From: Novosphingobium pentaromativorans US6-1
GTDB taxonomy: Bacteria > Pseudomonadota > Alphaproteobacteria > Sphingomonadales > Sphingomonadaceae
NCBI RefSeq assembly: GCF_000767465.1
Contig: NZ_CP009293.1
Span: 248,001 to 312,000, forward strand
DNA length: 64,000 nt
Direction of reading: 5' to 3'
The position numbers and the translations under genes were made by a program. The notes under the pieces were generated by a model. The model searched no databases. It saw nothing but the letters and a program-made list of their open reading frames with translations, and was not told the DNA's origin. This document shows, one piece after another, positions 1-64,000 of the stretch. Positions within the stretch are counted from its first letter, which is position 1. Every line of letters begins with the position of its first letter.

Positions 1-2444
1 TCGTTGGCGGTCCAGCGGATGCGGTCGCCTTCACGCAGTTGCAGATCCTTTTTCTGGGAGAGCTGCAGCCGGTCGCGCTGTTCCGTCGGCGACAGCTTCT
101 GGGGATCGAACCGAATCCTCCTGCGCCCGTCGGCTAGCTCCACCTTCCCATTCGCATGAACTTTCAGGACGTCGTAGCGCCCTGCCCTGATGCCGACGTC
201 CTGCGCACCGCCACGACCGACCTCCAGTGTCTGGCCCTGCCGATAGGTCGAAGCATAGCGCAGCTCCTCGCGGGTCGTGTTGACTCGCTCGTAGACGGTG
301 AGATGGATCGCCTCGCCCTTGACGCTGCCCTCGGCAATCAATCCGTCCTGGATGCGCTGGTTGATGATAGCCCGGGCATCGCGGCCCGAAGCAAAGACGG
401 CAGTCGCCTCGCGCTCTTGCGGGTCAAGCCCAAGCCACATGTCGGCGGCGGCGGCGGCTGGCTCGGCCGCCTCGACCACTCGATCCCCCAGCACCTTCAT
501 CGCCGCACCGGCCTTGCCGATATTGGCGAGCGCGGCGACCGTGCGCAGCTGGTCGGTGCGCTGACGGATATTCTGGTCCATGCGGGCCGTGGTGCCGCCG
601 CCCGCCTGGATCATGGCGAAGGCCTTGCCGGCATCGATCGAGGAAAGCTGCTGGCGATCACCGACCAGCACAAGCTTGTCAACGCCCAGGGCCGCGGTGA
701 TCAGGTGGAGCTTGAGCATGTCGTTGCTCGAGACCATCGACGTCTCGTCGACCAGCAACATGGTGCCGGCGAGCTTCTCGCGCGCTGCCTCGTAGCGAGG
801 TGTGTCCCGTTCGCTGATGAAGCGCTCGTTCGCGAGCACGAACGACGCGATCGTTTGCGCCTTGATGCCGGCCCCTTCGGCGAGGTCGGCCACCATCTTG
901 TTCTGGAAGGCGAGGCCGGTGATCGTCTGCCCCTCCGCTTCCGCGACCCGCGCCACCGCCTGGAGCATCGTCGACTTGCCTGCACCCGCGACGCCCTGGA
1001 CAGAGAGCGAGCGGTCAGCGGAGGAGAGAATCATCGTCGCGGCGGCAAGCTGACCCGGATTGAGAGGCAGAGCCGCCGCATCCTGCAGGCGCTGCGGCGC
1101 ATCGGCCGCCGCCACGATCGGCTCGGCTTTCCCCTTGCCCTTATCAACAGCCTCGAGAATCTTTTCCTCGGTGCGCAGCGCTTCCTGCGTGGTCACCATA
1201 CGGCCGGTCCGGTCCGCGACGGTCGCGACGCCCGGAATGAGCTGGCGGTTCGCCACGAGCTGGTCGATCCGCTTCTCGATCATGTCGACGGTGACGCCCT
1301 TGAGACCGAGATCGAGGGCGGTCTTGCTCAGCAGGTTGACGGGCCAGGCAGCCTCACGTTCGGAAAGCATTCGCACCGCGGACGCGACCGCAAGCTGCGC
1401 GCGCGCTTCCCCCGGCGACTTGACCGCCCGGGCGAGCGCATTGTCCACCAGAGGGTCCTGGGGACGAAGCAGCGCTCCCAGCGTCTGGCGGGCGCCGTCG
1501 ACGGCATCGACGATGGCGCGGTAGCCGCGCTCCAAAGCGCTTTCGGGAGCCGCCAGCCCGGCACGGGCCTCGGCTGCTGCGCGCAAGTCCTTGCCGTCGA
1601 AGCCGTGGGCGGCAGCCTGATCGATCCAGCCCTGCTTGAGGGCCGCGCGGTCCTCGACATCGAGCTTGGGATCGCGCGACCGCTTGGTGATTTCGCGCAG
1701 GCCCTCGGGCGACTTGATGCCCAACTGCGTCGCGCGCTCGAGTATCTCCTCGCGGCGTTGACTGAATTCGCCGATCACACCCTTTGGCACGCCCGAGATT
1801 TCGAACGTGCCATGCTTGCCCTTGAGGTCCACCTGATAGCCGATCCGCTCGAGCCCAGCGCGCAGGAAGGCATGGTAGACCGAGCCGATGATGCTGTTGT
1901 GGCTCCAGAGCTTGTCGGCATGGAGCGCCTGCCATTTGCCGTCGGGCATGCGCGTGAGATTGGCGATCACCGCGTGGATATGCGCCTGGGGATCGAGCGC
2001 CCGGCTGGTGTCATGCTGGAACAACGCATAGACGAGATTGCCGGTCTGGACCGGCACCTTGCGGCCTTCGATATCGCGCCGCCCCTCCGCGAGGTTTTTC
2101 TCCAGCCAGGCCATGGTCTGCTTGACGGCCGCCATGTTGGCCTCGAGCACACGCTTGTCGCCGGCGACATAGGCCATGATCGACGCCGACTTCGGCATCG
2201 AAAATGTGAGGTCGTAGCCCGCGCGCCGGTTCTCGACCTGGGCGACCGCTTCGCCGCTTGGAAGGATGCCGTTGAGGACGCCTTCGAACGCGTCCTTGGA
2301 GACCTCGCCGGCGAGTCCGATTGCCTCGGCGCCCTCCCCTCCCCAGGCGCTGATTTCGGACGATCCCTCAACCGTATAATAGTCGTCCTTCGCGAAATAG
2401 TTCGCGGCACCGGAAGCGGAGCGGACGCCGGCTACCGAGAGCAT
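1..2444 (-). CDS. traA: MobF-type conjugative relaxase/helicase TraA (partial, continues past the left edge)
   Basis: Reading the minus strand from the ATG at 2444 gives an open frame to base 1, so the C-terminus lies outside the window (about 814 residues seen). The N-terminus (MLSVAGVRSASGAANYF) carries the TrwC-type start, and a three-histidine metal site is visible near 1975-2020 (FQHDTSRALDPQAHIHAVI). A RecD-like helicase follows, with Walker A GVAGAGKST near 970-1000 and Walker B LLVDETSM near 745-760. MobF relaxases nick oriT, stay bound to the 5' end and unwind the transferred strand. The start overlaps the coupling-protein stop by one base (TGATG), so the two are translationally coupled. 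Confidence 0.93.
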   Translation of the reverse strand, partial: MLSVAGVRSASGAANYFAKDDYYTVEGSSEISAWGGEGAEAIGLAGEVSKDAFEGVLNGILPSGEAVAQVENRRAGYDLTFSMPKSASIMAYVAGDKRVLEANMAAVKQTMAWLEKNLAEGRRDIEGRKVPVQTGNLVYALFQHDTSRALDPQAHIHAVIANLTRMPDGKWQALHADKLWSHNSIIGSVYHAFLRAGLERIGYQVDLKGKHGTFEISGVPKGVIGEFSQRREEILERATQLGIKSPEGLREITKRSRDPKLDVEDRAALKQGWIDQAAAHGFDGKDLRAAAEARAGLAAPESALERGYRAIVDAVDGARQTLGALLRPQDPLVDNALARAVKSPGEARAQLAVASAVRMLSEREAAWPVNLLSKTALDLGLKGVTVDMIEKRIDQLVANRQLIPGVATVADRTGRMVTTQEALRTEEKILEAVDKGKGKAEPIVAAADAPQRLQDAAALPLNPGQLAAATMILSSADRSLSVQGVAGAGKSTMLQAVARVAEAEGQTITGLAFQNKMVADLAEGAGIKAQTIASFVLANERFISERDTPRYEAAREKLAGTMLLVDETSMVSSNDMLKLHLITAALGVDKLVLVGDRQQLSSIDAGKAFAMIQAGGGTTARMDQNIRQRTDQLRTVAALANIGKAGAAMKVLGDRVVEAAEPAAAAADMWLGLDPQEREATAVFASGRDARAIINQRIQDGLIAEGSVKGEAIHLTVYERVNTTREELRYASTYRQGQTLEVGRGGAQDVGIRAGRYDVLKVHANGKVELADGRRRIRFDPQKLSPTEQRDRLQLSQKKDLQLREGDRIRWTAN

Positions 2445-4750
2445 CAGATACCCATATCCATGCCGTCATCGTCGCGGCCGCTGGCGAAAGCCTGGCGCAA
2501 CTCGACAAGGGTCTGGTCCTCGACTTGCGGGCTCGTCTCGCCATGCCGGTGACCGTCGCGGCGATCGTCCCGCTCGCGCGCGGAGACCGGTTGCTCCTCG
2601 CCGCCGGCGCGCGCTGCCTGCGCCTTGTCTGCGGCATGGGTACCAGGCGTCGCCTGTTCGTCCCGATCGTCGCCGCGCTGGCCTGCGCGCCGGGCAGCAT
2701 CGTCGTCCTCCTCGACCTCGGCCGAGAGGATGCTCGCGGCGAGGTCGCGGGCGAGATTGGTGGTCTCGGCCACCTCCTCCACCACCTGCAGCGAGCCGTC
2801 GCGCCCGCCGGCCTCCCCTGCCTCTTCCCCCTCGAACGCTTCCTCTCCGCGCTTTGACCGCACCGGCCCGACATCGGGCCGTTGGACGAAGCCCTGGGCG
2901 ACTTGAGGATAGTCCTTCCATTCGAGCAGAATCCGCGCTGCGGGAAAGCCATCGGGGAACTTCACGAAGCCGTGCATCGAGGGCAAATTGGTGATGTCGT
3001 CGGCGATGACGAGTGGCTCGACCTGCTTGCGCGGGGTCAGCGTCGAGGCATCGCGGGTGTTGTTGTAGCCATAGCTGTAGGCTTCATCCATCTGGCGGAC
3101 CTCGCGGTTGCCGATATAGCGCGCGCACTGCTCGGCGGTGTCGAGATCGGCGGTCGCAAGGATGAGCTTGGAGCGCGCGAGTGAGGCCAGATTGCGAGCC
3201 CCCTGCTCGCCATAGACGTCGACCAGCTTCTCGAAGCTGTGGATGCCGAGGATCATCGCGCCACCGAATGCGCGCGCGGTCTGAAGACCGTTCTCGATCG
3301 CCGGCAGACGATGGAGCGCGCCAAGTTCGTCAAACATGAACCAGGTGCGCAAGCTGCGCGTGCGCGGCAGCGTCATCAGGCGGTTGATGGCAAGGTCCAT
3401 CCAGAGCGTCAGCAGCGCCCGGTTCATCGGCAGATCGACATAGTTCGACGTCACGAACAGGATCGAGCCGGGCTTCTTATCGCGGGTAATCCAGTTACGG
3501 ATGGAGAAGGGCTCGCCCTCGTCCGGCAGGAAGCGCAGGACTTGCGCATTCGTATTGAAGACGGCGCGAATCGATTCCGCCATACGGGCCGCTTCCGGGG
3601 CCGTCAGCGGGTCGGCGATGGTGTTGGCGAGGAAGCGGTGAACACGCTTCAGGTCCGCCGTCATCAGGTTCTCGGAGAGTGCGAGATTGCTGGTCTGGCC
3701 GCGCTCTATCAAGCGGATGCACATCTCGATGAACAGCGTGCGCGCGGCGAGCGCCCAGAAGGGTTCGGAGGAACCGCCGTCCGAGGGGATGAGCGCCGCA
3801 GCGGCGGCGGTAAACTCGCTGTGCGTGCGGCAGTCGTTGAAGATCGACCAGGCCGGGCAGCGCGCGTCCATTGGATTGAGAATCGTGTCGCGGGATGGAT
3901 CGTAGAAGGCTTCGACATAGGCGCCGGTGAGATCGAAGATGACGGCCGTATCCTGGCGCTCGCGCATTTGACGAACGAGGCTCCTGAGCTCGGTCGTCTT
4001 GCCCGAGCCGGTGGTGCCGATGAGCATGGCATGCGACTGCTCGGTGCGGTGCGGGAAAGGGATTCCGGCGAGCGTGTAGGGATGATGGACGCCGGCTTCC
4101 TTGCGCGCACGGAACGGTAGCGCCAGAACCTGGCGCGGGGACATGCCCGGGAAGAGGTCGGCGGCATCCTCTTCGAACTTGATACGGTTGTGCTCGTTGA
4201 TCTCCGCGAGCAGGACGGTGCGGTCGACCAGCATGGCACCGCGTTCGTGGCGTTCCTGAAGGATCGAACGACCCCGTCGATGCGAGATATCGACGAACCA
4301 GATGGCCGCCGGAATGGTGATGAAGACCGAGATCAGGAAGGCGCCGATGAGGCCGCGCATGGCAACCCCCCAAGCCGTGATGACCTCGGGGATATAGGGC
4401 ACCGCTTTCATCACGGTGCGCATGATCTCGCCGTTGGGAAGCGTGACGTTGACGCGCTTGCCCGGATTGAGATCGATCCAGTTCCAGAGCGTCGCGTAGA
4501 TCTTCATGCAGACAAGCTGGAAGCCATGCTCGTCGAGCTTGATCGACATGATGATGAACCAGGCGGCGAGGAAGGCGAAGAACCACAGAATGAAGGGGAG
4601 CCTCGCGCCTGAGAACCACATCAGCATCTCGTGGGTGAGAAGCTGGCTGCCGCGGGTAAAATTACCGGCATTGCGCTGCACGCGGCCACGCGCGGATTGA
4701 TGGGTGAGCGGGACGGGACGCCCGTCCGTGCGGATGTCCTCACGCGCCAT
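2444..4750 (-). CDS. traD: Type IV coupling protein TraD (VirD4/TrwB family)
   Basis: 768 residues. Hydrophobic segments near residues 50-70 and 120-145 form the membrane anchor. A P-loop (LIGTTGSGKTTELRSLV) and a Walker B region (TWFMFDELGALHRLP) mark the hexameric ATPase that brings the relaxase-DNA complex to the secretion channel at the inner membrane. The last ~130 residues are acidic then polar (EVEEDDDAARRAGQ), probably a disordered partner-binding tail. It sits between the ribbon-helix-helix gene (11-bp overlap) and the relaxase (1-bp overlap), forming one mobilisation operon. No other type IV secretion genes are seen in the window. Confidence 0.93.
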   Translation of the reverse strand: MAREDIRTDGRPVPLTHQSARGRVQRNAGNFTRGSQLLTHEMLMWFSGARLPFILWFFAFLAAWFIIMSIKLDEHGFQLVCMKIYATLWNWIDLNPGKRVNVTLPNGEIMRTVMKAVPYIPEVITAWGVAMRGLIGAFLISVFITIPAAIWFVDISHRRGRSILQERHERGAMLVDRTVLLAEINEHNRIKFEEDAADLFPGMSPRQVLALPFRARKEAGVHHPYTLAGIPFPHRTEQSHAMLIGTTGSGKTTELRSLVRQMRERQDTAVIFDLTGAYVEAFYDPSRDTILNPMDARCPAWSIFNDCRTHSEFTAAAAALIPSDGGSSEPFWALAARTLFIEMCIRLIERGQTSNLALSENLMTADLKRVHRFLANTIADPLTAPEAARMAESIRAVFNTNAQVLRFLPDEGEPFSIRNWITRDKKPGSILFVTSNYVDLPMNRALLTLWMDLAINRLMTLPRTRSLRTWFMFDELGALHRLPAIENGLQTARAFGGAMILGIHSFEKLVDVYGEQGARNLASLARSKLILATADLDTAEQCARYIGNREVRQMDEAYSYGYNNTRDASTLTPRKQVEPLVIADDITNLPSMHGFVKFPDGFPAARILLEWKDYPQVAQGFVQRPDVGPVRSKRGEEAFEGEEAGEAGGRDGSLQVVEEVAETTNLARDLAASILSAEVEEDDDAARRAGQRGDDRDEQATPGTHAADKAQAARAGGEEQPVSARERDDRRDGHRHGETSPQVEDQTLVELRQAFASGRDDDGMDMGI

Positions 4751-5030
4751 GATATTGCTCCAATCGCTTGTCGGTTTCCGCGATGATGCGATCGCGATAT
4801 TCGGGGAATTGTTCGCGGATGATGATGTCGAGGGCGAGCTGCTGGAACTCGCTGATACGGGCGATCCGGCGATGGCTGGAGCTCAGCAGCTGGCCCGATC
4901 CCAGGAAGGCATCGACAGCCGCGCGCAGCAGGTCGGACGGCGTGCATCCGCGTTCCGCGGCGAGCGCGACGAGGCGATCATATTTGCCGCGGTCGAGGCG
5001 GACCGTGCAGTGCTTGTAGGGGATGGTCAA
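4740..5030 (-). CDS. Ribbon-helix-helix relaxosome/regulatory protein
   Basis: 96 residues. The N-terminus (HCTVRLDRGKYDRLVALA) has the beta-strand then helix pattern of CopG/Arc-like DNA-binding proteins, and the C-terminal half is helical (EFQQLALDIIIREQFPEYRD). It is the first gene of the coupling protein-relaxase operon and overlaps traD by 11 bp. By position it is a candidate oriT-binding accessory protein or operon autoregulator; inverted repeats lie immediately upstream of its start. The DNA-binding role is inferred from the pattern, not from a recognised named family. Confidence 0.75.
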   Translation of the reverse strand: MTIPYKHCTVRLDRGKYDRLVALAAERGCTPSDLLRAAVDAFLGSGQLLSSSHRRIARISEFQQLALDIIIREQFPEYRDRIIAETDKRLEQYHGA

Positions 5031-5108
5031 ACCGAGCCTCCTAGCAGGGAGGCTGGTGGGGTCTCAGAAACCGGCTCGGTATATAGCGCAATCGCTTCGG
5101 TGGAGCAA
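5031..5108 (-). promoter_or_regulatory. Nested inverted repeats and a possible promoter upstream of the relaxase operon
   Basis: ACCGAGCC at 5031-5038 is repeated inverted at 5073-5080, and inside it AGCCTCC (5035-5041) pairs with GGAGGCT (5048-5054). On the minus strand TTGCTC (5103-5108) and TATATA (5080-5085) are 17 bp apart, a weak sigma70-like pair whose -10 box touches the outer repeat. This suggests autoregulation by the ribbon-helix-helix protein that starts at 5030. The repeats are seen directly; the promoter and operator roles are inferred. Confidence 0.4.
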
Positions 5109-5510
5109 GGAAATCGGCTTAGCGGCAAGCAGCGTGTGCTCTCGTAACACGCTGAAACGGCGGATTATCGTGGGTTTCGTGAGAGGCTAAGTCCTGTCCC
5201 ACAGCGGCCCACAGACCAATATAGCCATAACCCATTGAAATTATTTCAGAACCCATGCACCAAAGGTGCGTTCGGTGTGCTTCTCTGCAACAGGGCTGAG
5301 ATCAGACCCTCGGAGCGTCCAGGACGCTTTCGGAATGGTTGGGAAAGTGCCTCCGGCGGGGCACCTGGCCGGCCTATGGTCGGAATGACGGGCCGGATGG
5401 CGGCTGACGAACGGCGCGATCGCGGATGCGGATCGGTGCTTCCGGGAGTGGCCACGAGCGGTTATGGTGAGGCGTTCATAGCCCGATCAGCGTGAACCGA
5501 GAGGGCCATC
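5109..5510. other. Non-coding gap between divergent mobilisation genes; candidate oriT region
   Basis: About 400 bases without a convincing gene. It separates the minus-strand relaxase operon from a plus-strand small TraD-like gene, the arrangement in which the transfer origin lies in Ti/Rhizobium-type traA-traCD systems. No nic site could be identified by eye. Confidence 0.3.
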
Positions 5511-5729
5511 ATGGCACGCACGTTGGAACAGGAAAGAGCAGCGATTGAAGAGGAAGGCCGCAAACTTCAGGAGCGGCGGCAACGACTGGAAGAGAAGGAA
5601 CGTGAGGCCGCAATCCAGGCGGTTGAAAAGACAGGTCTGCTCAAACTCGACGGCAAGCGATTGGGTGGGCTCGTTGCCCGTATCCGGACGCTTGGAATCG
5701 AGGAAGTGGAAAAGCGTCTGAAAGCGTGA
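5511..5729 (+). CDS. Small conjugal transfer protein, Agrobacterium TraD-like (~70 aa)
   Basis: 72 residues. The first half is a charged coiled coil (RAAIEEEGRKLQERRQRLEE) and the second half (EKTGLLKLDGKRLGGLVARI) matches the small TraD proteins found beside oriT in Rhizobiales and Sphingomonadales elements. These are distinct from the large coupling protein also called TraD. A purine-rich site (GAGAGGG) precedes the ATG. It diverges from the relaxase operon, which supports a relaxosome accessory role. Confidence 0.75.
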   Translation: MARTLEQERAAIEEEGRKLQERRQRLEEKEREAAIQAVEKTGLLKLDGKRLGGLVARIRTLGIEEVEKRLKA

Positions 5730-5759
5730 CCAGCCTCCGCCGCGGCCCCTTGTCGCGGC

Positions 5760-5794
5760 ACGGGCATGAGGGGCTCGATGCCCCTCATGCCCGT
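5760..5794 (+). terminator. Strong hairpin after the small TraD-like gene
   Basis: A perfect 15-bp stem (ACGGGCATGAGGGGC, 5760-5774, with its complement at 5780-5794) and a 5-base loop lie 30 bases after the stop. There is no clean T-run after it, so termination is likely but not certain. Confidence 0.5.
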
Positions 5795-5807
5795 AACATC
5801 GCCGCAC

Positions 5808-5843
5808 AAAAAAAAGGGGAGAGGCGCCTGCGCGCCCCTCCCC
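5808..5843 (-). terminator. Rho-independent terminator of the 74-aa minus-strand gene
   Basis: On the minus strand a 12-bp stem with one mismatch (GGGGAGGGGCGC against GCGCCTCTCCCC) is followed by eight T residues (A-run at 5808-5815). It lies 7 bases past the stop of the gene ending at 5851. Confidence 0.8.
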
Positions 5844-5850
5844 GTCTGGC

Positions 5851-6075
5851 TCAGAATTCATCGATAAGCCCGCCCGGCACGCTGTGGACGATCCGGTCGA
5901 TGATTGTCATCGGCAGCGCTCCATAATCGCCCTCGTCGATGGTGATGTATCCGGCCTCCTCGTCCGCCACGACATGCTGGTCGAAGTAGCTGTGAAGCGC
6001 GCGACGTTCGGCATTCGTGATGGCTGCGAAGAAGGCGGCATTTTCGGCGGCGGCGCTGGTCGAGATCATCTGCAT
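5851..6075 (-). CDS. Small hypothetical protein (74 aa)
   Basis: A Shine-Dalgarno site (CAGGAG) lies about 7 bases before the ATG, and a strong terminator follows. The sequence begins MQMISTSAAAENAAFFAAI and has an acidic middle (VADEEAGYITIDEGDYGALP). No family recognised. It belongs to a run of single small genes, each with its own leader, between the mobilisation genes and SSB. Confidence 0.6.
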   Translation of the reverse strand: MQMISTSAAAENAAFFAAITNAERRALHSYFDQHVVADEEAGYITIDEGDYGALPMTIIDRIVHSVPGGLIDEF

Positions 6076-6161
6076 GATAGGCTCCTGTCTGTCTTGAATG
6101 ACAGGAGCTGCGCGTCGGGCGGCCGAGGCCGGGTCAAGGATCGCGAAGCGACCGCGAAGCG

Positions 6162-6250
6162 GCGGTGGGGGTCACGATTTTCTTCGGCGGCGACTGACGC
6201 CGAAGGAGAAGCGCCATGGTCGATCCGCCGAAGAAAATGGTGGGGCCCCG
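6162..6250. repeat. Palindromic intergenic element, copy 1 of 4
   Basis: The left arm contains GGGGGTCACGATTTTCTTCG and the right arm CGAAGAAAATGGTGGGGCC, giving an imperfect long inverted repeat 87 bp upstream of the 74-aa gene. It is related to elements at 7047-7110, 9687-9752 and 12017-12106. Confidence 0.6.
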
Positions 6251-6399
6251 CCGTCCTTGAGGCGGTCTCGGGCGTCCGACACAATGGGAAGACTGTGAGA
6301 GATGTTTCCTCTCGTCGGGAGACCACGGCAAGGCGTAGCGGCGTGCGGACCGACGGGTCCGCGCGGCACGCGAGCGAGCCGGGACTTGATGCCAGCGGT

Positions 6400-6433
6400 A
6401 AAAGAAATGGGACCGAGCGCGAGGCCCGGTCCC
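6400..6433 (-). terminator. Terminator after the zinc-ribbon gene
   Basis: On the minus strand GGGACCGGG and CTCGGTCCC (6409-6417 and 6425-6433) form a hairpin followed by a T-rich stretch (ATTTCTTTTA). It lies just past the stop at 6442. Confidence 0.6.
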
Positions 6434-6441
6434 GGATGGCG

Positions 6442-6933
6442 TCAGGGATGACGACCGCAGTGGCAATAGGTCTCGTCGATGCCGCTGATCGAGCAGAGGC
6501 CCGGACCGAAGCCGGCCGCCATGACCTCGGGATCGTCGATATAGCCAAGCTCGGTGGCGATCGCGATTGCCTGTGACCGGAGCGCCGGATCGAGCTTGTC
6601 GATGGTCGGCTCCAGCGCCTCCGTGAACCAGCGCTCATACATCTCGTAGCTGCCGCCGGTGGTCTGGCGCATCATGTCTTTCGAGATGCGATCCACCTCC
6701 TCGCGAAACTGCGCCAGAGCATCCGTTTGTGCGGGTTCTGACAGCGGCGCTTCCTGTGGAGAGTCCGGCTGTGATGGACGCTGTTCGGCTGCGACCTGGT
6801 ATGTCCTGCCGCAGTTCGAACAGCGGGCGCATTCATCGACCTCGTCATATTGCTCGGGATCGTAGAGCGTCGCGCAGTACGGGCACATCGGAGCGTTGAA
6901 CAGCGCCCGGAGATCGTCGGAAAGTTTGTCCAT
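6442..6933 (-). CDS. Hypothetical protein with an N-terminal zinc ribbon
   Basis: 163 residues from the ATG at 6933, chosen because GATGGAGG lies 6-7 bases before it; an upstream in-frame ATG would add 20 unlikely residues. CPYC and CSNC pairs (about residues 18-21 and 36-39) form a probable treble-clef or zinc ribbon. The C-terminus has further Cys/His (DETYCHCGRHP). The middle is helical (FREEVDRISKDMMRQT). Function unknown; a nucleic-acid or protein-binding adaptor is possible. Confidence 0.65.
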   Translation of the reverse strand: MDKLSDDLRALFNAPMCPYCATLYDPEQYDEVDECARCSNCGRTYQVAAEQRPSQPDSPQEAPLSEPAQTDALAQFREEVDRISKDMMRQTTGGSYEMYERWFTEALEPTIDKLDPALRSQAIAIATELGYIDDPEVMAAGFGPGLCSISGIDETYCHCGRHP

Positions 6934-7046
6934 AAGAGCCTCCATCAGGATGATGCCGTGCTCCCCATCTTTCATCGATGAGGATGGGCTCATCGGGACG
7001 CGGTGTTGAGGCGGTCAGGGACGGCTTGGCCGCCGCGAAGCGGGCA

Positions 7047-7110
7047 GCGGGGGAACCGATTTTGTTGCCGGGTAGCGGAGCGAAGCGGCGGCAAAATTGG
7101 GGGGACCGCT
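7047..7110. repeat. Palindromic intergenic element, copy 2 of 4
   Basis: GCGGGGGAACCGATTTT (7047-7063) faces AAAATTGGGGGGACCGCT (7093-7110). It lies 113 bp upstream of the zinc-ribbon gene. The arms are nearly the same as those of copy 3. Confidence 0.65.
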
Positions 7111-7358
7111 GGTCCTTGACGGGCGAGAAACACCCAGCGTCATGCTTTGGCGATGAAGCTTCGTCTGATGCCGAGATGTGAGAGCGCGCGTGCTTTGTTC
7201 TCCTGCCCCACGAGGGTGTTCGGGGTCAACGGCAAAGCACCTTGGTCGAACGTCCGCGAGGTCAAAGTAGCAGGGATATCGGACTTCCCAGTCGAAGGCT
7301 TCTTGGTGGGAATCGTGGTCTGTGATAGGGGCCGGGCCGCGCTGCGAAAACGGTGGTG

Positions 7359-7488
7359 CCGGGGCTCGAAAACCCTGTCGAAGGCGGTACTCGGTGTGAG
7401 CTTCACGCCGGGGTGCCTGCGCATATGTCCAGGTACCCGGGTACTAAAAGCGTAGGCGCACTGTTTCGACTGTGTTTTCGAGCCCCGG
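7359..7488. repeat. Perfect 15-bp inverted repeat around a 100-bp loop
   Basis: CCGGGGCTCGAAAAC at 7359-7373 is repeated exactly inverted at 7474-7488, followed by a second hairpin (CCCGCGC/GCGCGGG, about 7491-7509). The enclosed DNA has no convincing gene. It lies in a roughly 580-bp stretch without a gene, upstream of the small plus-strand gene at 7578. It could be a protein-binding site, an attachment-site remnant or a structured transcript. Confidence 0.55.
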
Positions 7489-7577
7489 CTCCCGCGCCCA
7501 GTGCGCGGGAGTTTCCGGGGTTTCATATGGTCCCCGTCCCGATGGCCCACGGCTTTTTGACGTATGTCGGAGGGGAT

Positions 7578-7769
7578 ATGATCGAGCGGATCGAAGACTT
7601 ATCGAAGGCTGATCAGACCACGAGGCGAGCGCTCGCTATCGTCCTGATGCGGGAGGTGCTTCCGCTACTCGATATGTTGGGGGAGAATATCGCGGCCGGG
7701 CATCTCCAGCTGGCGATCGACACCGTCATGCGGGATGGCGAAAGCGTGCACACGGAAGGATCATGCTAG
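7578..7769 (+). CDS. Small hypothetical protein (63 aa)
   Basis: The start was placed at the ATG at 7578 because GGAGGGG lies 4 bases upstream; the frame stays open further upstream but looks non-coding. The product is helical (MIERIEDLSKADQTTRRAL then VLMREVLPLLDMLGENIAAG) and ends in a single Cys. It converges on a minus-strand gene whose stop is at 7784. No family recognised. Confidence 0.5.
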   Translation: MIERIEDLSKADQTTRRALAIVLMREVLPLLDMLGENIAAGHLQLAIDTVMRDGESVHTEGSC

Positions 7770-7783
7770 GCTGACGATGCCTG

Positions 7784-8350
7784 TCAGGCCCAGGCCAGCC
7801 GTGCACCTTCGCCGTCGTTGACGCTTGCGAGGAGACGCTCGATCCGGGGAAGATAGTGATCAACGCCTCGTGCCACCGCGCGGACCGAGGTTTCAGGGTC
7901 GGCAAGCCGGTTGCGGAGTTGGTCGAGAGGGATTTCACCGACGCTATCCACGCCGATATCGAGCGCTTCGAGAAGAGCATAGGCGTTTCCGTAAGCGAGA
8001 TCGAGTTCGAGCCCGCAATCGGATGTAAGCGCGACTCTGATCGTTATTTCGCCCGCGCTCGAACTGTGATGGACGGCGATCCGGCGTCCCCGAAACTGGG
8101 CCTCTTCGACGACGCTGATCACAGCCGGATCATGATCGAACTGCGCTGTCACGGCCGCAAGCGCCAGTGGACAGATGCGTGCCTCGAAGCTGTCCCCGAG
8201 ATATTCGTCGGGTTCGATCAGGGCGATGCCGATCCGTTCTCCCTCGGTGCGTAGATAGCGCCGGAAGGAGGCGAGCTGACGCGCGGTGATGACCGCGTGC
8301 GGATCGGTCGTGTCGTCGGCGGGAACAGTGATGCGGAAGAGGACGGACAT
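7784..8350 (-). CDS. Hypothetical protein (188 aa)
   Basis: The start at 8350 is supported by AAGGAG nine bases upstream. The frame runs open well beyond this start but is implausible there. The sequence starts MSVLFRITVPADDTTDPHAV and reads like a two-domain alpha/beta protein; no catalytic motif is obvious. A purine-rich leader (plus-strand CCCCTCTTTTCTTTGG at 8386-8402) lies about 40 bases upstream. Function unknown. Confidence 0.65.
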   Translation of the reverse strand: MSVLFRITVPADDTTDPHAVITARQLASFRRYLRTEGERIGIALIEPDEYLGDSFEARICPLALAAVTAQFDHDPAVISVVEEAQFRGRRIAVHHSSSAGEITIRVALTSDCGLELDLAYGNAYALLEALDIGVDSVGEIPLDQLRNRLADPETSVRAVARGVDHYLPRIERLLASVNDGEGARLAWA

Positions 8351-8489
8351 GGCCTTTGACTCCTTGAGCAAACCGCATGGCTTCACCCCTCTTTTCTTTG
8401 GTCGGAGGGGTGCTGCTGAGCGTCTGTCCTGTCGGGCAGCGTCAAGGCGGTGCGCGGGGGTTCGATGCCCCCGCGCACCGCACCGCGCC

Positions 8490-8530
8490 AAGAAAGGGAA
8501 GAGAGGCCCCGGCGGATGCCGGAGCCTCTC
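8490..8530 (-). terminator. Terminator after the DUF2493 gene
   Basis: On the minus strand GAGAGGCTCCGGC and GCCGGGGCCTCTC (arms 8518-8530 and 8501-8513) form a 13-bp stem with one mismatch, followed by TTCCCTTTCTT. Confidence 0.65.
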
Positions 8531-8544
8531 GGAATGCACAGAGG

Positions 8545-9546
8545 TCAGCCCCTGCGCGCCATGCGCTGCGACGAGTGCGGTGCCGGGCGCTGCTGGTCGA
8601 GTTTCACGACATGGAGGGGAACGCCTGCCTGCCGCAGCTTCTGTGCGAGGTTCATCTGGATGCCGGAGCCGTCGCAGACCACCGCTTCGACCGGCTTCAG
8701 GGCAAGCAGACGGTCGTTGCGAACGAAGGCGGCCTTGGCCCCCAGCCGGCGGTCGAGGCGGAACATGATGACCTTGACGCCGCGCGCTGCCGCCCAAGCC
8801 TGGGCGATCGCATCGCACCCTTTGGTCTGGGCGGTGGTGGCGAGGATCATTTCGGGAATGCGGGCCTTGATCGTGTCGAGGCCCTTCCAGAGCATGTCGT
8901 GATCTTCCCAGACCTGCCCCCCCGAAAAGGCGACAACGGGGCCTTCGGGCGTGAACTGCTCGCGGCGCTCGCGTCCCCTTGCGGCCAGATAGTCGCGGGC
9001 GTCGATCATCGATGCGGTGACGCCGTGAGAGACCCGGCTTCCCCGGGTCGGCGAATAGGGCCGTCCGGTCTCGACGCGATAGACTTCGGCGGCATGGTCG
9101 CGCATGCATTCCATCGCATCGCGGCACCCTTGCAGCGTCTGGCAGAGCAGCTGCGCGTCTTCGACCTGCGTGGCGTAGATCTCGCTGGGATCGAAGCTGC
9201 GCGCGAGTTCGCCAAGCTCCTTGGCCGCGTCGTCCTCGCGGTCGCTGATCCGCTTCGCGACGACATGGAAGCTGTTGACGAAGCCCCAGGCGAGATCGCT
9301 GGCGAAGGGTTCGAGGCGGGTATCGCGGAACACGTCGAACAGCGTCGCCATCACCATCTCGACAGCAGCTCGGGCCTGCTCCGGATCGGGCATTTCGAGC
9401 TGTTCGCTCTCGTCGACCGGCGACAGCTTGGCGCGCTCGTCATACTCGATGAATGCGCTCTCGTAGAGCGGGCTGCGCTCGTCGGTTCCGGTTTCGCTGG
9501 CGATGAAGCTGGCGAAATCGGCGAAGTTCGAGAAAGACTTGGTCAT
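8545..9546 (-). CDS. DUF2493 (SLOG-like) domain protein
   Basis: 333 residues from the ATG at 9546, preceded by GGAGG at 5-bp spacing. The N-terminal half is helical and acidic. The C-terminal half is a Rossmann-like DUF2493 domain (VVAFSGGQVWEDHDMLWKGL, then TAQTKGCDAIAQAWA and GVKVIMFRLD), related to the DprA/SLOG superfamily that binds nucleotides or nucleotide-derived ligands. Such proteins are common on alphaproteobacterial plasmids, role unproven. A palindromic element (copy 3) lies 140 bp upstream and a terminator follows. Confidence 0.8.
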   Translation of the reverse strand: MTKSFSNFADFASFIASETGTDERSPLYESAFIEYDERAKLSPVDESEQLEMPDPEQARAAVEMVMATLFDVFRDTRLEPFASDLAWGFVNSFHVVAKRISDREDDAAKELGELARSFDPSEIYATQVEDAQLLCQTLQGCRDAMECMRDHAAEVYRVETGRPYSPTRGSRVSHGVTASMIDARDYLAARGRERREQFTPEGPVVAFSGGQVWEDHDMLWKGLDTIKARIPEMILATTAQTKGCDAIAQAWAAARGVKVIMFRLDRRLGAKAAFVRNDRLLALKPVEAVVCDGSGIQMNLAQKLRQAGVPLHVVKLDQQRPAPHSSQRMARRG

Positions 9547-9686
9547 GTTGGCCTCCATGGCTTTTGAATGTCTCATCCACGCGATGAGGCCTTGCTCAGG
9601 GCATGCGGTGGTCAGGGAGGTCGGGCACGTTAACCGGGAAGCCGGCCGCCTGCGGCCGGACCCCGGTTAACGCCGCCGCGCGGGGA

Positions 9687-9752
9687 GCGGGGGAACCGAT
9701 TTTTTCGGGTGGGCGCGCCAGCGGCCGCGCGCAAAAATTGGGGGGGACCGCT
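9687..9752. repeat. Palindromic intergenic element, copy 3 of 4
   Basis: GCGGGGGAACCGATTTT (9687-9703) faces AAAATTGGGGGGGACCGCT (9734-9752). The left arm is identical to copy 2. A second strong stem (GTTAACCGGG with CCCGGTTAAC) flanks it at about 9629-9672. Confidence 0.65.
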
Positions 9753-10225
9753 CATGCTCGACGGACCGCCAACCCCGCATGCCACACTAGGCAGACACAA
9801 GAGAGGAATAGGGGTGTACAACCCTCAGCGGGGAGTAACCACGCAAGCGGGATCGTGACCCGGACGGGCGGAGACAGGCCAGGGGCCTGGCTCCGTGAGC
9901 TTGGCCGGGGTCCGCTTGCAAAGCGGGCGGCGGCTTAGCGAATAGAGCCCCGGTCCCGTCCGCGCCGAGCGGGCGGGATGCGCCGATCCAGCTGCCACCC
10001 CTCCTGGAACGAGCGACAAGCATGGCTCTCTCGGCCATTGCAGGCGCATCGCGCGCAGGACCGCGGCCTCATATCCGCCCGTATGTTACGAGAAAGGATA
10101 GCCCGCGGTACAAAGCGCGGCACATGGTGAGACACAACAGTGAAGCACCATGAAACCAACTCGGAGCGTCGTCATTGCGCTGCAATCGCGTGCGTGCGCA
10201 GCGGCGCGTGCCCCCGGCGGTCGGT
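9753..10225. other. Non-coding stretch
   Basis: About 470 bases. The open frames here have arginine/glycine-rich shadow composition and no ribosome-binding site. No repeat or terminator stands out. Confidence 0.4.
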
Positions 10226-10447
10226 TCAGTTCGGCCCGAAGAGATCCTCGACGGCGAGCGGGCGAAGATCGGGGGTTAGCAGGTCATGGGCGCATTTGAT
10301 CGCGGGCGCGCTGGCAAAGGAGGCCAGCACCCAGCCGTCCGGATCGCATGGGTTCTCGACAAGGCCGTAGCCATGGTGGCCATGGAAGACGCTACTGCCC
10401 CGCACCCATATGCGGCGGGGCCGGGTCTCTTCATCGGGTCTGCACAT
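10226..10447 (-). CDS. Small hypothetical protein (73 aa)
   Basis: The ATG at 10447 has GGAGGGGAG just upstream. The product begins MCRPDEETRPRRIWVRGSSV and contains FHGHHGYGLVENPCDPDGWV, a recognisable basic-then-aromatic layout but no known family. Its leader contains the shared purine-rich motif (plus-strand CCCCTCTTGCCTCTTTCTTC at 10483-10502) after a GC hairpin. Function unknown. Confidence 0.55.
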   Translation of the reverse strand: MCRPDEETRPRRIWVRGSSVFHGHHGYGLVENPCDPDGWVLASFASAPAIKCAHDLLTPDLRPLAVEDLFGPN

Positions 10448-10573
10448 AGGAACTCCCCTCCGTCGCGTGAACGAAGGGAAGGCCCCTCTTGCCTCTTTCT
10501 TCGGCCTGGGCCGCCGCGCGGCCCAGGCGTGGCCCTGCGACCGGAAGCACGGGCCAGCCAAGCGGGCGTGGTT

Positions 10574-11176
10574 TCAGGTCGGCCTGATCCAGTCCTCTGC
10601 CGCGCACCATCCGATGATGTCGCTGCCGCTGTCCGACACAGCATCGCCTGAGATATCGCGCCAGGGCGATCGCGGCCGATAGGTCGGCATATGCCGCGCG
10701 GTCAGCAGATCGAACGTCGCGCAGGTGTAGCCGCTCAGCCGGATGGCGAGCACCGGCTGGTTTTCTGGCGGAAGCGCGGTGAAGACCGAGACGAAGCCGC
10801 TGGGGACCGGGCGCAGCGTCGCATCGATCATGGTGCGCGCGAGCCGGGTCTCGAGTTCGCCGGGTTCGCTGCCCCAGGGATGGGCATCGATGTCGAACAG
10901 ATCGGCGCCGCCCATGGTGGGAACGGTGGAGAATTCGCCGGACCAGCAGCGGCTCTCGGGATTGAGCGCGGCGACATCGGCCGCGAGGCCGGGATCGCCG
11001 GTCTCGGCGCGGAGCCAGTCGGTCATGCCGGCGGTGAGCTTGCCCGAGAGCTTGCGGGCGCGGACCGGCGCGGCGTCGAGCTCGGGAAACTCGACCAGCC
11101 ACCAGGCGAGACGATGGTGCATGATGATGCCGTAGCTATGGGCGACGACACATGGTGCGGAAGCGGCTTGGATCAT
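10574..11176 (-). CDS. Hypothetical protein (200 aa)
   Basis: GGAG precedes the ATG at 11176 by about 8 bases. The N-terminus is MIQAASAPCVVAHSYGIIMH; tryptophans are frequent (DWLRAE, SPWRDI, IIGWCAAEDWIRPT). No signal peptide or catalytic motif seen. It sits directly downstream of the 109-aa gene and SSB on the same strand. Not recognised. Confidence 0.65.
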   Translation of the reverse strand: MIQAASAPCVVAHSYGIIMHHRLAWWLVEFPELDAAPVRARKLSGKLTAGMTDWLRAETGDPGLAADVAALNPESRCWSGEFSTVPTMGGADLFDIDAHPWGSEPGELETRLARTMIDATLRPVPSGFVSVFTALPPENQPVLAIRLSGYTCATFDLLTARHMPTYRPRSPWRDISGDAVSDSGSDIIGWCAAEDWIRPT

Positions 11177-11208
11177 GATGGTGCTCCGTTCGAGGGGCGT
11201 GTGACGGG

Positions 11209-11538
11209 TCAGTGGACCGACCCGTCGTGCGCGAGGATGGTTTCGGGAGTGATCAGCTGGTGCTCGGCGGCGACCAGCGACCAGGCAGCCGCGAGCTCGT
11301 CATAATATTCGCAGTCGACGATCGCGTCGGCGCTGGCTTCGCCGAACTGCGCTTGCTCGAAGGCGCGCGTGTGGGCCGCGTCGGCGGCCTCGGTGATGGC
11401 CTGGGCCAGGCGGGCGGCGATCTCGTAGCGGCCCAGGCTGTCGGCGGCCCGGCGAATTCGGGCGACCATGCTGGGGTTGGTGACTTCGATCCCGTGGTCG
11501 ACCCCGGCGATCTCATCGAAGGTGGCGAGATGGAACAT
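11209..11538 (-). CDS. Small hypothetical protein (109 aa)
   Basis: Starts MFHLATFDEIAGVDHGIEVT. It is mostly helical and alanine-rich (YEIAARLAQAITEAADAAHT). The ribosome site is weak (AAAGG). It follows the SSB gene and its terminator on the same strand. No family recognised. Confidence 0.6.
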   Translation of the reverse strand: MFHLATFDEIAGVDHGIEVTNPSMVARIRRAADSLGRYEIAARLAQAITEAADAAHTRAFEQAQFGEASADAIVDCEYYDELAAAWSLVAAEHQLITPETILAHDGSVH

Positions 11539-11552
11539 TGTGCTGCCTTTCG

Positions 11553-11584
11553 CAAAAATGAGAAGGGCGGCCCGAAGGCCGCCC
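11553..11584 (-). terminator. Terminator after ssb
   Basis: On the minus strand GGGCGGCC-TTCG-GGCCGCCC (arms 11577-11584 and 11565-11572) is followed by TTCTCATTTTTG, eight bases past the ssb stop. Confidence 0.75.
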
Positions 11585-11591
11585 GGAGGGA

Positions 11592-11921
11592 TCAGAGGAA
11601 CTCGATTTCCTCGGCGACGATGTCGGTGTTGTAATAGGTGCGCCCGTCGCGCTCGTTGCGGCTGTAGCGGATCTCGCCGACGACCATGAGCTTGTCGCCC
11701 TTCTTCTTGTGGTTGGCGACGGACTTGCCGAGACCGTTGAAGGCCTTGACCGTGTGGAACTCGTCGTAGGTCTCGGTATAGCCATTGTCGTCCTTCTGGA
11801 CCTGGCCGTCCTTGATCACCGGCTTGGACGTGACGAGGCTGAAGCTGACGCCGCCCTTGCTGTCGGTGCCGAAGCGGCTGATGTCCGACGTGATGCGGCC
11901 CGAGAGAAAAACCTTGTTCAT
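11592..11921 (-). CDS. ssb: Single-stranded DNA-binding protein (plasmid-type SSB)
   Basis: 109 residues: essentially one OB fold (MNKVFLSGRITSDISRFGTD, FSLVTSKP, DEFHTVKAFNGLGKSVANHK, GDKLMVVGEIRYS) without the long acidic tail of chromosomal SSB. It would coat single-stranded DNA during conjugative entry or replication. The start at 11921 fits the OB-fold N-terminus; an upstream extension in frame is not credible. Palindromic element copy 4 lies 95 bp upstream. Confidence 0.9.
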   Translation of the reverse strand: MNKVFLSGRITSDISRFGTDSKGGVSFSLVTSKPVIKDGQVQKDDNGYTETYDEFHTVKAFNGLGKSVANHKKKGDKLMVVGEIRYSRNERDGRTYYNTDIVAEEIEFL

Positions 11922-12016
11922 GCGCGTAACCTTTCGCGTTGCGCCAGCGGGCCGATCCCGCTGGGATGAACAATCGCGAAGGCCCGTGATCGAGGGGGCG
12001 CCGCACCCGCGCCGCG

Positions 12017-12106
12017 GCGCGGGGAAACCCCCATTTTTCGAGTGGTGCGGGCAGAGGCCGCAAGGCCTCAACACGGTCGGAAAATGGCGGGTTGCGGCGG
12101 TCCCGC
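12017..12106. repeat. Palindromic intergenic element, copy 4 of 4 (diverged)
   Basis: GCGGGGAAACCCCCATTTTT faces GGAAAATGGCGGGTTGCGG followed by CGGTCCCGC. Its position (95 bp upstream of ssb) and its base order match copies 1-3, but the arms are more diverged. Confidence 0.5.
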
Positions 12107-12638
12107 ACGGGCGTAGCGTTCATTCCACCAAGCGGGTGGCCGGATGGCCTGTGAATGTTCGGCGCGGTGATGAGGTGGCTCGCGCCGGCATCTGGAGAGC
12201 TTGCCATCGACGCAGCCTTGGCGCGGCGTTGCCCCGCAGTGCGGGCTGGGCCGAGATCATCGGGACAGTGCGCGAAAGGAGAATGGCTCCCGTCAGTCCT
12301 TCGTGATCCGCCGTCAGGCGCCGGCCGGTCGCGGCTCGCCAACCGCCCAGGTGGGCGGCAAAGGATTGGCCGCGAAATCACCGCTGCCGCCGCGTGCGTG
12401 GGCGTACTGCACCCGCCTGGCATCGCCTGAGGTGCGGGCCGTTCACCGACCCGTCGGCCGGTGGCGGCGCTTCTTGCGAAAACGAGATCGTCACTCTGCG
12501 CCGAGCCGAGGCAGAGCATCGACCAGGGCGCCGGCGTTAACCCTGATGCTTCAGGCCGTGACAACCATGACGGCGGCATAACGGGGGGAGAACCATCGGA
12601 GAAGAGCTTGCGGGCGTCGCCGGGCGAGAGAGAACGAA
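12107..12638. other. Non-coding stretch upstream of the SciP-like gene
   Basis: About 530 bases. No frame with convincing composition or ribosome site. GAGAGAGAACGA near 12625-12636 serves as the likely ribosome-binding region of the next gene. Confidence 0.35.
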
Positions 12639-12938
12639 ATGATCGAGAACCAGAAATTCCGGCCGGCCCGTGTGATTGGACCGCTGGGCGAGCCGCTCAC
12701 GATGGAGACGCTGCCCGCGCCGGACACCCGGCGCTGGGTCGTGCGGCGCAAGGCCGAGGTCGTCGCGGCGGTCAACGGCGGCCTTTTGACGATCGACGAA
12801 GTCTGCGAGCGCTACGGCCTGACGCTGGAGGAGTTCGCAGGCTGGCAGCGCGCGGTCGATCGCTCGGGTATGCAGGGGCTTCGCGTCACCCGTATCCAGC
12901 ATTATCGCGATCTCTACGAGCGCCAGCAGCGCTATTGA
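12639..12938 (+). CDS. SciP-like DUF1153 protein (CtrA inhibitor family)
   Basis: 99 residues. The core DTRRWVVRRKAEVVAAVNGG followed by LLTIDEVCERYGLTLEEFAG and the ending GLRVTRIQHYRD are typical of SciP/DUF1153. In Caulobacter, SciP is a small helix-turn-helix protein that binds CtrA and DNA and blocks CtrA-dependent transcription. A copy on a conjugative element could link element genes to the host cell cycle; that is inference. It is one of the clearest alphaproteobacterial markers in the window. Confidence 0.85.
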   Translation: MIENQKFRPARVIGPLGEPLTMETLPAPDTRRWVVRRKAEVVAAVNGGLLTIDEVCERYGLTLEEFAGWQRAVDRSGMQGLRVTRIQHYRDLYERQQRY

Positions 12939-12976
12939 GCGCGCGGGCTTCCGAGATCCTCAAGGCTTGGACGATC

Positions 12977-13467
12977 ATGACGAACCGTTTCAGCCGCCTT
13001 GGCTATCATGCTGCTCGGCGGTGTCGCTGGGTTTGCGGTTGCGCGCGTGTCGGATCCCACGGCCGTGTGCGGCGACGGACAGGTTACGCTCCGGTGGACC
13101 GCGCCAGCACCGGTCGACGTGCTTCAGGCCAGCGCTGGTGATGTCAGGGTCGCGGCGGCGACGCCGGTATCGATGCGTGACGCGGACGGAACGGCCTCGG
13201 TGCGCCGTGGGGCCGAACAATCGCCCCTATTTCCTCCTGCGGGACACGACGGATAGCTCGGTCACGCGAGTCGCGGAACGGCTCGTACCGCTCAAGCTGG
13301 GACCGAACTTCCGCGATATCGGCGGGTACGCTGGAACGGGCGGCCGGCATGTTCGCTGGGGCCTGATCTATCGCGCCGGCGCGACGCCGATGCTGTCGGC
13401 ACAGGATCAGACGCCTGTGAACGGTTTCCACCTGAAGCTCCTGTTCGCGGCCTTGCCGCGCAAGTAG
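12977..13467 (+). pseudogene. Decayed tyrosine-protein phosphatase gene (N-terminal part only)
   Basis: Pieces of one protein appear in different frames: MTNRFSRL then AIMLLGGVAGFAVARVSDPT (signal peptide, frame of 12999), then RPYFLLRDTTDSSVTRVAER and NFRDIGGYAGTGGRHVRWGL IYRAG in the frame of 12967. The NFRDIGGY...WGLIYRAGATP pattern is the N-terminus of SIWHI/LipA-type tyrosine phosphatases. At least two frameshifts are present and the catalytic CxxxxxR loop is missing, so the gene is dead. Confidence 0.7.
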
Positions 13468-13472
13468 GGCAC

Positions 13473-13846
13473 GTGGCCGATAGCCGGCATCTCCTCGGTG
13501 TCGCGGTCCCCCTGGCGATAACCGGGGTGACATGTGGGGCCATGGCAGCTTCGCCGCCCGCGGCCTCGGTTTCGAGCGCTTCGGCGGCAAGGGGCAAGGC
13601 CTTTGCCGAAGAGCATCGTTCGGGATGTCGTGCCGTGGTTCCCGAACGGTTTCTCCCAATCCGGACGCGCCGCGCTCCGGGAATGTCGTCGCCAACGTAG
13701 GCTTGACGGCCGAAACGCTGACCTAATGGCTGCGGCATTCGCACAACTTCCCCGAGATCATGAATTTCGAGATCGCGGACGATCAGGTCGATGACCTGTC
13801 GGCCTATATGCTGATACTCCGTCACCCCCGGCCGGGACGCCGATAG
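13473..13846 (+). pseudogene. Decayed class I cytochrome c gene
   Basis: MADSRHLLGVAVPLAITGVT begins a signal peptide, then GKAFAEEHRSGCRAVV occupies the heme-binding position but CxxCH has become RSGCR, losing one Cys and the His. The frame then shifts (to PNPDAPRSGNVVANVGLTAE) and an in-frame TAA at 13724 precedes WLRHSHNFPEIMNFEIADDQ and the usual cytochrome ending VDDLSAYMLILR. Several independent lesions indicate old decay. Confidence 0.75.
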
Positions 13847-13858
13847 GCTGGGCGAGAA

Positions 13859-13902
13859 CGAAAAACAGGGCCCGCTTCGCCGGGGAGAGCGAAGCGGGCC
13901 CT
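13859..13902 (-). terminator. Strong terminator downstream of DUF736 copy 1
   Basis: On the minus strand a perfect 14-bp stem (AGGGCCCGCTTCGC with GCGAAGCGGGCCCT) is followed by GTTTTT. It lies about 50 bases beyond the DUF736 stop. Confidence 0.85.
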
Positions 13903-13952
13903 GCGAGGGGCGTGCCCGGCCGGGGAGGCGTGGGACCGAGCACGGCGGGGGT

Positions 13953-14495
13953 TCAGCTGACGGTTTCGGGCTCCTCCGCCTGCTCGGTCGCGCGCTGGCG
14001 GCGCTGCCGGCGGCCGCTTTCCTGCTGGGGCTCACCGCCACCGAACGCGTGTTCGGCGGAGGACTGGCCGAGGCCGGCTTCGGCGCCCTGGCCGCGCTCG
14101 GCGGCCTCGTCGGCACCGGGCAGCGGCGGCAGGCCATCGTCGGCCTTGGGCGCCATCTCGGCAGCGAGATCGCGGCGGCGGGTCGGGCGCGACCACACGA
14201 TGTTGTAGCTGCCGTCCTCCTGACGGAACGCCGAGATGTAGAGCGGCGCGGCCAGGCTCGGGTCCTCGATCTTGCCGTTGAGGAACGCCTCGCCCGTGCC
14301 GTTCGAGAACAGCTCGAACAGCGCGCCCACCTGCACCCAAGAGCGCGAGGCCGACAGCGCCAGCACCTCGTACTTCGGCGCCTTTGGATTGGCCGAGTGC
14401 ACCTCGCGCAGCGCGATCGTCATGGCAATCGTCAGCGTCGCGATCTTGCCGACGAAAATGCCGGCGTCATTCTGCTTGATCGAACCGATGTTCAT
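13953..14495 (-). CDS. DUF736 family protein, copy 1 (full length)
   Basis: 180 residues. The N-terminal ~110 residues are the DUF736 beta-rich domain (MNIGSIKQNDAGIFVGKIAT, then ISAFRQEDGSYNIVWSRPTR), a family found almost only on alphaproteobacterial plasmids and ICEs, function unknown. The C-terminus is low-complexity and basic (ESGRRQRRQRATEQAEE). CAGGAGAC lies upstream of the ATG at 14495. Residues 1 to about 150 are repeated in the second copy at 20824-21285. Confidence 0.85.
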   Translation of the reverse strand: MNIGSIKQNDAGIFVGKIATLTIAMTIALREVHSANPKAPKYEVLALSASRSWVQVGALFELFSNGTGEAFLNGKIEDPSLAAPLYISAFRQEDGSYNIVWSRPTRRRDLAAEMAPKADDGLPPLPGADEAAERGQGAEAGLGQSSAEHAFGGGEPQQESGRRQRRQRATEQAEEPETVS

Positions 14496-14627
14496 GGGAA
14501 AGTCTCCTGGAAGCTGGTCTCGAACACCGTGTCCGAGCCAAATTCCTCCTCCCCACTCCTCTCCTCGGCCGTTCGGCCGAGCAGGCGCGCAAGCGCCCCA
14601 TCCGAGGCCCGCGTCCGCGGCCTCGGG
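14042..14627. repeat. 586-bp direct repeat, left copy
   Basis: By eye this is identical to 20832-21417 (offset 6790). It covers most of DUF736 and its leader. Confidence 0.85.
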
Positions 14628-14700
14628 ATTGCCCATGGCGATATGATGGGCTGTCGTTTTTGGAGCTCGGGTCAGGCCAAAGGCGCGGCCCGGCCATGAG

Positions 14701-15114
14701 TCAATGGACCCCGTCCAGCCAGTTCTCGACCTTGAGCGCGCGTACCCGCGAGAACTCACCCACATTGGCGGTCACTAGGACCGCTTCGAGGGCATAGGCG
14801 TGGGCAGCGATGAAGAGATCGTTGGGGGTGATGGGCTTGCCCGCGGCTTCGAGTTCGGCGCGGATGCCGCCATATTCCGTGTCGGCGGGGACTTGGAGCG
14901 CAAGTATCTGCACGCTGTCGAGAATGGCTTCGATCTGAGCGAGCAACCGCGGCGATCCCTTTTTCGCGCAACCGTAACGCAGTTCCGCGGCGGTAATGAT
15001 GCTGACGCAGATCGTGTCCGGCCCGACATCCGCGATCCGCTTCGCGACGGCGCCCTGGGGATTGCGCGCAAGGTCGGACACGATGTTGGTGTCGAGCATG
15101 TAGAGGTTGGTCAC
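14701..15114 (-). CDS. vapC: VapC-type PIN-domain toxin
   Basis: 137 residues. MLDTNIVSDLARN carries the first PIN aspartate, SIITAAELRYG the conserved Glu, and the C-terminus has PNDLFIAAHAYALEAVLVTA and the last acidic residue (ANVGEF). VapC enzymes are Mg-dependent RNases, often cutting initiator tRNA. It overlaps the antitoxin by 4 bp (ATGA) and is cotranscribed. Its role here is probably element stabilisation. Confidence 0.9.
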   Translation of the reverse strand: MTNLYMLDTNIVSDLARNPQGAVAKRIADVGPDTICVSIITAAELRYGCAKKGSPRLLAQIEAILDSVQILALQVPADTEYGGIRAELEAAGKPITPNDLFIAAHAYALEAVLVTANVGEFSRVRALKVENWLDGVH

Positions 15115-15371
15115 AGGACGATGGCCTTGGCTGGCAGCAGCGAATCATCGATATCGGGGAACTGATCCTCCGCCCCAAGGGGTTCCAGTCCGGCCAGCAC
15201 TTCCAGCAAGTTCTTGCGGCGGATTGGCTCGATAATGAGCCGGTCGCCCTCGCGGTGGATCAAAACGCGGTCGCCGGGAAACTCGAAGTCGGCTGGTATT
15301 CGCACCGCCTGGCTTTTGTTGTTGCGGAAAAGCTTGGCCTCTCGAGCAGGGGTGAGGTCGGATTGTGCCAT
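15111..15371 (-). CDS. vapB: VapB-type antitoxin
   Basis: 86 residues. An AbrB/MazE-like swapped-hairpin N-terminus (AKLFRNNKSQAVRIPADFEF) is followed by an acidic toxin-neutralising tail (GAEDQFPDIDDSLLPAKA). AAGGAGG lies 6-7 bases before the ATG. Tandem operator-like repeats lie just upstream. Confidence 0.88.
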   Translation of the reverse strand: MAQSDLTPAREAKLFRNNKSQAVRIPADFEFPGDRVLIHREGDRLIIEPIRRKNLLEVLAGLEPLGAEDQFPDIDDSLLPAKAIVL

Positions 15372-15383
15372 GAGGGCCTCCTT

Positions 15384-15404
15384 GCATATACATTAGCATA
15401 TACA
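15384..15404 (-). promoter_or_regulatory. vapBC operator: two 9-bp direct repeats
   Basis: GCATATACA occurs at 15384-15392 and 15396-15404, 12 bp apart, in an AT-rich patch directly upstream of the vapB ribosome-binding site. This is where a VapB dimer would bind for autorepression. The repeat is seen directly; the role is inferred. Confidence 0.55.
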
Positions 15405-15456
15405 TGCTCCATGGGGTACATTCAACCGATCCGGCGTAAGGCCGCTGCTTGCGCGG

Positions 15457-16395
15457 CTACACATCGAGATAGCAGTCATGGGCGAGCAGGAAGGCCTCGG
15501 CGAGGGATTCGCCTTCGGCGAGCAGGCGCGGCTCGCGCGAGCCGGCCCAGATCGGACGGGGCAGATCGTCGCCCATGGCGAAGCGCCAGCGGGTGAGGCC
15601 ATTCGCTGCTTCCAGGACGAAGCCGGCCTCATTCGCATCGAAGCGCTCTATGGTCGCTTTCTCGTTACCGAAGTCGGGCATGTCGAGGATCTGATCATGG
15701 CCGGCATAGCGATGCTCCCACGGTGTGAAATCCGCAAGCTGATCGGGATGCACGCCAAGAATGCGCTGGTCGATGACGGCCTTGAGCGACCGGAAATCCT
15801 GGGCCGGCTCGATCTGCTCGCGAGTGAGCCAGATCCACCCGTCCGAGCCCGTGAGCGGCAGGACGATCCATGAGCCGCGGTTACATTGCCACCCGGAGAG
15901 CCCGACTCCCCCCTGCCCGTAGCTGCCGAGGTGGCTCGAATAGCCCGTGAGCATGCGGCCTTCCGGCCATTTCGGCGGCATGGGACCGATGACGCCGCTG
16001 CTCCTGATAGTGCTGAACGAGCCGCGATCCCACAGGCTGTCAGGATTGAGCACACGCCGTTTGGGTCTGCCGGTGCGAGGAAGGTCGAGCACGCGGCGCG
16101 CCTTCTCGAGCGGATCGTCGTTCTGGCGGGCACTGATAGCAACCTGCAAGGCGAGCGATCCCGTTGCCGGGCTCGGGCTGTTCTCACAGTTGAGCTCGAG
16201 AACGGCTTCGTGCCGGACGGGAGACTGGCCGCTCTCCGGCACGACGGTGCGCTTGGCGGTCCAGTCGATGCGCCGGCGGTCGTACCAGCTTTGGGAGAGA
16301 ATCCAGCTGCGCGCGCGACGCGCATCCTCGGCCTCGGCTTTGGCGAGAATCCGGTCGGGGACGGGCGCCGTGAAGACGACGTGATAGGTCGGCAT
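15457..16395 (-). CDS. Hypothetical protein (312 aa)
   Basis: The start at 16395 (MPTYHVVFTAPVPDRILAKA) has GGAG about 8 bases upstream; the frame is open further but not coding-like. Residues 1-100 read as an alpha/beta domain. The middle is glycine/tryptophan-rich (SSHLGSYGQGGVGLSGWQCN, GSDGWIWL). The C-terminus is acidic. No family recognised; similar ORFs accompany DUF736 on such elements as far as I can recall. Confidence 0.6.
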   Translation of the reverse strand: MPTYHVVFTAPVPDRILAKAEAEDARRARSWILSQSWYDRRRIDWTAKRTVVPESGQSPVRHEAVLELNCENSPSPATGSLALQVAISARQNDDPLEKARRVLDLPRTGRPKRRVLNPDSLWDRGSFSTIRSSGVIGPMPPKWPEGRMLTGYSSHLGSYGQGGVGLSGWQCNRGSWIVLPLTGSDGWIWLTREQIEPAQDFRSLKAVIDQRILGVHPDQLADFTPWEHRYAGHDQILDMPDFGNEKATIERFDANEAGFVLEAANGLTRWRFAMGDDLPRPIWAGSREPRLLAEGESLAEAFLLAHDCYLDV

Positions 16396-16454
16396 GGAGA
16401 TACTCCGGCTTGAGGGGCCTGAGCGGCGCACTCGACGGCGTCCGCCCAGTTCGT

Positions 16455-17150
16455 TCACGCAAGCGGTGCCGGCATGGCCAGCCATTCGGGCTGGTCGTTC
16501 GCGATCGGCAGGTCGTAGTTCGCGGCCTCGGCCTCGGAGAACACGGTCGCGGTCTCGAGCGAGCCGAAGCCTGTCTTGCTGTTCCAGAACAGGAGGCCCT
16601 CTTCGGCATCGCGCGTGGCGATGATCATACCGTTCTCGGGCTCGCCGACGCGGCGCGTCAGGGCCTTTTCGAGGCCTCGGGCCGAGCTGGCGAATTCGAT
16701 GTCGTCCTCGCGGATCACGACGAAGCCGCCGCCGAATTCGCCGGGCCGCATGCGACCGCAGTCGAGCGCATATTCGAACGCGAAGGGTAAGGTGGATCGC
16801 GCCGCCGCCTGGATAAGCGCCGCGGCGGCCTCGATGTCGACCTGATCGCCGTGGATCCAGACGCCGACTGTTTCATCGTCGCCGGCAGGGTCGACCTGCA
16901 CGGTGAAGCCGAGCCGCGGACAGTCGGGGTCGGGGAAGATTTCGAGGAAGCCCGAGAACGGCTCCTCGTCGGTCGGCGGAAAGGCCGCCTCGAAACCCGG
17001 CCCCAGCGCGGCGAACCGTGCGGCGCGCTGATCCGGGTCGAGCGAAGTATCGTCGAGCGCCTCGATGGCGTCGTCGATCTGGCGGAGGACGTCGGCCTCG
17101 GCGGGCGTGACGGCGAGCGTGAAGCTCGCCTTGGTGAAGTGATTGGCCAT
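16455..17150 (-). CDS. Hypothetical acidic protein (231 aa)
   Basis: Starts MANHFTKASFTLAVTPAEAD. It is acidic (FPPTDEEPFSGFLEIFPDPD) with mixed alpha/beta character and no Cys cluster. The shared 13-base purine leader lies 80 bases upstream (17230-17242). Not recognised. Confidence 0.65.
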   Translation of the reverse strand: MANHFTKASFTLAVTPAEADVLRQIDDAIEALDDTSLDPDQRAARFAALGPGFEAAFPPTDEEPFSGFLEIFPDPDCPRLGFTVQVDPAGDDETVGVWIHGDQVDIEAAAALIQAAARSTLPFAFEYALDCGRMRPGEFGGGFVVIREDDIEFASSARGLEKALTRRVGEPENGMIIATRDAEEGLLFWNSKTGFGSLETATVFSEAEAANYDLPIANDQPEWLAMPAPLA

Positions 17151-17229
17151 GGAGGAAGCCTCGTGGGGAGGGCGCGCGGGAGCGCGCCGCGTGGGCGGCC
17201 TCGGTTCATCCCGGGCCAGCCGCTAAGCT

Positions 17230-17242
17230 CCCCCTTCCCTTT
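17230..17242 (-). promoter_or_regulatory. Shared purine-rich leader motif AAAGGGAAGGGGG
   Basis: The minus-strand 13-mer AAAGGGAAGGGGG is identical to that at 52928-52940, upstream of the HerA-like gene. Related motifs lie upstream of at least eight other minus-strand genes. Role unknown. Confidence 0.45.
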
Positions 17243-17307
17243 CATCGCGATCGCCGCGAGGACGCAGTGGCGGCTGGCCGAAGGCCAGAAACCGGCCGGC
17301 GCTGTCG

Positions 17308-17616
17308 TCAATCGGTCTCAAAGTCGCGCCAGCGATGGACCAGTTCGATCATCTCGGCCTTGCGATCAAAGGCATCGGGATAGATTGCCCCCTCGTGCTG
17401 GCCGAGGAAGCCGACGATGGTGGTGATATGGGTAGCGATCGTGGGATCGACGCCGAACAGATCGGCGATCGGGAAATGGCCGCAATCCTCACCGTTCCAC
17501 CAGGCAAGGAGGAAGTTCGCAACGCGGCGCGCCTGGCCCGTGTCGGATCGGGCGATCTCGATCAGGCGGTCGAGGGCATTGCGCGCGGCGGTTTTGCTGA
17601 AGGGGCCCCTGTCCAT
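17308..17616 (-). CDS. DUF7673-like accessory protein
   Basis: 102 residues. The core NALDRLIEIARSDTGQARRV followed by ANFLLAWWNGEDCGHFPIAD resembles a small all-helical family (DUF7673, named from memory) common on proteobacterial conjugative elements, often in antirestriction/accessory blocks. It is followed after 4 bases by nothing on this side but lies just downstream of the DUF6915-like gene on the same strand. No biochemical role known. Confidence 0.6.
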   Translation of the reverse strand: MDRGPFSKTAARNALDRLIEIARSDTGQARRVANFLLAWWNGEDCGHFPIADLFGVDPTIATHITTIVGFLGQHEGAIYPDAFDRKAEMIELVHRWRDFETD

Positions 17617-17620
17617 GCGA

Positions 17621-18022
17621 TCAGGCTATATCAGGGATGGCGGCGCGTGAACCGTGAACAGGCACGACAAGATCGGGGTCGAGCCCGGGCGAACCCGCCG
17701 GGTTCCCGCGCAGGATCCAGGGCATGGGCTGGATGAGCCGTGCCCAGTCGGCGAACGACGGTATCCGACCGAGATCCTCCTGGACATGGAGTTCGCCAAT
17801 TAGGCGGACCGGGACATCGCGGCCATCGCTGTTGCGGATCGTGACGCCGAAGATAGCCTCCAAGAGGAAGATACCCTCAGCATGGTGGCGCAAAGCGCGA
17901 TGGCGCGGATCGGCGATGATCTTCTTGGATTCGTCGAACCATTGGTGGAGCGGGAGATAGTCCTCCGGATCGCCGCCCCATCGCCGAACCGAGCTCAGCG
18001 CATGATAATAGCAGTGTGACAT
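17621..18022 (-). CDS. DUF6915-like accessory protein
   Basis: 133 residues. MSHCYYHALSSVRRWGGDPE, then HQWFDESKKIIADPRHRALR and HAEGIFLLEAIFGVTI, match the family I know as DUF6915, with conserved His and Trp residues throughout. VRLIGELHVQEDLGRIPSFA completes the domain. It is cotranscribed with its neighbours (2-4 bp gaps). Function unknown. Confidence 0.7.
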   Translation of the reverse strand: MSHCYYHALSSVRRWGGDPEDYLPLHQWFDESKKIIADPRHRALRHHAEGIFLLEAIFGVTIRNSDGRDVPVRLIGELHVQEDLGRIPSFADWARLIQPMPWILRGNPAGSPGLDPDLVVPVHGSRAAIPDIA

Positions 18023-18024
18023 GG

Positions 18025-18495
18025 CTAGATCTCGGCCTCGGTGGTGTCATAGTCAATAAAGCGGCAGTTATGCGTCAGCGTGACGGCGCCGCTGGCGACC
18101 TCGATGGCGATCGTCCCGCATGCGCCCTCGCCGTCTTCCCAGCCGGCGTGCCGCGCGCAGACGGCATTCTCGGCAAAAGCGGCGAGCGCGTCTTCGAGGG
18201 CGATGGTGCGGGTCGAGGCCTGCCCGTTATATTCGAGGCTGTGATGGTCGCAGAGGATGGACGGGAGCGCGGCGTCTCCGTCCTTATCATAGGCGTGGAC
18301 CTCGCCGACCGTGCCTTCGTCGCCGCCGCCGTCATAATGGATTTCAACGCGGGCGATGCCATGCGCGTTCAGCAGCGGGAGAAAGGCCTCCTTGCAGCGC
18401 GCCTCGACGCTTTGGACGGCCAGGCGCGCCGCCTGCAGGTTGGTGTCGATCGGATCGGGCGTGGCAGAAGCGGCCGCCAGAGTATCGGCGTTCAT
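18025..18495 (-). CDS. DUF6878-like accessory protein
   Basis: 156 residues from the ATG at 18495, preceded by GAGGAG and only two bases past the upstream stop. VEIHYDGGGDEGTVGEVHAY and DHHSLEYNGQASTRTIALED resemble the family known as DUF6878. It is acidic, with one histidine pair, and lies in the same operon as the DUF6915-like gene. Function unknown. Confidence 0.65.
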   Translation of the reverse strand: MNADTLAAASATPDPIDTNLQAARLAVQSVEARCKEAFLPLLNAHGIARVEIHYDGGGDEGTVGEVHAYDKDGDAALPSILCDHHSLEYNGQASTRTIALEDALAAFAENAVCARHAGWEDGEGACGTIAIEVASGAVTLTHNCRFIDYDTTEAEI

Positions 18496-18497
18496 GG

Positions 18498-19010
18498 TCA
18501 AATCTCCTCGAGAATTTTCTGGGCGGCCTCGGCGCTGGCCGGATAGGCGGCGGCGAGGTTGCGATGGAGGATCTCGAAGTCCGGGATGGCAAAGCGCCCA
18601 TCGCCATTCGGCCGCGTGGCGATGAGCGCGCCTGTCACGATGTCATCGATCCGGTCTCGGTCGATCGTCGGGGCGTTGCCGTCCTCATAGCGCACGGGCG
18701 GAGCGAAGCCGGCCTCGGTCCAGCTTGCGAGGCCATCCTGCGCGGCCTCGGTGTAGGCGGCGACGGCTGGGTTCCGCCGATAGGCGCCGGCATCGACCTT
18801 GAGACCGAGCGAACAATAAACGCCGAAGTCGTGGCGGTTGGTGACCGTTACGAGCGCGCAGCCCTCGGGCGGCGGCCCGAAACGGGCGATGATCGCGGCA
18901 CGGTAGGCGGCAACCTCGAGCCGGTTCAGCCGCTCGAAGTGGGGTGTGTGGCCGAGTTGGGCGCAATCCTCGTTGGCGGGGGCGCCGCCGAGGTCGATGA
19001 TGTCGGACAT
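18498..19010 (-). CDS. Hypothetical protein (170 aa), first gene of the DUF6878-DUF6915-DUF7673 operon
   Basis: The start at 19010 (MSDIIDLGGAPANEDCAQLG) has GGGAGAC seven bases upstream. The frame is open 12 codons further but without a ribosome site. It contains FGPPPEGCALVTVTNRHDFG and a C-terminal helical stretch (FEILHRNLAAAYPASAEAAQ). A GC hairpin and purine-rich leader (19047-19060) precede it. Not recognised. Confidence 0.65.
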   Translation of the reverse strand: MSDIIDLGGAPANEDCAQLGHTPHFERLNRLEVAAYRAAIIARFGPPPEGCALVTVTNRHDFGVYCSLGLKVDAGAYRRNPAVAAYTEAAQDGLASWTEAGFAPPVRYEDGNAPTIDRDRIDDIVTGALIATRPNGDGRFAIPDFEILHRNLAAAYPASAEAAQKILEEI

Positions 19011-19156
19011 TCTGGTCTCCCGTCGCGAATGGACAGGGATCCTCAACCCCTCTTCGCTTTACGGCCGCAGGCCGGTGAGGGATTGAAGCTGATAGCAAAG
19101 GGCCCCAGCGTTAGACAGGGCAACAGTCCCGAATAATCTGGGCAGACGTTTCGCTT

Positions 19157-20042
19157 TTGGCAACCATCACGCTTGTCCTGACATTGCTGTTCACCGTCGT
19201 GCCGAGTAGAATGCCGGCCCGTCTTTCGCCATTTTCAGTGCCGCGGCCGCTTGTCCAAATCTCTTGGCTCCGTGATCGGGGTGGTCGCCGACTGGCGGGT
19301 GATGCTCGATCCGGACATCGTCTTCCTTCTGCTCCTTCCGCCACTGTTGTTTCTCGAAGGGTGGCGGATCTCGCCCGACGACATGTTCGAGGATGGCGCG
19401 ACCATCCTCGAGCTGGGGCTGGAGTTCGTCGAGGCGCGCGGTGATGCAATGGCCGTCACGCGCGTTCGCCGGACCACGATCGGGGATCTCATCCAATTGA
19501 CCGCGAACGGGATCATCGTCGTGATGCCGGGTGAGCAGTTACCCACCATCCAGGCCGGCGCCGCGGACTCGATTCGCGTGACGGGCCATCACGAGCCCGG
19601 GTAGCTCGCCATGACGGACGACGGCCTTTCCGGCGCGCGACCTCGCCATCCTGCTCGCGATGGGCGTCATCGTCCTGTCGCTGGGCGCGGCGGCGATCGA
19701 CTTGCCCCTGATGATGCGCGGCCTCGAGATGCCGGCCGAGCCGTCACGCGACGCCGAGATCGAGGCGGCCCACAGCGCGGTGGCCGAAGCCACGATCGCG
19801 AAAATCGAAAGGGTGCAGCATCAGCTTGCGGAGGGCCGCAAGGATGCCGACCTCCATGTGCAAGCTGCGTCGCGGCTGATGGATCTCTCACGCAAGCGCA
19901 TCAAGCGCGAACTGCGGCTGGCCGCGCGCAAGGTGGAGCGCGCGGAATTCTTCCGACGGGTGAGACGGCGCAGGTTTGGCATCGAGGCTGCGCGAAACTC
20001 GTTCGCGACCTCGACCGGGCGCAAGCGCGGCTTGCCGGCTGA
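19157..20042 (+). pseudogene. Decayed cation/proton antiporter (NhaP/CPA1 type)
   Basis: MATITLVLTLLFTVV then VPRPLVQI lie in the frame of 19157; VIGVVADWRVMLDPDIVFLL LLPPLLFLEGWRI continues in the frame of 19251, matching the antiporter N-terminus. Most of the membrane core is missing. From about 19660 MGVIVLSLGAAAIDLPLMMR GLEMP and a helical cytosolic tail (EATIAKIERVQHQLAEGRKD) match the C-terminus, with a last frameshift before LVRDLDRAQARLAG. An internal deletion plus frameshifts make it non-functional. The piece at about 19380-19600 does not fit the transporter and may be foreign. Confidence 0.65.
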
Positions 20043-20091
20043 TCGCCGGTTTGAGGCGCCTGGCACACGCGGAGCTGCCAGATTCGGACGA

Positions 20092-20484
20092 TCAGGAAAG
20101 GACCCTGAGACCCAGATGCTCGACGAAGGGGTCGAAGTCCCGATCGTTATGGAGGAGGGTCAAGCCCGAGACGATGCACCGGGTCGCGATCAGCGTGTCG
20201 ATCGTTTTGCGGACGGTGACACCTTTTGCTCTCAAGGTCCGAAAGTTGCGCGCTGCCTCCACGGCAACATCAGGACCATCGATCTCAATGAACTCGAGCG
20301 ACTGCAGCAGGGCATGGCCACGATTGAAATCCCGGTCGCTGGTAAAGCCCTGGAGAACTTCCGTAAGGATGATATCGCCGATCAGGAGCGGCTCGTTACC
20401 AAGCAAGATTTCGAGGCGGTCTGCCTGAGGCGACGGCGTTCCGCGGAAGAAATCAATCCAGGTGCTGGAATCGACAAGGATCAT
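20092..20484 (-). CDS. vapC: VapC-type PIN-domain toxin (second module)
   Basis: 130 residues from the ATG at 20484. MILVDSSTWIDFFRG carries the PIN Asp, GDIILTEVLQGF the Glu, and TIDTLIATRCIV then HNDRDFDPF the distal acidic residues. It overlaps the antitoxin by 4 bp (ATGA). It belongs to a different VapC subgroup from the toxin at 14701. It is a probable RNase toxin that stabilises the element. Confidence 0.9.
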   Translation of the reverse strand: MILVDSSTWIDFFRGTPSPQADRLEILLGNEPLLIGDIILTEVLQGFTSDRDFNRGHALLQSLEFIEIDGPDVAVEAARNFRTLRAKGVTVRKTIDTLIATRCIVSGLTLLHNDRDFDPFVEHLGLRVLS

Positions 20485-20675
20485 AGGTCCGTCCGCATGG
20501 CGTCGAGGTCGCCATTCCATTCGAACTTGCCGCGGGCCGAGCGCAGCTGGACCTGGGACTGGAGCCTGAGGAGGAGACGCAAGCCGGCTTCCACCGCCTG
20601 CTTTTTCGTCTTGAGGCCGGTCACCTGAAGGGCCTGGGCCATGAGTTTGTCATCGATTTCGATATTGGTTCGCAT
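20481..20675 (-). CDS. vapB: VapB-type antitoxin (second module, DUF2191-like)
   Basis: 64 residues. A short ribbon-helix-helix-like start (MRTNIEIDDKLMAQALQVTG LKTKKQAVEAGLR) is followed by a brief toxin-binding tail (ARGKFEWNGDLDAMRTDL). This matches the small VapB/DUF2191 antitoxins partnered with PIN toxins starting MILVDSSTWI. Confidence 0.88.
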   Translation of the reverse strand: MRTNIEIDDKLMAQALQVTGLKTKKQAVEAGLRLLLRLQSQVQLRSARGKFEWNGDLDAMRTDL

Positions 20676-20768
20676 GATGTGTACCTTTTGTCACTTTCTT
20701 ACACATTAGTAGTTGTCCGGGGATCGGGCAATGCTGTCAAAGTCCTGCGGCAAGCTGACTCTCGGAAA

Positions 20769-20803
20769 AGAAAAAGGCCCCCGCTCGGATGAGCGAGGGC
20801 CTT
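20769..20803 (-). terminator. Terminator after DUF736 copy 2
   Basis: On the minus strand AAGGCCCTCGCTC-ATCC-GAGCGGGGGCC is followed by TTTTTCTTTT. This terminator is unrelated in sequence to the one behind copy 1, so it lies outside the duplicated unit. Confidence 0.8.
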
Positions 20804-20823
20804 GATCAGTCACTACTCGAGCT

Positions 20824-21285
20824 TCAGGCCGCGAACGCGTGTTCGGCGGAGGACTGGCCGAGGCCGGCTTCGGCGCCCTGGCCGCGCTCGGCGGCCTCGT
20901 CGGCACCGGGCAGCGGCGGCAGGCCATCGTCGGCCTTGGGCGCCATCTCGGCAGCGAGATCGCGGCGGCGGGTCGGGCGCGACCACACGATGTTGTAGCT
21001 GCCGTCCTCCTGACGGAACGCCGAGATGTAGAGCGGCGCGGCCAGGCTCGGGTCCTCGATCTTGCCGTTGAGGAACGCCTCGCCCGTGCCGTTCGAGAAC
21101 AGCTCGAACAGCGCGCCCACCTGCACCCAAGAGCGCGAGGCCGACAGCGCCAGCACCTCGTACTTCGGCGCCTTTGGATTGGCCGAGTGCACCTCGCGCA
21201 GCGCGATCGTCATGGCAATCGTCAGCGTCGCGATCTTGCCGACGAAAATGCCGGCGTCATTCTGCTTGATCGAACCGATGTTCAT
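20824..21285 (-). CDS. DUF736 family protein, copy 2 (shortened tail)
   Basis: 153 residues. It is the same as copy 1 over the DUF736 domain and the acidic linker (DEAAERGQGAEAGLGQSSAE), then ends HAFAA where copy 1 continues into its basic tail. The identical leader and ribosome site (CAGGAGAC) precede the ATG at 21285. As the duplication includes upstream DNA, both copies may be expressed. The lost basic tail could affect nucleic-acid binding; this is speculative. Confidence 0.85.
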   Translation of the reverse strand: MNIGSIKQNDAGIFVGKIATLTIAMTIALREVHSANPKAPKYEVLALSASRSWVQVGALFELFSNGTGEAFLNGKIEDPSLAAPLYISAFRQEDGSYNIVWSRPTRRRDLAAEMAPKADDGLPPLPGADEAAERGQGAEAGLGQSSAEHAFAA

Positions 21286-21417
21286 GGGAAAGTCTCCTGG
21301 AAGCTGGTCTCGAACACCGTGTCCGAGCCAAATTCCTCCTCCCCACTCCTCTCCTCGGCCGTTCGGCCGAGCAGGCGCGCAAGCGCCCCATCCGAGGCCC
21401 GCGTCCGCGGCCTCGGG
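20832..21417. repeat. 586-bp direct repeat, right copy
   Basis: By eye this is identical to 14042-14627. The two copies are in the same orientation and flank about 6.2 kb. Confidence 0.85.
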
Positions 21418-21576
21418 GCGACCGGCTCAACGGGAGGCCGAAATGTCGGGCGAGCCTTGCCCCCCTCGCTTCTTGAGCGGCAGCCCTGTGTCGCGACCAG
21501 CTTGTGGGCCTCGATCCATGCCCCGATTTGCATAAGTGGACTTCGGGTTTGCCGTGCGAAGGGTCTGCGACGAGGT

Positions 21577-21903
21577 CTAGTGGATCGAGCCGAACAGGCG
21601 TTTCTTGGCCTCGGCCTGGTGGGCGCCGTCCTTCACGCCGACGGTGGCATCCATATCGGCCGCGAGATCGGCTGCGAGCGTCAAGGGAACTTCGGCATAG
21701 ACCGCAACGACGCGGACGGCGGCCTCGGGGCTTGGAAGCTCGCCCGGTTCAGTGCCGAGCCAGATCGTTGCCTCGCCTTCCTCGGGCTCTTCCTCGGTAG
21801 GCGTGAACACCTGGGCGAAGAAGGTCTGGAGGGGACGGTCCCAGCCGATCACGGCCTTGATGACGCCGTTTCCCGCCCTCGGCTTCAGTTCGTAACGGCT
21901 CAT
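21577..21903 (-). CDS. Hypothetical protein (108 aa)
   Basis: CAGGAGCC precedes the ATG at 21903. It starts MSRYELKPRAGNGVIKAVIG and continues into an acidic stretch (FTPTEEEPEEGEATIWLGTE). It overlaps the upstream 64-aa gene by 4 bp, so both are one unit. No family recognised. Confidence 0.65.
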   Translation of the reverse strand: MSRYELKPRAGNGVIKAVIGWDRPLQTFFAQVFTPTEEEPEEGEATIWLGTEPGELPSPEAAVRVVAVYAEVPLTLAADLAADMDATVGVKDGAHQAEAKKRLFGSIH

Positions 21904-22094
21904 CCCTGGCTCCTGCGGATGCGGTGGCCGACACGCCGGGCCGCGCTTTCCGTGCTGCGCAGCGCCTGGCGGACCGCCGCGGCGGCGCGGAGCGCACCGC
22001 TTCTCGCAAGAAGGTGACGCGCGCTGCGCAGATGGTCAATCGCCTCGTGCACGGCGGCGCGGTCTGCCGGGCGGGCCGCCCTGATCGATCGCAT
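21900..22094 (-). CDS. Small basic hypothetical protein (64 aa)
   Basis: The start at 22094 has AAAGGA eight bases upstream. The sequence is very arginine/alanine-rich (MRSIRAARPADRAAVHEAID then LLARSGALRAAAAVRQALRS) and helical. It is coupled to the next gene by an ATGA overlap, which supports it being real. Confidence 0.5.
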   Translation of the reverse strand: MRSIRAARPADRAAVHEAIDHLRSARHLLARSGALRAAAAVRQALRSTESAARRVGHRIRRSQG

Positions 22095-22119
22095 AGAAGG
22101 GTCCTTTCTAAAGCCGCGG

Positions 22120-23781
22120 TCAGGATGCCGGCGCTGGGGTGACGGGCTCGATGCGGATGTCGATCGCGTTGCGCCCGATGACCGCCGCGAACTGCCGCCC
22201 CTCTGGCACGAACCATTGCGCCCTGTAGGAAATGATCGCGCGCAGCCGTTCGACCAGCGCTGCGTCGTCGCCAAGAAGCAGGCGGGTCGCCATTTCCCGT
22301 GCATCAAGGAGGAAGCGGTCGTTCTGCGTCTCCCAGCTGTCAGCCTCGCGATCGTCGCTGGCGCAGAAGCAGGATGCTTCGAGCAGCTCGACAAGCTCAT
22401 CCGGGGAGATCGCGTCGCGCGAGGCGAGAAGGATGTTCGCCTCCTCGAAGCCCCAGTGATGTGCATCGTCATAGTCGATGACGACGGGGGCCGCGACGGT
22501 CAGCGTCTCGGGCCGCGAGCCTGTGATCTCGACCACGAGCGCGAGCCGGTCGACCGTCCCGCTTTCGAGGTCAGACAGGGTATCGCTGTCGAAGACATGG
22601 GCGGCGCCGTCGCGCTCGATCTCGAACCTCAGCACTGTGATCCGTGGCAGAGCGTCGTACCAGCCATATCCCGCCATCGCATCGTCAGGGTCTGCGAGGC
22701 GGCCTTCGAAGCGGCCGTCGCGGGCGAGCGCGAAGGCCGCGCATTGCTCGAGCGGCGCACCGAAATGCTCCATAAGGACGAGCTCGCCAGCTGGTATCAG
22801 GCCGGAACCATCGCTCACGCTGTTGAGATCGGCCTTGGCCGGTGTCCATCCGCGAAGGAGCGGCGTCGCCTCGGGCAAATCAACGCCGAGCTGCCGGGCC
22901 TCGGCCCATTGGGCGAAGGGCAGGCGATGGCTGCCGAGCGAGGCGATATGGCTGTAGATGATCTTCCGGACGGTATCGCGAAGCGCATCGAGAGCATCGT
23001 TCTCGACCATTTCGCCTCGAGCGGGGAGCACCAACTGCAGGGCGGGTGCGTCGACGATGTCTATCCGTGCCCACCAGCTCCGCTCCTTTTCGTCGACCGA
23101 AGGCAGGGTGCAGGGAACGGTGAGGCCGTGGAAGTTGATGAGCGGCTGATAGTGGGCCGCGCGCGTTGCGTTGAAGAGGCCGATCCGGACCCCGTCGGTC
23201 TCGACGATGACGGCTGCGTCGGCGAGCCAATCCGACTGCGCCAGCTGCGAGCCTCTGAATCGGATCGGCGTCGGGCAATAGCGGGCCGCACCGATGGCTG
23301 CAACTTCGAGCGTCTTCGCCCATTCGTCATCCAGAAGGAGCCGGATTTCGGTGCCGAAAGGTTGGTCGCAGCGGGCGACCGGGATGGGAGTACCCGATTC
23401 CCAGTCGCCGGGCGCGATCGAGACCTGCCAGGCTTCACCACCGGCGCGCGGATGCGAGCGGATTTCGACCTGGCGGCCGGCGAGGCTGAACACGCCCATG
23501 CCGGCAGGGTCTTCGCGGGCGGCGATCTCTTCGTCCCAGCCGGAACGGCCGAGCGCGAGGATCACCGCGGGATCGGCGATCCCGGCGCCGTCGTCGGCGA
23601 TAACGAGCCATTTCCCGTCCTCGGCCTCGGCGACGTCGAGGTCGATACTCGTCGCCCCGGCCCTGCGCGCATTCTGGACAAGCTCGGCGAGCATCGTTCC
23701 GAGCGTGTTGTTAAACAGGCGCGTCACCTTGGTGATCGCGGCCGGATCCACCTGGCTGTGGATGACATTGGGAAGGGGCAT
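22120..23781 (-). CDS. GHKL (Hsp90/MutL/histidine kinase-like) ATPase domain protein
   Basis: 553 residues. The ATP fold is clear: N-box ELVQNARRAGA (about residue 35), G1 DDGAGI (about 65) and G2 PAGMGVFSLAG (about 95). The rest is unlike Hsp90, MutL or kinases and has no HisKA or receiver domain. The start at 23781 (MPLPNVIHSQVDP) is preceded by CAGGAG; the longer open frame upstream is a shadow. Orphan GHKL ATPases next to PRTRC genes are seen on such elements. A DNA- or protein-remodelling role is possible but unproven. A purine-rich leader (23814-23839) lies upstream. Confidence 0.8.
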   Translation of the reverse strand: MPLPNVIHSQVDPAAITKVTRLFNNTLGTMLAELVQNARRAGATSIDLDVAEAEDGKWLVIADDGAGIADPAVILALGRSGWDEEIAAREDPAGMGVFSLAGRQVEIRSHPRAGGEAWQVSIAPGDWESGTPIPVARCDQPFGTEIRLLLDDEWAKTLEVAAIGAARYCPTPIRFRGSQLAQSDWLADAAVIVETDGVRIGLFNATRAAHYQPLINFHGLTVPCTLPSVDEKERSWWARIDIVDAPALQLVLPARGEMVENDALDALRDTVRKIIYSHIASLGSHRLPFAQWAEARQLGVDLPEATPLLRGWTPAKADLNSVSDGSGLIPAGELVLMEHFGAPLEQCAAFALARDGRFEGRLADPDDAMAGYGWYDALPRITVLRFEIERDGAAHVFDSDTLSDLESGTVDRLALVVEITGSRPETLTVAAPVVIDYDDAHHWGFEEANILLASRDAISPDELVELLEASCFCASDDREADSWETQNDRFLLDAREMATRLLLGDDAALVERLRAIISYRAQWFVPEGRQFAAVIGRNAIDIRIEPVTPAPAS

Positions 23782-23903
23782 CGGGGTCTCCTGGGCAAGA
23801 GCGAACAGGCTCACCCCTCCCCTGCCCTTCTCCTCTTTCGCTCGGGCCGGCGCACACACGGACGGCGTCGGCGCAGAGGAGTGAAACGGCCGGGGAACCC
23901 ACG

Positions 23904-24383
23904 CTACGCGCAGCGACGTTCCTTCTCGGCCGGCGATTCGATGTTGACGTAGCGCTGGCCGCCCCTGCGGCGTTTGCGGATGCGGCCATCGACGAACGCC
24001 TGGGCCCAGCGGCTGGCTTCGTCCGCGCGGGCGGCCATGGCGCATTCATCAGCCTGTTTGAACAACGCATAGGCGAGCGCATATTGGGCGCGCTCGGGCA
24101 GGGCGAGCAGCGTCGCGGTGACGGGCAAGGCCCCCTCGTAGAATTCCAGGATATGACGGCCGCCACCATGGTGCATCAGGATGGCAAGGAGGCTCCTGCT
24201 TCCAGGACCGGTCGGCCTCGCGATCTGAATGTCATGCGAGCCATAGGTCACGGAGGTCTGGGACGCCCCGGGCTCGCCGCGATGGAAGACGCGATCCTCG
24301 CGGTCGGGCAAGGGGTGGGCGAGCACCTCGTAGCCGTCGAAATTGTCGGCGCCGCGGATGCGATTATGTCCGATGACGGTCAT
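23904..24383 (-). CDS. Hypothetical protein (159 aa)
   Basis: GAGGAGAAC precedes the ATG. It begins MTVIGHNRIRGADNFDGYEV. It contains a helical segment (RAQYALAYALFKQADECAMA) and a basic C-terminus (GRIRKRRRGGQRYVNIESPA). It lies between the PRTRC cassette and the GHKL gene on the same strand. Not recognised. Confidence 0.6.
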   Translation of the reverse strand: MTVIGHNRIRGADNFDGYEVLAHPLPDREDRVFHRGEPGASQTSVTYGSHDIQIARPTGPGSRSLLAILMHHGGGRHILEFYEGALPVTATLLALPERAQYALAYALFKQADECAMAARADEASRWAQAFVDGRIRKRRRGGQRYVNIESPAEKERRCA

Positions 24384-24460
24384 GGCAAGTTCTCCTCATC
24401 CCCGGGCGAAGGTCGCCGGGTTTGGATGGGCACGGGATGGGCGTGGTAGTCGGTCGGGCT

Positions 24461-25219
24461 TCAGTCGCCGCGCGGGAGCGGGATCGGCACGGCCTGGCCG
24501 CTGGCGAGGTTGATGAAGGCGCCGGCGTGGCCGATGGAACCGCGACCGAGCAGATCGAACAGCAGCGCGAGCGCGTGACTGGCCAGCACTCGGTTGACGA
24601 AGAGGGACTGGCGTTCGAGCGCCTCGGCCACCGAGCAGGAGGGAGCATCGTCCTCAGCTAGAGTTTCGTCGGCGAGCTCCGGGAAGGCCTCGAGCACGGT
24701 CGGCAGGCGAAGCTTCACATTGCCCGTCGGGCGGCATGGGCAGCCGATCAGATATTGTCCGTCGCTGGCGCGGTTGCCGAGGTCCATCCAATAGGTCGGC
24801 ACGGTCCTGCCATCGCCAAGGACGGCGCCCAATTCGCGGCGGGCCGAAGCGGTGTCGACGCAGGTGATGAGAATGTCGGTGCCGTCGATTTCGACCGCAT
24901 CGGGGGCTCGCCCATGAACCGCCTTCCAGGCCAGGCCGTGGGCGAGGTTGATCCGTTCGGTGAGGGTGCGCGCCTTCGAGTTGCCGACATCGCAGCGATA
25001 GAAGGGCTGACGGCCGAGATTGGCCTCGGTTACAATGTCGTCGTCGACTACGGTGACCTCCAGCGAACGCGAGGAGATCGCGCGCAGAGCCGTGTCGAGC
25101 GAGGCCAGGCCCATCAGCATCTGAGCTCCATTGCCGCCGCATCCCACGAGCAGGATCCGGACCGCGCGATTGTCGAAGATGGCGGGAAGATAGTGGCGCT
25201 GGGGCTTGTCAGGCTGCAT
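24461..25219 (-). CDS. PRTRC system ThiF-family protein
   Basis: 252 residues. A Rossmann nucleotide-binding loop (ILLVGCGGNGAQMLMGLASL), an acidic segment (VTVVDDDIVTEANLGRQPFY) and GTDILITCVDTASARREL match the E1/ThiF adenylyltransferase fold. In the PRTRC cassette (ParB-related, ThiF-related) this is the last gene. The family's chemistry has not been worked out to my knowledge; adenylation of a small partner such as PRTRC C is a reasonable guess. The first ~100 bases overlap the end of protein A. Confidence 0.88.
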   Translation of the reverse strand: MQPDKPQRHYLPAIFDNRAVRILLVGCGGNGAQMLMGLASLDTALRAISSRSLEVTVVDDDIVTEANLGRQPFYRCDVGNSKARTLTERINLAHGLAWKAVHGRAPDAVEIDGTDILITCVDTASARRELGAVLGDGRTVPTYWMDLGNRASDGQYLIGCPCRPTGNVKLRLPTVLEAFPELADETLAEDDAPSCSVAEALERQSLFVNRVLASHALALLFDLLGRGSIGHAGAFINLASGQAVPIPLPRGD

Positions 25220-25869
25220 GGAACATCTCCCGAAAATGGGCTGCGCGGCACGGCGAGGAACATGCCCCCGGCGCAGAGCCGGGCGGCCATTACCGGCCCC
25301 GCCGGATGGTCGAGCCGGCCGACGACGAGCGAGATCTTGGTGGCATGGGTATCGTCGGCATCGTCGGTGGCGCTGAAGAATGCGGAGCCCCGCCCGTGGC
25401 TATGGATGTCGCAGACCATGTGCCAATCGGGCGGCAGCACCGGGGTTCGGTAAACGAGGCGCGAGGGCGTCGCCTCGTCGACATCCGGAAGATTCACCGC
25501 GAACTCACCGCTCGCCTCGTTCCACAGTATGAAGGCGGCCGCTTCATTGGGGAGCGCTGCGCGGAAGTGGTCGAGGATCGCGGCCAGATGCTCGCCTGGG
25601 ATCAGTCCGCAGCGCAAGTCGGCCTTGGGTTCGCCAATGCTGCCATAAGGGATATGGGCGGCGAAGGGCGGCGAAAGGGGAGCGTCAAGCGCCAGCCAGG
25701 GGCGGCGCAGGATGAGCATCACGCCGTCTTTACCAACGGCCAGGCCATGCCCGGCGCGACCGTCACGAAGCGCATCGAGCGCGGGCGATCGTCCCGTGGA
25801 CGGGACCGGATAACAAGGAGCGGCAGCGATCAGCGCCGCCGCGGTGGGATCGTCGGCGAGCATGGTCAT
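25114..25869 (-). CDS. PRTRC system protein A (JAB-like metallopeptidase fold)
   Basis: 251 residues as drawn. WHMVCDIHSHGRGSAFFSAT DDADD is a JAMM-like HxH...SxxDxxD site, suggesting a metal-dependent isopeptidase-type fold. The last ~35 residues are a shadow of the ThiF start. In another frame the DNA reads HFREMFHAA and stops at the ThiF ATG, so the true end may be near 25205 with an indel around 25230. The start at 25869 overlaps the protein B stop (ATGA); an ATG at 25863 is an alternative. Confidence 0.82.
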   Translation of the reverse strand: MTMLADDPTAAALIAAAPCYPVPSTGRSPALDALRDGRAGHGLAVGKDGVMLILRRPWLALDAPLSPPFAAHIPYGSIGEPKADLRCGLIPGEHLAAILDHFRAALPNEAAAFILWNEASGEFAVNLPDVDEATPSRLVYRTPVLPPDWHMVCDIHSHGRGSAFFSATDDADDTHATKISLVVGRLDHPAGPVMAARLCAGGMFLAVPRSPFSGDVPCSLTSPSATIFPPSSTIARSGSCSWDAAAMELRC

Positions 25870-26690
25870 CTCCCGGCAGCGGCCGCAATCAGTCTGCCCA
25901 CGGTGACGGCGTTAGCCGGTGGGCGAGCCTGTCGTGGTCGGGCGGCAGGATGGAAGGGCTTGAGACGTCGGACCGGGAAACGACTGGCGCCGCGTGCGGC
26001 GAGATCATCCCAGAGCCTGACGAGGCCGCCCTTGCCGGTGACGGTGTGCTCCTGGCCGGGATTGGGGTGGGTCGACCAGGAGTCGAACACGGCCCGCTCG
26101 TATTCCGCGATGGCGGCAACGCCGAGGGTCTTCGGCCTCGGGATATTGCCCCAACAGAGCCCGCCCTGGATGAAGACGTTGAGAATGGGTGAGTGTAGCA
26201 CCGGTGTGTCGGCCGCCGGGCGCTCGCTTGACGGGAGCGCGTAGACGCCAAGGCCAGTGCGCGCGGCGATGAGAAGATGCGCGGGATAGGGCACGGTGAC
26301 GGTCGTGCGTCGCGCGAGCGCACGAAGCCCCTCGGGTGGCGACGACAGCGCGAAATAGGCGGGGCGCACCTGTGCCGGCACCCACCAGGCGAGCACGTCG
26401 GGATGGGACACCAGCACGGTGTCGGGCAGGATCTCAGGGACCGCCGTGCGGCCAAGGGCCTCGGTCCATCGGCGCAGCTGCGCGCGCGACAAGGGCACGC
26501 CGGCGGCAATGGTCGGATGGCCTTCCGCATCGTGCTCGACGGCATGCATGCTGGCGAAAGCCATCGTATCGTTCCTGGGCGCACTGTAGGCGTTCGGAAT
26601 CGTGGACGTTCCCGCTTGATAGAGCAGGATAGCGTTAGTCAGGAGGAGACCGCCGCCGGTGGCTTCGAAGTGGCTGCTGTGGTCGGACAT
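25866..26690 (-). CDS. PRTRC system protein B
   Basis: 274 residues. The core (VSHPDVLAWWVPAQVRPAYF, then LHSPILNVFIQGGLCWGNIP RP) is typical of PRTRC B, which has no assigned activity. The basic C-terminus (HPAARPRQARPPANAV) looks unstructured. It lies seven bases after protein F and overlaps protein A by 4 bp, so the cassette is one transcript. Confidence 0.85.
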   Translation of the reverse strand: MSDHSSHFEATGGGLLLTNAILLYQAGTSTIPNAYSAPRNDTMAFASMHAVEHDAEGHPTIAAGVPLSRAQLRRWTEALGRTAVPEILPDTVLVSHPDVLAWWVPAQVRPAYFALSSPPEGLRALARRTTVTVPYPAHLLIAARTGLGVYALPSSERPAADTPVLHSPILNVFIQGGLCWGNIPRPKTLGVAAIAEYERAVFDSWSTHPNPGQEHTVTGKGGLVRLWDDLAARGASRFPVRRLKPFHPAARPRQARPPANAVTVGRLIAAAAGR

Positions 26691-26697
26691 GAGGGCC

Positions 26698-27859
26698 TCA
26701 CGGGTTGGGCGGGTCGAAGCGGACGAGGTGCTGGGCGGCGAGCAGAAACTGGACGCCGAGCCGCAGGCTCTCGAACCAGTCGTCGATCCGACTCACCTCG
26801 GGCAGCGGGCAGATGCCGCAGACATCCATGAAGCCCATCTCCATGCCGTGGCGGGCAACATCATCGAGCTCGCGCGCGAACTGCTCGAACGGAACGAGCG
26901 TCAGCGGTGGCAGAGACGAACATTCCTCGATGCCCGGCACATATTCGTAGAGAATGTCGGTATCGAAGTGCCAGGCGTTGCGCTCCGAGGCGAGGCGGTC
27001 GAGCGCCTTGTGCCCATCGCGAAGTCGGCGCAGAGCGGCGCGAAGGGTTTTCGGGAGGCTGGCGGCCTTCGCCGCGTTCGTGCCGATCATCCAGTCGGGG
27101 CGGCGCGCGTTCATCTCCGAGGGCAGTGTCTGCTCTGCGAGTTCTTCAGCACTGAGACCGTGATAGGCGGTCAGGCTTTGGCGCGCGCTCTCGTCGTCGA
27201 TCTCGCCGTCCCAATAGTACATGGAGATTTCATCGAAGAGATCCTGATAGCCGAAGACCGGAAGCGCGGTGCCGAGCGTCTCCCCGAGGGCCGCGTAGGC
27301 GGCGGCGCGCCAGGGAACGGGCGCGTCACCGGTTTCGATCCAGCCTAGATCCAGCTGCCCCAGGCTCTCGCAGACCAAGGCGATTGCCGGCGGATTGTCG
27401 TTTTCGCCGGCGAGGACGGCGACCCGCAGATCGACGAGTTCGATTGGCGCCAAGATTTCGAGCACCGCGGCATTGAAGACATCTTCGATTCGCTTGCGGG
27501 CGCCGACGCGCGTGTATCGTCTGGTCGTTCCTTCCCGTGCGGCCACCCACCGGCCCATCAGCTTGTGATGATTGCTGAGCGGCTGATCGAAGGTGGCGGG
27601 GATGTCTACGGAGAGCGCGACGGACCGGCCCGCGAGATCAGCCGAGCGGGGCGAGCCTGAGACCGACAGGGGGCTGAAGCGGCTCCGCCGCTTCGCCCTT
27701 ATGAGGGACTTCGGGGAGGATTCGCGCGTGAAGGGCGAGGGCCTGGGCGCTGCAGGGAAGCTGGGGGAAGCCGGTCGTGTTGCCATCGTCGTGCTCGATC
27801 CATTCGAGGAGCGTCTTGCGCGGTGCGGCGGGGATGGCCGCGCTCTGGGAGCGGGGCAC
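26698..27859 (-). CDS. PRTRC system protein F, split by an apparent +1 frameshift
   Basis: The main part (from about 27640 to 26698; IEDVFNAAVLEILAPIELVD, DLFDEISMYYWDGEIDDESA, HFDTDILYEYVPGIEECSSL) is PRTRC F. Its N-terminus is not in the same frame: a GTG at 27859, four bases after the protein C stop, opens 73 plausible codons (RKTLLEWIEHDDGNTTGFPQ, HARILPEVPHKGEAAEPLQP) that stop at 27638. Skipping one base around 27640-27700 (for instance in the run CAGCCCCCTGTC) joins both parts. The gene is therefore either inactivated, affected by a sequencing error, or recoded. Read alone, the downstream frame would lack its N-terminus. Confidence 0.7.
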
Positions 27860-27862
27860 GGG

Positions 27863-28069
27863 TCAGCCCTTGGTGCCGACGGCGCGCCGATACTCGATGA
27901 CATGCGCAGCGCCCGATACGCCGGCGTCGACAATCTCGGCGTTGAGGATCGGCGGATAGAGGGTTGCATGGTAGGCACGCAGGCCGGCGGCATCGTCAGC
28001 AAGATGCGGCGGCACCGGAAGGTCGATGCCGTCATATCGGTAGGTTCGGGTCAGGTGGTTGATCTGCAT
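27863..28069 (-). CDS. PRTRC system protein C
   Basis: 68 residues: MQINHLTRTYRYDGIDLPVP then LRAYHATLYPPILNAEIVDA. This is the small ubiquitin-sized member of the cassette. CAGGAGG lies 6 bases upstream. Its size next to ThiF and JAB-like genes is reminiscent of ubiquitin-like modification modules; that is inference only. Confidence 0.85.
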   Translation of the reverse strand: MQINHLTRTYRYDGIDLPVPPHLADDAAGLRAYHATLYPPILNAEIVDAGVSGAAHVIEYRRAVGTKG

Positions 28070-28114
28070 GGCGGCCTCCTGGGCGTGGGTTCGGGAGAGG
28101 TTCGAGGGGCTGCC

Positions 28115-28540
28115 TCACCAGAGGCTGGCGGGCTCCTCGGCCTTGGCGTCGGCGGGCGGACTGGCGGTAGCCGGAACCTTCGCGGCCGTGGAGGCGGGCT
28201 TCGGCGTGGACGTTGCGGCCTTAGCCTTGGCGGCCTCGGCCGCGGCGGTGCGGGCGGCATCAGCGGCCTCGCGCTGTTCGGCGAGCTGGTCGGCGAGTGT
28301 CTTGCGGATCGTGATGAGCTGTCCGAGCGCGCCGTCTTCGCCCTTGGCGAGTTCGGCATCGATCTCCGCGGCGCTGGCGGTGAGCGAGATCGGGCGGGTC
28401 TCGCCGGTCTCGAGCTTGTGCGCGGCGCCTTCCACCTTGCGGGGAATGACGGTCAGGGTGACCGTGTCTTCGGGGCCTGCCACGAGATCGAAGCCGAGCG
28501 AGTAGCGCGCAAGCAGTGGGAGCAGGTTGGAAATCAACAT
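28115..28540 (-). CDS. PRTRC system protein E
   Basis: 141 residues. The N-terminal domain (LARYSLGFDLVAGPEDTVTL TVIPRK) is followed by a long alanine/lysine-rich helical and disordered tail (ADAARTAAAEAAKAKAATST). It lies between ParB and C in the standard PRTRC order. Function unknown. Confidence 0.85.
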   Translation of the reverse strand: MLISNLLPLLARYSLGFDLVAGPEDTVTLTVIPRKVEGAAHKLETGETRPISLTASAAEIDAELAKGEDGALGQLITIRKTLADQLAEQREAADAARTAAAEAAKAKAATSTPKPASTAAKVPATASPPADAKAEEPASLW

Positions 28541-28575
28541 GGGTCCAAATCCTTGTCTATGTGAGCGTTGGGGGG

Positions 28576-30219
28576 TTATGCGGCGAGCTGCTTGATCGGG
28601 GCGGCGGCCGGCGGCGCGGCCTTCACCGGCGGCGGCCCATATTGACCGTCGAGCGTCATCGAACTGGGCAGGCGTCCGGCCCAGTCGAAGCCGGGGCGGT
28701 TGAGCATGCCGGCGATGAGGTCTGCCTTTTTGGCACTGAGCAGCTTGGCGAAGCCCTTTTCGCCGACATGCGCGACCAGGCCGGATTCCTGGGCGATGAA
28801 CTTGAGCTCGTCCTTGGTGTAGCGCTCGAGAAAGGCCTTATCGACCTGCCAGACGTCGCGCAGATCGACGTCGAAAGCGCGGGCGAGGTCGGCGACATGC
28901 CCGAAGGTCAGCACGTCCTTGGCATAGGCGGCGCCGACAGCGGACAGCACATTCGCTGCCTGCGGCTCGGACAGCGCTCGGATTTCTGTGATCTTGTCGC
29001 CATAAGAGATGTCCGGGAAGGAAGCGCCCACGAGGAGGCCGGCACGGGCCTTCAGGGTCTCCGCCTTGATCTGGGGAAGCGTGCCCGACATCGCGGCGAC
29101 GAGAATGGCGGTATGGGCATGGGCGACATTGGCCGCGAGCGCGCGGGCCACCGCAGTCCGCCAGGTCGCCTCGCGCAGGTCGCTGGTGCGCCCGGCGATC
29201 GATTTGACGGTGACGGTCGACTTGTGAGCGCTCGAACCGCCGGCGGTCGATGGCAGCGGGGTCTGCGGAGCCAGGGGGCGGGGTTCGGTTCGGCCGGGGG
29301 TTTCGGCGCGATCGACGGACGAGACTTCGGTTTCGGACTCGCTGTCGTCGAGACCGTCATCCGCTTCGCCGTCACCGTCGTCTTCGTCGGCAGCGGGCGG
29401 AGCCGCGGCCCGTGCCGCCTTTTCGGCGCGCTCCTGCTCTTCGAAGCGGATCGCCTCGGCGGTCTGGGTCTTCAGCTCGAAGCATCCGGGATTGGTGCAG
29501 TGCCCGTCGTCGACATGGGTCTCGAAGAGAGTGCGCTGGGAGGCCGAGTTGAACGGACAGGTTGTGCATTCGGTTTTGTCGAAGCAAGCGGCGGCGAGGT
29601 TCTGCGTGACGCGCATGAGGAGATCGCGCGTCTTGCTGACGTCCAGGCCCGAGGCGAGGATCGTCTCCAGGGCCTTGTCCTGCTTGTCGGCGGGGATTGC
29701 GGCGAGAAGCTCGGCGTGACCGACCTTGATCCGGCGTTCGTCGAGCGCAAGCTTCACGGTTTCGGACAGCTCCGCCAGCGCCAGACGGCGATCGAGCTTG
29801 CTGCGTGACCAGCCGAGCCGCCTGGCGGCTTCGGCGCGATCGTTCTGGCACGCCGCGAGGTAGCGGACGGCGGCATCGGCCTGTTCGGTTTCCGAAGGAT
29901 CATCGCGGTCGTCATTTTCAGCGATGGCGGCGTCCAGAGCCTGCTGGTCGGTCATCTCCCGGACGATGACGGGAACCTCGGCATCCGCGCCGTAGGCTTC
30001 GAGAGCAGCCCGATAGCGGCGCTCGCCCGCGACGATGGCAAAGACGTCCTCCCTGCCGGGCGCGGGGCGAAGCAGGATGGGTTGCAGGATGCCGCGCAAG
30101 CGGATCGAGGCTACGAGGTCGTCATGCTTTTTCCTGTCGAAATAGCGACGGGGATTATCGCCCTTCACGATCAGGGAAAGCGGCAGCGTGTTGACGGGGG
30201 TCGGTTGCGGAGCGGTCAA
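28576..30219 (-). CDS. PRTRC system ParB-family protein
   Basis: 547 residues. A ParB/Srx domain comes first (NPRRYFDRKKHDDLVASIRL RGILQPI, then VAGERRYRAALEAYG), followed by a helix-turn-helix region (DRAEAARRLGWSRSKLDRRL). A Cys cluster lies in the middle (FDKTECTTCPFN, DDGHCTNPGCFEL), then an acidic linker and a C-terminal domain. It probably binds DNA; a partitioning role is assumed from ParB similarity, though no ParA is present here. The start is TTG at 30219 with GAGGAG seven bases upstream. Confidence 0.9.
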   Translation of the reverse strand: MTAPQPTPVNTLPLSLIVKGDNPRRYFDRKKHDDLVASIRLRGILQPILLRPAPGREDVFAIVAGERRYRAALEAYGADAEVPVIVREMTDQQALDAAIAENDDRDDPSETEQADAAVRYLAACQNDRAEAARRLGWSRSKLDRRLALAELSETVKLALDERRIKVGHAELLAAIPADKQDKALETILASGLDVSKTRDLLMRVTQNLAAACFDKTECTTCPFNSASQRTLFETHVDDGHCTNPGCFELKTQTAEAIRFEEQERAEKAARAAAPPAADEDDGDGEADDGLDDSESETEVSSVDRAETPGRTEPRPLAPQTPLPSTAGGSSAHKSTVTVKSIAGRTSDLREATWRTAVARALAANVAHAHTAILVAAMSGTLPQIKAETLKARAGLLVGASFPDISYGDKITEIRALSEPQAANVLSAVGAAYAKDVLTFGHVADLARAFDVDLRDVWQVDKAFLERYTKDELKFIAQESGLVAHVGEKGFAKLLSAKKADLIAGMLNRPGFDWAGRLPSSMTLDGQYGPPPVKAAPPAAAPIKQLAA

Positions 30220-30381
30220 GGCGGATCTCCTCGTGGAATGCGGCAGGCTCGCCCTTTCGGCCGCGCGCCTTCATTCTGGCGAGCCTGATGCTCGCCTTCC
30301 CCCTTGCCTTTCCTGGCGCTGAGGACCGGAAAGGTGGTGGCGGTGGCGTTCGAAGGAGCAGTCGTGTTGGAGCCGGCGGGC

Positions 30382-30735
30382 TCAATAGTCTTCGGCGAGC
30401 ATGACGGTGAGGACGCGGCGCGTGATCGAGGCGTCAGAGGGATCGTCCGAGCCAAATTCCAGCGCCAGGTCGTAGTAGTCGATCTTGAAGAAGATGCGTT
30501 CGCCCTTCAGATCGAAGCCGCCGAAATCCCGCTCGGGCCCGTCTCCGGGCTTGAACGCATAGCGGCGCACGGCCGCAAGCAGTTCGGCCTGGGCGAGGAC
30601 TTCCGCGATTCCGACATCGTCGCCGGTCAACCGGGCGAGGCAGTTACGGGTCACCATGATGCGAGCGTTGGGATCGAGGCCCTGCCGGCAACGGTCGTTG
30701 AGCCTGGCGATCCGTTCAATTGCGGGAATTGTCAT
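30382..30735 (-). CDS. DUF3768 family protein
   Basis: 117 residues. RIARLNDRCRQGLDPNARIM then FGGFDLKGERIFFKIDYYDL and SITRRVLTVMLAEDY fit DUF3768, a small family common on alphaproteobacterial plasmids, function unknown. GGAGGC lies just upstream of the ATG at 30735. A leader containing the purine motif (30299-30311) separates it from parB. Confidence 0.82.
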   Translation of the reverse strand: MTIPAIERIARLNDRCRQGLDPNARIMVTRNCLARLTGDDVGIAEVLAQAELLAAVRRYAFKPGDGPERDFGGFDLKGERIFFKIDYYDLALEFGSDDPSDASITRRVLTVMLAEDY

Positions 30736-31121
30736 GTTGCCTCCAGCAAGCCGAGGGCGTGATGGCCGATCTACGCCCTGGGATAGCCAGGGGCGACCCG
30801 GTCGAGACGGCCATTCCAGCGCCAATGATCGTGACTGATTTTCGCATGTTGCGCTGCTGCAATCTTGGTTCTGCAGCGCCTGAGACGCTGATCACCGCGA
30901 GCGACCCGGTTGGCCGGGTCGTTGCTTTCGGAAACGCTGGTCGAGCCGCACTAGCGAGGCGGTCGATGTATATTCGACGGCGGATGCCGTCGTTTTTTGC
31001 GACGCTCTTCGTTACATAATCCAAAGGAGGCGACAACGGGTTCGGATCAGCTAAAAGGACGGTTCGCAGCCGGCTCCCTGTGGACCCGACGCATTGCCGC
31101 GATGGCTAAGAGGGCGTCGGC
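30736..31121. other. Intergenic region between divergent genes
   Basis: About 385 bases. CGACCCGG-TTGG-CCGGGTCG forms a perfect hairpin near 30902-30921. AAGGAGG at about 31023 has no start codon at the right distance and may be the remains of a lost upstream gene. A short open stretch (DQLKGRFAAGSLWTRRIAAM) runs into the ATG of the next gene. Confidence 0.35.
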
Positions 31122-31577
31122 ATGAGGATTACTGAGGACGAGACGGCGCAAGCCGGTAAACGGATGGCGACGCTTCGCGAAGCCGGCCATGCGGTGTCGG
31201 CGCGTTATGATCGTCGCCGCGCCCGTGTGGTCGTTGGCCTCAATACGGGGGTTGAACTAACGTTTCCGGCGCACCTGGCCGAGGGCTTGGCCGACGCCTC
31301 GCCGGACAGTCTGGCTGTAATCGAAATCAGCCCTGCGGGCCTTGGGCTTCATTGGCCAAAACTCGACGCCGATATCTATGTCCCCGGCCTGCTGCGAGGT
31401 GTGTTCGGTTCGAAAAAATGGATGGCCCACCAGCTTGGATCCGAGGGCGGAAAGGTACGGACCGCGGCGAAGAATGCCGCGTCGAGCGCCAATGGCCAAA
31501 AGGGTGGTCAACCGCGAAAGCTGGCTGATGCCCCCGATCCGATCGAGGCTGAGAATGTTACAAGTTCAGGCCAGTAG
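31122..31577 (+). CDS. DUF2442 domain protein
   Basis: 151 residues. GVELTFPAHLAEGLADASPD, VIEISPAGLGLHWPKLDADI and YVPGLLRGVFGSKKWMAHQL match DUF2442, a small beta-rich family often found beside DUF4160 in putative toxin-antitoxin pairs. No intact DUF4160 partner is visible upstream. The C-terminal 40 residues are low-complexity (KNAASSANGQKGGQPRKLAD). Its plus strand orientation differs from most of the surrounding genes. Confidence 0.75.
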   Translation: MRITEDETAQAGKRMATLREAGHAVSARYDRRRARVVVGLNTGVELTFPAHLAEGLADASPDSLAVIEISPAGLGLHWPKLDADIYVPGLLRGVFGSKKWMAHQLGSEGGKVRTAAKNAASSANGQKGGQPRKLADAPDPIEAENVTSSGQ

Positions 31578-31753
31578 CCCGACACGCATAGCCTTCAAGC
31601 TCTGGGCCCGGATTGCCATCACCCCCGAACCGACCGGGTTTCGTCGCCACGCGCTTTGCTGCTTCTAAGGCTCGCGTGCCAAGCGCGCGCGCTGCGCCGA
31701 TCTGTCGCCTGACAGTGTTGATCGGGCGCGTGGGTGGGTACCCCCTGAAGCCT

Positions 31754-31828
31754 TGTTCCTGATTCCCCGAATTCGGGACGGCTGTTCCTGAAACCCCGAT
31801 TAGTCATGCACTGTTCCTGAAACCCCGA
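31754..31828. repeat. Three iteron-like 17-bp direct repeats, 29-bp period
   Basis: TGTTCCTGAAACCCCGA occurs at 31783-31799 and 31812-31828, with a two-base variant (TGTTCCTGATTCCCCGA) at 31754-31770. Spacing is exactly 29 bp each time. The first repeat runs into the palindrome CCCGAATTCGGG. It resembles replication iterons or a regulator-binding array; no Rep gene is present in the window. Confidence 0.7.
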
Positions 31829-31921
31829 ATCTGGTGTGTGATCTCCCGAACGACTGGCTGCTACCTTAGTACCCTCGGGGCGAGTTCGACGGATGGTAGG
31901 TTCGGTGGGACACTTGATTGG

Positions 31922-32614
31922 CTATCCGATCGGTTCAATATTTTGTTCAGCATTTAGGGGTTGAACCGCTGGTACAAAAGTCGGGCCGATCAGTCCCGTC
32001 CGCTCATGTATTTCCTTGCGGATAGGAAGGGTGGCGTTGAAGGTCTCGAGCCACTCCGCCATTGCTGGCCGCTCGGGGAGTGGAACATGCGCGGCGACGT
32101 CCTGGAACCTGACGAGATCGGCGGGCGCGTCGCGCATGATGGCGTCGATGTCGGTTGCGGGGAGCAGTTCCTCCGCCCGGATGAAGTCGGTCATTCGGCC
32201 GGGTCGGGTTGAGGTCGATCGGCGCCAAAGCCCTTCAACGGTGCGCAGGCGCGGAGCCGCCCGTGCCTCCACGAGGACAATGAGACGCAGGCACCAGGCC
32301 GGGAGCGCGCGGACCTCGGCGGGCTTCATTGCAGCGCAGATAAAGCAGCTCGACTTGGGCGGGACGGGAAGGCCCGCAGCCTCGATGCGGGCGATGCAGG
32401 TGTCACGGTCCCATTGCCATTCGCGCAAGGGGTACCGGCACTCAAAAAGGTCGTTGGCGATGGTCGACGCGTGGTTATAGCGGCGCGTATCTGCCGGCGA
32501 GGCGTCATAACCGATGAGGCGAATGACTTTCTGTCCGCGCCCCCAGGCGGCCTTCGCGGGTTCCCACCCCTTAAGGAAGGCATCTTGCGGGGCCACCTTC
32601 CATTTGAGCGAGCA
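31922..32614 (-). pseudogene. PAPS-reductase-like gene, 3' part, cut off by the transposon
   Basis: This is the C-terminal part of the gene that begins at 47232. Reading the minus strand through the flanking core gives CSLKWKVAPQDAFLKGWEPA, directly continuing HS from the other fragment. RLIGYDASPADTRRYNH and a Cys pair (KSSCFICAAM) follow. Together the halves encode a 352-residue PP-loop/phosphoadenosine phosphosulfate reductase-like protein. Such proteins use ATP-activated sulfur or nucleotide chemistry; on plasmids they often sit beside Mom-like genes, as here. An internal ATG at 32596 could still drive a fragment, but it lacks the PP-loop. Confidence 0.85.
32609..32614. other. Left 6-bp core flanking the transposon
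   Basis: CGAGCA (TGCTCG on the minus strand) encodes CS of the interrupted protein and abuts the terminal TTAGGTCTG. The right core is TGCAGC. Tn554-like elements carry a 6-7 bp core from their previous site, which explains the two different versions. Confidence 0.7.
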
Positions 32615-32717
32615 TTAGGTCTGTATCGACCTGTCTTATTGGCTCCGCAAAGCCCGTATTTCCGCCATTCCTACTCCTCCTCCCCTTTCAAGACGCCCGA
32701 TTAGGGCGTGACCGCCT

Positions 32718-33182
32718 TCAGGCAGCGGTAGGATCGGGCGCTTCGGCGTTGGTGCGGATGGGGACGGGCCGGCGTATCCGATCGAGTTCCTGCACAAGTT
32801 GCGCGTTACGGCGTTCGAGCCGCTCCGCGCGCTGCTCGGCTTCAACAGCGCGGTTCAGCAGGCTGGCATTATGTGTCGCGAGGGCGATGTTCTTGGCTAT
32901 CGCGTCATGAAGAGTGGCGCGTGTGCTGTCGGCCTCGCCGGCGGCCGTTTCAGTGGTACCCTCACGTTGCGATTGAATGTCGCGCAGGGCGTCGAGAACG
33001 TCGCTATGGTGCGTATAGATGATGTTGCGGCCGACCCCGGCTGCTCGTGCGAGACCGGCGACCGTTGGCGCGGCGGACGGGTCTTTGGCGAGGAGGGCAA
33101 GGGCTTCGCGCAGGCGTGCATTGGTGTTCGCCCGGCGACGGGCCTGCGGGGTGGATGGGTCAGATTCAGACGTCACCAGCAT
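32718..33182 (-). CDS. tnpC: TnpC-like transposition accessory protein
   Basis: 154 residues from the ATG at 33182; an in-frame start at 33266 would overlap the recombinase by 100 bp. A helix-turn-helix-like stretch (TVAGLARAAGVGRNIIYTHH) precedes a long coiled coil (LLNRAVEAEQRAERLERRNA QLVQELD). This organisation matches the small third protein of Tn554-like transposons, which influences frequency and orientation of transposition. It is the gene nearest the left end. Confidence 0.7.
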   Translation of the reverse strand: MLVTSESDPSTPQARRRANTNARLREALALLAKDPSAAPTVAGLARAAGVGRNIIYTHHSDVLDALRDIQSQREGTTETAAGEADSTRATLHDAIAKNIALATHNASLLNRAVEAEQRAERLERRNAQLVQELDRIRRPVPIRTNAEAPDPTAA

Positions 33183-34968
33183 TTCCTTCGTCGAGCCGGT
33201 CAAGGATACGGTGGGATTCCTGGATGCGGGCTTCGGCAAGTGCTCGGCTCTCGTGATCGAGGTCATCGCGCTGGATCAATGCGGTGTTCCGTTCAAGGCG
33301 CGCTTCCCAGACCGGCCTATGCCGGTCAGTCACGGCGAAGTTGGCGCAAGTCGAGCAGGTGCTTTGTGTGCGAAGCACCGGGTTCGGCTCGCGCTCGCCG
33401 CCGAGGCAAGCGGAGGTCTCCCGGCGGTAGAGGCAGTAGCCCCAGTCGCACACGCCGAGGCGCATATCCGTTTCGGCGAGGATCTCGGTGATATAGCCAT
33501 CGACGTCGCCCGACCGAGTGCGCCCGTGGAACGGCGATCGCTCGGACAGCATGACGCCCGCCTTCCCGGCGACGTTCGGCGCCAGGAGCAGGTCTTCCAG
33601 CGCCTTGCGGGTTTTTTCGGCGGCCTGGTCGTCGATCAGCTCGGCAAGTTCGAAGTCTGTGCCCACATAGGCCCGGTCGGTCATCGCGCGATGGACATGG
33701 CCGAGATGGCGTTGCAGCGCCGTCAGGCCGGTGCGGTCGCGCCGCCCGATGAACCGCGAGAACGTCTTGCGACCCTGATAGGTGGTCAGGTGCCAGGTGC
33801 CGCCTTGGTGTTCCGGCAAGGCAAGGAACGGCGCAAGTCGTTCGTTCAAGCGGATATTGACCATAGGTGATCGCAGTCGAGCGACGGGCATCATCGTCGG
33901 AAGCGGCGAGCGTCCCCGGCCGAGCTGGTGGAGCCAGAGGTTCCTCTTCCCGCTAAGTTCGCGAAGCGGAGCGGAGAGACGTTCGAGGATGTGGATCGCC
34001 CGCTGGACCGGCTCGGGCGCGAGCCAGCGATGGATGTCCCCATGTTCCGTCAGCGACGTCTTCGTGATCGTGCCGACCAGATAGACGTGTTCCTCGCCGT
34101 CTCCATCGGCCGCGCGCCGTTCGAGGCAACCCTCCTCAAGCCTGAGTATTTCGGAGGCTCTCGCGCCAACAAGATAGGCGATGACGACGAAGCAGGCGTC
34201 GCCAAGGCGATCGAGCATGAACGTCAGGCGGCGCAGCGGCCATTCCGGATTCGGATACATGTCCGCGTAGGGGCATGGCTCAGACAACATGGCGCGTCTG
34301 ATATGCCAGTGGAGCCTTCGCCCCTGATGCTGTGGTCGGAACTGCTCATACAAATCTTCGAGACGGTCGCGCAGCGCGAGTATCTGTTCCGCTGGGTCAC
34401 CGAGCAGTTCCATAGCGCCGCTGATGAGAGGCACAGCGATCTCGTCGGGCGTATAGGGATGGCCGCCATAAGGTTTCCAGTGCCGCTTCTCGACCGAACC
34501 GGCGCGAGGCGGCGCCATCAGCGGCGCGTCGTCCAGCTTGTCGCGCTGCATGTGGAATGTGCGGATCGTGCCGAGATAGCCTTCGGCGGTGCTGAGGGAG
34601 AGCCGTGAAGCGTTCCTGCCGGGACGAGCGCGCAACATGGCCACGAACCGGTCGACGGCGTCTTGATCGAGATCCTTGAAGCATCGGACGTTCTCGACTG
34701 CCATCCATCGAACGAGGAAGCGGATGTGGCTGAAGTGGCCATCGACCGTTTCCTTGCGAAGTGGCATCCGCCCTTCGGGCGGATCGGCTTGCAGCGAGAG
34801 CAGGAACAGTTCGGCGGCGTGCCGGAGCGGCGTCCAATGATCATCCCCGAACCGGCTCCCGTCCGGCATTTCGAAGCCCCAGTTGAACGTCGTGGCGGCG
34901 GGGACGCCTTCGTTTCCGAGCAATGGCGCCGGAAGTTGGGTAAGCGTGGATGTCGGGACGGAGGCCAT
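33166..34968 (-). CDS. Large tyrosine recombinase (third of three)
   Basis: 600 residues. The catalytic domain shows Arg I in YLVGARASEILRLEEGCL, the HxxR-type box in HLTTYQGRKTFSRF, and the second His plus Tyr in LQRHLGHVHRAMTDRAYVG. The C-terminus has a Cys cluster (CDWGYCLY, then CSTCANFAV) typical of the large TnpB-like recombinases. It starts five bases after the preceding recombinase stop. With its two partners it would cut and rejoin the element ends by Holliday-junction chemistry. Confidence 0.85.
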   Translation of the reverse strand: MASVPTSTLTQLPAPLLGNEGVPAATTFNWGFEMPDGSRFGDDHWTPLRHAAELFLLSLQADPPEGRMPLRKETVDGHFSHIRFLVRWMAVENVRCFKDLDQDAVDRFVAMLRARPGRNASRLSLSTAEGYLGTIRTFHMQRDKLDDAPLMAPPRAGSVEKRHWKPYGGHPYTPDEIAVPLISGAMELLGDPAEQILALRDRLEDLYEQFRPQHQGRRLHWHIRRAMLSEPCPYADMYPNPEWPLRRLTFMLDRLGDACFVVIAYLVGARASEILRLEEGCLERRAADGDGEEHVYLVGTITKTSLTEHGDIHRWLAPEPVQRAIHILERLSAPLRELSGKRNLWLHQLGRGRSPLPTMMPVARLRSPMVNIRLNERLAPFLALPEHQGGTWHLTTYQGRKTFSRFIGRRDRTGLTALQRHLGHVHRAMTDRAYVGTDFELAELIDDQAAEKTRKALEDLLLAPNVAGKAGVMLSERSPFHGRTRSGDVDGYITEILAETDMRLGVCDWGYCLYRRETSACLGGEREPNPVLRTQSTCSTCANFAVTDRHRPVWEARLERNTALIQRDDLDHESRALAEARIQESHRILDRLDEGNAGDV

Positions 34969-34972
34969 GAGG

Positions 34973-36790
34973 CTATTCCAGGTCCGGCAGCGGCGGCAAG
35001 GCGGGTATGAGCCGTTCCGCGTCCGGCATCATTTCGGGCGGGAACGCCGGCAGCAGGTCTTGTGTCAGCACCCGAAGGCTGGGCGCATAAAAGAGGCTGA
35101 ACCGGATCGGGTCGATGCGTTCCCGCGCCGCTTGAAGATGCCTGGTGGCCTGGACGATGCGCGCCAGATGATCCGGGTCGATCGGGACGATCAGGCCCGG
35201 ACAGGCGAGGCAGCCTCCCAGTTTCGGGCACATGCGGCCAGGCCGCGCCTGCCCGCCGTCGACCGGTCGAAGGCAGTCGTGGCCGAACAGCGCCGTTACC
35301 CGGACGCTGGTATGCGGCCCTTGATGTTGCGAGTCTTGGCAGGGCGTCTCGCCGGTTACCCATGTGATCATCAGCGACTGGAGCCGAGCGATCGTATCGC
35401 GTTCGAGACGGCGGACCGCCTCGCCATCGACATAGATATCCGTGGTGACGATGCTGGCATGGTTGAGCACGGCCTTGGCCGCCATAATATCGCCCTGGGA
35501 CGCTGTGTAATGGGTGCTTGCCATGCTGCTGCGGAACAGCTTGGGCGAGAAGTCTGGAAGCAGGGCACGGGACTTGCCGGGATGGGTTTCGTTCCAGGAC
35601 GCGATCGCGCCATTATGCCGCTCGTAGAAGCGCAACATTGCCGATCGCAACGTGGCCTGCACGATATGTCCGGCGTGGTGCTCGCGCTCGAGGCGTCCTG
35701 TCGTCATGAGGAAGCGGTGGAGGAACAGCCGGTCGCGTTTGGACGGCTCCACATGCGGCAATAGGGGTGCCGTCATCGCAAGGAGCTTTTCGATCAGGCG
35801 CGGCGCCGCATAGGGTCGGCGATTGTCGAACGAGCGCCGTTGCATGCGCTTCACCTTACCACCGGCGCGGGGTTTTACCCACTCGACCATGACGCGATGC
35901 CGCTCGAGCGGATGCGGCACGAGGCAGTCCCGCTTGATCTGGCGCAGCGGACCGGCATTGGCCGCCGTCTGGATCAGCAGCACCATATAGAACGCAACCA
36001 GCGTGTCGGTCGTGAGGTGGAGATAACCCTCAAGCTCGCGGAACCCGCCTACCTCGGCGATCCTCTGCCGATCGGGCTTGTTAAGGTCCAAGCCTCGGTC
36101 GGTCGGCAGGATGCCGTGGCCAAGGCGGTGGAGCTTCCAGATCCAGCGATCCCGTTCGGCGGTCCGGCCGCCATGAAGCAGCACATTCGGAAGACCAACA
36201 ATAGCTTGCCCGTGCTGGAACTTGTCCCAGGCAGTGTCGATGTCGGCATAGCACACTGCCAGCAGCGCGCGCATTGCGCCGGGTGTCAGTCGGTCCTGCG
36301 GTAGCCGCTGGACGCCGGCGAGCGGGATCGGATTGTTGGGAACGGCAAAGCCCGATGCGAACAAGCCTGGATTGTCCGCGATCGCGCGCTTGAGCACCGG
36401 CCGGATCATACCAAGCTGACCGGATTGTGAGCGGACGCCACGCCTGCGCCCGTTGGTAGGCATCGCCAGCCAGGTGATGAACCGGCGGATCGTTGCCGTG
36501 TCGAGGTCTCCCGCGCGCCTGACACGCGCGTCCTCGCGCAGGAACCTCCCGAACACGCGCAGCGCGAACCAGCGCGCCGTGCGGGTCGCAGCGCTGGTTG
36601 CTACATCATGATCGCGGAAGGCCCGGGCGATGGCGGCGCCGATATCATCCGGCATTCCGAACAGCGCCGGGTCGAAGCGTTGGATGATCTTGCCCCATTC
36701 ATCGCGGAACTGGATTTCGGCGATCCCTGCGGGGTGGTCCGCTGGTGCCGGATCGAGTTTCAGCGTCCGATCGAGGCGGCCCCTAGCCAT
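34973..36790 (-). CDS. tnpB: Large tyrosine recombinase, TnpB-like (second of three)
   Basis: 605 residues. An N-terminal SAM-like DNA-binding region (WFALRVFGRFLREDARVRRA) precedes a catalytic domain with QTAANAGPLRQIKRD near the Arg I position and LFRSSMASTHYTASQGDIMA with VLNHASIVTTDIYVDGEAVR near the C-terminus. The nucleophile Tyr is in the last segment. The Arg I context (NAGPLRQI) is divergent. Cysteines (GRMCPKLGGCLACPGLIVP) form a C-terminal metal site. It overlaps tnpA by 8 bp. Confidence 0.82.
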   Translation of the reverse strand: MARGRLDRTLKLDPAPADHPAGIAEIQFRDEWGKIIQRFDPALFGMPDDIGAAIARAFRDHDVATSAATRTARWFALRVFGRFLREDARVRRAGDLDTATIRRFITWLAMPTNGRRRGVRSQSGQLGMIRPVLKRAIADNPGLFASGFAVPNNPIPLAGVQRLPQDRLTPGAMRALLAVCYADIDTAWDKFQHGQAIVGLPNVLLHGGRTAERDRWIWKLHRLGHGILPTDRGLDLNKPDRQRIAEVGGFRELEGYLHLTTDTLVAFYMVLLIQTAANAGPLRQIKRDCLVPHPLERHRVMVEWVKPRAGGKVKRMQRRSFDNRRPYAAPRLIEKLLAMTAPLLPHVEPSKRDRLFLHRFLMTTGRLEREHHAGHIVQATLRSAMLRFYERHNGAIASWNETHPGKSRALLPDFSPKLFRSSMASTHYTASQGDIMAAKAVLNHASIVTTDIYVDGEAVRRLERDTIARLQSLMITWVTGETPCQDSQHQGPHTSVRVTALFGHDCLRPVDGGQARPGRMCPKLGGCLACPGLIVPIDPDHLARIVQATRHLQAARERIDPIRFSLFYAPSLRVLTQDLLPAFPPEMMPDAERLIPALPPLPDLE

Positions 36791-37925
36791 CGGCGGGGAT
36801 CAGCTCACCATAAAGATAGGCGAGGCTTTCGCTCAGGTCGCGTTCGTGCAGTTCGAGACAGCGCAGATAGATTGCCGTCGTCGTGATCGAGGCGTGGCCG
36901 AGCAGCACCTGCACGACCTTGAGCGGGTTGAGATCGGGATTGGTGCGGGCTTGGATCTGAAGGCGGGCCAGCATCGCCATCGCGAAGGTGTGCCGCAGCC
37001 AGTGCAGCGTGCCCCGAAGTCCCGCGGCCGCAAACGCTTCCGCGAGCTGTGCCGTCAGGAGTTTCCGCGTGATGGCGCGGCCATGCTCGTTCAGCAGGAG
37101 ATTGGACGGCGCGCGATAGCCTCGGTCAGAACGGCGGATACGGCGGACGATCCGGGCGCGATCCTCGCCCACATACCAGTGCGTATGATCGAGCAGCCGA
37201 AGCGGCGGATAGACTGTCCTTGGCCGGTCTCCTTTGGTGATATGGAGCGGCACGCCGACAAGTGGATCGCTGTCGTGGTCAAGTGGCCAGCTATCCGTGA
37301 TCTGGTCGACGGCGAGCGCGCAAAGCTCCTTGCGGCGCAGCCCCGCCCCAAGCGCCCATTGCGCGGCAAGTCGAGCAGTAGGCCTGAGATGCGCGAACAG
37401 CCGAGACAGTTCGTCGGCGCGCAACGGTCGCGGAAGCTTCTCGGGAAGCGAGACGATCAGCTCGTTGACCTGGCGCCGTTGTAGTCCGGGACGATAGGCG
37501 CCGTCCAACATCAGCGTCATCTTCTCGGTCAACCGGAACGGGCAATGGTCGATCAGCTTTCGATCTAGGGCCCAGCTATAAAAGCGGCAGACGGTCGAGA
37601 CACGCGCATTGATCGTGGTCCGGGCGTAGGGCCGCCCGGTATGCGTGCTGGGATTCTCCAGCATCCGGTTGCGATAAGCGGCGATGACACGTTCGTCGGC
37701 TTCGCGCCATTCGATCCCTGATTGTTCGAGCGAGTCGAACCAGTCGTGGAGATGCTCGCCGTAGGTCCGCACGGTGTCATTGGCCTGGGCGCGACCGCTT
37801 AGCTCTGAGTGCCCCATGAGCCAGAGGAACGCCGGCTCGATGATCGCCATGTCGGCGTCAAACAGGATCGGGAAGCCGGCGGGAATGCCTGGCTCACCCG
37901 CCAAAGCCCGAATGATCGATACCAT
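36783..37925 (-). CDS. tnpA: Tyrosine recombinase, TnpA-like (first of three)
   Basis: 380 residues from the ATG at 37925 (a longer form from 37991 is possible). The full catalytic set is visible: Arg in GAGLRRKELCALAVD, Lys in HITKGDRPRTVY, HxxR in LHWLRHTFAMAML, His in LLGHASITTTAIYL and Tyr in the same box. An N-terminal SAM-like domain is present (VSTVCRFYSWALDRKLIDHC). It is the promoter-proximal gene of the transposition operon, which ends at the left terminus. Confidence 0.88.
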   Translation of the reverse strand: MVSIIRALAGEPGIPAGFPILFDADMAIIEPAFLWLMGHSELSGRAQANDTVRTYGEHLHDWFDSLEQSGIEWREADERVIAAYRNRMLENPSTHTGRPYARTTINARVSTVCRFYSWALDRKLIDHCPFRLTEKMTLMLDGAYRPGLQRRQVNELIVSLPEKLPRPLRADELSRLFAHLRPTARLAAQWALGAGLRRKELCALAVDQITDSWPLDHDSDPLVGVPLHITKGDRPRTVYPPLRLLDHTHWYVGEDRARIVRRIRRSDRGYRAPSNLLLNEHGRAITRKLLTAQLAEAFAAAGLRGTLHWLRHTFAMAMLARLQIQARTNPDLNPLKVVQVLLGHASITTTAIYLRCLELHERDLSESLAYLYGELIPADG

Positions 37926-38048
37926 GCTGTCGGAATCCCCTCGCGCTGAGATTCCGGCGAACAATAGCGCTATTTGGGAGCCGGCAGGCAAACGGTTCGG
38001 CGGATCGGTGTCTTTCCGGGATGCATCGCCGCCCGCCGTCGGCGCGGA

Positions 38049-39458
38049 TCACATGTAGAAGCTGTAACTGACCTGTGGTTTCTCGCTGACGCTCACATAT
38101 TTCATGATGTCGCCGATCTTCTTCGCGCATTCGAGCGTGATCGGGAGGCGCCCGTCCATCTGGGTGTTGTTCCAGTTCATCTTCGTCAGACCGAGGATCT
38201 CGTCGCAGAGGCTTTCGAGCGAAGAGTCCTGTTCATATACGGTGATTTTCAGAGGGCTCGGCACATACTGCCCAGGATAGGTCTTGTAGAAGTCGACCGT
38301 CCCGCGGGTATATAGAACGCCCTCCGTCTCCGAGATCGTCAGCAGTGTCCCCCGCTTCGGCGGATACTTCTTGTCGCTGAACAAACGGACGTCAGTGTCC
38401 GTGATCGCGACGAAATCCTTCGAACGGATGCCCTTCTCCTCCAGCGCCCGCAGGAAGCCCTTGCGCTCGCCGTCGCGGAAACGGCTCGACTTGTGAATCA
38501 CGATCCTGGCCGGCATGTGTTCCAATGCCCGGTCGTACTCATCAAGAGCGTCACGCAGGAGTTCGTAGGCCTGATCCTCGCTCAGATATGGATGACGGTT
38601 CTTCTTATCGATCGACACTGGGGTCCCGCGCAGGATGATCCCATGCCCGAACTCGTCAAAGACCTGTGCCAAGCTGGACGACACGGTCTCACCGTCACGG
38701 CTCTTGTAGAAACCAATACCGATGTAGCACGAGCGGAGCTTGGCTGTGTCCTCGACGAGCCGCCAAGGAATTGTTCGGTTGCCCTTGTAGTAAAGCGCCG
38801 TGCAGAAGTTCCATGCCTTCGTCGCTGGGTCCTGCTGTTCCCCGGCGAACTTGGTGATCAGGATGGTTTTCTCCCGCACCAGCTGAAGCGGCGTGCCGAG
38901 GTGCATGCACTTGGCTTTCAATATCCGCCGGAAATTATGCTCGAGCTCGCTCTCATCCTTCGCGTCGCCAGTGGCCGAGATGGTCACGGAATCAAACATC
39001 TCGTTCGGCAATACGCAGACGATGACGTCAACCGACCTGTTCTCCGCCAGGAAGCGGATCTGCTCATAGTAGAGCTCAACAGCCCTCTCTACCCGGTCGG
39101 CGCGGGAGGCAAGTTTCACGATTCCGGTGATATCCGACTTCTTTAGTGTCCGCGTATACTGGGGCGAGTTGATCAGCCGGGTTAGGAAGCCGTAGCTCTG
39201 GTTCACCCCGCCGAAGCCACGGAACAGGTTGAGAAGTTGCGATTCCTTCTTCCGTTCGATGCCGTCCCGGCACCTCTCGAGCCACTCGTCCAGCAGATCA
39301 ATGCCCTCGCCTCGACCGACGACCCCGACCCTTAGTTCCGTCCTGCGCAGTTCATCGCGCTTGTCATACACGCCCATGTGCTCGATCCCCGTACGCGGGC
39401 ATATGTGGGTGCCGGTGCCGAACTCGAGCATCGGCTCCGCGAGAGTCGTCAGCCTCAT
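38049..39458 (-). CDS. Short prokaryotic Argonaute (MID-PIWI), SPARDA type
   Basis: 469 residues: only MID and PIWI domains, no N or PAZ. The C-terminal ITLECAKKIGDIMKYVSVSE after GLTKMNWNNTQMDGRLP is the PIWI end. The catalytic tetrad is lost: the first Asp position reads YIGIGFYKSRDG (Gly at ~248), and IVIHKSSRFRDG has Ser where Asp is expected (~323). This is normal for short pAgos, which bind a guide and target but use a partner as effector. It overlaps the APAZ partner by 4 bp (ATGA), giving the usual stoichiometric operon. Upstream and downstream genes belong to a transposon. Confidence 0.9.
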   Translation of the reverse strand: MRLTTLAEPMLEFGTGTHICPRTGIEHMGVYDKRDELRRTELRVGVVGRGEGIDLLDEWLERCRDGIERKKESQLLNLFRGFGGVNQSYGFLTRLINSPQYTRTLKKSDITGIVKLASRADRVERAVELYYEQIRFLAENRSVDVIVCVLPNEMFDSVTISATGDAKDESELEHNFRRILKAKCMHLGTPLQLVREKTILITKFAGEQQDPATKAWNFCTALYYKGNRTIPWRLVEDTAKLRSCYIGIGFYKSRDGETVSSSLAQVFDEFGHGIILRGTPVSIDKKNRHPYLSEDQAYELLRDALDEYDRALEHMPARIVIHKSSRFRDGERKGFLRALEEKGIRSKDFVAITDTDVRLFSDKKYPPKRGTLLTISETEGVLYTRGTVDFYKTYPGQYVPSPLKITVYEQDSSLESLCDEILGLTKMNWNNTQMDGRLPITLECAKKIGDIMKYVSVSEKPQVSYSFYM

Positions 39459-40900
39459 GCCGCCATCCCTTCGTCGGTCGCATCGTCATCATAGTCGGCG
39501 ATAGAGACGTCGCCTTCGTCAAGATCGTCATCGACCTCGTCGCCAACGTCGAATTCGAGGAGCGTCCCGAAGCTCAACGGCGCCTCGTCCAAGCCTTCCT
39601 CACTGCTGGTGTTGGAGAGGAAGTAGGCGACGAAACGAACCGCGTTCCTGACGCTGAGATTCAGTTCAAGCCGCTTCTGCTTCGAGAGCAACTTGTCGTG
39701 CCAGTTCGAGCGCTTGAAACCGTCATAGGAATAATACCAGCTCGGCACGATCTGCGAGAACCAGGTCCCGCCTAGATTTGAAAACGTCAGATCAAACGAT
39801 AAGTGCTGGTGATGCGCGATCTTGTCAGGGTCCTTCTTCTGATACTTCACTACGTACACGGTGCGTGTCGCGCTGGCCTTGCCGACCCAGGCCTCCTTGC
39901 GAAGCTCCTGCCCATCCTCGCCGGGCACGAAGAAGAAGAAGCCGTCCTTTGGATGGGAGCGCACGTTGCGCGCCTTCAGCATCTGCCGCGTCTCGGCCCA
40001 CATGAGTTGCTTGAGAATGTTCACGTTGTCCGGCTCGTCAGAGTCGGCCAGATCGGATATCTCCAGCCGTTCGATCGTGCCCTCGTCCACGATGCTGATC
40101 AGGCCGCTGGCCTCAATATCGGTGAATGAGAACAGCTTGTTGTTGTAACAAACCCATGCGTCCGTCGACACATCGTTCAGAAGGAGCGCCATCTTCACGA
40201 CAGACCTTCGACTCTTTGCGTAGCCCTTGTAGTTCAGTTCCGCCTTGGCCTGCGCGATCACCGCCTTGTCGTCGATCGTCAGCTCCGCAACGTAGACTGC
40301 CTCGGGCAGCCGGATCTCCTGTAGGTTGGTTGTGATCGCAGTTGGCGCCTCAACCGTCTCCGATCTCATGCTGATGAAGGCATCCACCTCGCCGAGGATG
40401 TGCTTAAGCTCCGAGAGCACGCGCTCTTGCGCTGTCAGACGCAGTCCGGTCACCATGCGGAGGATGTCGCTAAGGTCGATGATGTGCTTTGCGCAGTTGA
40501 ACGAGAAATCCTCCGTCAGCAGGGCATTTACGGCGCTCTGACTGTAGGATGCCTGCTTCTTGCCCAGCATGAGTACGTATAGCTCATCGAAGGTGTTATA
40601 ATACGACCGGCTCATGAATTGCCCGATCGTGAACTTCACCTTCTCCAGCCCGATGGTAGAAGTGACTTGGAAAGCGACACGGTCATGGTCGTCGCCGAGG
40701 TCGATGCCGGGGAAGTTCTTCTGCTTCCGGTTGAGATTGATGAGGTGCGGCAGGTTGAAGACCGACTTCAGGATCGGGATGAATGCATCTTCGAGCGCGA
40801 GGTTGATGTCGGTCCGCCCCTGCGCGGTCGCCAGTTCTACCTGTACGACAATACGGCTCACTACGTCGCGGAGCTGATTCTCAACCTCAAGCTGCCTCAT
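39455..40900 (-). CDS. Argonaute partner: SMEK/DREN-type nuclease fused to APAZ
   Basis: 481 residues from the ATG at 40900 (AGGAG upstream; a longer start at 40957 is less likely). Residues 60-90 (NFPGIDLGDDHDRVAFQVTS T...EKVK) give a PD-(D/E)xK-like site with Asp67 and Gln78, as in SMEK-domain nucleases. The C-terminal ~270 residues are APAZ: SFDLTFSNLGGTWFSQIVPS, YYSYDGFKRSNWHDKL and LSVRNAVRFVAYFLSN. In SPARDA systems (known from Crenotalea and the sphingomonad Novosphingopyxis) the guide-loaded pair assembles on target DNA and then degrades DNA and RNA indiscriminately, killing or arresting the cell. Confidence 0.88.
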   Translation of the reverse strand: MRQLEVENQLRDVVSRIVVQVELATAQGRTDINLALEDAFIPILKSVFNLPHLINLNRKQKNFPGIDLGDDHDRVAFQVTSTIGLEKVKFTIGQFMSRSYYNTFDELYVLMLGKKQASYSQSAVNALLTEDFSFNCAKHIIDLSDILRMVTGLRLTAQERVLSELKHILGEVDAFISMRSETVEAPTAITTNLQEIRLPEAVYVAELTIDDKAVIAQAKAELNYKGYAKSRRSVVKMALLLNDVSTDAWVCYNNKLFSFTDIEASGLISIVDEGTIERLEISDLADSDEPDNVNILKQLMWAETRQMLKARNVRSHPKDGFFFFVPGEDGQELRKEAWVGKASATRTVYVVKYQKKDPDKIAHHQHLSFDLTFSNLGGTWFSQIVPSWYYSYDGFKRSNWHDKLLSKQKRLELNLSVRNAVRFVAYFLSNTSSEEGLDEAPLSFGTLLEFDVGDEVDDDLDEGDVSIADYDDDATDEGMAA

Positions 40901-41649
40901 ACCGCCGCGCTCCTCCCAAGATGGCCTCCATGGAGTATGGGAACGCACCAAGAACATTGCAAGCGGGCGATAGCTGATGACGGGCCTTTGAAGCCTGAAG
41001 AGCCTTCAACGCCCGCTCTCCGCTAAGCTCAGATGCCTCCGAGTGCTGAGCGGTGGGGAATAAACCGGGATCGCTGGGAGGCAGGCCACCTCATATGGAA
41101 CGAAAGGTAACAAATCAGATGGGTGACCTCTGCAGATTTCAGCATGCGCCAGCACTTTGGCGGGGCGACTGTGCCCAAAAAGCCATCGCCTATTACAACA
41201 CAGAACAGGTATGTGTATGGGCATGGGCATGGGCATGGGTAGCGGGATCGAATCGACGCGCGCGCCTCTTTTTCAGAAGGCTCGTAACACACTGTTATTA
41301 TTTAGAAAAAAATCATCCTTTTATAAGTCGATGTTGCGGAAGTATTAATTCTCTCCCCCTCGACGCGATCGGCCCAGAATGCGAATTATTTCCAAATAAT
41401 CTCATCCATAATGGATGAATATTCCCACGAATATGTGATAAAATTAATTTATGCAATAAAATCTTATTTTGATTTCAATACATCCATTCGTAATTACCAA
41501 ATTACGCCGATTTTACTTATGCGTGAAATGAACATCCCAATATTTACAGTGTGTTGGCAAATATTTATCCAAATTCATCGCGGTTGATGGCATGATGGAC
41601 TCCTTCAAAATAGCGTGTATTATGGCGATGCATCGAAAGGAGTATCCCT
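40901..41649. promoter_or_regulatory. AT-rich divergent control region between SPARDA and the RiPP cluster
   Basis: About 750 bases without a gene. 41290-41620 is strikingly AT-rich against a GC-rich background and contains small perfect hairpins (CATCCA-TAA-TGGATG at about 41403; CGTAAT-TACCAA-ATTACG at about 41491). A TGGGCA tandem repeat lies at 41219-41243. TATTAT occurs just upstream of the precursor gene. It must hold the promoters of both cargo units; exact boxes are unclear. Confidence 0.5.
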
Positions 41650-41832
41650 ATGTCGATCGATACCGAAGTTCGGGCGCCGGAAGCTAGCCCCGAAATCCGC
41701 ACCGCCCTCCTGCGTGAACAGCCTCTGAATCCGGCGCTGCGCCGGCTGAAGGGTCGCGTTCTCGCCGAAGCGGAAGCAAGCGAAGTCATCACGAGCTACG
41801 ACCGGATGCATCACCGGCACAATCGCTCCTAA
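41650..41832 (+). CDS. RiPP precursor peptide (60 aa)
   Basis: AAAGGAG lies 7 bases before the ATG. The leader is acidic then basic (MSIDTEVRAPEASPEIRTAL, then NPALRRLKGRVLAEAEASEV) and the C-terminus ITSYDRMHHRHNRS is rich in His, Arg, Asn and aromatic Tyr, unlike a folded protein. It ends 12 bases before a radical SAM maturase, so it is the obvious substrate. His/Tyr/Asp/Arg in the tail are possible sites for cyclophane crosslinks, beta-hydroxylation and Arg-to-Orn conversion; which residues change is unknown. Confidence 0.8.
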   Translation: MSIDTEVRAPEASPEIRTALLREQPLNPALRRLKGRVLAEAEASEVITSYDRMHHRHNRS

Positions 41833-41844
41833 GGACTTCCTCGC

Positions 41845-43980
41845 ATGACCCCCGCCAGGATCACCTCGTTCCTGGTCAAGGTCGCGTCGCGTTGCAATCT
41901 CGATTGCGATTATTGCTACGTCTACCACCACGCCGACCAGAGCTGGCGCGCCATGCCGAAGCTCTTGTCGGCGGAGGACCGGTCTTGTTTCGCGACCCGA
42001 CTAGGTGCCTATACCGCGCAAGCGGAGATCACGCACTGCGCGGTCGTATTCCACGGCGGCGAACCTTTGCTTGCTGGTGCGGATAAGCTGGCGGCGTTTG
42101 CCGCCCAAATCCGTGCCGCGACAACCGCGAAGGTTGATGTCGGGCTCCAGACCAACGGGCTGCTGCTTGACGATGCCGCGCTCGATCAACTTGAGGCAGC
42201 GGACATCGGTGTCTCGCTGAGCTTGGATGGGCCGCGCGCGGCACAAGACAAGCATCGAACGACGCGCAAGGGGCGCTCGAGCTTCGATAAGGTTCTCGCT
42301 GCGCTGGAGCGGCTCAAGAAGCGCCCCAGGCTATTTGCAGGCGTCATCGCCGTCATCGATACCGCGACCTCGCCGGAGGATCTCTTCGCCTTCTTCGACG
42401 CGCATCATCCGCCGAATCTCGATTTCCTGCTACCCGACGCCCACCATTTGCGCCTCCCGCCAGGCCGCGCGCTCGATCCCTCGCTCTATGAGCGCTGGCT
42501 GATCGGCGCATTCGATCTGTGGCTCGACCATTATCCGCATTTGCCGGTGCGAACCTTTGAAGCTTTGCTCGATGCCGTTTCCGGGCTGCCTTCCCGGACT
42601 GACGCATTTGGCTTCGGGGACGTCAGCCTTATCTCGATTGAGACCGACGGAAGCTATCACGATCTCGACGTGCTCAAGGTGACCCAGGACGGAGCGACCA
42701 GCCTTGGCGGTTCGGTACGGGATACGCCGATCGCAGACATAGCGACCTCGCCCCGGATCGCAGCGCATCGCGCGCTGCTCAGCAAAGCAGGACTATGCCG
42801 CGAGTGCCAAGCCTGTCCGATTGTCGAAATCTGCGGGGGCGGATCGCTCCCCCACCGCTTTGGCACCGACGGCTTCAATCATCCGACCGTTTATTGTCGT
42901 GAGATGCTCGCGCTGGTCGAACATGCGCGGGTCCGCCTCGCGGAACTGCTCTTGCCCTCGGATGATGCGCTGGATTCGGCCCTGCCCACTGGCACCGACC
43001 TAGCAGCGTTCGATCTCGCGGAGAGTGCCACGGCGATGATGGACGATCTCTGCGCCGGTGCGCGGTCAGCCGCGCGTGACGCGCTGCTGGGGACGGTCCG
43101 CGAGTTGCGTGCCACCCACCCCGAACTCGGTCCGGCGATCACGGCGTTCGATGCGCTGTCCGTTTCCGAGCAGGAAGAACTGGCGAGTGCTCCGGGCGCC
43201 ATCGCGTGGCGGCACACACTCGACATTCAGACCGCCGCCTATGAAGTTCAGGCCGTCGACGGCGCAGCAATCCAAGCCGACGCATCCTATCTGCAGGACT
43301 TGCTTGCCCAGCCATCACGCGACGGTTCCGGCTTTCAGATCGGTTTCCCCGATCCCTGGCTTCGCATTCCCTTTGGCGAGGCAATCTATTTTGAGGATGA
43401 GGCGACCACCGCTAAGGTCAAGCCGATCGTTGAGGAGGCGCTGCAGATCATTGAGCGCTGGCGCCCGGCAATGGCGCGCGAGATGAGAATGGCTTGCGGC
43501 GCAATCCAATTTATCCGCGATCCGCTTGCGCATCCCGACAAGATCGTTTCGTTCAGCGACAACTCGGTCCCAGGTGCTCTCTATGTGTCGGTCCTGCAGG
43601 GCGACGATCCGATCGACGCCTACGATCTCGCCGACTCGTTGTTGCACGAGCACCGGCACCAGAAACTCTATCTCCTGGAGCGGCTTGCGCCGACCGTGGC
43701 TTCCACCGCGGCGCTGGTCTCCTCGCCGTGGAGAGAGGATCTTCGCCCACCTTCAGGCCTGCTTCACGCCGTGTTCGTCTTTGTCGAATTGCGGCGTTTC
43801 TGGCTTCATGTCAGGGACGAAGGGCCTGCCCGCCTCCACAATCGGGCGATCAATCAGCTCCGTGACACCGAGGAGAATCTTCGCGACGCATTCGTGACCC
43901 TCGATAGCTGTCCGCTGACCCCACTGGGACGCGAACTGGTTGCTGTCCTCAAAGCCTCCGCCGAACGCGAATTGGCCTGA
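41845..43980 (+). CDS. Fused radical SAM/SPASM - HExxH peptide maturase (FxsB-like)
   Basis: 711 residues. The radical SAM cluster is C17-x3-C21-x2-C24 (SRCNLDCDYCYVYHH), with the SAM-binding HGGEPLL. A SPASM domain follows (C318, C321, C324, C330: CRECQACPIVEICGGG). From about residue 370 a helical C-terminal domain contains HEHRH at 601-605 (DSLLHEHRHQKLYLL), the HExxH signature of 2-oxoglutarate-dependent peptide beta-hydroxylases once taken for metallohydrolases. From memory, fused proteins of this type have been shown to form cyclophanes and beta-hydroxylate. AAGGA precedes the ATG; the next gene overlaps the stop by 1 base. Confidence 0.9.
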   Translation: MTPARITSFLVKVASRCNLDCDYCYVYHHADQSWRAMPKLLSAEDRSCFATRLGAYTAQAEITHCAVVFHGGEPLLAGADKLAAFAAQIRAATTAKVDVGLQTNGLLLDDAALDQLEAADIGVSLSLDGPRAAQDKHRTTRKGRSSFDKVLAALERLKKRPRLFAGVIAVIDTATSPEDLFAFFDAHHPPNLDFLLPDAHHLRLPPGRALDPSLYERWLIGAFDLWLDHYPHLPVRTFEALLDAVSGLPSRTDAFGFGDVSLISIETDGSYHDLDVLKVTQDGATSLGGSVRDTPIADIATSPRIAAHRALLSKAGLCRECQACPIVEICGGGSLPHRFGTDGFNHPTVYCREMLALVEHARVRLAELLLPSDDALDSALPTGTDLAAFDLAESATAMMDDLCAGARSAARDALLGTVRELRATHPELGPAITAFDALSVSEQEELASAPGAIAWRHTLDIQTAAYEVQAVDGAAIQADASYLQDLLAQPSRDGSGFQIGFPDPWLRIPFGEAIYFEDEATTAKVKPIVEEALQIIERWRPAMAREMRMACGAIQFIRDPLAHPDKIVSFSDNSVPGALYVSVLQGDDPIDAYDLADSLLHEHRHQKLYLLERLAPTVASTAALVSSPWREDLRPPSGLLHAVFVFVELRRFWLHVRDEGPARLHNRAINQLRDTEENLRDAFVTLDSCPLTPLGRELVAVLKASAERELA

Positions 43981-44987
43981 TGCCCGACAATGTGATCACC
44001 CTTCCTTTCGATCGGCTTCCGGGAACAGCAGCCGAGCGTCATGCTACGCTGCGCGACTATTTTTGTGACAAGGATGCCTGCGTTAAACGGACTACCGGGG
44101 GCTGGGAGCTGACGCTCGGTTGGCCCAATGATGCCGCGCGGCATGTCGATCCCAAATTGTCCGCCGGACTCGCGTGGTGGGGTGAGGGCCTTGAGCGTTC
44201 CGATATGGCGCTCTCGATGCGCCGTAGCGGTCGCATTCTCAGTACGCTCTACGACAGTTGGACGCTTCTCAGCTGGAGCGAATGGCTGGAGCGGGCCGGC
44301 CTACAGGCTGCGCCGATCGTGGTGCTCCATGTTGACGATCACCGCGATCTGGGCGCGCCGCGGCTGTTCGTGGAGCAGGCGGGTTGGCGCGATCCTATGA
44401 CTGGCCATCTCGTCGACCTTGCCCAGCCTAATAGCGTTGCAAGCGCGATACGAAGTGGTGCCATCGGCATGGGCAGCTTTCTAACGCCGTTCCTCCACGC
44501 ATTCCCGACCACCGAGGTTCGCCATCTTTGCCAGCCGCCGAAAGCGGTCGATACTAGAGACTTTCGTGTCGAGCTGACCGAGGAGCAGGACACGCTGCTC
44601 GACCCTGGCGCATTGCGCCCCGCTGTCGATCTCGTTCCGGTCGCGCGCGAGACCGGTCCGGGGCGATATCGCATCACGCCTGACCTTGGAGATTGGCTGC
44701 AAGGGATCGGCCCTGGACCGATCCTGCTTCACATCGACATGGACTATTTCAACAATCGCTATGATGGCGACAGCGACTGGCTCGACCGGCGCCGAAAGCT
44801 CGACCCTTCGCTGGCATCGGTGCTTGATAAGGTCGATGCCCTTGCCGATGCGCTGCACGGCGCCAGGCTCGCATCGCGGCTCGAAGATGTCGTAATTGCC
44901 TATTCGCCGGGCTTCTTCCCCAGCGAATATTGGCAGGCGGCGGACGAGCGTTTGCGCGCGGCCTTTGCGCGGCTAGATGTCCGTTAA
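43980..44987 (+). CDS. UPF0489/arginase-like protein, possible peptide arginase
   Basis: 335 residues. Two metal-site-like motifs, HVDDHRDL (117-124) and LLHIDMDYFNNRY (250-262), fit the ureohydrolase/UPF0489 fold. Relatives encoded beside RiPP precursors (OspR in landornamide, as I recall) hydrolyse Arg to ornithine within peptides. Arg residues in the precursor tail make the same reaction plausible here. Translation is coupled to the maturase (TGATG), and the GNAT gene overlaps its end by 11 bp. The assignment rests on these motifs, not on full-length similarity. Confidence 0.6.
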   Translation: MPDNVITLPFDRLPGTAAERHATLRDYFCDKDACVKRTTGGWELTLGWPNDAARHVDPKLSAGLAWWGEGLERSDMALSMRRSGRILSTLYDSWTLLSWSEWLERAGLQAAPIVVLHVDDHRDLGAPRLFVEQAGWRDPMTGHLVDLAQPNSVASAIRSGAIGMGSFLTPFLHAFPTTEVRHLCQPPKAVDTRDFRVELTEEQDTLLDPGALRPAVDLVPVARETGPGRYRITPDLGDWLQGIGPGPILLHIDMDYFNNRYDGDSDWLDRRRKLDPSLASVLDKVDALADALHGARLASRLEDVVIAYSPGFFPSEYWQAADERLRAAFARLDVR

Positions 44988-45468
44988 GCCCTCATCCGCC
45001 AAGCAGAGGCAACGGCGCCGAAGGGCCAGCCCGACGCCGAAGCCGCCTCCTGTCGTTGCGCATTCGCCGCTCGGGCCGATCGATCCGGAGAAAGTACGAT
45101 TGGTCCCGAGCAAAGGCACGCCCAAACGCGGCGGAGGCCCAGGTGGCGAGGCCTGGGCTATCGAGGCCGACGGCGAGCGCGCGGGAACCGTCTTCATCAA
45201 CCTGATTGAAGAACCCCCGATCGGAAAACATGCCTCGCTCCAGATTTTTCTGAACCGGGAAAGCCAGGGGCGTCAGATCGGCCGTCTCGCCTATCGTGCC
45301 GCGTGCGATGCAAGCGAATATAATGTCGTCTACGCCCATATGCGCAAATCCAACATCGCTTCGCGGCGCGCCGCCGAAGAAGCCGGCTTTGCGGACGTGA
45401 CGCCAGCAGGTCACTCTCAGTTGATTATGAAGCATGTTCGTCGTGAAGGGTCGTCGACCGGAGGCTGA
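44977..45468 (+). CDS. GNAT-family N-acetyltransferase
   Basis: 163 residues. The N-terminal ~25 residues are basic and disordered (KQRQRRRRASPTPKPPP). The fold follows: AGTVFINLIEE, the acetyl-CoA loop region NRESQGRQIGRLAYRAACDA, then YAHMRKSNIASRRAAEEAGF. Within a RiPP operon it could acetylate the N-terminus or a side-chain amine such as ornithine made by the preceding enzyme; this is inference. It could also confer self-immunity, as some acetyltransferases do. Confidence 0.85.
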   Translation: MSVKPSSAKQRQRRRRASPTPKPPPVVAHSPLGPIDPEKVRLVPSKGTPKRGGGPGGEAWAIEADGERAGTVFINLIEEPPIGKHASLQIFLNRESQGRQIGRLAYRAACDASEYNVVYAHMRKSNIASRRAAEEAGFADVTPAGHSQLIMKHVRREGSSTGG

Positions 45469-45500
45469 GCGCGACCGCACCGGAATTCTGAAAGGTCCGA

Positions 45501-46598
45501 ATGCGCGCCTATATCGTCATGCCCTGCCTTAATGAGCAACGAGAGCTAGTGGCGACCTGCGCTTCGCTCGGCTTTGGCCCGGGCGCGGCTACGGATAAGC
45601 CGGACGGCACGCTGGTCCTTGTCGACAATGGATCGACGGATCGCACGTTCGAACTCTCGCGCGATATCCAGCAAACCTCGCCACCCGGTACCGTGGAACT
45701 CACGTACGAACCCGAGCGCGGATACGTTCCCCCGCGCCGGCGCGGCATCGATCTCGTCGCACAGTTGGCGCTCGAGGAAGGGGTGGTCGCCGAGGATGTC
45801 CTGATCCTGCAAGCGGACGCCGACACACAATATCAGCCCGGCTATGTTGCCGAGATGCGCGCGGCGGGTGAGACGGCGGGCCCGCAGACGCTGCTCGAAG
45901 GACGAGCGGAGGCCGCTCCCGAGTTCGCCCTCGAGCATTCGGCATATCAGGCGCTTTGCGAACAAGTGAGTGCCTCGGTTCGCGCGCTCTGCGTCGCCGA
46001 AGCGGATGATGTCATCGTCGACGACAAAATCTGCGCCTTCCGTCTCGCCGACTATCGCGTGTGGGGCGGACACGAGCGGGAGTATGATCCCCATGGTGAG
46101 GAGATCCACGCCGAAACCTCGCGCCTGTTTCTGCGGGCCAAGTCCTACAACGCCAGAAAGATCATAGTTGAGAGGGCGACAGCCCAGCCTTCGCGCCGAA
46201 AGTTATACGAGAGCCCTGGGCTCTATTTCGCGACCTCTGGGTTCCCACACGGTGCTGATTGGGTGGCGCGGTGGCGCCGCGACTATGCCGGGATCGACAG
46301 TTTCGAAGCATTGCATCAATCACATTCCCCAGTGCACGAAGCGATATTGCTCCGCCAATGCCATGACCTGATCCTATTTGGTGTCTTGCCGCTATGGGTC
46401 GGTCACGCGCTTGGGACCCTGGCTACGACCGATGCACTGAGAGCAAGGTTCGCACCTTTATTGAGGCTCTTGCCGCCATTGACGCGCGACCAGCTACGCC
46501 ACACACCCGGGCTTGTTCTCCACACAGCATTGCAATTGATCGATACACAATTGCCGCAACTGAAGAGCTATCTGGCGGAAAATACAAACCTTGGCTGA
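45501..46598 (+). CDS. Family 2 (GT-A) glycosyltransferase
   Basis: 365 residues. AYIVMPCLNEQRELVATC and LVLVDNGSTDRTFELSRD are the nucleotide-sugar loop, and VLILQADADTQYQPGYVAEM carries the DxD-type metal site. No membrane segments are evident, so it is probably soluble. A ribosome site (GAAAGG) precedes the ATG. As last gene of the RiPP operon it may glycosylate the peptide or a downstream carrier; O-linkage to a beta-hydroxyl made by the HExxH domain would be an attractive link, unproven. Confidence 0.85.
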   Translation: MRAYIVMPCLNEQRELVATCASLGFGPGAATDKPDGTLVLVDNGSTDRTFELSRDIQQTSPPGTVELTYEPERGYVPPRRRGIDLVAQLALEEGVVAEDVLILQADADTQYQPGYVAEMRAAGETAGPQTLLEGRAEAAPEFALEHSAYQALCEQVSASVRALCVAEADDVIVDDKICAFRLADYRVWGGHEREYDPHGEEIHAETSRLFLRAKSYNARKIIVERATAQPSRRKLYESPGLYFATSGFPHGADWVARWRRDYAGIDSFEALHQSHSPVHEAILLRQCHDLILFGVLPLWVGHALGTLATTDALRARFAPLLRLLPPLTRDQLRHTPGLVLHTALQLIDTQLPQLKSYLAENTNLG

Positions 46599-46752
46599 TG
46601 GTGCCTGGCGGCCGTTCCGCTTCTCAGAATAGGGCGAAAGGCAGTGGCTCGCTGTCGTCGCTACGCGTGCCCTCTTTGATCAAAACGCAGCTTTTGAGAT
46701 CAACTGCCGGCGCTCGCCTCACGGATCGCCGATCCGATACCTTAGTGCTTAA

Positions 46753-46823
46753 GTGAAGGGAGGACAGGCCGGGCGCCGCCAGCTTTTTGGATTAGCGCGT
46801 CGCCCGGCCTGTCCTCCCTTCAC
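46753..46823. repeat. Perfect 23-bp inverted repeat near the right transposon end
   Basis: Left arm 46753-46775 (starts GTGAAGGGAGGACAGGCC), right arm 46801-46823, loop 25 bases with CTTTTTGG. It lies 155 bases after the glycosyltransferase stop and 29 bases inside the right terminus. It may be a terminator or a recombinase-binding palindrome. Confidence 0.8.
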
Positions 46824-46860
46824 GGCGAACTAACAGGACACTAGCTAAGCCCAGACCTAA

Positions 46861-46866
46861 GCTGCA
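46861..46866. other. Right 6-bp core flanking the transposon
   Basis: GCTGCA (TGCAGC on the minus strand) encodes CS of the interrupted protein and abuts the terminal repeat. It matches the left core only in its first three bases (TGC). Confidence 0.7.
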
Positions 46867-47232
46867 GCTATGGCGCCCCAGCGAGATGCTCGGCAGCGTC
46901 GCATTTGTAAGGACGTTCGCCAGGAGGTCGTAATAAGGCGGCCAGTGCTTGAACCGCCGCGGCGTGTAGCGCACAGTCTCGTAACGGATGCCCCGCGCGC
47001 CCATCCAGGCGGCCATCATCTCCTGATAGGCGTAGGTCTCTGGCTTCTCGACACCGGGGTCGCCAGTGATCACGAGGTCGGGCGGCGTTCCTCGTGCATC
47101 CAGCTCGATGAGCAAGGCGGTGCTGTCGACGCCGATGCCATAGGCGAGCACGATCGGCGGCGGTTCGGACACGCGGATATAATCGATTTCACGGGACTCC
47201 GCGGTCAACGCGGAACGATCGGTCGCCAGCAT
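46861..47232 (-). pseudogene. PAPS-reductase-like gene, 5' part, cut off by the transposon
   Basis: Start at 47232 with GGAG about 9 bases upstream. IVLAYGIGVDSTALLIELDA is the ATP PP-loop (SGGxDS-like), and DLVITGDPGVEKPETYAYQE is typical of PAPS-reductase-like enzymes. The native frame ends at the HS-CS codons, after which element DNA adds a false tail. The rest of the gene lies at 31922-32614. It would have been cotranscribed with the 80-aa and Mom-like genes upstream. Confidence 0.85.
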
Positions 47233-47329
47233 GGAAGTACTCCGGTCTCGCGCAGCCAGTCTGCGCACCGAACCAATCCCACTCCACCTTCTTTCTCGGC
47301 AGCATCGGCCGCGAGCGCGCCGGCTCGCG

Positions 47330-47572
47330 TCAGGCCCTGTCTTGCAGACTGGAGTCGCGGTCGTCGAGGTCGAGGTGGATTCCGAGTTCGGTTCCCTCGG
47401 CAATGGTCAGGTCGCGATGATCATCGCTCTCCAGCGCGCTCGCCATTTCGATAACCGGATGGACCGAGACCACCTCGCCCGAAGGAAGTCGGAAAAGGTT
47501 CGCCAGGCCTTCAACCGCCTGGGTTCCAACCGGAACGGCGAAACTGCCGCTGATTTTGAATGCAACGTACAT
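47330..47572 (-). CDS. Small hypothetical protein (80 aa)
   Basis: AAGGAG lies 8-9 bases before the ATG. It starts MYVAFKISGSFAVPVGTQAV and contains FRLPSGEVVSVHPVIEMASA and an acidic tail (HLDLDDRDSSLQD). It sits between the Mom-like gene and the interrupted PAPS-reductase-like gene. Not recognised. Confidence 0.6.
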   Translation of the reverse strand: MYVAFKISGSFAVPVGTQAVEGLANLFRLPSGEVVSVHPVIEMASALESDDHRDLTIAEGTELGIHLDLDDRDSSLQDRA

Positions 47573-47603
47573 GACTATACTCCTTATTGGGACGGATGCG
47601 CGC

Positions 47604-48383
47604 TCAGGTGGCGATGGGCAGAAGCTTCGGATAGGGCAGCCGCGGGAGGTCACGGCCCTGACGGCGCGCGGCGCGCGTGAGTTCGAAACAATAAGTGAAG
47701 AGGCCCGAATGCCGATGGCGCGTGAGGAGACCTTCAGTCTGGAGGCGTTGGAGCCAGGCTTCCGGTCTTTCGCGAAGAGCGGGAGCGGGAAGACCGAGCC
47801 GGACAATCTGGTCGATGGCTCCGTCCATTCCGCGCTCGCGGAGGCGGATTTTCGACAGCGTACGGTCGGAAATCGTGCGATCGCCAGTCCGAAGGACGAT
47901 ACGCGGACGCGTAGTTCCGCGGTGCGCTCCCGACAAGGCGGCGTAAACCCGGCCAATATGGCCAGCCTCGGGGTCGCTATAGGAGACGACAGCCTCGATC
48001 GCGGGGCGGGCCTCTCGAAGAAGCCGGAACGCGCGCGCGCAAAAAAAGCTCTCGCCGTTCTGGGGGACGCTGTCGAGAAGGATCAGGCGAGCGAGGACAG
48101 TGCCTTTGGTAGGGTCCAGAAAGCCGGTGTGTCGGGTGATGACGGCGTCAGTCGCCGGCACCGCGAAGACGCAGACGCCCTCGAGAACGGCGCGGCGTCC
48201 GAAAAGACCGATGGCGACTTGCGCAGCTGGATAGTTGGGCAGATAGTGATGCTCGGCGATGAAAGCGCGCGCCATGCGGTGCTCGATGAGATCGACCGAA
48301 TAGGCTCTGGGGTTGATGGTGCGGAAGTCTGTTGCCCACAAGGCGCGTCTTTCCCGCCAGCGCTGGCTGCGTGAGGTTTCCAT
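47604..48383 (-). CDS. Mom-like GNAT-fold DNA modification protein
   Basis: 259 residues. IEHRMARAFIAEHHYLPNYP, then GLFGRRAVLEGVCVFAVPAT and the GNAT-like LDPTKGTVLARLILLDSVPQ and VVSYSDPEAGHIGRVYAALS, match proteins annotated as Mom-family adenine methylcarbamoylation proteins. Phage Mu Mom converts adenine in DNA to a carbamoylmethyl form that resists restriction. A Mom-like enzyme on a conjugative element would protect incoming DNA. The adjacent PAPS-reductase-like gene, now broken, may have acted in the same pathway. Confidence 0.75.
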   Translation of the reverse strand: METSRSQRWRERRALWATDFRTINPRAYSVDLIEHRMARAFIAEHHYLPNYPAAQVAIGLFGRRAVLEGVCVFAVPATDAVITRHTGFLDPTKGTVLARLILLDSVPQNGESFFCARAFRLLREARPAIEAVVSYSDPEAGHIGRVYAALSGAHRGTTRPRIVLRTGDRTISDRTLSKIRLRERGMDGAIDQIVRLGLPAPALRERPEAWLQRLQTEGLLTRHRHSGLFTYCFELTRAARRQGRDLPRLPYPKLLPIAT

Positions 48384-48645
48384 GTCCGGCCTCGGGTTGA
48401 AGGGACGTCGGCGGCTCTAGCCCCTCCGACTTGTCCTTTCGGCCCATTCCCCTCTTCTTGTGACATGGATTGAACTGGTGGCAGTTCATGGAATATTTGC
48501 TTTACGGCGATAGGAGTGGCGCGGGGCAAGCCGTGCGCAACTGGCAACTGCGTTTTCGACGCGCCGGAAGCTTCACAAGCCGCTCCGTTCCCGGTAGCGA
48601 GCAGTTTTCGGGACTCCTCTGAAAATCGAAGGAAAGCAGATCATC

Positions 48646-49143
48646 ATGAGCGACTTGTCGGAAGGCGATAGCACGCTGATTACCCTGACCGCCGACATCG
48701 TCGCGGCTCATGTGACGAACAACAGCGTCGCGGTCTCGGATCTGCCGCTATTGATTCAGAATGTTCATGCGGCGCTGAGCAATCTCGGCAAAACCGAGGC
48801 CGCAGCGGTAGTGAAGCATGAACCGGCCGTTTCGGTTCGCGCCTCGGTGAAGCCGGACTATATCGTCTGCCTCGAGGACGGTAAAAAGCTCAAGATGCTC
48901 AAGCGTCACCTGATGACACACTATCAGATGACGCCGGCTGACTATCGTTCGAAGTGGAATCTTCCGGCCGACTATCCGATGGTCGCGCCCAATTATGCCG
49001 AGCAGCGCCGTACGCTCGCAAAAAGCATCGGTCTCGGCCGCAGGCCCAAGACGGCCAGCGCAGCCGCGCCGGCAAAGACGGCGAAAGCCGCCCCCGCTCG
49101 TCGCGGACGCGCAAAATCAACCGAAGGGCCGCCTGCCCAATAA
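48646..49143 (+). CDS. MucR/Ros family transcriptional regulator
   Basis: 165 residues. The Ros-type zinc finger is clear ([36 protein letters not shown]), preceded by a helical oligomerisation region and followed by an Ala/Pro/Lys tail ([15 protein letters not shown]). MucR proteins bind AT-rich DNA and silence many genes in alphaproteobacteria, rather like H-NS. Here it could regulate the element or the AT-rich cargo promoter region. It diverges from the Mom-like gene. Confidence 0.92.
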
Positions 49144-49569
49144 AATCATCTAGGCAATTCCTCTCGAAGAAGGCGGGCTTGGAACAGGGACAGTCAGATC
49201 AAAGTGCGTCGTCGCGTCGCTTGACAATATTTGCCTAGCAAATCGAGGCGAGCACCCTGCCCTATCTTGGTGCCGAAACAACCGTTGGCATCGTGATGAC
49301 CCCGCTGTGCACCCTTCAATCGATCGAAAATTGTTGGGCGGATTGCAGCATGATCTTGCCTAACGCACCCGACTGGCGGTCGAAAAAGGGCTTTCCTTCT
49401 GTCGATGCACCGCGGAGCATTTGATCAGGTTGAGTGATCAATGTGACTATCTAGTGGTGAGACATAGTCCCGAACAGCTCTCCGACCCAAAGTTTAAGGT
49501 CTATTGGTGACTAGGAACTCATCTTGCGGTGAGATGTTTGAAAGCGAGCCGCGAAGGCCCTGCAGCCAA
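49144..49569. other. Non-coding stretch downstream of mucR
   Basis: About 425 bases with no convincing gene. ATTTGC-CTA-GCAAAT at 49229-49243 is a perfect small palindrome overlapping a TTGACA-like box at 49221. No clear terminator for mucR. Confidence 0.35.
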
Positions 49570-50373
49570 TCAAAACAGGGTAAACTGTTCTCCAATCGTT
49601 CGGGGCTTTGCGTCCGGCGGTGGCGTGCAAGGAGATGAGCGATCCCCGGCCCTCTGTGGCGCGGAACGCGGCGGCGGCTCGACTACGCGAGGCTGATTTG
49701 CAAGCTTCGCACTCCAACCTCCCAGAATGTGAGCCGGGGTGAACCAATGTTCGCGAACGTCGTTGCTCAGGGAGTTGCCGACCATGAGATGGGCCGGGAT
49801 GTGCAATAGCGAGAACTGGATATAGGCCATGTGCACCGCGCGCGGGTCTATATCGACCGCTGTCACGTGGAGATGGCGTTGGTAGTTGATGTCGGCTGCG
49901 AGCATTGCCTGGGCAAGCGCGATGACCATGGCGCCGGCGCCGCAGGCGGGCTCCATCGCGCGGACATAGCCCTTGTCGGCGATCAGCGCCCGGGCGCTCT
50001 GGGCATCGCCGAGCGTGACCTCGGCCATCATCTGGCAGACCGGATAGGGCGTGAAGAACTGGCCCCGGCTTTTGTTGTGGATCTCAAGCGCGGTGAAGAT
50101 GCTGCCCAGAACATCGCCCGGCGCGGTTTCCAGCGCCATGGTGATCTCGCCCAGGATACGCGGGAACATCTCGATCGTAGGGCGATCATAGCGGCCGACG
50201 ATCTGGAGATAGCGTGCCTCCCGATGGTCGCGCGAACGGATGTCGACGCTGTTCGAGATGCTGATCGCGATGAGCTCCATGCAATCGGAGAACAGCGTGT
50301 AGCGATCATGGCGATGGCCATGGGCCTCGAACAGCTTGAGGACGTTCCTGATGTATCGATCCTGGGGCGGCAT
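49570..50373 (-). CDS. N6-adenine DNA methylase-like protein lacking the NPPY motif
   Basis: 267 residues. The region RGQFFTPYPVCQMMAEVTLG and the SAM site MEPACGAGAMVIALAQAML followed by VTAVDIDPRAVHMAYIQFSL match HsdM-type N6 methylases. Where NPPY/F should follow, the sequence reads HLMVGNSLSNDVREHWFTPA with no catalytic motif, so it may bind SAM and DNA without methylating. A specificity subunit is not visible. Similar truncated methylases are common on conjugative elements and are thought to be antirestriction or accessory proteins. Confidence 0.75.
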   Translation of the reverse strand: MPPQDRYIRNVLKLFEAHGHRHDRYTLFSDCMELIAISISNSVDIRSRDHREARYLQIVGRYDRPTIEMFPRILGEITMALETAPGDVLGSIFTALEIHNKSRGQFFTPYPVCQMMAEVTLGDAQSARALIADKGYVRAMEPACGAGAMVIALAQAMLAADINYQRHLHVTAVDIDPRAVHMAYIQFSLLHIPAHLMVGNSLSNDVREHWFTPAHILGGWSAKLANQPRVVEPPPRSAPQRAGDRSSPCTPPPDAKPRTIGEQFTLF

Positions 50374-50461
50374 GAGGGTTTCCCGAGCGCAGGCCGGCTG
50401 GGCAAGCTGACGCGCTTTGTCTGAGTGAATGGTTCGAGAAAGCCGGCTGGCGGCGGCGGAA

Positions 50462-51673
50462 TCACGCCGCGGCGAGCAGGGCCTCCAGCGTCACGGTGCG
50501 TCTCGGCCTGCGCCCGAACTGGTAGCCGTGGTTGGTCGCATATTTGCTGAGCGACATGGCTTTGCGGTCGAGAGCGACGGCGAGATCCGCGATCGAAACC
50601 CCGGTGCGGAAAGCGATCTCGAGGGCGCGCGTTTCCTCGTCGCTGAACGGCCGGATGTAGCCGTGGACGAGGCCGAGGCTGTTTGCCCGCGAGGTGAGCG
50701 CAGCCTTGGTCCGGCCCATGCGCGCGGCAAGAAGCTTGGTCGGAACACGGCCATAGTCCGCGCGCAGCCGCGCCTCCTCGGCCTCGGTCCAGTCCGGACC
50801 AATGCGCCATCCGTTGCGGTTGGCATGACGACCGCGCAGCTCCAGATATTCGGCGCGGTGGCGCAGCGAGCCGGATGTGCGGCCGAGCTGCCGCCGCAGC
50901 GGCGTCAGGCTGGTGCCCTCGCCATAGGCTTTCTGGAGGAGGGCGTCTTCTTCGGGCGTCCAGGCCCGGCCCCAGCCCCGGCCGTATCCGAGTTTGCGGA
51001 TCGCGAGCCCGAAGCCCCGGATGGTGCGCTGCGGAAACCCCTCCCTGGCGAGCATGTCAACGATCGCGGTATAGCGGTGGCCTGCTTCGGCGAGCTCAAG
51101 CGCGCGTGCCGTTTCCTGCGCGGACCAGTCGGGCGGATGGTTCGCGTGGACGATGCCGAGAGTGCCAGCCCGGCTCGACAGGCCGCCAAAGGGTCGGCCG
51201 ATCAGCGTCGCGATCTGGGCAAGCGGCACGCCGCGGCGATACCCTTCGACGAGCTGGGCATCTTCCCAAGGCGACCATTCGGGAGGATTGCCCTCGGTCA
51301 GGTCGAGAATCCGGGCACGGGCATAGACGGCCGAGCAGGATCGGCCGAGATCGGAAGCGATGGTCGCGGTCGGTTCGCCGCCATAGCGGCGGGTCAGCTC
51401 GGCATCGTCGAGTTCGGTCCAGGCCCTTGCCGAGTTGCGACGAAGCCCGAGCAGAGCGATCCGTTCGGCGACCGCCGCCCTGCCCCGGCCGAGCGCAAGC
51501 GCCATGTCGGCGATCGCGGTATCGTCGAGAAAGAGCGTCCGGAGCCGTTCACTCTCGGCCGGCGTCCAGGCATCGGCACGAAAGGCCATTTCGCGCAGCG
51601 GCTGGGGTCGGGGGAATGGGCCCGGTGCGGGGGCGAGCTCGACGACATCTGCGCCCAGATCGAGCGGCTTCAT
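50462..51673 (-). CDS. Protein made of seven Myb/SANT-like (GcrA-like) helix-turn-helix repeats
   Basis: 403 residues with seven units of about 47-55 residues, each starting W(S/T)xxE and ending in a xxRAxxLGL-type recognition helix: WTPAESERLRTLFLDD, WTELDDAELTRRYGG, WSPWEDAQLVEGYRRG, WSAQETARALELAEAG, WTPEEDALLQKAYGEG, WTEAEEARLRADYG and FSDEETRALEIAFRTG. The pattern recalls the GcrA N-terminus and Myb repeats, so the protein probably binds an extended DNA site. It overlaps the HerA-like gene by 4 bp, indicating a shared function. Confidence 0.8.
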   Translation of the reverse strand: MKPLDLGADVVELAPAPGPFPRPQPLREMAFRADAWTPAESERLRTLFLDDTAIADMALALGRGRAAVAERIALLGLRRNSARAWTELDDAELTRRYGGEPTATIASDLGRSCSAVYARARILDLTEGNPPEWSPWEDAQLVEGYRRGVPLAQIATLIGRPFGGLSSRAGTLGIVHANHPPDWSAQETARALELAEAGHRYTAIVDMLAREGFPQRTIRGFGLAIRKLGYGRGWGRAWTPEEDALLQKAYGEGTSLTPLRRQLGRTSGSLRHRAEYLELRGRHANRNGWRIGPDWTEAEEARLRADYGRVPTKLLAARMGRTKAALTSRANSLGLVHGYIRPFSDEETRALEIAFRTGVSIADLAVALDRKAMSLSKYATNHGYQFGRRPRRTVTLEALLAAA

Positions 51674-52881
51674 GCGAGCGCCACCACGGGTATGTCGCTA
51701 ATCTTGGCCCTGAGCCGTGCATGCAGCCGGGCGATGCGGTCCTCCCCGCGCGGCATGGTATCGACCGCCGCGATCGCAGCCAGCATGTCGAGCGCATTGT
51801 CGATGGCCTCGCGTGGGCAACCGAGGTGGCCGGCAAGATCGTCGGCCGTGGTTGCGTTGGGGGCGATGCGCTTGAGCGCGCCGATGATCGAGGCCGCGTG
51901 CGGCGCGGACGGATCGAGGAGGAACGCGTCGAGCGCCCGCGTGCCCTTGAGGGTCAGCGTGGTGTCCCGGCCGCCGCTCGAAACCTCGCGCAGGGCGGAG
52001 AGATCGAGCAGTCTTTCGGCTTCGTCGCTGTCGATCGCGGCGGCGGCGGTCAGCCGGGGTGTCGCACCGAGATGCTCGGTGATCGTCTCTTCCATGTGGG
52101 CCAGGACGGGGAGCGGCGACATGGCCGGCCCCATGGCGAAGAATTCACCGGGCGCGAGTTTGCGCAGCCGGTCGGCTTCCTTGGCGGAAAATCCGAGCAG
52201 GTCGGCGGCGCGCGCGATGTCGCGGTCGAAGACGTTGAGGCCGACCAGGAAGTTTTGCAGCTCGGAAATCACCGAGGAGGAGAGCTTGGCGAGGCGCTGG
52301 GTGGCGATGACCGGCGCGATCCCGCGCTTGCGGCCGCGGGCGCAGAGGTCGGTGAGGGTTGCGACGCCGAGGCGGCGGGTCTCCGCGTCACGGGCCGATC
52401 CTGCGTGATGGGGGGCGAGCAGATGGCCCTCGTCGATGCAGACGAGGACGGTGTGGCTCCAATGCTCGCGCGGCGCGCCGATCAGCCCGGCGAACAGGGC
52501 GGCCGCCTTGATGATGCGCTGGTCGGGGTCGAGATCGGTGAGATCTACGTGGAGCGAGAGCCGGTATTGCCGGGCGCGCGCGGCGGCCGCCGTCAGGCCG
52601 TCCGACGTCAGTTCGCAGCCCTTGAGCGACGTCGCGCCGATATGCGCGGCGAGATTGCCGAATTCGCCCTCGGGATCGACGAGCACGATGGTCGTGAAGT
52701 CGAAGGCCTCCTCGATGATCTTGCGCAAGGTTCGGCTCTTGCCCGCGCCGCTGCTGCCCTGGATCAGCAGGCGGCCGGCGAGCAGGCGCTCGAGATTGAG
52801 CATGAGCGCGCCGCGGCTGTGCTTGCCGATCGGCACGGACCATTGATCGGCGGAAGGGTCGATCGAAACGACTGTTGCCAT
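51670..52881 (-). CDS. HerA/DUF87-like ATPase
   Basis: 403 residues. Walker A GSSGAGKSRTLRKIIEEAFD, DPEGEFGNLAAH, Walker B VLVCIDEGHLLAP and the sensor region GIAPVIATQRLAKLSSSVIS fit the FtsK/HerA hexameric translocase superfamily, although it is shorter than archaeal HerA. The C-terminal 130 residues form a helical winged-helix-like region. It is the first gene of a unit with the Myb-repeat and methylase-like genes. The exact 13-mer purine leader lies 47 bases upstream (52928-52940). Confidence 0.82.
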   Translation of the reverse strand: MATVVSIDPSADQWSVPIGKHSRGALMLNLERLLAGRLLIQGSSGAGKSRTLRKIIEEAFDFTTIVLVDPEGEFGNLAAHIGATSLKGCELTSDGLTAAAARARQYRLSLHVDLTDLDPDQRIIKAAALFAGLIGAPREHWSHTVLVCIDEGHLLAPHHAGSARDAETRRLGVATLTDLCARGRKRGIAPVIATQRLAKLSSSVISELQNFLVGLNVFDRDIARAADLLGFSAKEADRLRKLAPGEFFAMGPAMSPLPVLAHMEETITEHLGATPRLTAAAAIDSDEAERLLDLSALREVSSGGRDTTLTLKGTRALDAFLLDPSAPHAASIIGALKRIAPNATTADDLAGHLGCPREAIDNALDMLAAIAAVDTMPRGEDRIARLHARLRAKISDIPVVALA

Positions 52882-52982
52882 GATGGGATCTCCTGGGCTC
52901 GGCCTGTCTGGCCACCGCCCACTCGATCCCCCTTCCCTTTGCTCGTCCGGCCCCTGTGTTCGCTATCGGCGCGCCGGGAGCA

Positions 52983-53822
52983 TCACCCGCCGGGACGCGG
53001 GGTGCGATCCTTGTTGCGCTTGTCGGCGACGTAGCTCTGTCCGTTCTCGCCTTTGAGGATCTCGAACAGCCCGGTCGCGGTGAAGAGCGCCGTGAAGTTC
53101 TTCACGCCGTAGTTGCGAGGATCGATGGGGGCCTGGCGCTTCGCAGCGCTGCCCGCCGCGGACATGAGCGCCCAGCCGTCCTCGCGCGCGGAGGCTTCGA
53201 CGGCACCGCGCAGGATCGTCACGAGCTTGGTGTTCTGTGCCAGGGTCTTTTCCGCGGCCTTGGCGGCCGAATGCTTGGGCTTTGCCTTTGCCTCGGCCTT
53301 GGTTTCGGTCTTGGCCGCGACAGGCGTGTCGGGAGCTTCGCCAGGTGCCGCTGGCTGGCTCGGATCCTCGAGACCATCGAGATAGAGGAACGTGGTGCAG
53401 GCGTTGACGAAGGGCGTGGGCGTCTTGCGCTCGCCGAAGCCATAGACCTCATGACCATTGGCCTTGAGCTGCATGACCAGCGGCGTGAAGTCGCCATCGC
53501 TCGATGCGATGCAGAACGCGTCGGGCCTTTGCGTATAGAGCAGTTCCATCGCGTCGATGACGAGCGCGATGTCGGTCGCGTTCTTGCCCGTCGAATAGCT
53601 GAAATGCTGGATCGGCCTGATGGCGAAGTCGTGGAGCTTGTCGGTCCAGCCTTTGAGGCCCGGCTTGGCCCAATCGCCATAGGCACGCCGAATGTTCGCC
53701 GTGCCGTATTTGGAGAGTTCCGCGAGCATTGCCGCGATCTTCGTGTGGGAGACATTATCCGCATCGATGAGAAGCGCGATGCGCCGATCCGATGTGCCGC
53801 GTCCACGATCCTCATTGTCCAC
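52983..53822 (-). CDS. NYN-domain (LabA-like PIN) protein with a C-terminal OST-HTH-like domain
   Basis: 279 residues. RRIALLIDADNVSHTKIAAM starts the NYN/PIN fold; KNATDIALVIDAMELLYTQR and FCIASSDGDFTPLVMQLKAN supply the acidic metal-site residues. A Lys/Ala-rich linker (KTETKAEAKAKPKHSAAKAA) leads to a LOTUS-like domain (INPRNYGVKNFTALFTATGL variant). NYN proteins are usually ribonucleases acting on structured or foreign RNA. It lies upstream of the HerA operon on the same strand. Confidence 0.85.
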   Translation of the reverse strand: MDNEDRGRGTSDRRIALLIDADNVSHTKIAAMLAELSKYGTANIRRAYGDWAKPGLKGWTDKLHDFAIRPIQHFSYSTGKNATDIALVIDAMELLYTQRPDAFCIASSDGDFTPLVMQLKANGHEVYGFGERKTPTPFVNACTTFLYLDGLEDPSQPAAPGEAPDTPVAAKTETKAEAKAKPKHSAAKAAEKTLAQNTKLVTILRGAVEASAREDGWALMSAAGSAAKRQAPIDPRNYGVKNFTALFTATGLFEILKGENGQSYVADKRNKDRTPRPGG

Positions 53823-53883
53823 GTTCAGTACCTCCCCAATTTGTTTCTTTGCAGCCTTTCATCGTCGTGCGCGGCGCAGGGTC

Positions 53884-54372
53884 TCAGAGATCTCGATCGA
53901 CAGGTCGTCCGATCGCCGCAGCGATCAGGGCATCGCGGATCTGTCGAAAGAGTCCCGAGGGGAGAAAGCCATGACTTATCGACGGCTCTCGGCCGCGCAC
54001 CGGCCGTATGTCGTAACCAGGCCAAGTGAACCTGTTCCATTCGGTGACGATGACCCATGAGCGTTCGCCCGAGAGACCAAGCTGACGTCTTACTGCCTGG
54101 GGGACTTCCACCGCTTGCTGACCACGGGTGGGAGGCCGGGTCGTCATGGGCACGACATGAACTTGATCGAACCCATCATCGGATTGGGTGACTAGCACGA
54201 CGGCAACGGGGCGATCTTTGACGCCCTCGTCGCGACCGTCCTTGTATTCGTACTCCCAAAGATAGCTGTAATTGATAACCTCGCCCGGCTTAGGAAGCGC
54301 TAAGTCGAGCTTCCGCTTCGTCGCACTCGGGCGCGGGCTCGACGGCCCGGATCGCGTCGAGGGTTTCTTCAT
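53884..54372 (-). CDS. PemK/MazF-like toxin
   Basis: 162 residues from the ATG at 54372 (GGAGG upstream); the N-terminal ~30 residues overlap the antitoxin gene and may not be translated. The core (PKPGEVINYSYLWEYEYKDG, then PVAVVLVTQ and VHVVPMTTRPP) has the SH3-like MazF/PemK outline, with SGERSWVIVTEWNRFTWPGY DIRPV. Such toxins cut mRNA. The paired antitoxin precedes it. Confidence 0.7.
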   Translation of the reverse strand: MKKPSTRSGPSSPRPSATKRKLDLALPKPGEVINYSYLWEYEYKDGRDEGVKDRPVAVVLVTQSDDGFDQVHVVPMTTRPPTRGQQAVEVPQAVRRQLGLSGERSWVIVTEWNRFTWPGYDIRPVRGREPSISHGFLPSGLFRQIRDALIAAAIGRPVDRDL

Positions 54373-54562
54373 CCAAATCCTCCGCACGGCCTGCAACTCG
54401 TTCACGGCGACGCAGGCGCTCATAGTCGTCAATAGGAACCATGACGAAACGCAACCGCCCGTTCCTGCTGACGCCGACGGGACGGATCATCGCCTCGTCA
54501 GAGTAGCGGCCGAATTGTTTCTGCAATTCACCTGAAGGAACGATTTCCATGCTCTTCGCCAT
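54290..54562 (-). CDS. Phd/YefM-type antitoxin of the PemK-like module
   Basis: 90 residues. EIVPSGELQKQFGRYSDEAM followed by RPVGVSRNGRLRFVMVPIDD YERLRRR is the Phd/YefM DNA-binding half, and the C-terminal EDLDEETLDAIRAVEPAPEC is the toxin-binding tail. GGAG precedes the ATG at 54562. Its 3' end overlaps the toxin by 83 bp. Confidence 0.8.
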   Translation of the reverse strand: MAKSMEIVPSGELQKQFGRYSDEAMIRPVGVSRNGRLRFVMVPIDDYERLRRRERVAGRAEDLDEETLDAIRAVEPAPECDEAEARLSAS

Positions 54563-54848
54563 GAGCTTTGGGCTCCAATCTCTACGTCCGGAAGTGATGC
54601 CTGTGCGAAAATAGGTTCGGATATAACTACCAACGATTTAGGCCGAATTTTCTAATCCACCGCTTGGGATATCTGTCGCGCCTTCGTACTGATTTTACCG
54701 TCCCGACTATATTTTACGATTTTCCCGGATCATGAGGGCTCGTATTTGCCCGATAATATGGAACATAGGGAAAACCCGGGAAATCGTCAAGATGCGGGTT
54801 TGTAGAACCTGCCTGCCGCTTTGGCGGGAGAATGTTGCAGCTTTCTGG

Positions 54849-55142
54849 TCATTCGCTCGAGCGGCTACGCATGCCCCAGTCGGGCGCATAGTCCTGGCCA
54901 TAGTTCGCGCTGCGCAGGTATTCCGTGTCGCCGGCCTCGTCGACGAGATAGCCGGTCACTTCCTCGGCATAGTCGGCGTCGAGCGCGCCCTCGGCGGTGG
55001 GGATCAACCGCACGCCGAACCTTCTGGCGAACAGGGCCGCGTCGGCGGCACGCATGGCGTCTTCGTGGCTGGCGGCCGTGACGGCGAGCTTGACGCGAAC
55101 GGTCGCATAGACTTGAACGAAATGGGTGGGCTCCGACATCAT
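54849..55142 (-). CDS. Hypothetical protein (97 aa)
   Basis: MMSEPTHFVQVYATVRVKLA then RAADAALFARRFGVRLIPTA and an acidic C-terminus (DADYAEEVTGYLVDEAGDTE). GGAGACC lies just upstream. The sequence reads like a small alpha/beta domain and is not recognised. It begins a run of eight minus-strand hypothetical genes up to 59178. Confidence 0.6.
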   Translation of the reverse strand: MMSEPTHFVQVYATVRVKLAVTAASHEDAMRAADAALFARRFGVRLIPTAEGALDADYAEEVTGYLVDEAGDTEYLRSANYGQDYAPDWGMRSRSSE

Positions 55143-55233
55143 CGGTCTCCAGATGAGGAATTGGGGGGTGTGGGCCAGGGTCGAAGCGTTCGACGACCCT
55201 TGTCCCGGGAATGCTGCACTGATCGGCCTAGGA

Positions 55234-55560
55234 TTAGAGATCCATGATCGCGGCGCCCAGGACGGCATAGAGGCCGACGTCAAAGCGAAGTTTCTGCAGC
55301 GCTCGAAACTTGGCGTCGCGCCGAGCCTCGACATGGAACGCGCTGCGGCCGGTGTCGGCCTCCTTGATGCCGGTCGAGAGCGTGGGGTAGGTCTTGCCGG
55401 CACGTGGACCGGTCATGATCTGGGCCGTGGACCGGCAGTCCAGCGTGCGATCGAGCGCATAGCCCAGACCGCGCAATTGCGCTTTGATTTCGCTGAGCGT
55501 GACGGGATGCCAGCCATCGGCGGCGCGGGCGGCCAGTTCATTGGCGAGAGCGGGGTTCAT
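55234..55560 (-). CDS. Hypothetical protein (108 aa)
   Basis: AAGGAG lies 8-9 bases before the ATG at 55560. MNPALANELAARAADGWHPV and EIKAQLRGLGYALDRTLDCR suggest a helical nucleic-acid or substrate-binding protein. AFHVEARRDAKFRALQKLRF is basic. Not recognised. Confidence 0.6.
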   Translation of the reverse strand: MNPALANELAARAADGWHPVTLSEIKAQLRGLGYALDRTLDCRSTAQIMTGPRAGKTYPTLSTGIKEADTGRSAFHVEARRDAKFRALQKLRFDVGLYAVLGAAIMDL

Positions 55561-55640
55561 GAGCGAAGCTCCTTCGCATTTGCACCGACGGATTCCTGTA
55601 GGTCCTCGGCCAATCGTTTGGGGGTGCCGAGCGGCGAACC

Positions 55641-56075
55641 TCAGGCCAGCGGCACGTCGTAGGCGGCCGCGCAGCCCGGTTCGCCTGGATAGACCCCGTC
55701 CGGATCGCACAGTAGCACCTGCAGCACGTCATATTCCTCGTGGCGAAGGTAGCGCCCCGCCTGGAGCGTAAAGCGCTGGCGCGCCTGGGCCGAGGCTTGC
55801 CGAACGCGGGCAGGAAAGCGGCCGCCAACGTCGATGTCGCCTTCGAGCGGCCGGCGCGCGCCGCGCATTTTCCGGCCGAGCTCGTTGATGATCGAGCCGG
55901 CGACGCGGGGCGAGTAGTTGCCGATGAGCAGGAGTTCCGGCAGGCCCTGCAGCGCGTTTCCGATGGTGTAGGCGAAGGCGGGCGTCTCGCCGTCGGCGAA
56001 GATCAGGAAGAGATGCTGACCGCTCCGCGTGATGTTGCGCTCGATGGCGGCGTAGAAGTCTGAAGCATCGATCAT
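55641..56075 (-). CDS. DUF4262 family protein
   Basis: 144 residues. HLFLIFADGETPAFAYTIGN ALQGLPELLLIG with a later DVLQVLLCDPDGVYPGEP matches DUF4262, a small family with a conserved F-x-YTxG-L motif and no known activity. GGAGGAGG precedes the ATG. Usual on sphingomonad elements. Confidence 0.8.
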   Translation of the reverse strand: MIDASDFYAAIERNITRSGQHLFLIFADGETPAFAYTIGNALQGLPELLLIGNYSPRVAGSIINELGRKMRGARRPLEGDIDVGGRFPARVRQASAQARQRFTLQAGRYLRHEEYDVLQVLLCDPDGVYPGEPGCAAAYDVPLA

Positions 56076-56103
56076 GAAATCCTCCTCCGCGATGGGAGCG
56101 AAT

Positions 56104-56640
56104 TCAGGCGGTCGCGGGGTGAGTCAGGACTTCGAGATAGTCTGTCTCGACCAGCTCGGTCTTCTGGCTGCGCTCACGCGGCGTCATGTCGAGCTTCACG
56201 TAGAAGCCCGCGAAATGCGTCTTCACGATAACGCCGTCGCGGCCGGCATAGCGGTCCCCCCCGACGCGCGGACGTCGGCGGAGACGCACACGCGCACCGA
56301 TCTCGGGCTTGAGGATTGTTTCGACGGGCGTCGCGCGCTCGGCGAGAAAGATTTCTAGACGCGCCCTGTCGTCATGTTGGTCTTTGGCCTCGCAGCAGGC
56401 GCGGGCAAGGATGATCCAGCCGCGCAGGCTCATCGCATCGCCGGCGAGAGGGCGGTCGCGCGGCTCGTGATCATCCGCCGCCAATTGGCCTGCTGACAGA
56501 TGCGCGTCGGGATCGAACGCGAAAATTGTGGCCGCATGATATTCGCTCTCGCTGAGTGCGACGAAGAGGTGCTCGAGTTGCGGGAGGAGCTTGGCGGCGG
56601 CGCTGGCGGCAGGGAGTGAGACGACATTGGTTTCGGGCAT
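56104..56640 (-). CDS. Hypothetical protein (178 aa)
   Basis: Starts MPETNVVSLPAASAAAKLLP. A C-terminal KOW-like or beta-rich part is suggested by VRLRRRPRVGGDRYAGRDGV IVKTHFAGFYVKLDM. The middle has Cys (LARACCEAKDQ). The frame is open upstream but without a ribosome site. Not recognised. Confidence 0.6.
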   Translation of the reverse strand: MPETNVVSLPAASAAAKLLPQLEHLFVALSESEYHAATIFAFDPDAHLSAGQLAADDHEPRDRPLAGDAMSLRGWIILARACCEAKDQHDDRARLEIFLAERATPVETILKPEIGARVRLRRRPRVGGDRYAGRDGVIVKTHFAGFYVKLDMTPRERSQKTELVETDYLEVLTHPATA

Positions 56641-56738
56641 GGATCGGGTTCCTGTAAGTGGACGAAAATGCGGGCACCGGCCGCTCAATCCGCCGGCACA
56701 TTTCCCGGACACCCCCTCCCCCTTGCACGCGCGCGGGA

Positions 56739-58073
56739 TCAGGCCGTGGCAAGGTCGAGGAGATCAGGCGCGCGATTTGCGACAAGCCGCGTGGCTCCAC
56801 CGAAGGCGCGCAGGCGGGAAGCCATCGCCTTGCGCAGATGAGCCCGGTTGCCGATGACGGTCTCGGGGGACAGCGGTTCGCCGCGGGCTGATACATAGCC
56901 GCTTGCAAGCTGCCCGTCCGGCGTCTCGACGGTGATGCGGTGGCCGCCGCCGGGCTGCTTCCCGGCATAACGGGCCGTGAATTCGCCGAGCTTGCCGGTG
57001 AGACCCTTCACCGCCTTGCCCCAGCGGATGTGGCCGGCGCCCAGGCTTTCTCCCGGCATGAGCCCGCGATCCAGCCAGATGCGGAAGTGGGCGCGCTGCT
57101 GCAGCAAGGTGTTGCGGGTGCGCTCCATGGTCCGGCAGAGCGGCAGCGCCACCGCATGCAGGTCGAGGAGCGCAAGATAGTCGCCTTGGGCGGCGATCAG
57201 GATATCGTCAAAATCTCGGCCAGCGAGAAGGCTGCGAAGCTGGTCTTCCAGTCGGGGATCGAACGAGACAGCGTCGCCGCTCAAGGACTCGATCGCGGCC
57301 GCGTCCGGCATGGAATTCTGGAGCGCATGGAAGCCTGTGCTCGAAATCACGACGATGGCGAGTTCGTCTTGCCCCTCGCTCGCCTGGAGAGCTGGGAGCA
57401 GGAGCGGGGACTCGATCTTCGCGGCCGCGCTTTCGCGGATCCATCCCGCTTCGGGCGCGCCGAGGATAAGGAGGCGACGCGCCCACCGCGCGGGGACCGG
57501 ATCGTCGGTCGGCTTGGGCCAGGTGCTCGGCAGCGGCCGCCCTGTGGTGGGAACCGGCTGCGCCTCGGGCAACGAAGCTGCGTCGTAGGCGCGGCGCGCG
57601 GTATCGAAGAGGTCGTCGCGATTGCCGCCGCCATCGGCGAAGCCCTCCTCGTAGGCCAGGGTCGCGGGCGTCTCGCCTTGCCCTCGCCGTGCCTCCGGCT
57701 CCCACCCGGCGGTGGCGGCAAACCATCCCGACGCGTAGCGGACGGCCCGGTCCCAGTCGTAGCGATGAAGGTTGCGCGCGCGCAGGATGGCGCGATCGCG
57801 ATCGTCGCCCTTGCCGCTGGCAATCCGCGTTTCGGTGAAGGCGAAATTGCGGGCCTGCCGCTCCGCATCGGCGGCTTTGGACATGGCGTCCATGACCGGA
57901 CGCAGCGCGAGCGCCCGCTGCCGCATCCGCGCGCGCCTGGCTTCCCGATCGGCGTCGTTGGGCAGGTCCGGGAAACGCCGCCAGGCATCGGCCAGGATGG
58001 CGGCGTGGTCCGGCCGGCGGCCACGAGCGATCCAGGTGGCCTCATCGGCCGGATCGAACGGCTCTGAGATCAT
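56739..58073 (-). CDS. Hypothetical protein (444 aa)
   Basis: Begins MISEPFDPADEATWIARGRR. Residues 30-130 are charged helices (RRARMRQRALALRPVMDAMS). The later part (LAIVVISSTGFHALQNSMPD, DDILIAAQGDYLALLDLHAV) looks like a mixed alpha/beta domain, with a Gly-rich C-terminus (YAGKQPGGGHRITVETPDGQ). It overlaps the upstream gene by 4 bp. No recognised family. Confidence 0.65.
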   Translation of the reverse strand: MISEPFDPADEATWIARGRRPDHAAILADAWRRFPDLPNDADREARRARMRQRALALRPVMDAMSKAADAERQARNFAFTETRIASGKGDDRDRAILRARNLHRYDWDRAVRYASGWFAATAGWEPEARRGQGETPATLAYEEGFADGGGNRDDLFDTARRAYDAASLPEAQPVPTTGRPLPSTWPKPTDDPVPARWARRLLILGAPEAGWIRESAAAKIESPLLLPALQASEGQDELAIVVISSTGFHALQNSMPDAAAIESLSGDAVSFDPRLEDQLRSLLAGRDFDDILIAAQGDYLALLDLHAVALPLCRTMERTRNTLLQQRAHFRIWLDRGLMPGESLGAGHIRWGKAVKGLTGKLGEFTARYAGKQPGGGHRITVETPDGQLASGYVSARGEPLSPETVIGNRAHLRKAMASRLRAFGGATRLVANRAPDLLDLATA

Positions 58074-58522
58074 CGGTCGCTCTCCCGGTGAAATCCGAGG
58101 CCCTCAGCGGTGAGGTTCTCCAGCGCACGCGAGAGCGGCTCGTAGCGTCCCGACAGGTTGTCGATCGTTGCAAAGAGCCGTGCATTGGCGGGGGCGGCCG
58201 GCACGCTGAGACGAAACTGAACGGGTTGCTCCGCCATCTCGGGAAAGACCTGTCCGAGCAGGATCGCCCCCAGGCGATCGGCAACGCCGTCGATGCGCTT
58301 GCCAAGGTTGTGCTTGTCGAGGCCCGGCGCGGATCCGAGATGCGACATCGGCGCGATGACGTCCGGAAGCCGGGCAAGGAGGCCGGCACCCATGCCGTAG
58401 TCTGAGTGCATCGAGATCAGCGCTTGGCGCTCGAGCGAAATCTCTGTGAAGGGGACATAGACCCGGAAGGAGTAGCTGGGTGGTTCCGTGCCGATCCGGG
58501 TGCGGGTGAGGAGGATACGCAT
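58070..58522 (-). CDS. Hypothetical protein (150 aa)
   Basis: The start at 58522 (MRILLTRTRIGTEPPSYSFR) follows the previous stop by 11 bases and has GAGGAG-like sequence upstream. HSDYGMGAGLLARLPDVIAP and ILLGQVFPEMAEQPVQFRLS are distinctive. It overlaps the 444-aa gene (ATGA). Not recognised. Confidence 0.6.
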   Translation of the reverse strand: MRILLTRTRIGTEPPSYSFRVYVPFTEISLERQALISMHSDYGMGAGLLARLPDVIAPMSHLGSAPGLDKHNLGKRIDGVADRLGAILLGQVFPEMAEQPVQFRLSVPAAPANARLFATIDNLSGRYEPLSRALENLTAEGLGFHRESDR

Positions 58523-58533
58523 CCGCGCCTTCC

Positions 58534-59178
58534 TCAGGCGACCAGCCGCGGCGCGGCGGGGGTGGCGGCGGCGAGATTGAGATCGCGGCGGATGCGCGCG
58601 GCGAAACGATCGGGCTCGACCAGTTCCCGGACCGACGCCCAATGGTTGCGTTCGCCGATATGATCCTGGCGATTGCGGACTTTGCGAAAGCAGACCTCGC
58701 GGTCGGGCCCGAACGGTCCTAGCGAGAACTGGACCCAGAGCATGTCGGCATGCAGCGTGATCTCGCCCGACACCGCCGGCCCCGCCTTGTTGGAGCGGAT
58801 GTCAAAGCTTCCCTCCTCAAGGCCGAGCGCGTCGGCAAGGCGGCGCATCGCGGCGCGGCCTTCGGAATGGAAGAGGCGCTTGGCAGGTTCGTCATAGGCG
58901 ACGCCGCGCAGGGCGAGCGTCTTGAGCATTGGCCGGTTTCTGAGGTCCGCGATCCGCGCCATGCAGTCGCGGCGTAGCTCCGCATCAGCTGGCCGATCGG
59001 CACAGACCTGCGAGAAATGGCGCACGAGCAGAATGACGGCGGGGTCGGTTTCGACCTCGATGCCTGCGTTGCGGCAATCGGTGATCGCTGCCTGAATGGC
59101 ATGGAGCGTCGTGCCGATGGTGATCAGAGCGCTGGGGTCGAGCGCCTGGCCGTAGCGAAATGCCACATCATAGCTCAT
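58534..59178 (-). CDS. Hypothetical protein (214 aa)
   Basis: GGAGGACC precedes the ATG at 59178. MSYDVAFRYGQALDPSALIT then LLVRHFSQVCADRPADAELR and ADMLWVQFSLGPFGPDREVC. A strong version of the purine-rich leader lies 47-64 bases upstream (59225-59242). First gene of the 58.1-59.2 kb unit. Not recognised. Confidence 0.65.
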   Translation of the reverse strand: MSYDVAFRYGQALDPSALITIGTTLHAIQAAITDCRNAGIEVETDPAVILLVRHFSQVCADRPADAELRRDCMARIADLRNRPMLKTLALRGVAYDEPAKRLFHSEGRAAMRRLADALGLEEGSFDIRSNKAGPAVSGEITLHADMLWVQFSLGPFGPDREVCFRKVRNRQDHIGERNHWASVRELVEPDRFAARIRRDLNLAAATPAAPRLVA

Positions 59179-59345
59179 GGGGTCCTCCGGGAATCTCGAG
59201 CGGTCATTCCGCTCGCGCTCCCAGCCCCGCTTCCCTCTTTTCTGCCCGGCGGGATGGAAGGGCACGTCGCCGAAAGACGACAGCAAGCGATCGAGAGTGT
59301 ATTGCGTCCTCGCGAAGCGAGGAGCCGGGGCGACGGAGGAAATGG

Positions 59346-59956
59346 ATGGAAGATATCGCGGGTTGGATCGCTTCGATCGCAACGATGATCGCCGCGATGA
59401 TGACCGCGGCCAATCTCGGGGCGAAGGTCACGGGCTCGGGGTTCCTCGTATTCACGATCGGATCGATCTGCTGGTCGCTGGTGGGTCTCTCGACCGGGCA
59501 AACCAATCTGCTCGCGACGAACGGCTTCCTAACCGTCGTGAACATGGTGGGCGCGTGGCGATGGCTGGGTGAGCAGCGCAGATATGAAGAGGGCGGCAAG
59601 TCCGCCGATAGGGCCAGCCGCCGCTGTCGAGCGATGAGCTTTTCACCGCGACCGGTCTTGCCGGCATGGAGATCGATGACTGCCACGGACGGCGTCTCGG
59701 ACGCGCGGTCGAAGCCTTGGTCGAGTCCTCCTCGGCGAGGATAAGCTATGTGGTCATCTCTCGGGGCGGAATTGGCGGGATCGACGAGACGCTGCGCGCC
59801 GTTCCTTGTGACGTCGTCTGCTTCGGCGCGCAGCGACTCTCCCTCACGATCGATCTCGCGGGTTTCGAGGGGCCACCCGTCCTCGAAACAGGAGATTGGC
59901 CCGCGGAGGCGCCCCGGATGGTGTCAACCACTGACGGCAGCCTGCAGAGCGCTTAA
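59346..59956 (+). pseudogene. Small membrane/PRC-barrel protein gene with a frameshift
   Basis: MEDIAGWIASIATMIAAMMT AANLGAKVTGSGF and LVGLSTGQTNLLATNGFLTV predict two or three membrane segments in the first frame, which then degrades. From about 59612 another frame gives PLSSDELFTATGLAGMEIDD CHGRRLGRAVEALVES and continues as a PRC-barrel domain to the stop at 59956. The two pieces probably belong to one gene broken by an indel near 59600. GGAGG precedes the ATG. Confidence 0.6.
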
Positions 59957-59982
59957 GGTGTGCAATCGAAGCGCCCTTGCGA

Positions 59983-60288
59983 TCATCCCCGCCTGGCTGA
60001 TCGGATTCGGCCCGCGCCGGGTCCGATGGCGCGGGCAATGTGACCCGCATAGACACCGCAGGCCGCCCAGTACGAGGCGAGGGGCGGCTTGCGGCTGCGC
60101 CAGCTCGTTTCTGCGCGCTGCCTCGCATCCTGCTGCAATTCGAGGAGCAAGTCCTGCAGCAGTGCGCGCGTATTAGGGTCGAGCGCCCGCAGCTTGGCAA
60201 CCGCAGGCAATGTGAGGATCGGATTGCGGACCTCCGCGCGATTCGAGCGTACGGGTATCCGCTCGGTGACGATGAAGGAGTGGGGCAT
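59983..60288 (-). CDS. Hypothetical protein (101 aa)
   Basis: GAGGAG precedes the ATG at 60288. VRNPILTLPAVAKLRALDPN and LLLELQQDARQRAETSWRSR KPP then YWAACGVYAGHIARAI. Helical, basic and with a C-terminal hydrophobic stretch. A purine-rich leader lies at 60342-60357. Not recognised. Confidence 0.55.
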   Translation of the reverse strand: MPHSFIVTERIPVRSNRAEVRNPILTLPAVAKLRALDPNTRALLQDLLLELQQDARQRAETSWRSRKPPLASYWAACGVYAGHIARAIGPGAGRIRSARRG

Positions 60289-60324
60289 GGGGGGCTCCTC
60301 GATCTGCAGGAGCTCTAACTCCCG

Positions 60325-60456
60325 TCAGGTTGCCCTCGCATCCCCTCTCTTCTCTGGCTGCGGGCCAAGACGCGCTGGTCTCGTCAGCGGGGCGCTGTCG
60401 ACGACAGCTAGAAGCGACATGGTGACGTAAACGATATCGGTGATGAGGAGGAACAT
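60325..60456 (-). pseudogene. Truncated PIN-type toxin remnant
   Basis: The ATG at 60456 overlaps the antitoxin stop (TGATG), as expected of a toxin. MFLLITDIVYVTMSLLAVVD recalls the M-x-L-L-D-T-N-V start of FitB/VapC but the catalytic Asp is replaced and only 43 codons remain before a stop. Probably an inactivated toxin. Confidence 0.5.
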
Positions 60457-60710
60457 CAGTAGGAGGAAGTCGGGCGGCGTGTCCCCCGCCCCCTTGGCGG
60501 AATAACGAGATCGCCACGTCCGCTGGGCGCCAGAAGGAGTTCCTTGAGTGTCGGCCGCACGCGGCGTTGAGACCGATGCCACTCGGCGGCAGGCACCAGA
60601 ACCGCCGCCTCGATACCTCGCTTGGTGATCATCTGGGGTCCGTTCACCGTGCATGCTTGAAGCATCTCGTTGAAGCGCGCCCTTGCGTCCTGAATCGTCC
60701 AAGCCTGCAT
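60456..60710 (-). CDS. Phd/YefM-type antitoxin, orphaned
   Basis: 84 residues. MQAWTIQDARARFNEMLQAC followed by GPQMITKRGIEAAVLVPAAE WHR is a clear Phd/YefM antitoxin. Its toxin partner downstream is truncated, so it may persist as a stand-alone repressor. The C-terminus (LVIPPRGRGTRRPTSSY) is basic. Confidence 0.82.
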   Translation of the reverse strand: MQAWTIQDARARFNEMLQACTVNGPQMITKRGIEAAVLVPAAEWHRSQRRVRPTLKELLLAPSGRGDLVIPPRGRGTRRPTSSY

Positions 60711-60773
60711 AATGTTTTCTTCCGCATTGGTCCTCTAACGCGTTCTCCAGCTTTTTTCAGTCCCAACCGAGGC

Positions 60774-61808
60774 TCAGCCCGTCATGCGCTCGCGATAGAT
60801 GTCGGCAGCCCATTGCTCGATCCACTGGGCGGTGGTCTCGTCATGATCGAGTTCCCCGGATTCGATGAGTTCGCGGATTTGCTGCCGCGCTTCGGCAATC
60901 GCGGCCTCCCAGGGATCGTCGGGCGGCCCGGCATCCGGCGTCAGCGGCTGCATGGGAAGCTGGCGCTGCGGCTGGCGCAGGCGCGCATGCTGGGTGTGGA
61001 CCCAGTGCTCCATATGATCGGCGACGACGGCGTCGGTCTTCGCGAGGTTATGGCGCCTTGCCGCGGTCCTGGCTGCGACCCCGTAAGCCTGGCTGTCGAT
61101 CGAGGCGACACGGTGGCGGAAGGCTGAAAGATAGGGGAGCGCTTCCCCTTTCACGCCGAAAAGGTGCAACCGCGTAAGGCGCGGGAGCACGCGGTCGAGA
61201 TGATCGACGACTGCCATCAGACCTTCGGGCCCGTGGATAGGGCGCCTGCACATGGATCCGACGCCGACCAGTCCTGCCCGCTCAATCGTCAAGGACAGGG
61301 CCTCGGCGCAGCGCTCATAGTCGGACGGCAGGCGCCCCTGGATGACTGGCATGAAGGTGTCGAGAATCCCTTGGTCGTCGCCGCGCAGGCGGCACTCGAT
61401 ATTGGCCCGGATCGTGCGCGAAATTCGGTCGAGCACCTCGTCGCGGTCGCCGGCGACCTGATGCTCGACGCAATAGTCGAGGCTGGCCCACCAGCCGAAC
61501 GGATAAGCCGCCGCAAGGCGGATATAATCGTCCACGGTCCACGGATATCCGCCGTAGGTGACCATCGCACTGAACCCGGCGCTGTCGAGGCAGAGGCTGT
61601 GGAGGCCCGCCGCGTTGCCGAGCGGGCGAAACGACCAGCCGGTCCATTCCCGCCAGCCGCGGCGCCTCGACCAGCGCGACAGAGCGTTCGCCGAAATGAG
61701 GACGGGCTGCTGGAGCCGCCTCGCCCGATCGAGCAGCTTGCCCTCGGACAGATGGGGCAGCCCTATCATGACCGCGATCGTACTCGGCTTGACCCTACCC
61801 GTGTTCAT
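60774..61808 (-). CDS. DpdA-like protein (TGT-superfamily deazapurine DNA modification)
   Basis: 344 residues. LCLDSAGFSAMVTYGGYPWT VDDY, then GWWASLDYCVEHQVAGDRDE, MPVIQGRLPSDYERCAEAL and GLVGVGSMCRRPIHGPEGLM match the DpdA-like relatives of tRNA-guanine transglycosylase. HLFGVKGEALPYLSAF and SIDSQAYGVAARTAARR continue the barrel. Conserved Asp and Cys are present, although full-length DpdA proteins have other partners that are not seen here. The family inserts 7-deazaguanine bases into DNA to resist restriction. An unlinked or partial system is possible. Confidence 0.7.
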   Translation of the reverse strand: MNTGRVKPSTIAVMIGLPHLSEGKLLDRARRLQQPVLISANALSRWSRRRGWREWTGWSFRPLGNAAGLHSLCLDSAGFSAMVTYGGYPWTVDDYIRLAAAYPFGWWASLDYCVEHQVAGDRDEVLDRISRTIRANIECRLRGDDQGILDTFMPVIQGRLPSDYERCAEALSLTIERAGLVGVGSMCRRPIHGPEGLMAVVDHLDRVLPRLTRLHLFGVKGEALPYLSAFRHRVASIDSQAYGVAARTAARRHNLAKTDAVVADHMEHWVHTQHARLRQPQRQLPMQPLTPDAGPPDDPWEAAIAEARQQIRELIESGELDHDETTAQWIEQWAADIYRERMTG

Positions 61809-61837
61809 ATTACGTTCCCTACGAAAGGAGATACCCG

Positions 61838-62332
61838 ATGACCGATTCCGCCGCCCGCTATCTTGACCATTTCGATCTGGACGTGACGCTGCGCGATGCG
61901 GCCCTGGACGAGCAGAACCGCCCGACCCGGCGGATGATCGCCAATGCGGCGATCGGTATGCATGTCGAGGACGCCTTTTATTCGGTCCGCGAACTTCGCG
62001 AGGCGGTGAGCTGGATCCACGAGGGCGAACAGGGCGGCAAGCGCAAGCTGGCCTCGATCCTCAGCAATCCGGCCGGCGATGACTTCCAGCGCTGTATCTA
62101 TTTCTGCCTCGCGGGCCGCGGCGTGGTCGAGATGATCGACGATCTGATGTGGCTGGAAGAGCTGCTCGAGGCGCGCGGCCGGATCGCGGGCGAGATGCGC
62201 CGGCGCAAGCTCAAGGCCCGGGCTCTCGTACGTCCCTATGTGGCGGATGAACCCGATGGCCCGGTGGTCTCCATGTCGGAGGATTTTCAGCAGGGTCAGT
62301 CCTGGTGGGCCGATCCCGGGCTGAGCGCCTGA
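61838..62332 (+). CDS. Hypothetical protein (164 aa)
   Basis: AAAGGAG precedes the ATG; it diverges from the DpdA-like gene with only 29 bases between. Starts MTDSAARYLDHFDLDVTLRD. Helical, with FQRCIYFCLAGRGVVEMIDD and a long charged helix (LEELLEARGRIAGEMRRRKL). Not recognised; the tight divergent spacing suggests shared regulation. Confidence 0.65.
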   Translation: MTDSAARYLDHFDLDVTLRDAALDEQNRPTRRMIANAAIGMHVEDAFYSVRELREAVSWIHEGEQGGKRKLASILSNPAGDDFQRCIYFCLAGRGVVEMIDDLMWLEELLEARGRIAGEMRRRKLKARALVRPYVADEPDGPVVSMSEDFQQGQSWWADPGLSA

Positions 62333-62560
62333 AGCACGCGCGGCAGGCGCCTCGGTCGCGCGCCCTCTTGGTTTATCCCTTGTCCGGTGCCGGCTGTCTG
62401 GTGCCCGCCTTCAGCGTTCGCAGGTTAGCCTCTCGGCGCGTCGTTACTGCGCCTCGGCGAACGCGTCGGTGTAGTGCGCCGAGCCTTCGTGATGGGACCT
62501 CATATGTTGCGGACGATTGACATCCATTCTCCTCAGCGAAGCGCGTTCACGGTGCGTTGG
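62333..62560. other. Non-coding stretch at the edge of the accessory block
   Basis: No convincing gene; marks the transition from the intact genes to debris. Confidence 0.35.
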
Positions 62561-62689
62561 CATGCCGGCGCAGCCGGGATCGAGACGGCCGTGGCGATGG
62601 CGAACCACAGTTCTCCCAGCACTGCCGAGCTCCATGATCACCGGCCCGACGACGTTACGCTGGACAAGGTGTAGCGGGTGTTGATCTAG
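62561..62689 (+). pseudogene. Tail of a tyrosine integrase, first remnant
   Basis: GIETAVAMANHSSPSTAELH DHRPDDVTLDKV then a TAG stop and RVLI: this is the C-terminal box of an integrase (H...A-x-H-S-P-x-T-x-x-Y-D). The Tyr nucleophile position is replaced (LHDH) and a stop interrupts the usual LDEVERVLI ending. Confidence 0.6.
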
Positions 62690-63075
62690 GGTGACGGAAA
62701 TCCCTCGAAATCGGGTTGCCGGACACTTTCCCAATCCGACAGTGTTTTTCGCGCAACCGGATTGAGGCAACGGTGTGCCAGTGATCGAGATGGACCATCA
62801 GCGGCGCGATTCATGTGTGTGTCGTCATACTGATTGCGAAGCAGCCATCACGCGACGGTTTCCACGCCATGTTCGCTCAGGCTCAATCAAGTAAGGCCTG
62901 ACTGCTTAAGCACATTCGCCAGTTCGTCGGAAATGAACGGGCCGCCGTTCGACAAATGTTTGTCGCTCCACATTTGCGCGCATATTTGGGAGAGGTTGAA
63001 TACCATCTCACCGTCCCGAATAACGAGTGGTGGGACAAAGCCGTCATTCAAGCTTGTAGTCAAGAATTACGGCCA
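62690..63075. other. Debris between the two integrase remnants
   Basis: On the minus strand SNGGPFISDELANVLKQSGL near 62880-62960 has a faint resemblance to a transposase core (NGxPF) with stops in frame. Too weak to annotate as a gene. Confidence 0.25.
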
Positions 63076-63198
63076 TTGACGGGAAATCTGCGGGCGGTCC
63101 AAATCCTTCTCGGTCATAACAAGATAGAAAATACGGTGCGCTATCTCGGGATCGACGTAGAGAACGTGCTTGCCCTTGCCGAAAACACTGAGATCTGA
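63076..63198 (+). pseudogene. Tail of a tyrosine recombinase, second remnant
   Basis: LTGNLRAVQILLGHNKIENT VRYLGIDVENVLALAENTEI closely fits the C-terminus of plasmid/ICE tyrosine recombinases (LLGH...TVRYLGI with the Tyr nucleophile). The upstream part of the gene is missing. Confidence 0.7.
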
Positions 63199-63764
63199 GC
63201 CCAATCGCGCCCGTTTTCGGGAAAGAGCCGAACACGGGCGTCTGGAACGAAGCAGTCGTTCGTAAATGTAAGGCGTAACGGCGGCTTATGGTGTTATGTG
63301 ACGTTTCGCTCCAACGAACATGACCCAGGAATTTGGGCCTTCAATCGCGTATCAAGCGCAGGTCGACACTGTCGCACCACTGATCGCCTAGCCATGACGG
63401 GATTGGGGTGCTCGTGGTGGTTCCGACCATGACCAGAATGGGGCGCGTAACCGAAAGGTGCCCTTGACCATATCAACCGGCAGCTCTTGTCGGGGCCAAA
63501 CATCGCCTCCTCGGATGCGAACGTCTGCGTCAGATCGGCAAGAGCTCCAGAAGCCACTCCTGCGCGTTCTCGTCGGCAATCCTCTCGCAGATGCCAATGT
63601 CGCGATAGGAGAATGACCATGGAGATGCCTGAAACCACACCCAATGCCTAAGGCCGGCTTTTCGGCGTGCCCTTCGCCATTTGAAGGGTGACCTTGTTGG
63701 CTTGGTTGCTCAAGCTCCTGTCGCCGTTTCATCCCACTCCGGATGGCAACAGTCGCCAAACTGC
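63199..63764. other. Non-coding stretch
   Basis: About 565 bases; no gene, repeat or structure stands out by eye. Confidence 0.3.
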
Positions 63765-64000
63765 TCACCATCTTTCGCGCATGACTGGATAGCGTGCGGA
63801 ATACGGATCTGTCGGTAAAAGCCGGTGAGCCAATCAAGCGAGACGTGCATCCGGATCATTGGCAAACGCGCGATTGGTTGCCAGCTTTTCTTCAAACTCG
63901 GCTTTCACCTTGACATCTTGTTCCAGAAGCCGGTCTGCCATTGGCGCGAGAACAGAATCCTCGATGCCCGGCCCCGGCTGCAGCGCAGCATGGAAGAGGC
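63765..64000 (-). pseudogene. C-terminal remnant of an M14-type peptidase (runs off the right edge)
   Basis: Minus strand: LFHAALQPGPGIEDSVLAPM ADRLLEQDVKVKAEFEEKLA, then AFANDPDARLA followed by an in-frame TGA at 63834-63836 and LAHRLLPTDPYSARYPVMRE RW to a final stop at 63765. The pattern resembles the C-terminus of M14-family peptidases, where TGA has probably replaced Trp. The start is beyond the window. Confidence 0.5.

Follow-up and report, generated by a model that had tools for sequence, protein, structure and literature searches.

In this study, we analyzed a window of 64,000 nucleotides from Novosphingobium pentaromativorans US6-1 and found a five-gene cluster that likely encodes a conserved pathway to an arginine-cross-linked peptide, which would then become ornithine-bearing and acylated; this product is predicted. 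The five ORFs named in the first-pass annotation were all recovered, with the same positions, sizes and motifs (Table 1). They lie on one strand (+) with overlaps or gaps of at most 32 nt, and the intergenic distances from the precursor to the glycosyltransferase (GT) are 12, -1, -11 and 32 nt. The precursor, the maturase, the GNAT and the GT2 pass curated or Pfam cut-offs and are more than chance ORFs. A RiPP pathway had been claimed for these genes, and we found that a fused cyclophane-forming/HExxH maturase, an arginase-fold protein, a GNAT and a GT-A glycosyltransferase indeed form a unit that recurs across loci.

Table 1. Features of the cluster and of the adjoining Argonaute pair, in positions of the window
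Feature	Position	Strand	Evidence
Short prokaryotic Argonaute (Piwi)	38049..39458	-	PF02171 32.1 bits, cut-off 28.9
SMEK-domain Argonaute-associated protein	39455..40957	-	PF21941 148.5 bits; PADLOC Aga_REase-PNTD1-PNTD2 E 4.3e-188
YhhA-type precursor, 60 aa	41650..41832	+	NF041705 60.9 bits, cut-off 36; tail ITSYDRMHHRHNRS
Fused maturase, 711 aa, HEHRH	41845..43980	+	NF041707, TIGR04269 and TIGR04267 above cut-off
Arginase-fold protein, predicted peptide arginase (Arg to Orn), 335 aa, HVDDHRDL and HIDMDY	43980..44987	+	OspR fold and profile
GNAT N-acyltransferase, 163 aa	44977..45468	+	PF13302 and PF00583 above cut-off
GT-A fold glycosyltransferase (GT2-like), 365 aa, predicted accessory sugar-adding step	45501..46598	+	Pfam cut-off passed

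Precursor and fused maturase

Judged by family models, the precursor and maturase part of the cluster is already described, as YhhA/YhhB cyclophane RiPPs. The precursor matches the YhhA model NF041705 (the Pfam search gave no family match for it), and the maturase matches the YhhB model NF041707 (498.7 bits, cut-off 445), TIGR04269 (545.4 bits, cut-off 370) and TIGR04267 (142.5 bits, cut-off 40). The first-pass annotation named no described pathway with this combination of genes; precursor and maturase by themselves are of a described type, as shown by these NCBIfam matches and the published YhhB cross-links to Arg (available text of PMC11002830). An undescribed class of precursor was also considered, and was rejected by the NF041705 match above the cut-off.

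Residues 1-368 of the maturase form the radical SAM/SPASM cyclophane synthase (YhhB) and residues ~385-703 an alpha-ketoglutarate HExxH hydroxylase domain (HEHRH), with the motifs CNLDCDYC and HEHRH both intact. The maturase matched ChlB (9gm3, E 9.9e-146) and ChlH (8s5f, E 1.7e-73). The similarity to these fused ChlB/ChlH enzymes extends over the full length of both halves, and HEHRH is common to them. They differ in that the residues hydroxylated by ChlBH are His and Asp in its own cyclophane peptide, and the accessible part of PMC12636437 mentions no arginase or GNAT.

The predicted C-terminal core contains three aromatic-x-Arg motifs (Tyr50-Asp-Arg52, His54-His-Arg56, His57-Asn-Arg59). According to the text available of PMC11002830, YhhB forms Tyr C3-Arg C-beta and His C2-Arg C-beta bonds, and by analogy the motifs of the window fit this chemistry, with Tyr or His tied to Arg. 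The tail pattern YxRMHx(R/K)HxRS was found in 32 of the 32 precursors compared (the window and 31 loci). These tails comprise 31 distinct DNA versions, the codons drifting under a near-invariant core: identity to the window's tail was 0.27-0.91 at third codon positions and 0.64-1.0 at first and second positions. The sole Arg exchange among the compared tails is to Lys, an amine, in locus L025. At position 55, every one of the 29 precursors with an HExxH maturase carries His, and the three without HExxH carry Asn; this covariation makes His55 a putative hydroxylation site. The covariation reflects few independent losses (one clostridial group and the Vibrio locus), and locus L045 has HExxH, yet carries a precursor with Asn at this position.

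Conservation of the cluster in other genomes

Homologous loci were collected with the arginase-like sequence as the sole query, which gave 59 pattern matches, 33 of them confirmed, in 32 loci. YhhB was present in 32/32 loci, the HExxH domain in 29/32 and the GNAT in 28/32; the three clostridial loci keep the arginase-like gene without a GNAT. The YhhA precursor was kept in 31/32 (L007 being the exception), which answers the first-pass annotation's concern that conserved precursors might be missing beside homologous maturases. The GT had been counted as a pathway member; it does recur, but only 20/32 loci carry it, and it is therefore accessory. Three of the five cluster genes remain adjacent across four bacterial phyla. 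In two loci, L011 and L014, an in-frame stop interrupts the arginase-like gene. A fortuitous arrangement of genes was rejected, given linkage in 32/32 loci found through a single gene.

Compared with YhhA/YhhB triceptides, the window type has the same precursor and radical SAM family, with both cut-offs (NF041705/NF041707) passed, and has the arginase-like, GNAT and GT genes in addition. The triceptides include YhhABC loci, for example Vibrio echinoideorum p1. The four YhhA loci examined that have no arginase-like gene (L045, L049, L054, L055) have tails with Thr for Met and without the terminal Ser, and they contain an annotated YhhC oxygenase (L049) or one that looks similar. L055 corresponds to match G615, which was retained at 33.0 bits, under the YhhA cut-off, whereas two other matches below it, G327 (21.3 bits) and G867 (23.3 bits, a frame with a stop), were left out. 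The three tail Arg are also kept in these four arginase-free loci. Their conservation therefore does not speak for an arginase reaction, and we rejected the argument that it proves one.

Arginase-like protein

The arginase-like protein scores below the curated cut-offs (PF12640, 13.8 bits against 27; NF052474, 17.3 bits against 350), and its assignment therefore relies on fold and profile comparison with the peptide arginase OspR. OspR was the closest fold in predicted-structure and profile comparisons, with ~15-18% identity to it and its relatives in structure alignments. We aligned 65 sequences (46 of the 120 listed homologues, from 583 found; 18 of the 32 loci; the window) and found the metal ligands D119, H121, D123, D253 and D255 (DXHXD and DxD) in 65/65. 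Five of OspR's six metal ligands are kept, and the sixth, OspR His12, is replaced by D92, the equivalence being drawn through a constant offset of 80 (OspR numbering from the available portion of PMC10028609). Position 92 is Asp in 62/65 and Glu in 3/65 sequences, and the EEH(N/H)EAF motif with the first His ligand is absent from the protein. Because every aligned sequence has Asp or Glu at the sixth ligand, we did not file the protein as a member of the PF12640/OspR family, although the fold and the DXHXD and DxD ligands are common to both. The first-pass label UPF0489/arginase-like agrees with the OspR-like predicted fold, but the protein falls short of the curated UPF0489/PF12640 cut-off and does not have the His that peptide arginases use as their first ligand. 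Members of the family were named only GNAT or hypothetical protein in one annotated record.

The exchange of His12 for Asp or Glu, together with the missed curated arginase models, raises the alternative that this protein, despite its fold, does not act as an arginase. It would then cut another bond (for example by deacylation or amidine hydrolysis) or bind the cross-linked Arg uncut, and the GNAT would use a different amine, for instance that of the N-terminus once the leader is removed. Consistent with this alternative, the structural matches ranking below OspR include diverse deacetylases and amidinohydrolases; overall, we regard the alternative as improbable. We prefer a peptide arginase, and if it acts on ring-tied Arg, this would account for an arginase-fold family that escapes Pfam. 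The partner of the protein is a cyclophane precursor, whereas the arginases covered in the accessible text of PMC12703449 are paired with NHLP, Nif11, SCIFF, SCCRRSCN and DD(I/V)LF types.

GNAT and glycosyltransferase

The GNAT scored above the cut-offs of PF13302 (30.7 bits, cut-off 25.4) and PF00583 (29.2 bits, cut-off 20.7) and has a basic, Pro-rich N-terminal extension. A phmmer search with it gave weak matches only, the best (E 0.014) to spermidine acetyltransferase. Fusions of the GNAT with the arginase-like protein occur in P0113, P0115 and L047 (a Rhizobium plasmid). The predicted target is the side-chain amine of Orn (or Lys). The GT had no sequence match in the PDB at E 0.1, and its resemblance to known structures was by fold only.

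The pairing of arginase and GNAT genes, sometimes fused, is shared with the selidamides, which carry acylated Orn (PMC12703449, in the text available). Selidamides differ in precursor class, as the window's precursor is not of the NHLP/Nif11 type, and the window adds the radical SAM-HExxH maturase.

Proposed pathway

The evidence tilts slightly towards a pathway that ties Tyr and His rings to neighbouring Arg, then converts Arg to Orn and acylates the new amine. Five steps are envisaged, with order and sites inferred throughout. First, the radical SAM domain would close three-residue rings at Tyr50-Arg52, His54-Arg56 and His57-Arg59, joining an aromatic carbon to Arg C-beta as in another YhhB. 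Second, the HExxH domain would beta-hydroxylate His55. Third, the arginase-like enzyme, possibly needing the cross-linked form, would convert one or more ring Arg to Orn; the arginases KgrD and PbsE work only on pre-modified peptide (available text of PMC12703449). Fourth, the GNAT would acylate the Orn side-chain amine in the manner of selidamides, and fifth, the GT would add a sugar in part of the family. The absent motif-1 His and the missed PF12640 and NF052474 cut-offs are the counter-point, as the reaction of the third step could differ. If the arginase does act on Arg with a ring-tied C-beta, it would provide a route to cross-linked Orn and could serve peptide chemists as a tool enzyme.

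The biphenomycin-type pbs/bpm clusters also combine an arginase and an HExxH-type hydroxylase in a cross-linked RiPP, and there PbsE needs a pre-modified peptide (PMC12257519, in the part available). They differ from the window in MNIO and B12-radical SAM biaryl chemistry, in the FHAFRF motif and in having no YhhB. Triceptide, cyclophane and arginase are treated together in the biphenomycin work, and all three words also occur in a lanthipeptide review. A pairing of YhhA/YhhB with an arginase was not found in the literature searched, mostly papers outside subscription. The arginase-GNAT(-GT) extension of YhhA/YhhB was likewise not found there, a weak negative given that few subscription papers were covered.

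Genomic setting and possible role

A stated function for YhhA-type peptides was not found in the literature searched. In the window, the SMEK-domain gene is divergent from the cluster and 692 nt away, and the cluster adjoins a short Argonaute pair. To compare loci, we used the 20 of 21 on contigs >100 kb (L038 was left out, and 12/32 loci fell outside the test). Anti-phage genes matched strongly by PADLOC (E up to 1e-67) lay beside 7/20 clusters and in 1/20 same-contig control regions, where the gene was DruE (Fisher two-sided p 0.044, with the threshold set post hoc). This threshold was used because the listing, the best 25 of 158 families, is complete only to E ~3.5e-67. The PADLOC family counts per group (158 and 43 against 11 and 3) include many overlapping models per protein. 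Furthermore, PtuA of one subfamily adjoins the YhhA clusters in L015, G287 and G555.

Judged by these neighbours, the cluster might, though doubtfully, be an anti-phage system working inside the cell, comparable to the reported Streptomyces lanthipeptides, which also lie in defence islands beside anti-phage systems (accessible text of PMC12360287). The chemistry and hosts of those lanthipeptides are unrelated to the window's, and their activity has been shown, whereas that of the window's cluster is hypothetical. The argument is also one of guilt by association, with a threshold chosen after the results and a control region that itself holds a strong defence gene, and matches to the model of the PtuA subfamily were absent from 2 of the 4 genomes searched. 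An intracellular chemical immune system in the full sense, in which a near-fixed, Arg-cross-linked, Orn-bearing and acylated peptide would be retained across several phyla and spread from one defence island to another as a protection against phages, is on this analogy, with cyclophane-ornithine chemistry instead, a shade less probable still.

A role as mobile-island cargo comes close to an even chance. The peptide would then be secreted for an ordinary purpose, be it competition, signalling or metal binding through its His-rich core, with defence genes adjacent merely because islands gather both. Recombinases flank the window's cluster, three loci are plasmid-borne, and 13/20 loci have no strong defence neighbour. 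Lanthipeptide clusters likewise co-locate with defence and gene-exchange functions, with an anti-phage role unproven (PMC12715929, as far as available). Against such cargo, within ~8 kb flanks, where ORFs came from a crude ORF caller, no family occurred in at least four loci beyond the cluster genes, antisense ORFs, and radical SAM and recombinase families, and hence no exporter, protease or immunity gene common to the loci emerged. The core is near-invariant, unlike that of most warfare peptides.

Given a core that hardly varies, flanks in which no shared exporter or immunity gene emerged, and the defence-gene setting, phage protection by YhhA-type peptides is directly testable. Neither the defence-island setting nor the near-invariant core was part of the picture drawn in the first-pass annotation.

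Gene content of the cluster

The five cluster genes (YhhA precursor, fused YhhB-HExxH maturase, arginase-like protein, GNAT and glycosyltransferase, GT) follow one another with gaps of 12, -1, -11 and 32 nt. We found that the precursor scores above the cut-off of the curated YhhA model, and that the maturase exceeds those of the curated YhhB, FxsB and HExxH-hydroxylase models. Specifically, maturase residues 4-368 match solved ChlB (E 9.9e-146) and residues 385-703 match solved ChlH (E 1.7e-73), each along its length, and both motifs, the radical SAM CNLDCDYC and HEHRH, are undamaged. The centre of the cluster is a known family. The GNAT and the GT2 exceed their Pfam cut-offs, and the predicted structure of the GT has a GT-A fold (pLDDT 94.0). 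The inverted repeat found 3' of the GT gene is possibly a terminator or an element end.

Features of the cluster and its surroundings in the window
Feature	Position	Strand	Remark
Three consecutive large ORFs (402, 605, 600 aa)	33166-37991	-	tyrosine recombinase-like by eye, resembling a recombinase-in-trio element
Short prokaryotic Argonaute and SMEK-domain partner	38049-40957	-	directly adjoins cluster
Five-ORF cluster	41650-46598	+	ORF listing of window
Inverted repeat	46753-46823		27 nt, 96% complementary, 17-nt loop
Mom-family DNA-modification protein	47604-48383	-	downstream of cluster
Ros/MucR regulator	48646-49143	+	downstream of cluster
N6-methylase-like protein	49570-50373	-	downstream of cluster

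Linkage and spread of the gene set

With nothing but the arginase-like sequence as query, a scan of 84,980 species genomes yielded 59 matching stretches, 33 of which code for a relative, giving 32 loci. YhhB was found in all 32 (partial in L007), YhhA in 31, the HExxH domain in 29, the GNAT in 28 and the GT in 20 (truncated in L007). Two database proteins carry the arginase-like and GNAT parts in a single chain; a Rhizobium plasmid protein is such a fusion, named in its record only as GNAT. Taken together, the five genes form one pathway, whose chemical steps are predictions, and the arginase-GNAT(-GT) extension is widely conserved. Literature searches found no description of this extension. 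Two further features are an altered metal site (Asp/Glu where the peptide arginase OspR has its first His ligand) and a near-fixed precursor core.

Judging from the titles of the records, most loci belong to Pseudomonadota; the others are cyanobacterial (L031), from Pedobacter (L033, L034) and clostridial (L036-L038), the records of L031 and L036-L038 being metagenome bins. The set is rare: among 298 genomes of the window's family, the arginase-like gene occurs in five, two of these copies sharing just about 33% identity and lying apart from YhhA, and YhhA occurs in three. In the wider class YhhA matched in 4/385 genomes (two above cut-off), and in the phylum in 2/398 (one above cut-off), the window genome being counted each time.

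Some loci show signs of decay: in-frame stops in the arginase-like gene (L011, L014), a maturase gene split in two by an insertion element (L014) and a missing precursor (L007). In Sphingomonas sp. SRS2 (L007/L046), of another genus, the cluster proteins are about 97-100% identical to those of the window, the precursor and maturase start are absent and the GT is cut; this copy reflects recent transfer and decay.

Precursor core and candidate hydroxylation site

We compared 32 precursors (the window's and those of 31 loci), and found that YxRMHx(R/K)HxRS fits the tail in 32/32. There are five tail variants, yet 31 distinct DNA versions, and tail codons are 27-91% identical to the window's at third positions and 64-100% at first and second positions. 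Judged by these codons, it is the peptide that stays constant, and not the DNA. YhhB is reported (PMC11002830) to bond Arg C-beta to Tyr C3 and to His C2, and the window-type motifs Tyr-x-Arg, His-x-Arg and His-x-Arg are compatible with the bonds described there.

YhhA loci of another kind (L045, L049, L054, L055) gave no arginase-like match below E 0.8. YhhC oxygenase is annotated in L049, with similar-looking ORFs in the other three. Examples of their tails are YDRTHNRHNRGQ, YNRTHNRHNR, YNRTYHRHNR and FDRTHHRHNR. Since these arginase-free loci retain the three Arg, Arg conservation is no proof of arginase action; what sets the arginase-bearing type apart is Met after the first Arg and a terminal Arg-Ser.

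The middle residue of the second aromatic-x-Arg motif is His in the 29 precursors accompanied by an HExxH domain; the three lacking the domain have Asn. A Vibrio locus with neither arginase nor HExxH also has Asn, and L045, L054 and L055 (HExxH, no arginase) each encode one or more precursors with His; L045 has an additional precursor with Asn despite its HExxH. ChlH is reported to hydroxylate His and Asp of a cyclophane peptide (PMC12636437). Because His/Asn tracks HExxH presence and His is among the residues that ChlH hydroxylates, His55 of the window precursor may be the hydroxylation site, a lead only, since independent HExxH losses are few.

Defence genes beside the loci

The Argonaute-SMEK pair is divergent from the window cluster, 692 nt away. 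For 20 loci, we set the neighbouring ORFs (146 with a length of 170 aa or more, those of the cluster itself excluded) against 157 control ORFs taken far away on the same contig. With E 1e-67 as the upper limit, strong PADLOC matches adjoin 7/20 loci vs 1/20 controls (Fisher p 0.044 two-sided, 0.022 one-sided, with the threshold set after the results). They are IetS (L012), E1-E2 (L014), PtuA (L015), Argonaute (L019), Drt4 and SduA (L021), PDC-S06 and PDC-S11 (L025) and LmuB (L034), and the sole control match is DruE (L057). Weaker matches (1e-25 to 1e-26) adjoin L020, L022, L024 and L032; controls likewise have weaker matches (mad2, mad3, mad8, Vsr). The PtuA model of L015 also matches beside YhhA in two of four genomes searched (G287, G555), and the HNH partner in L015 ends about 84 nt 5' of YhhA on the same strand.

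Besides cluster genes, only antisense ORFs, one radical SAM family and one recombinase family recur in at least four loci; the neighbourhoods therefore showed no exporter, protease or immunity gene shared among the loci. Defence-island lanthipeptides are reported to act within the cell to block phage (PMC12360287), and co-location with defence genes is described as more general among lanthipeptide clusters (PMC12715929). The defence-island habitat suggests a function for the cluster, itself a prediction.

Accessory genes and related loci

A DUF483-like small protein (below cut-off; motifs GYPxCC and SH(I/V)PCxxxC), absent from the window cluster, was found in 15/32 loci (L008-L011, L013, L015, L016, L018, L019, L026, L031, L032, L036-L038). 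A methyltransferase-like protein (Pfam below cut-off) occurs in 6/32 (L017, L021, L024, L025, L027, L030) and is fused to the GNAT in L021. The clostridial loci L036-L038 have no HExxH and no GNAT. Between their YhhA and YhhB genes lies an extra radical SAM gene, a relative of HxsC4/HxsC that scores below cut-off. His-Xaa-Ser system genes adjoin the YhhA cluster in L047 (annotated hxsB) and, by eye, in L011 and L014. Arginase-like homologues of L043 and L044, about 33% identical, lie within another conserved gene set (a radical SAM protein, an 800-aa protein, a hydroxylase-like gene and an oxidoreductase-like gene), perhaps another pathway.
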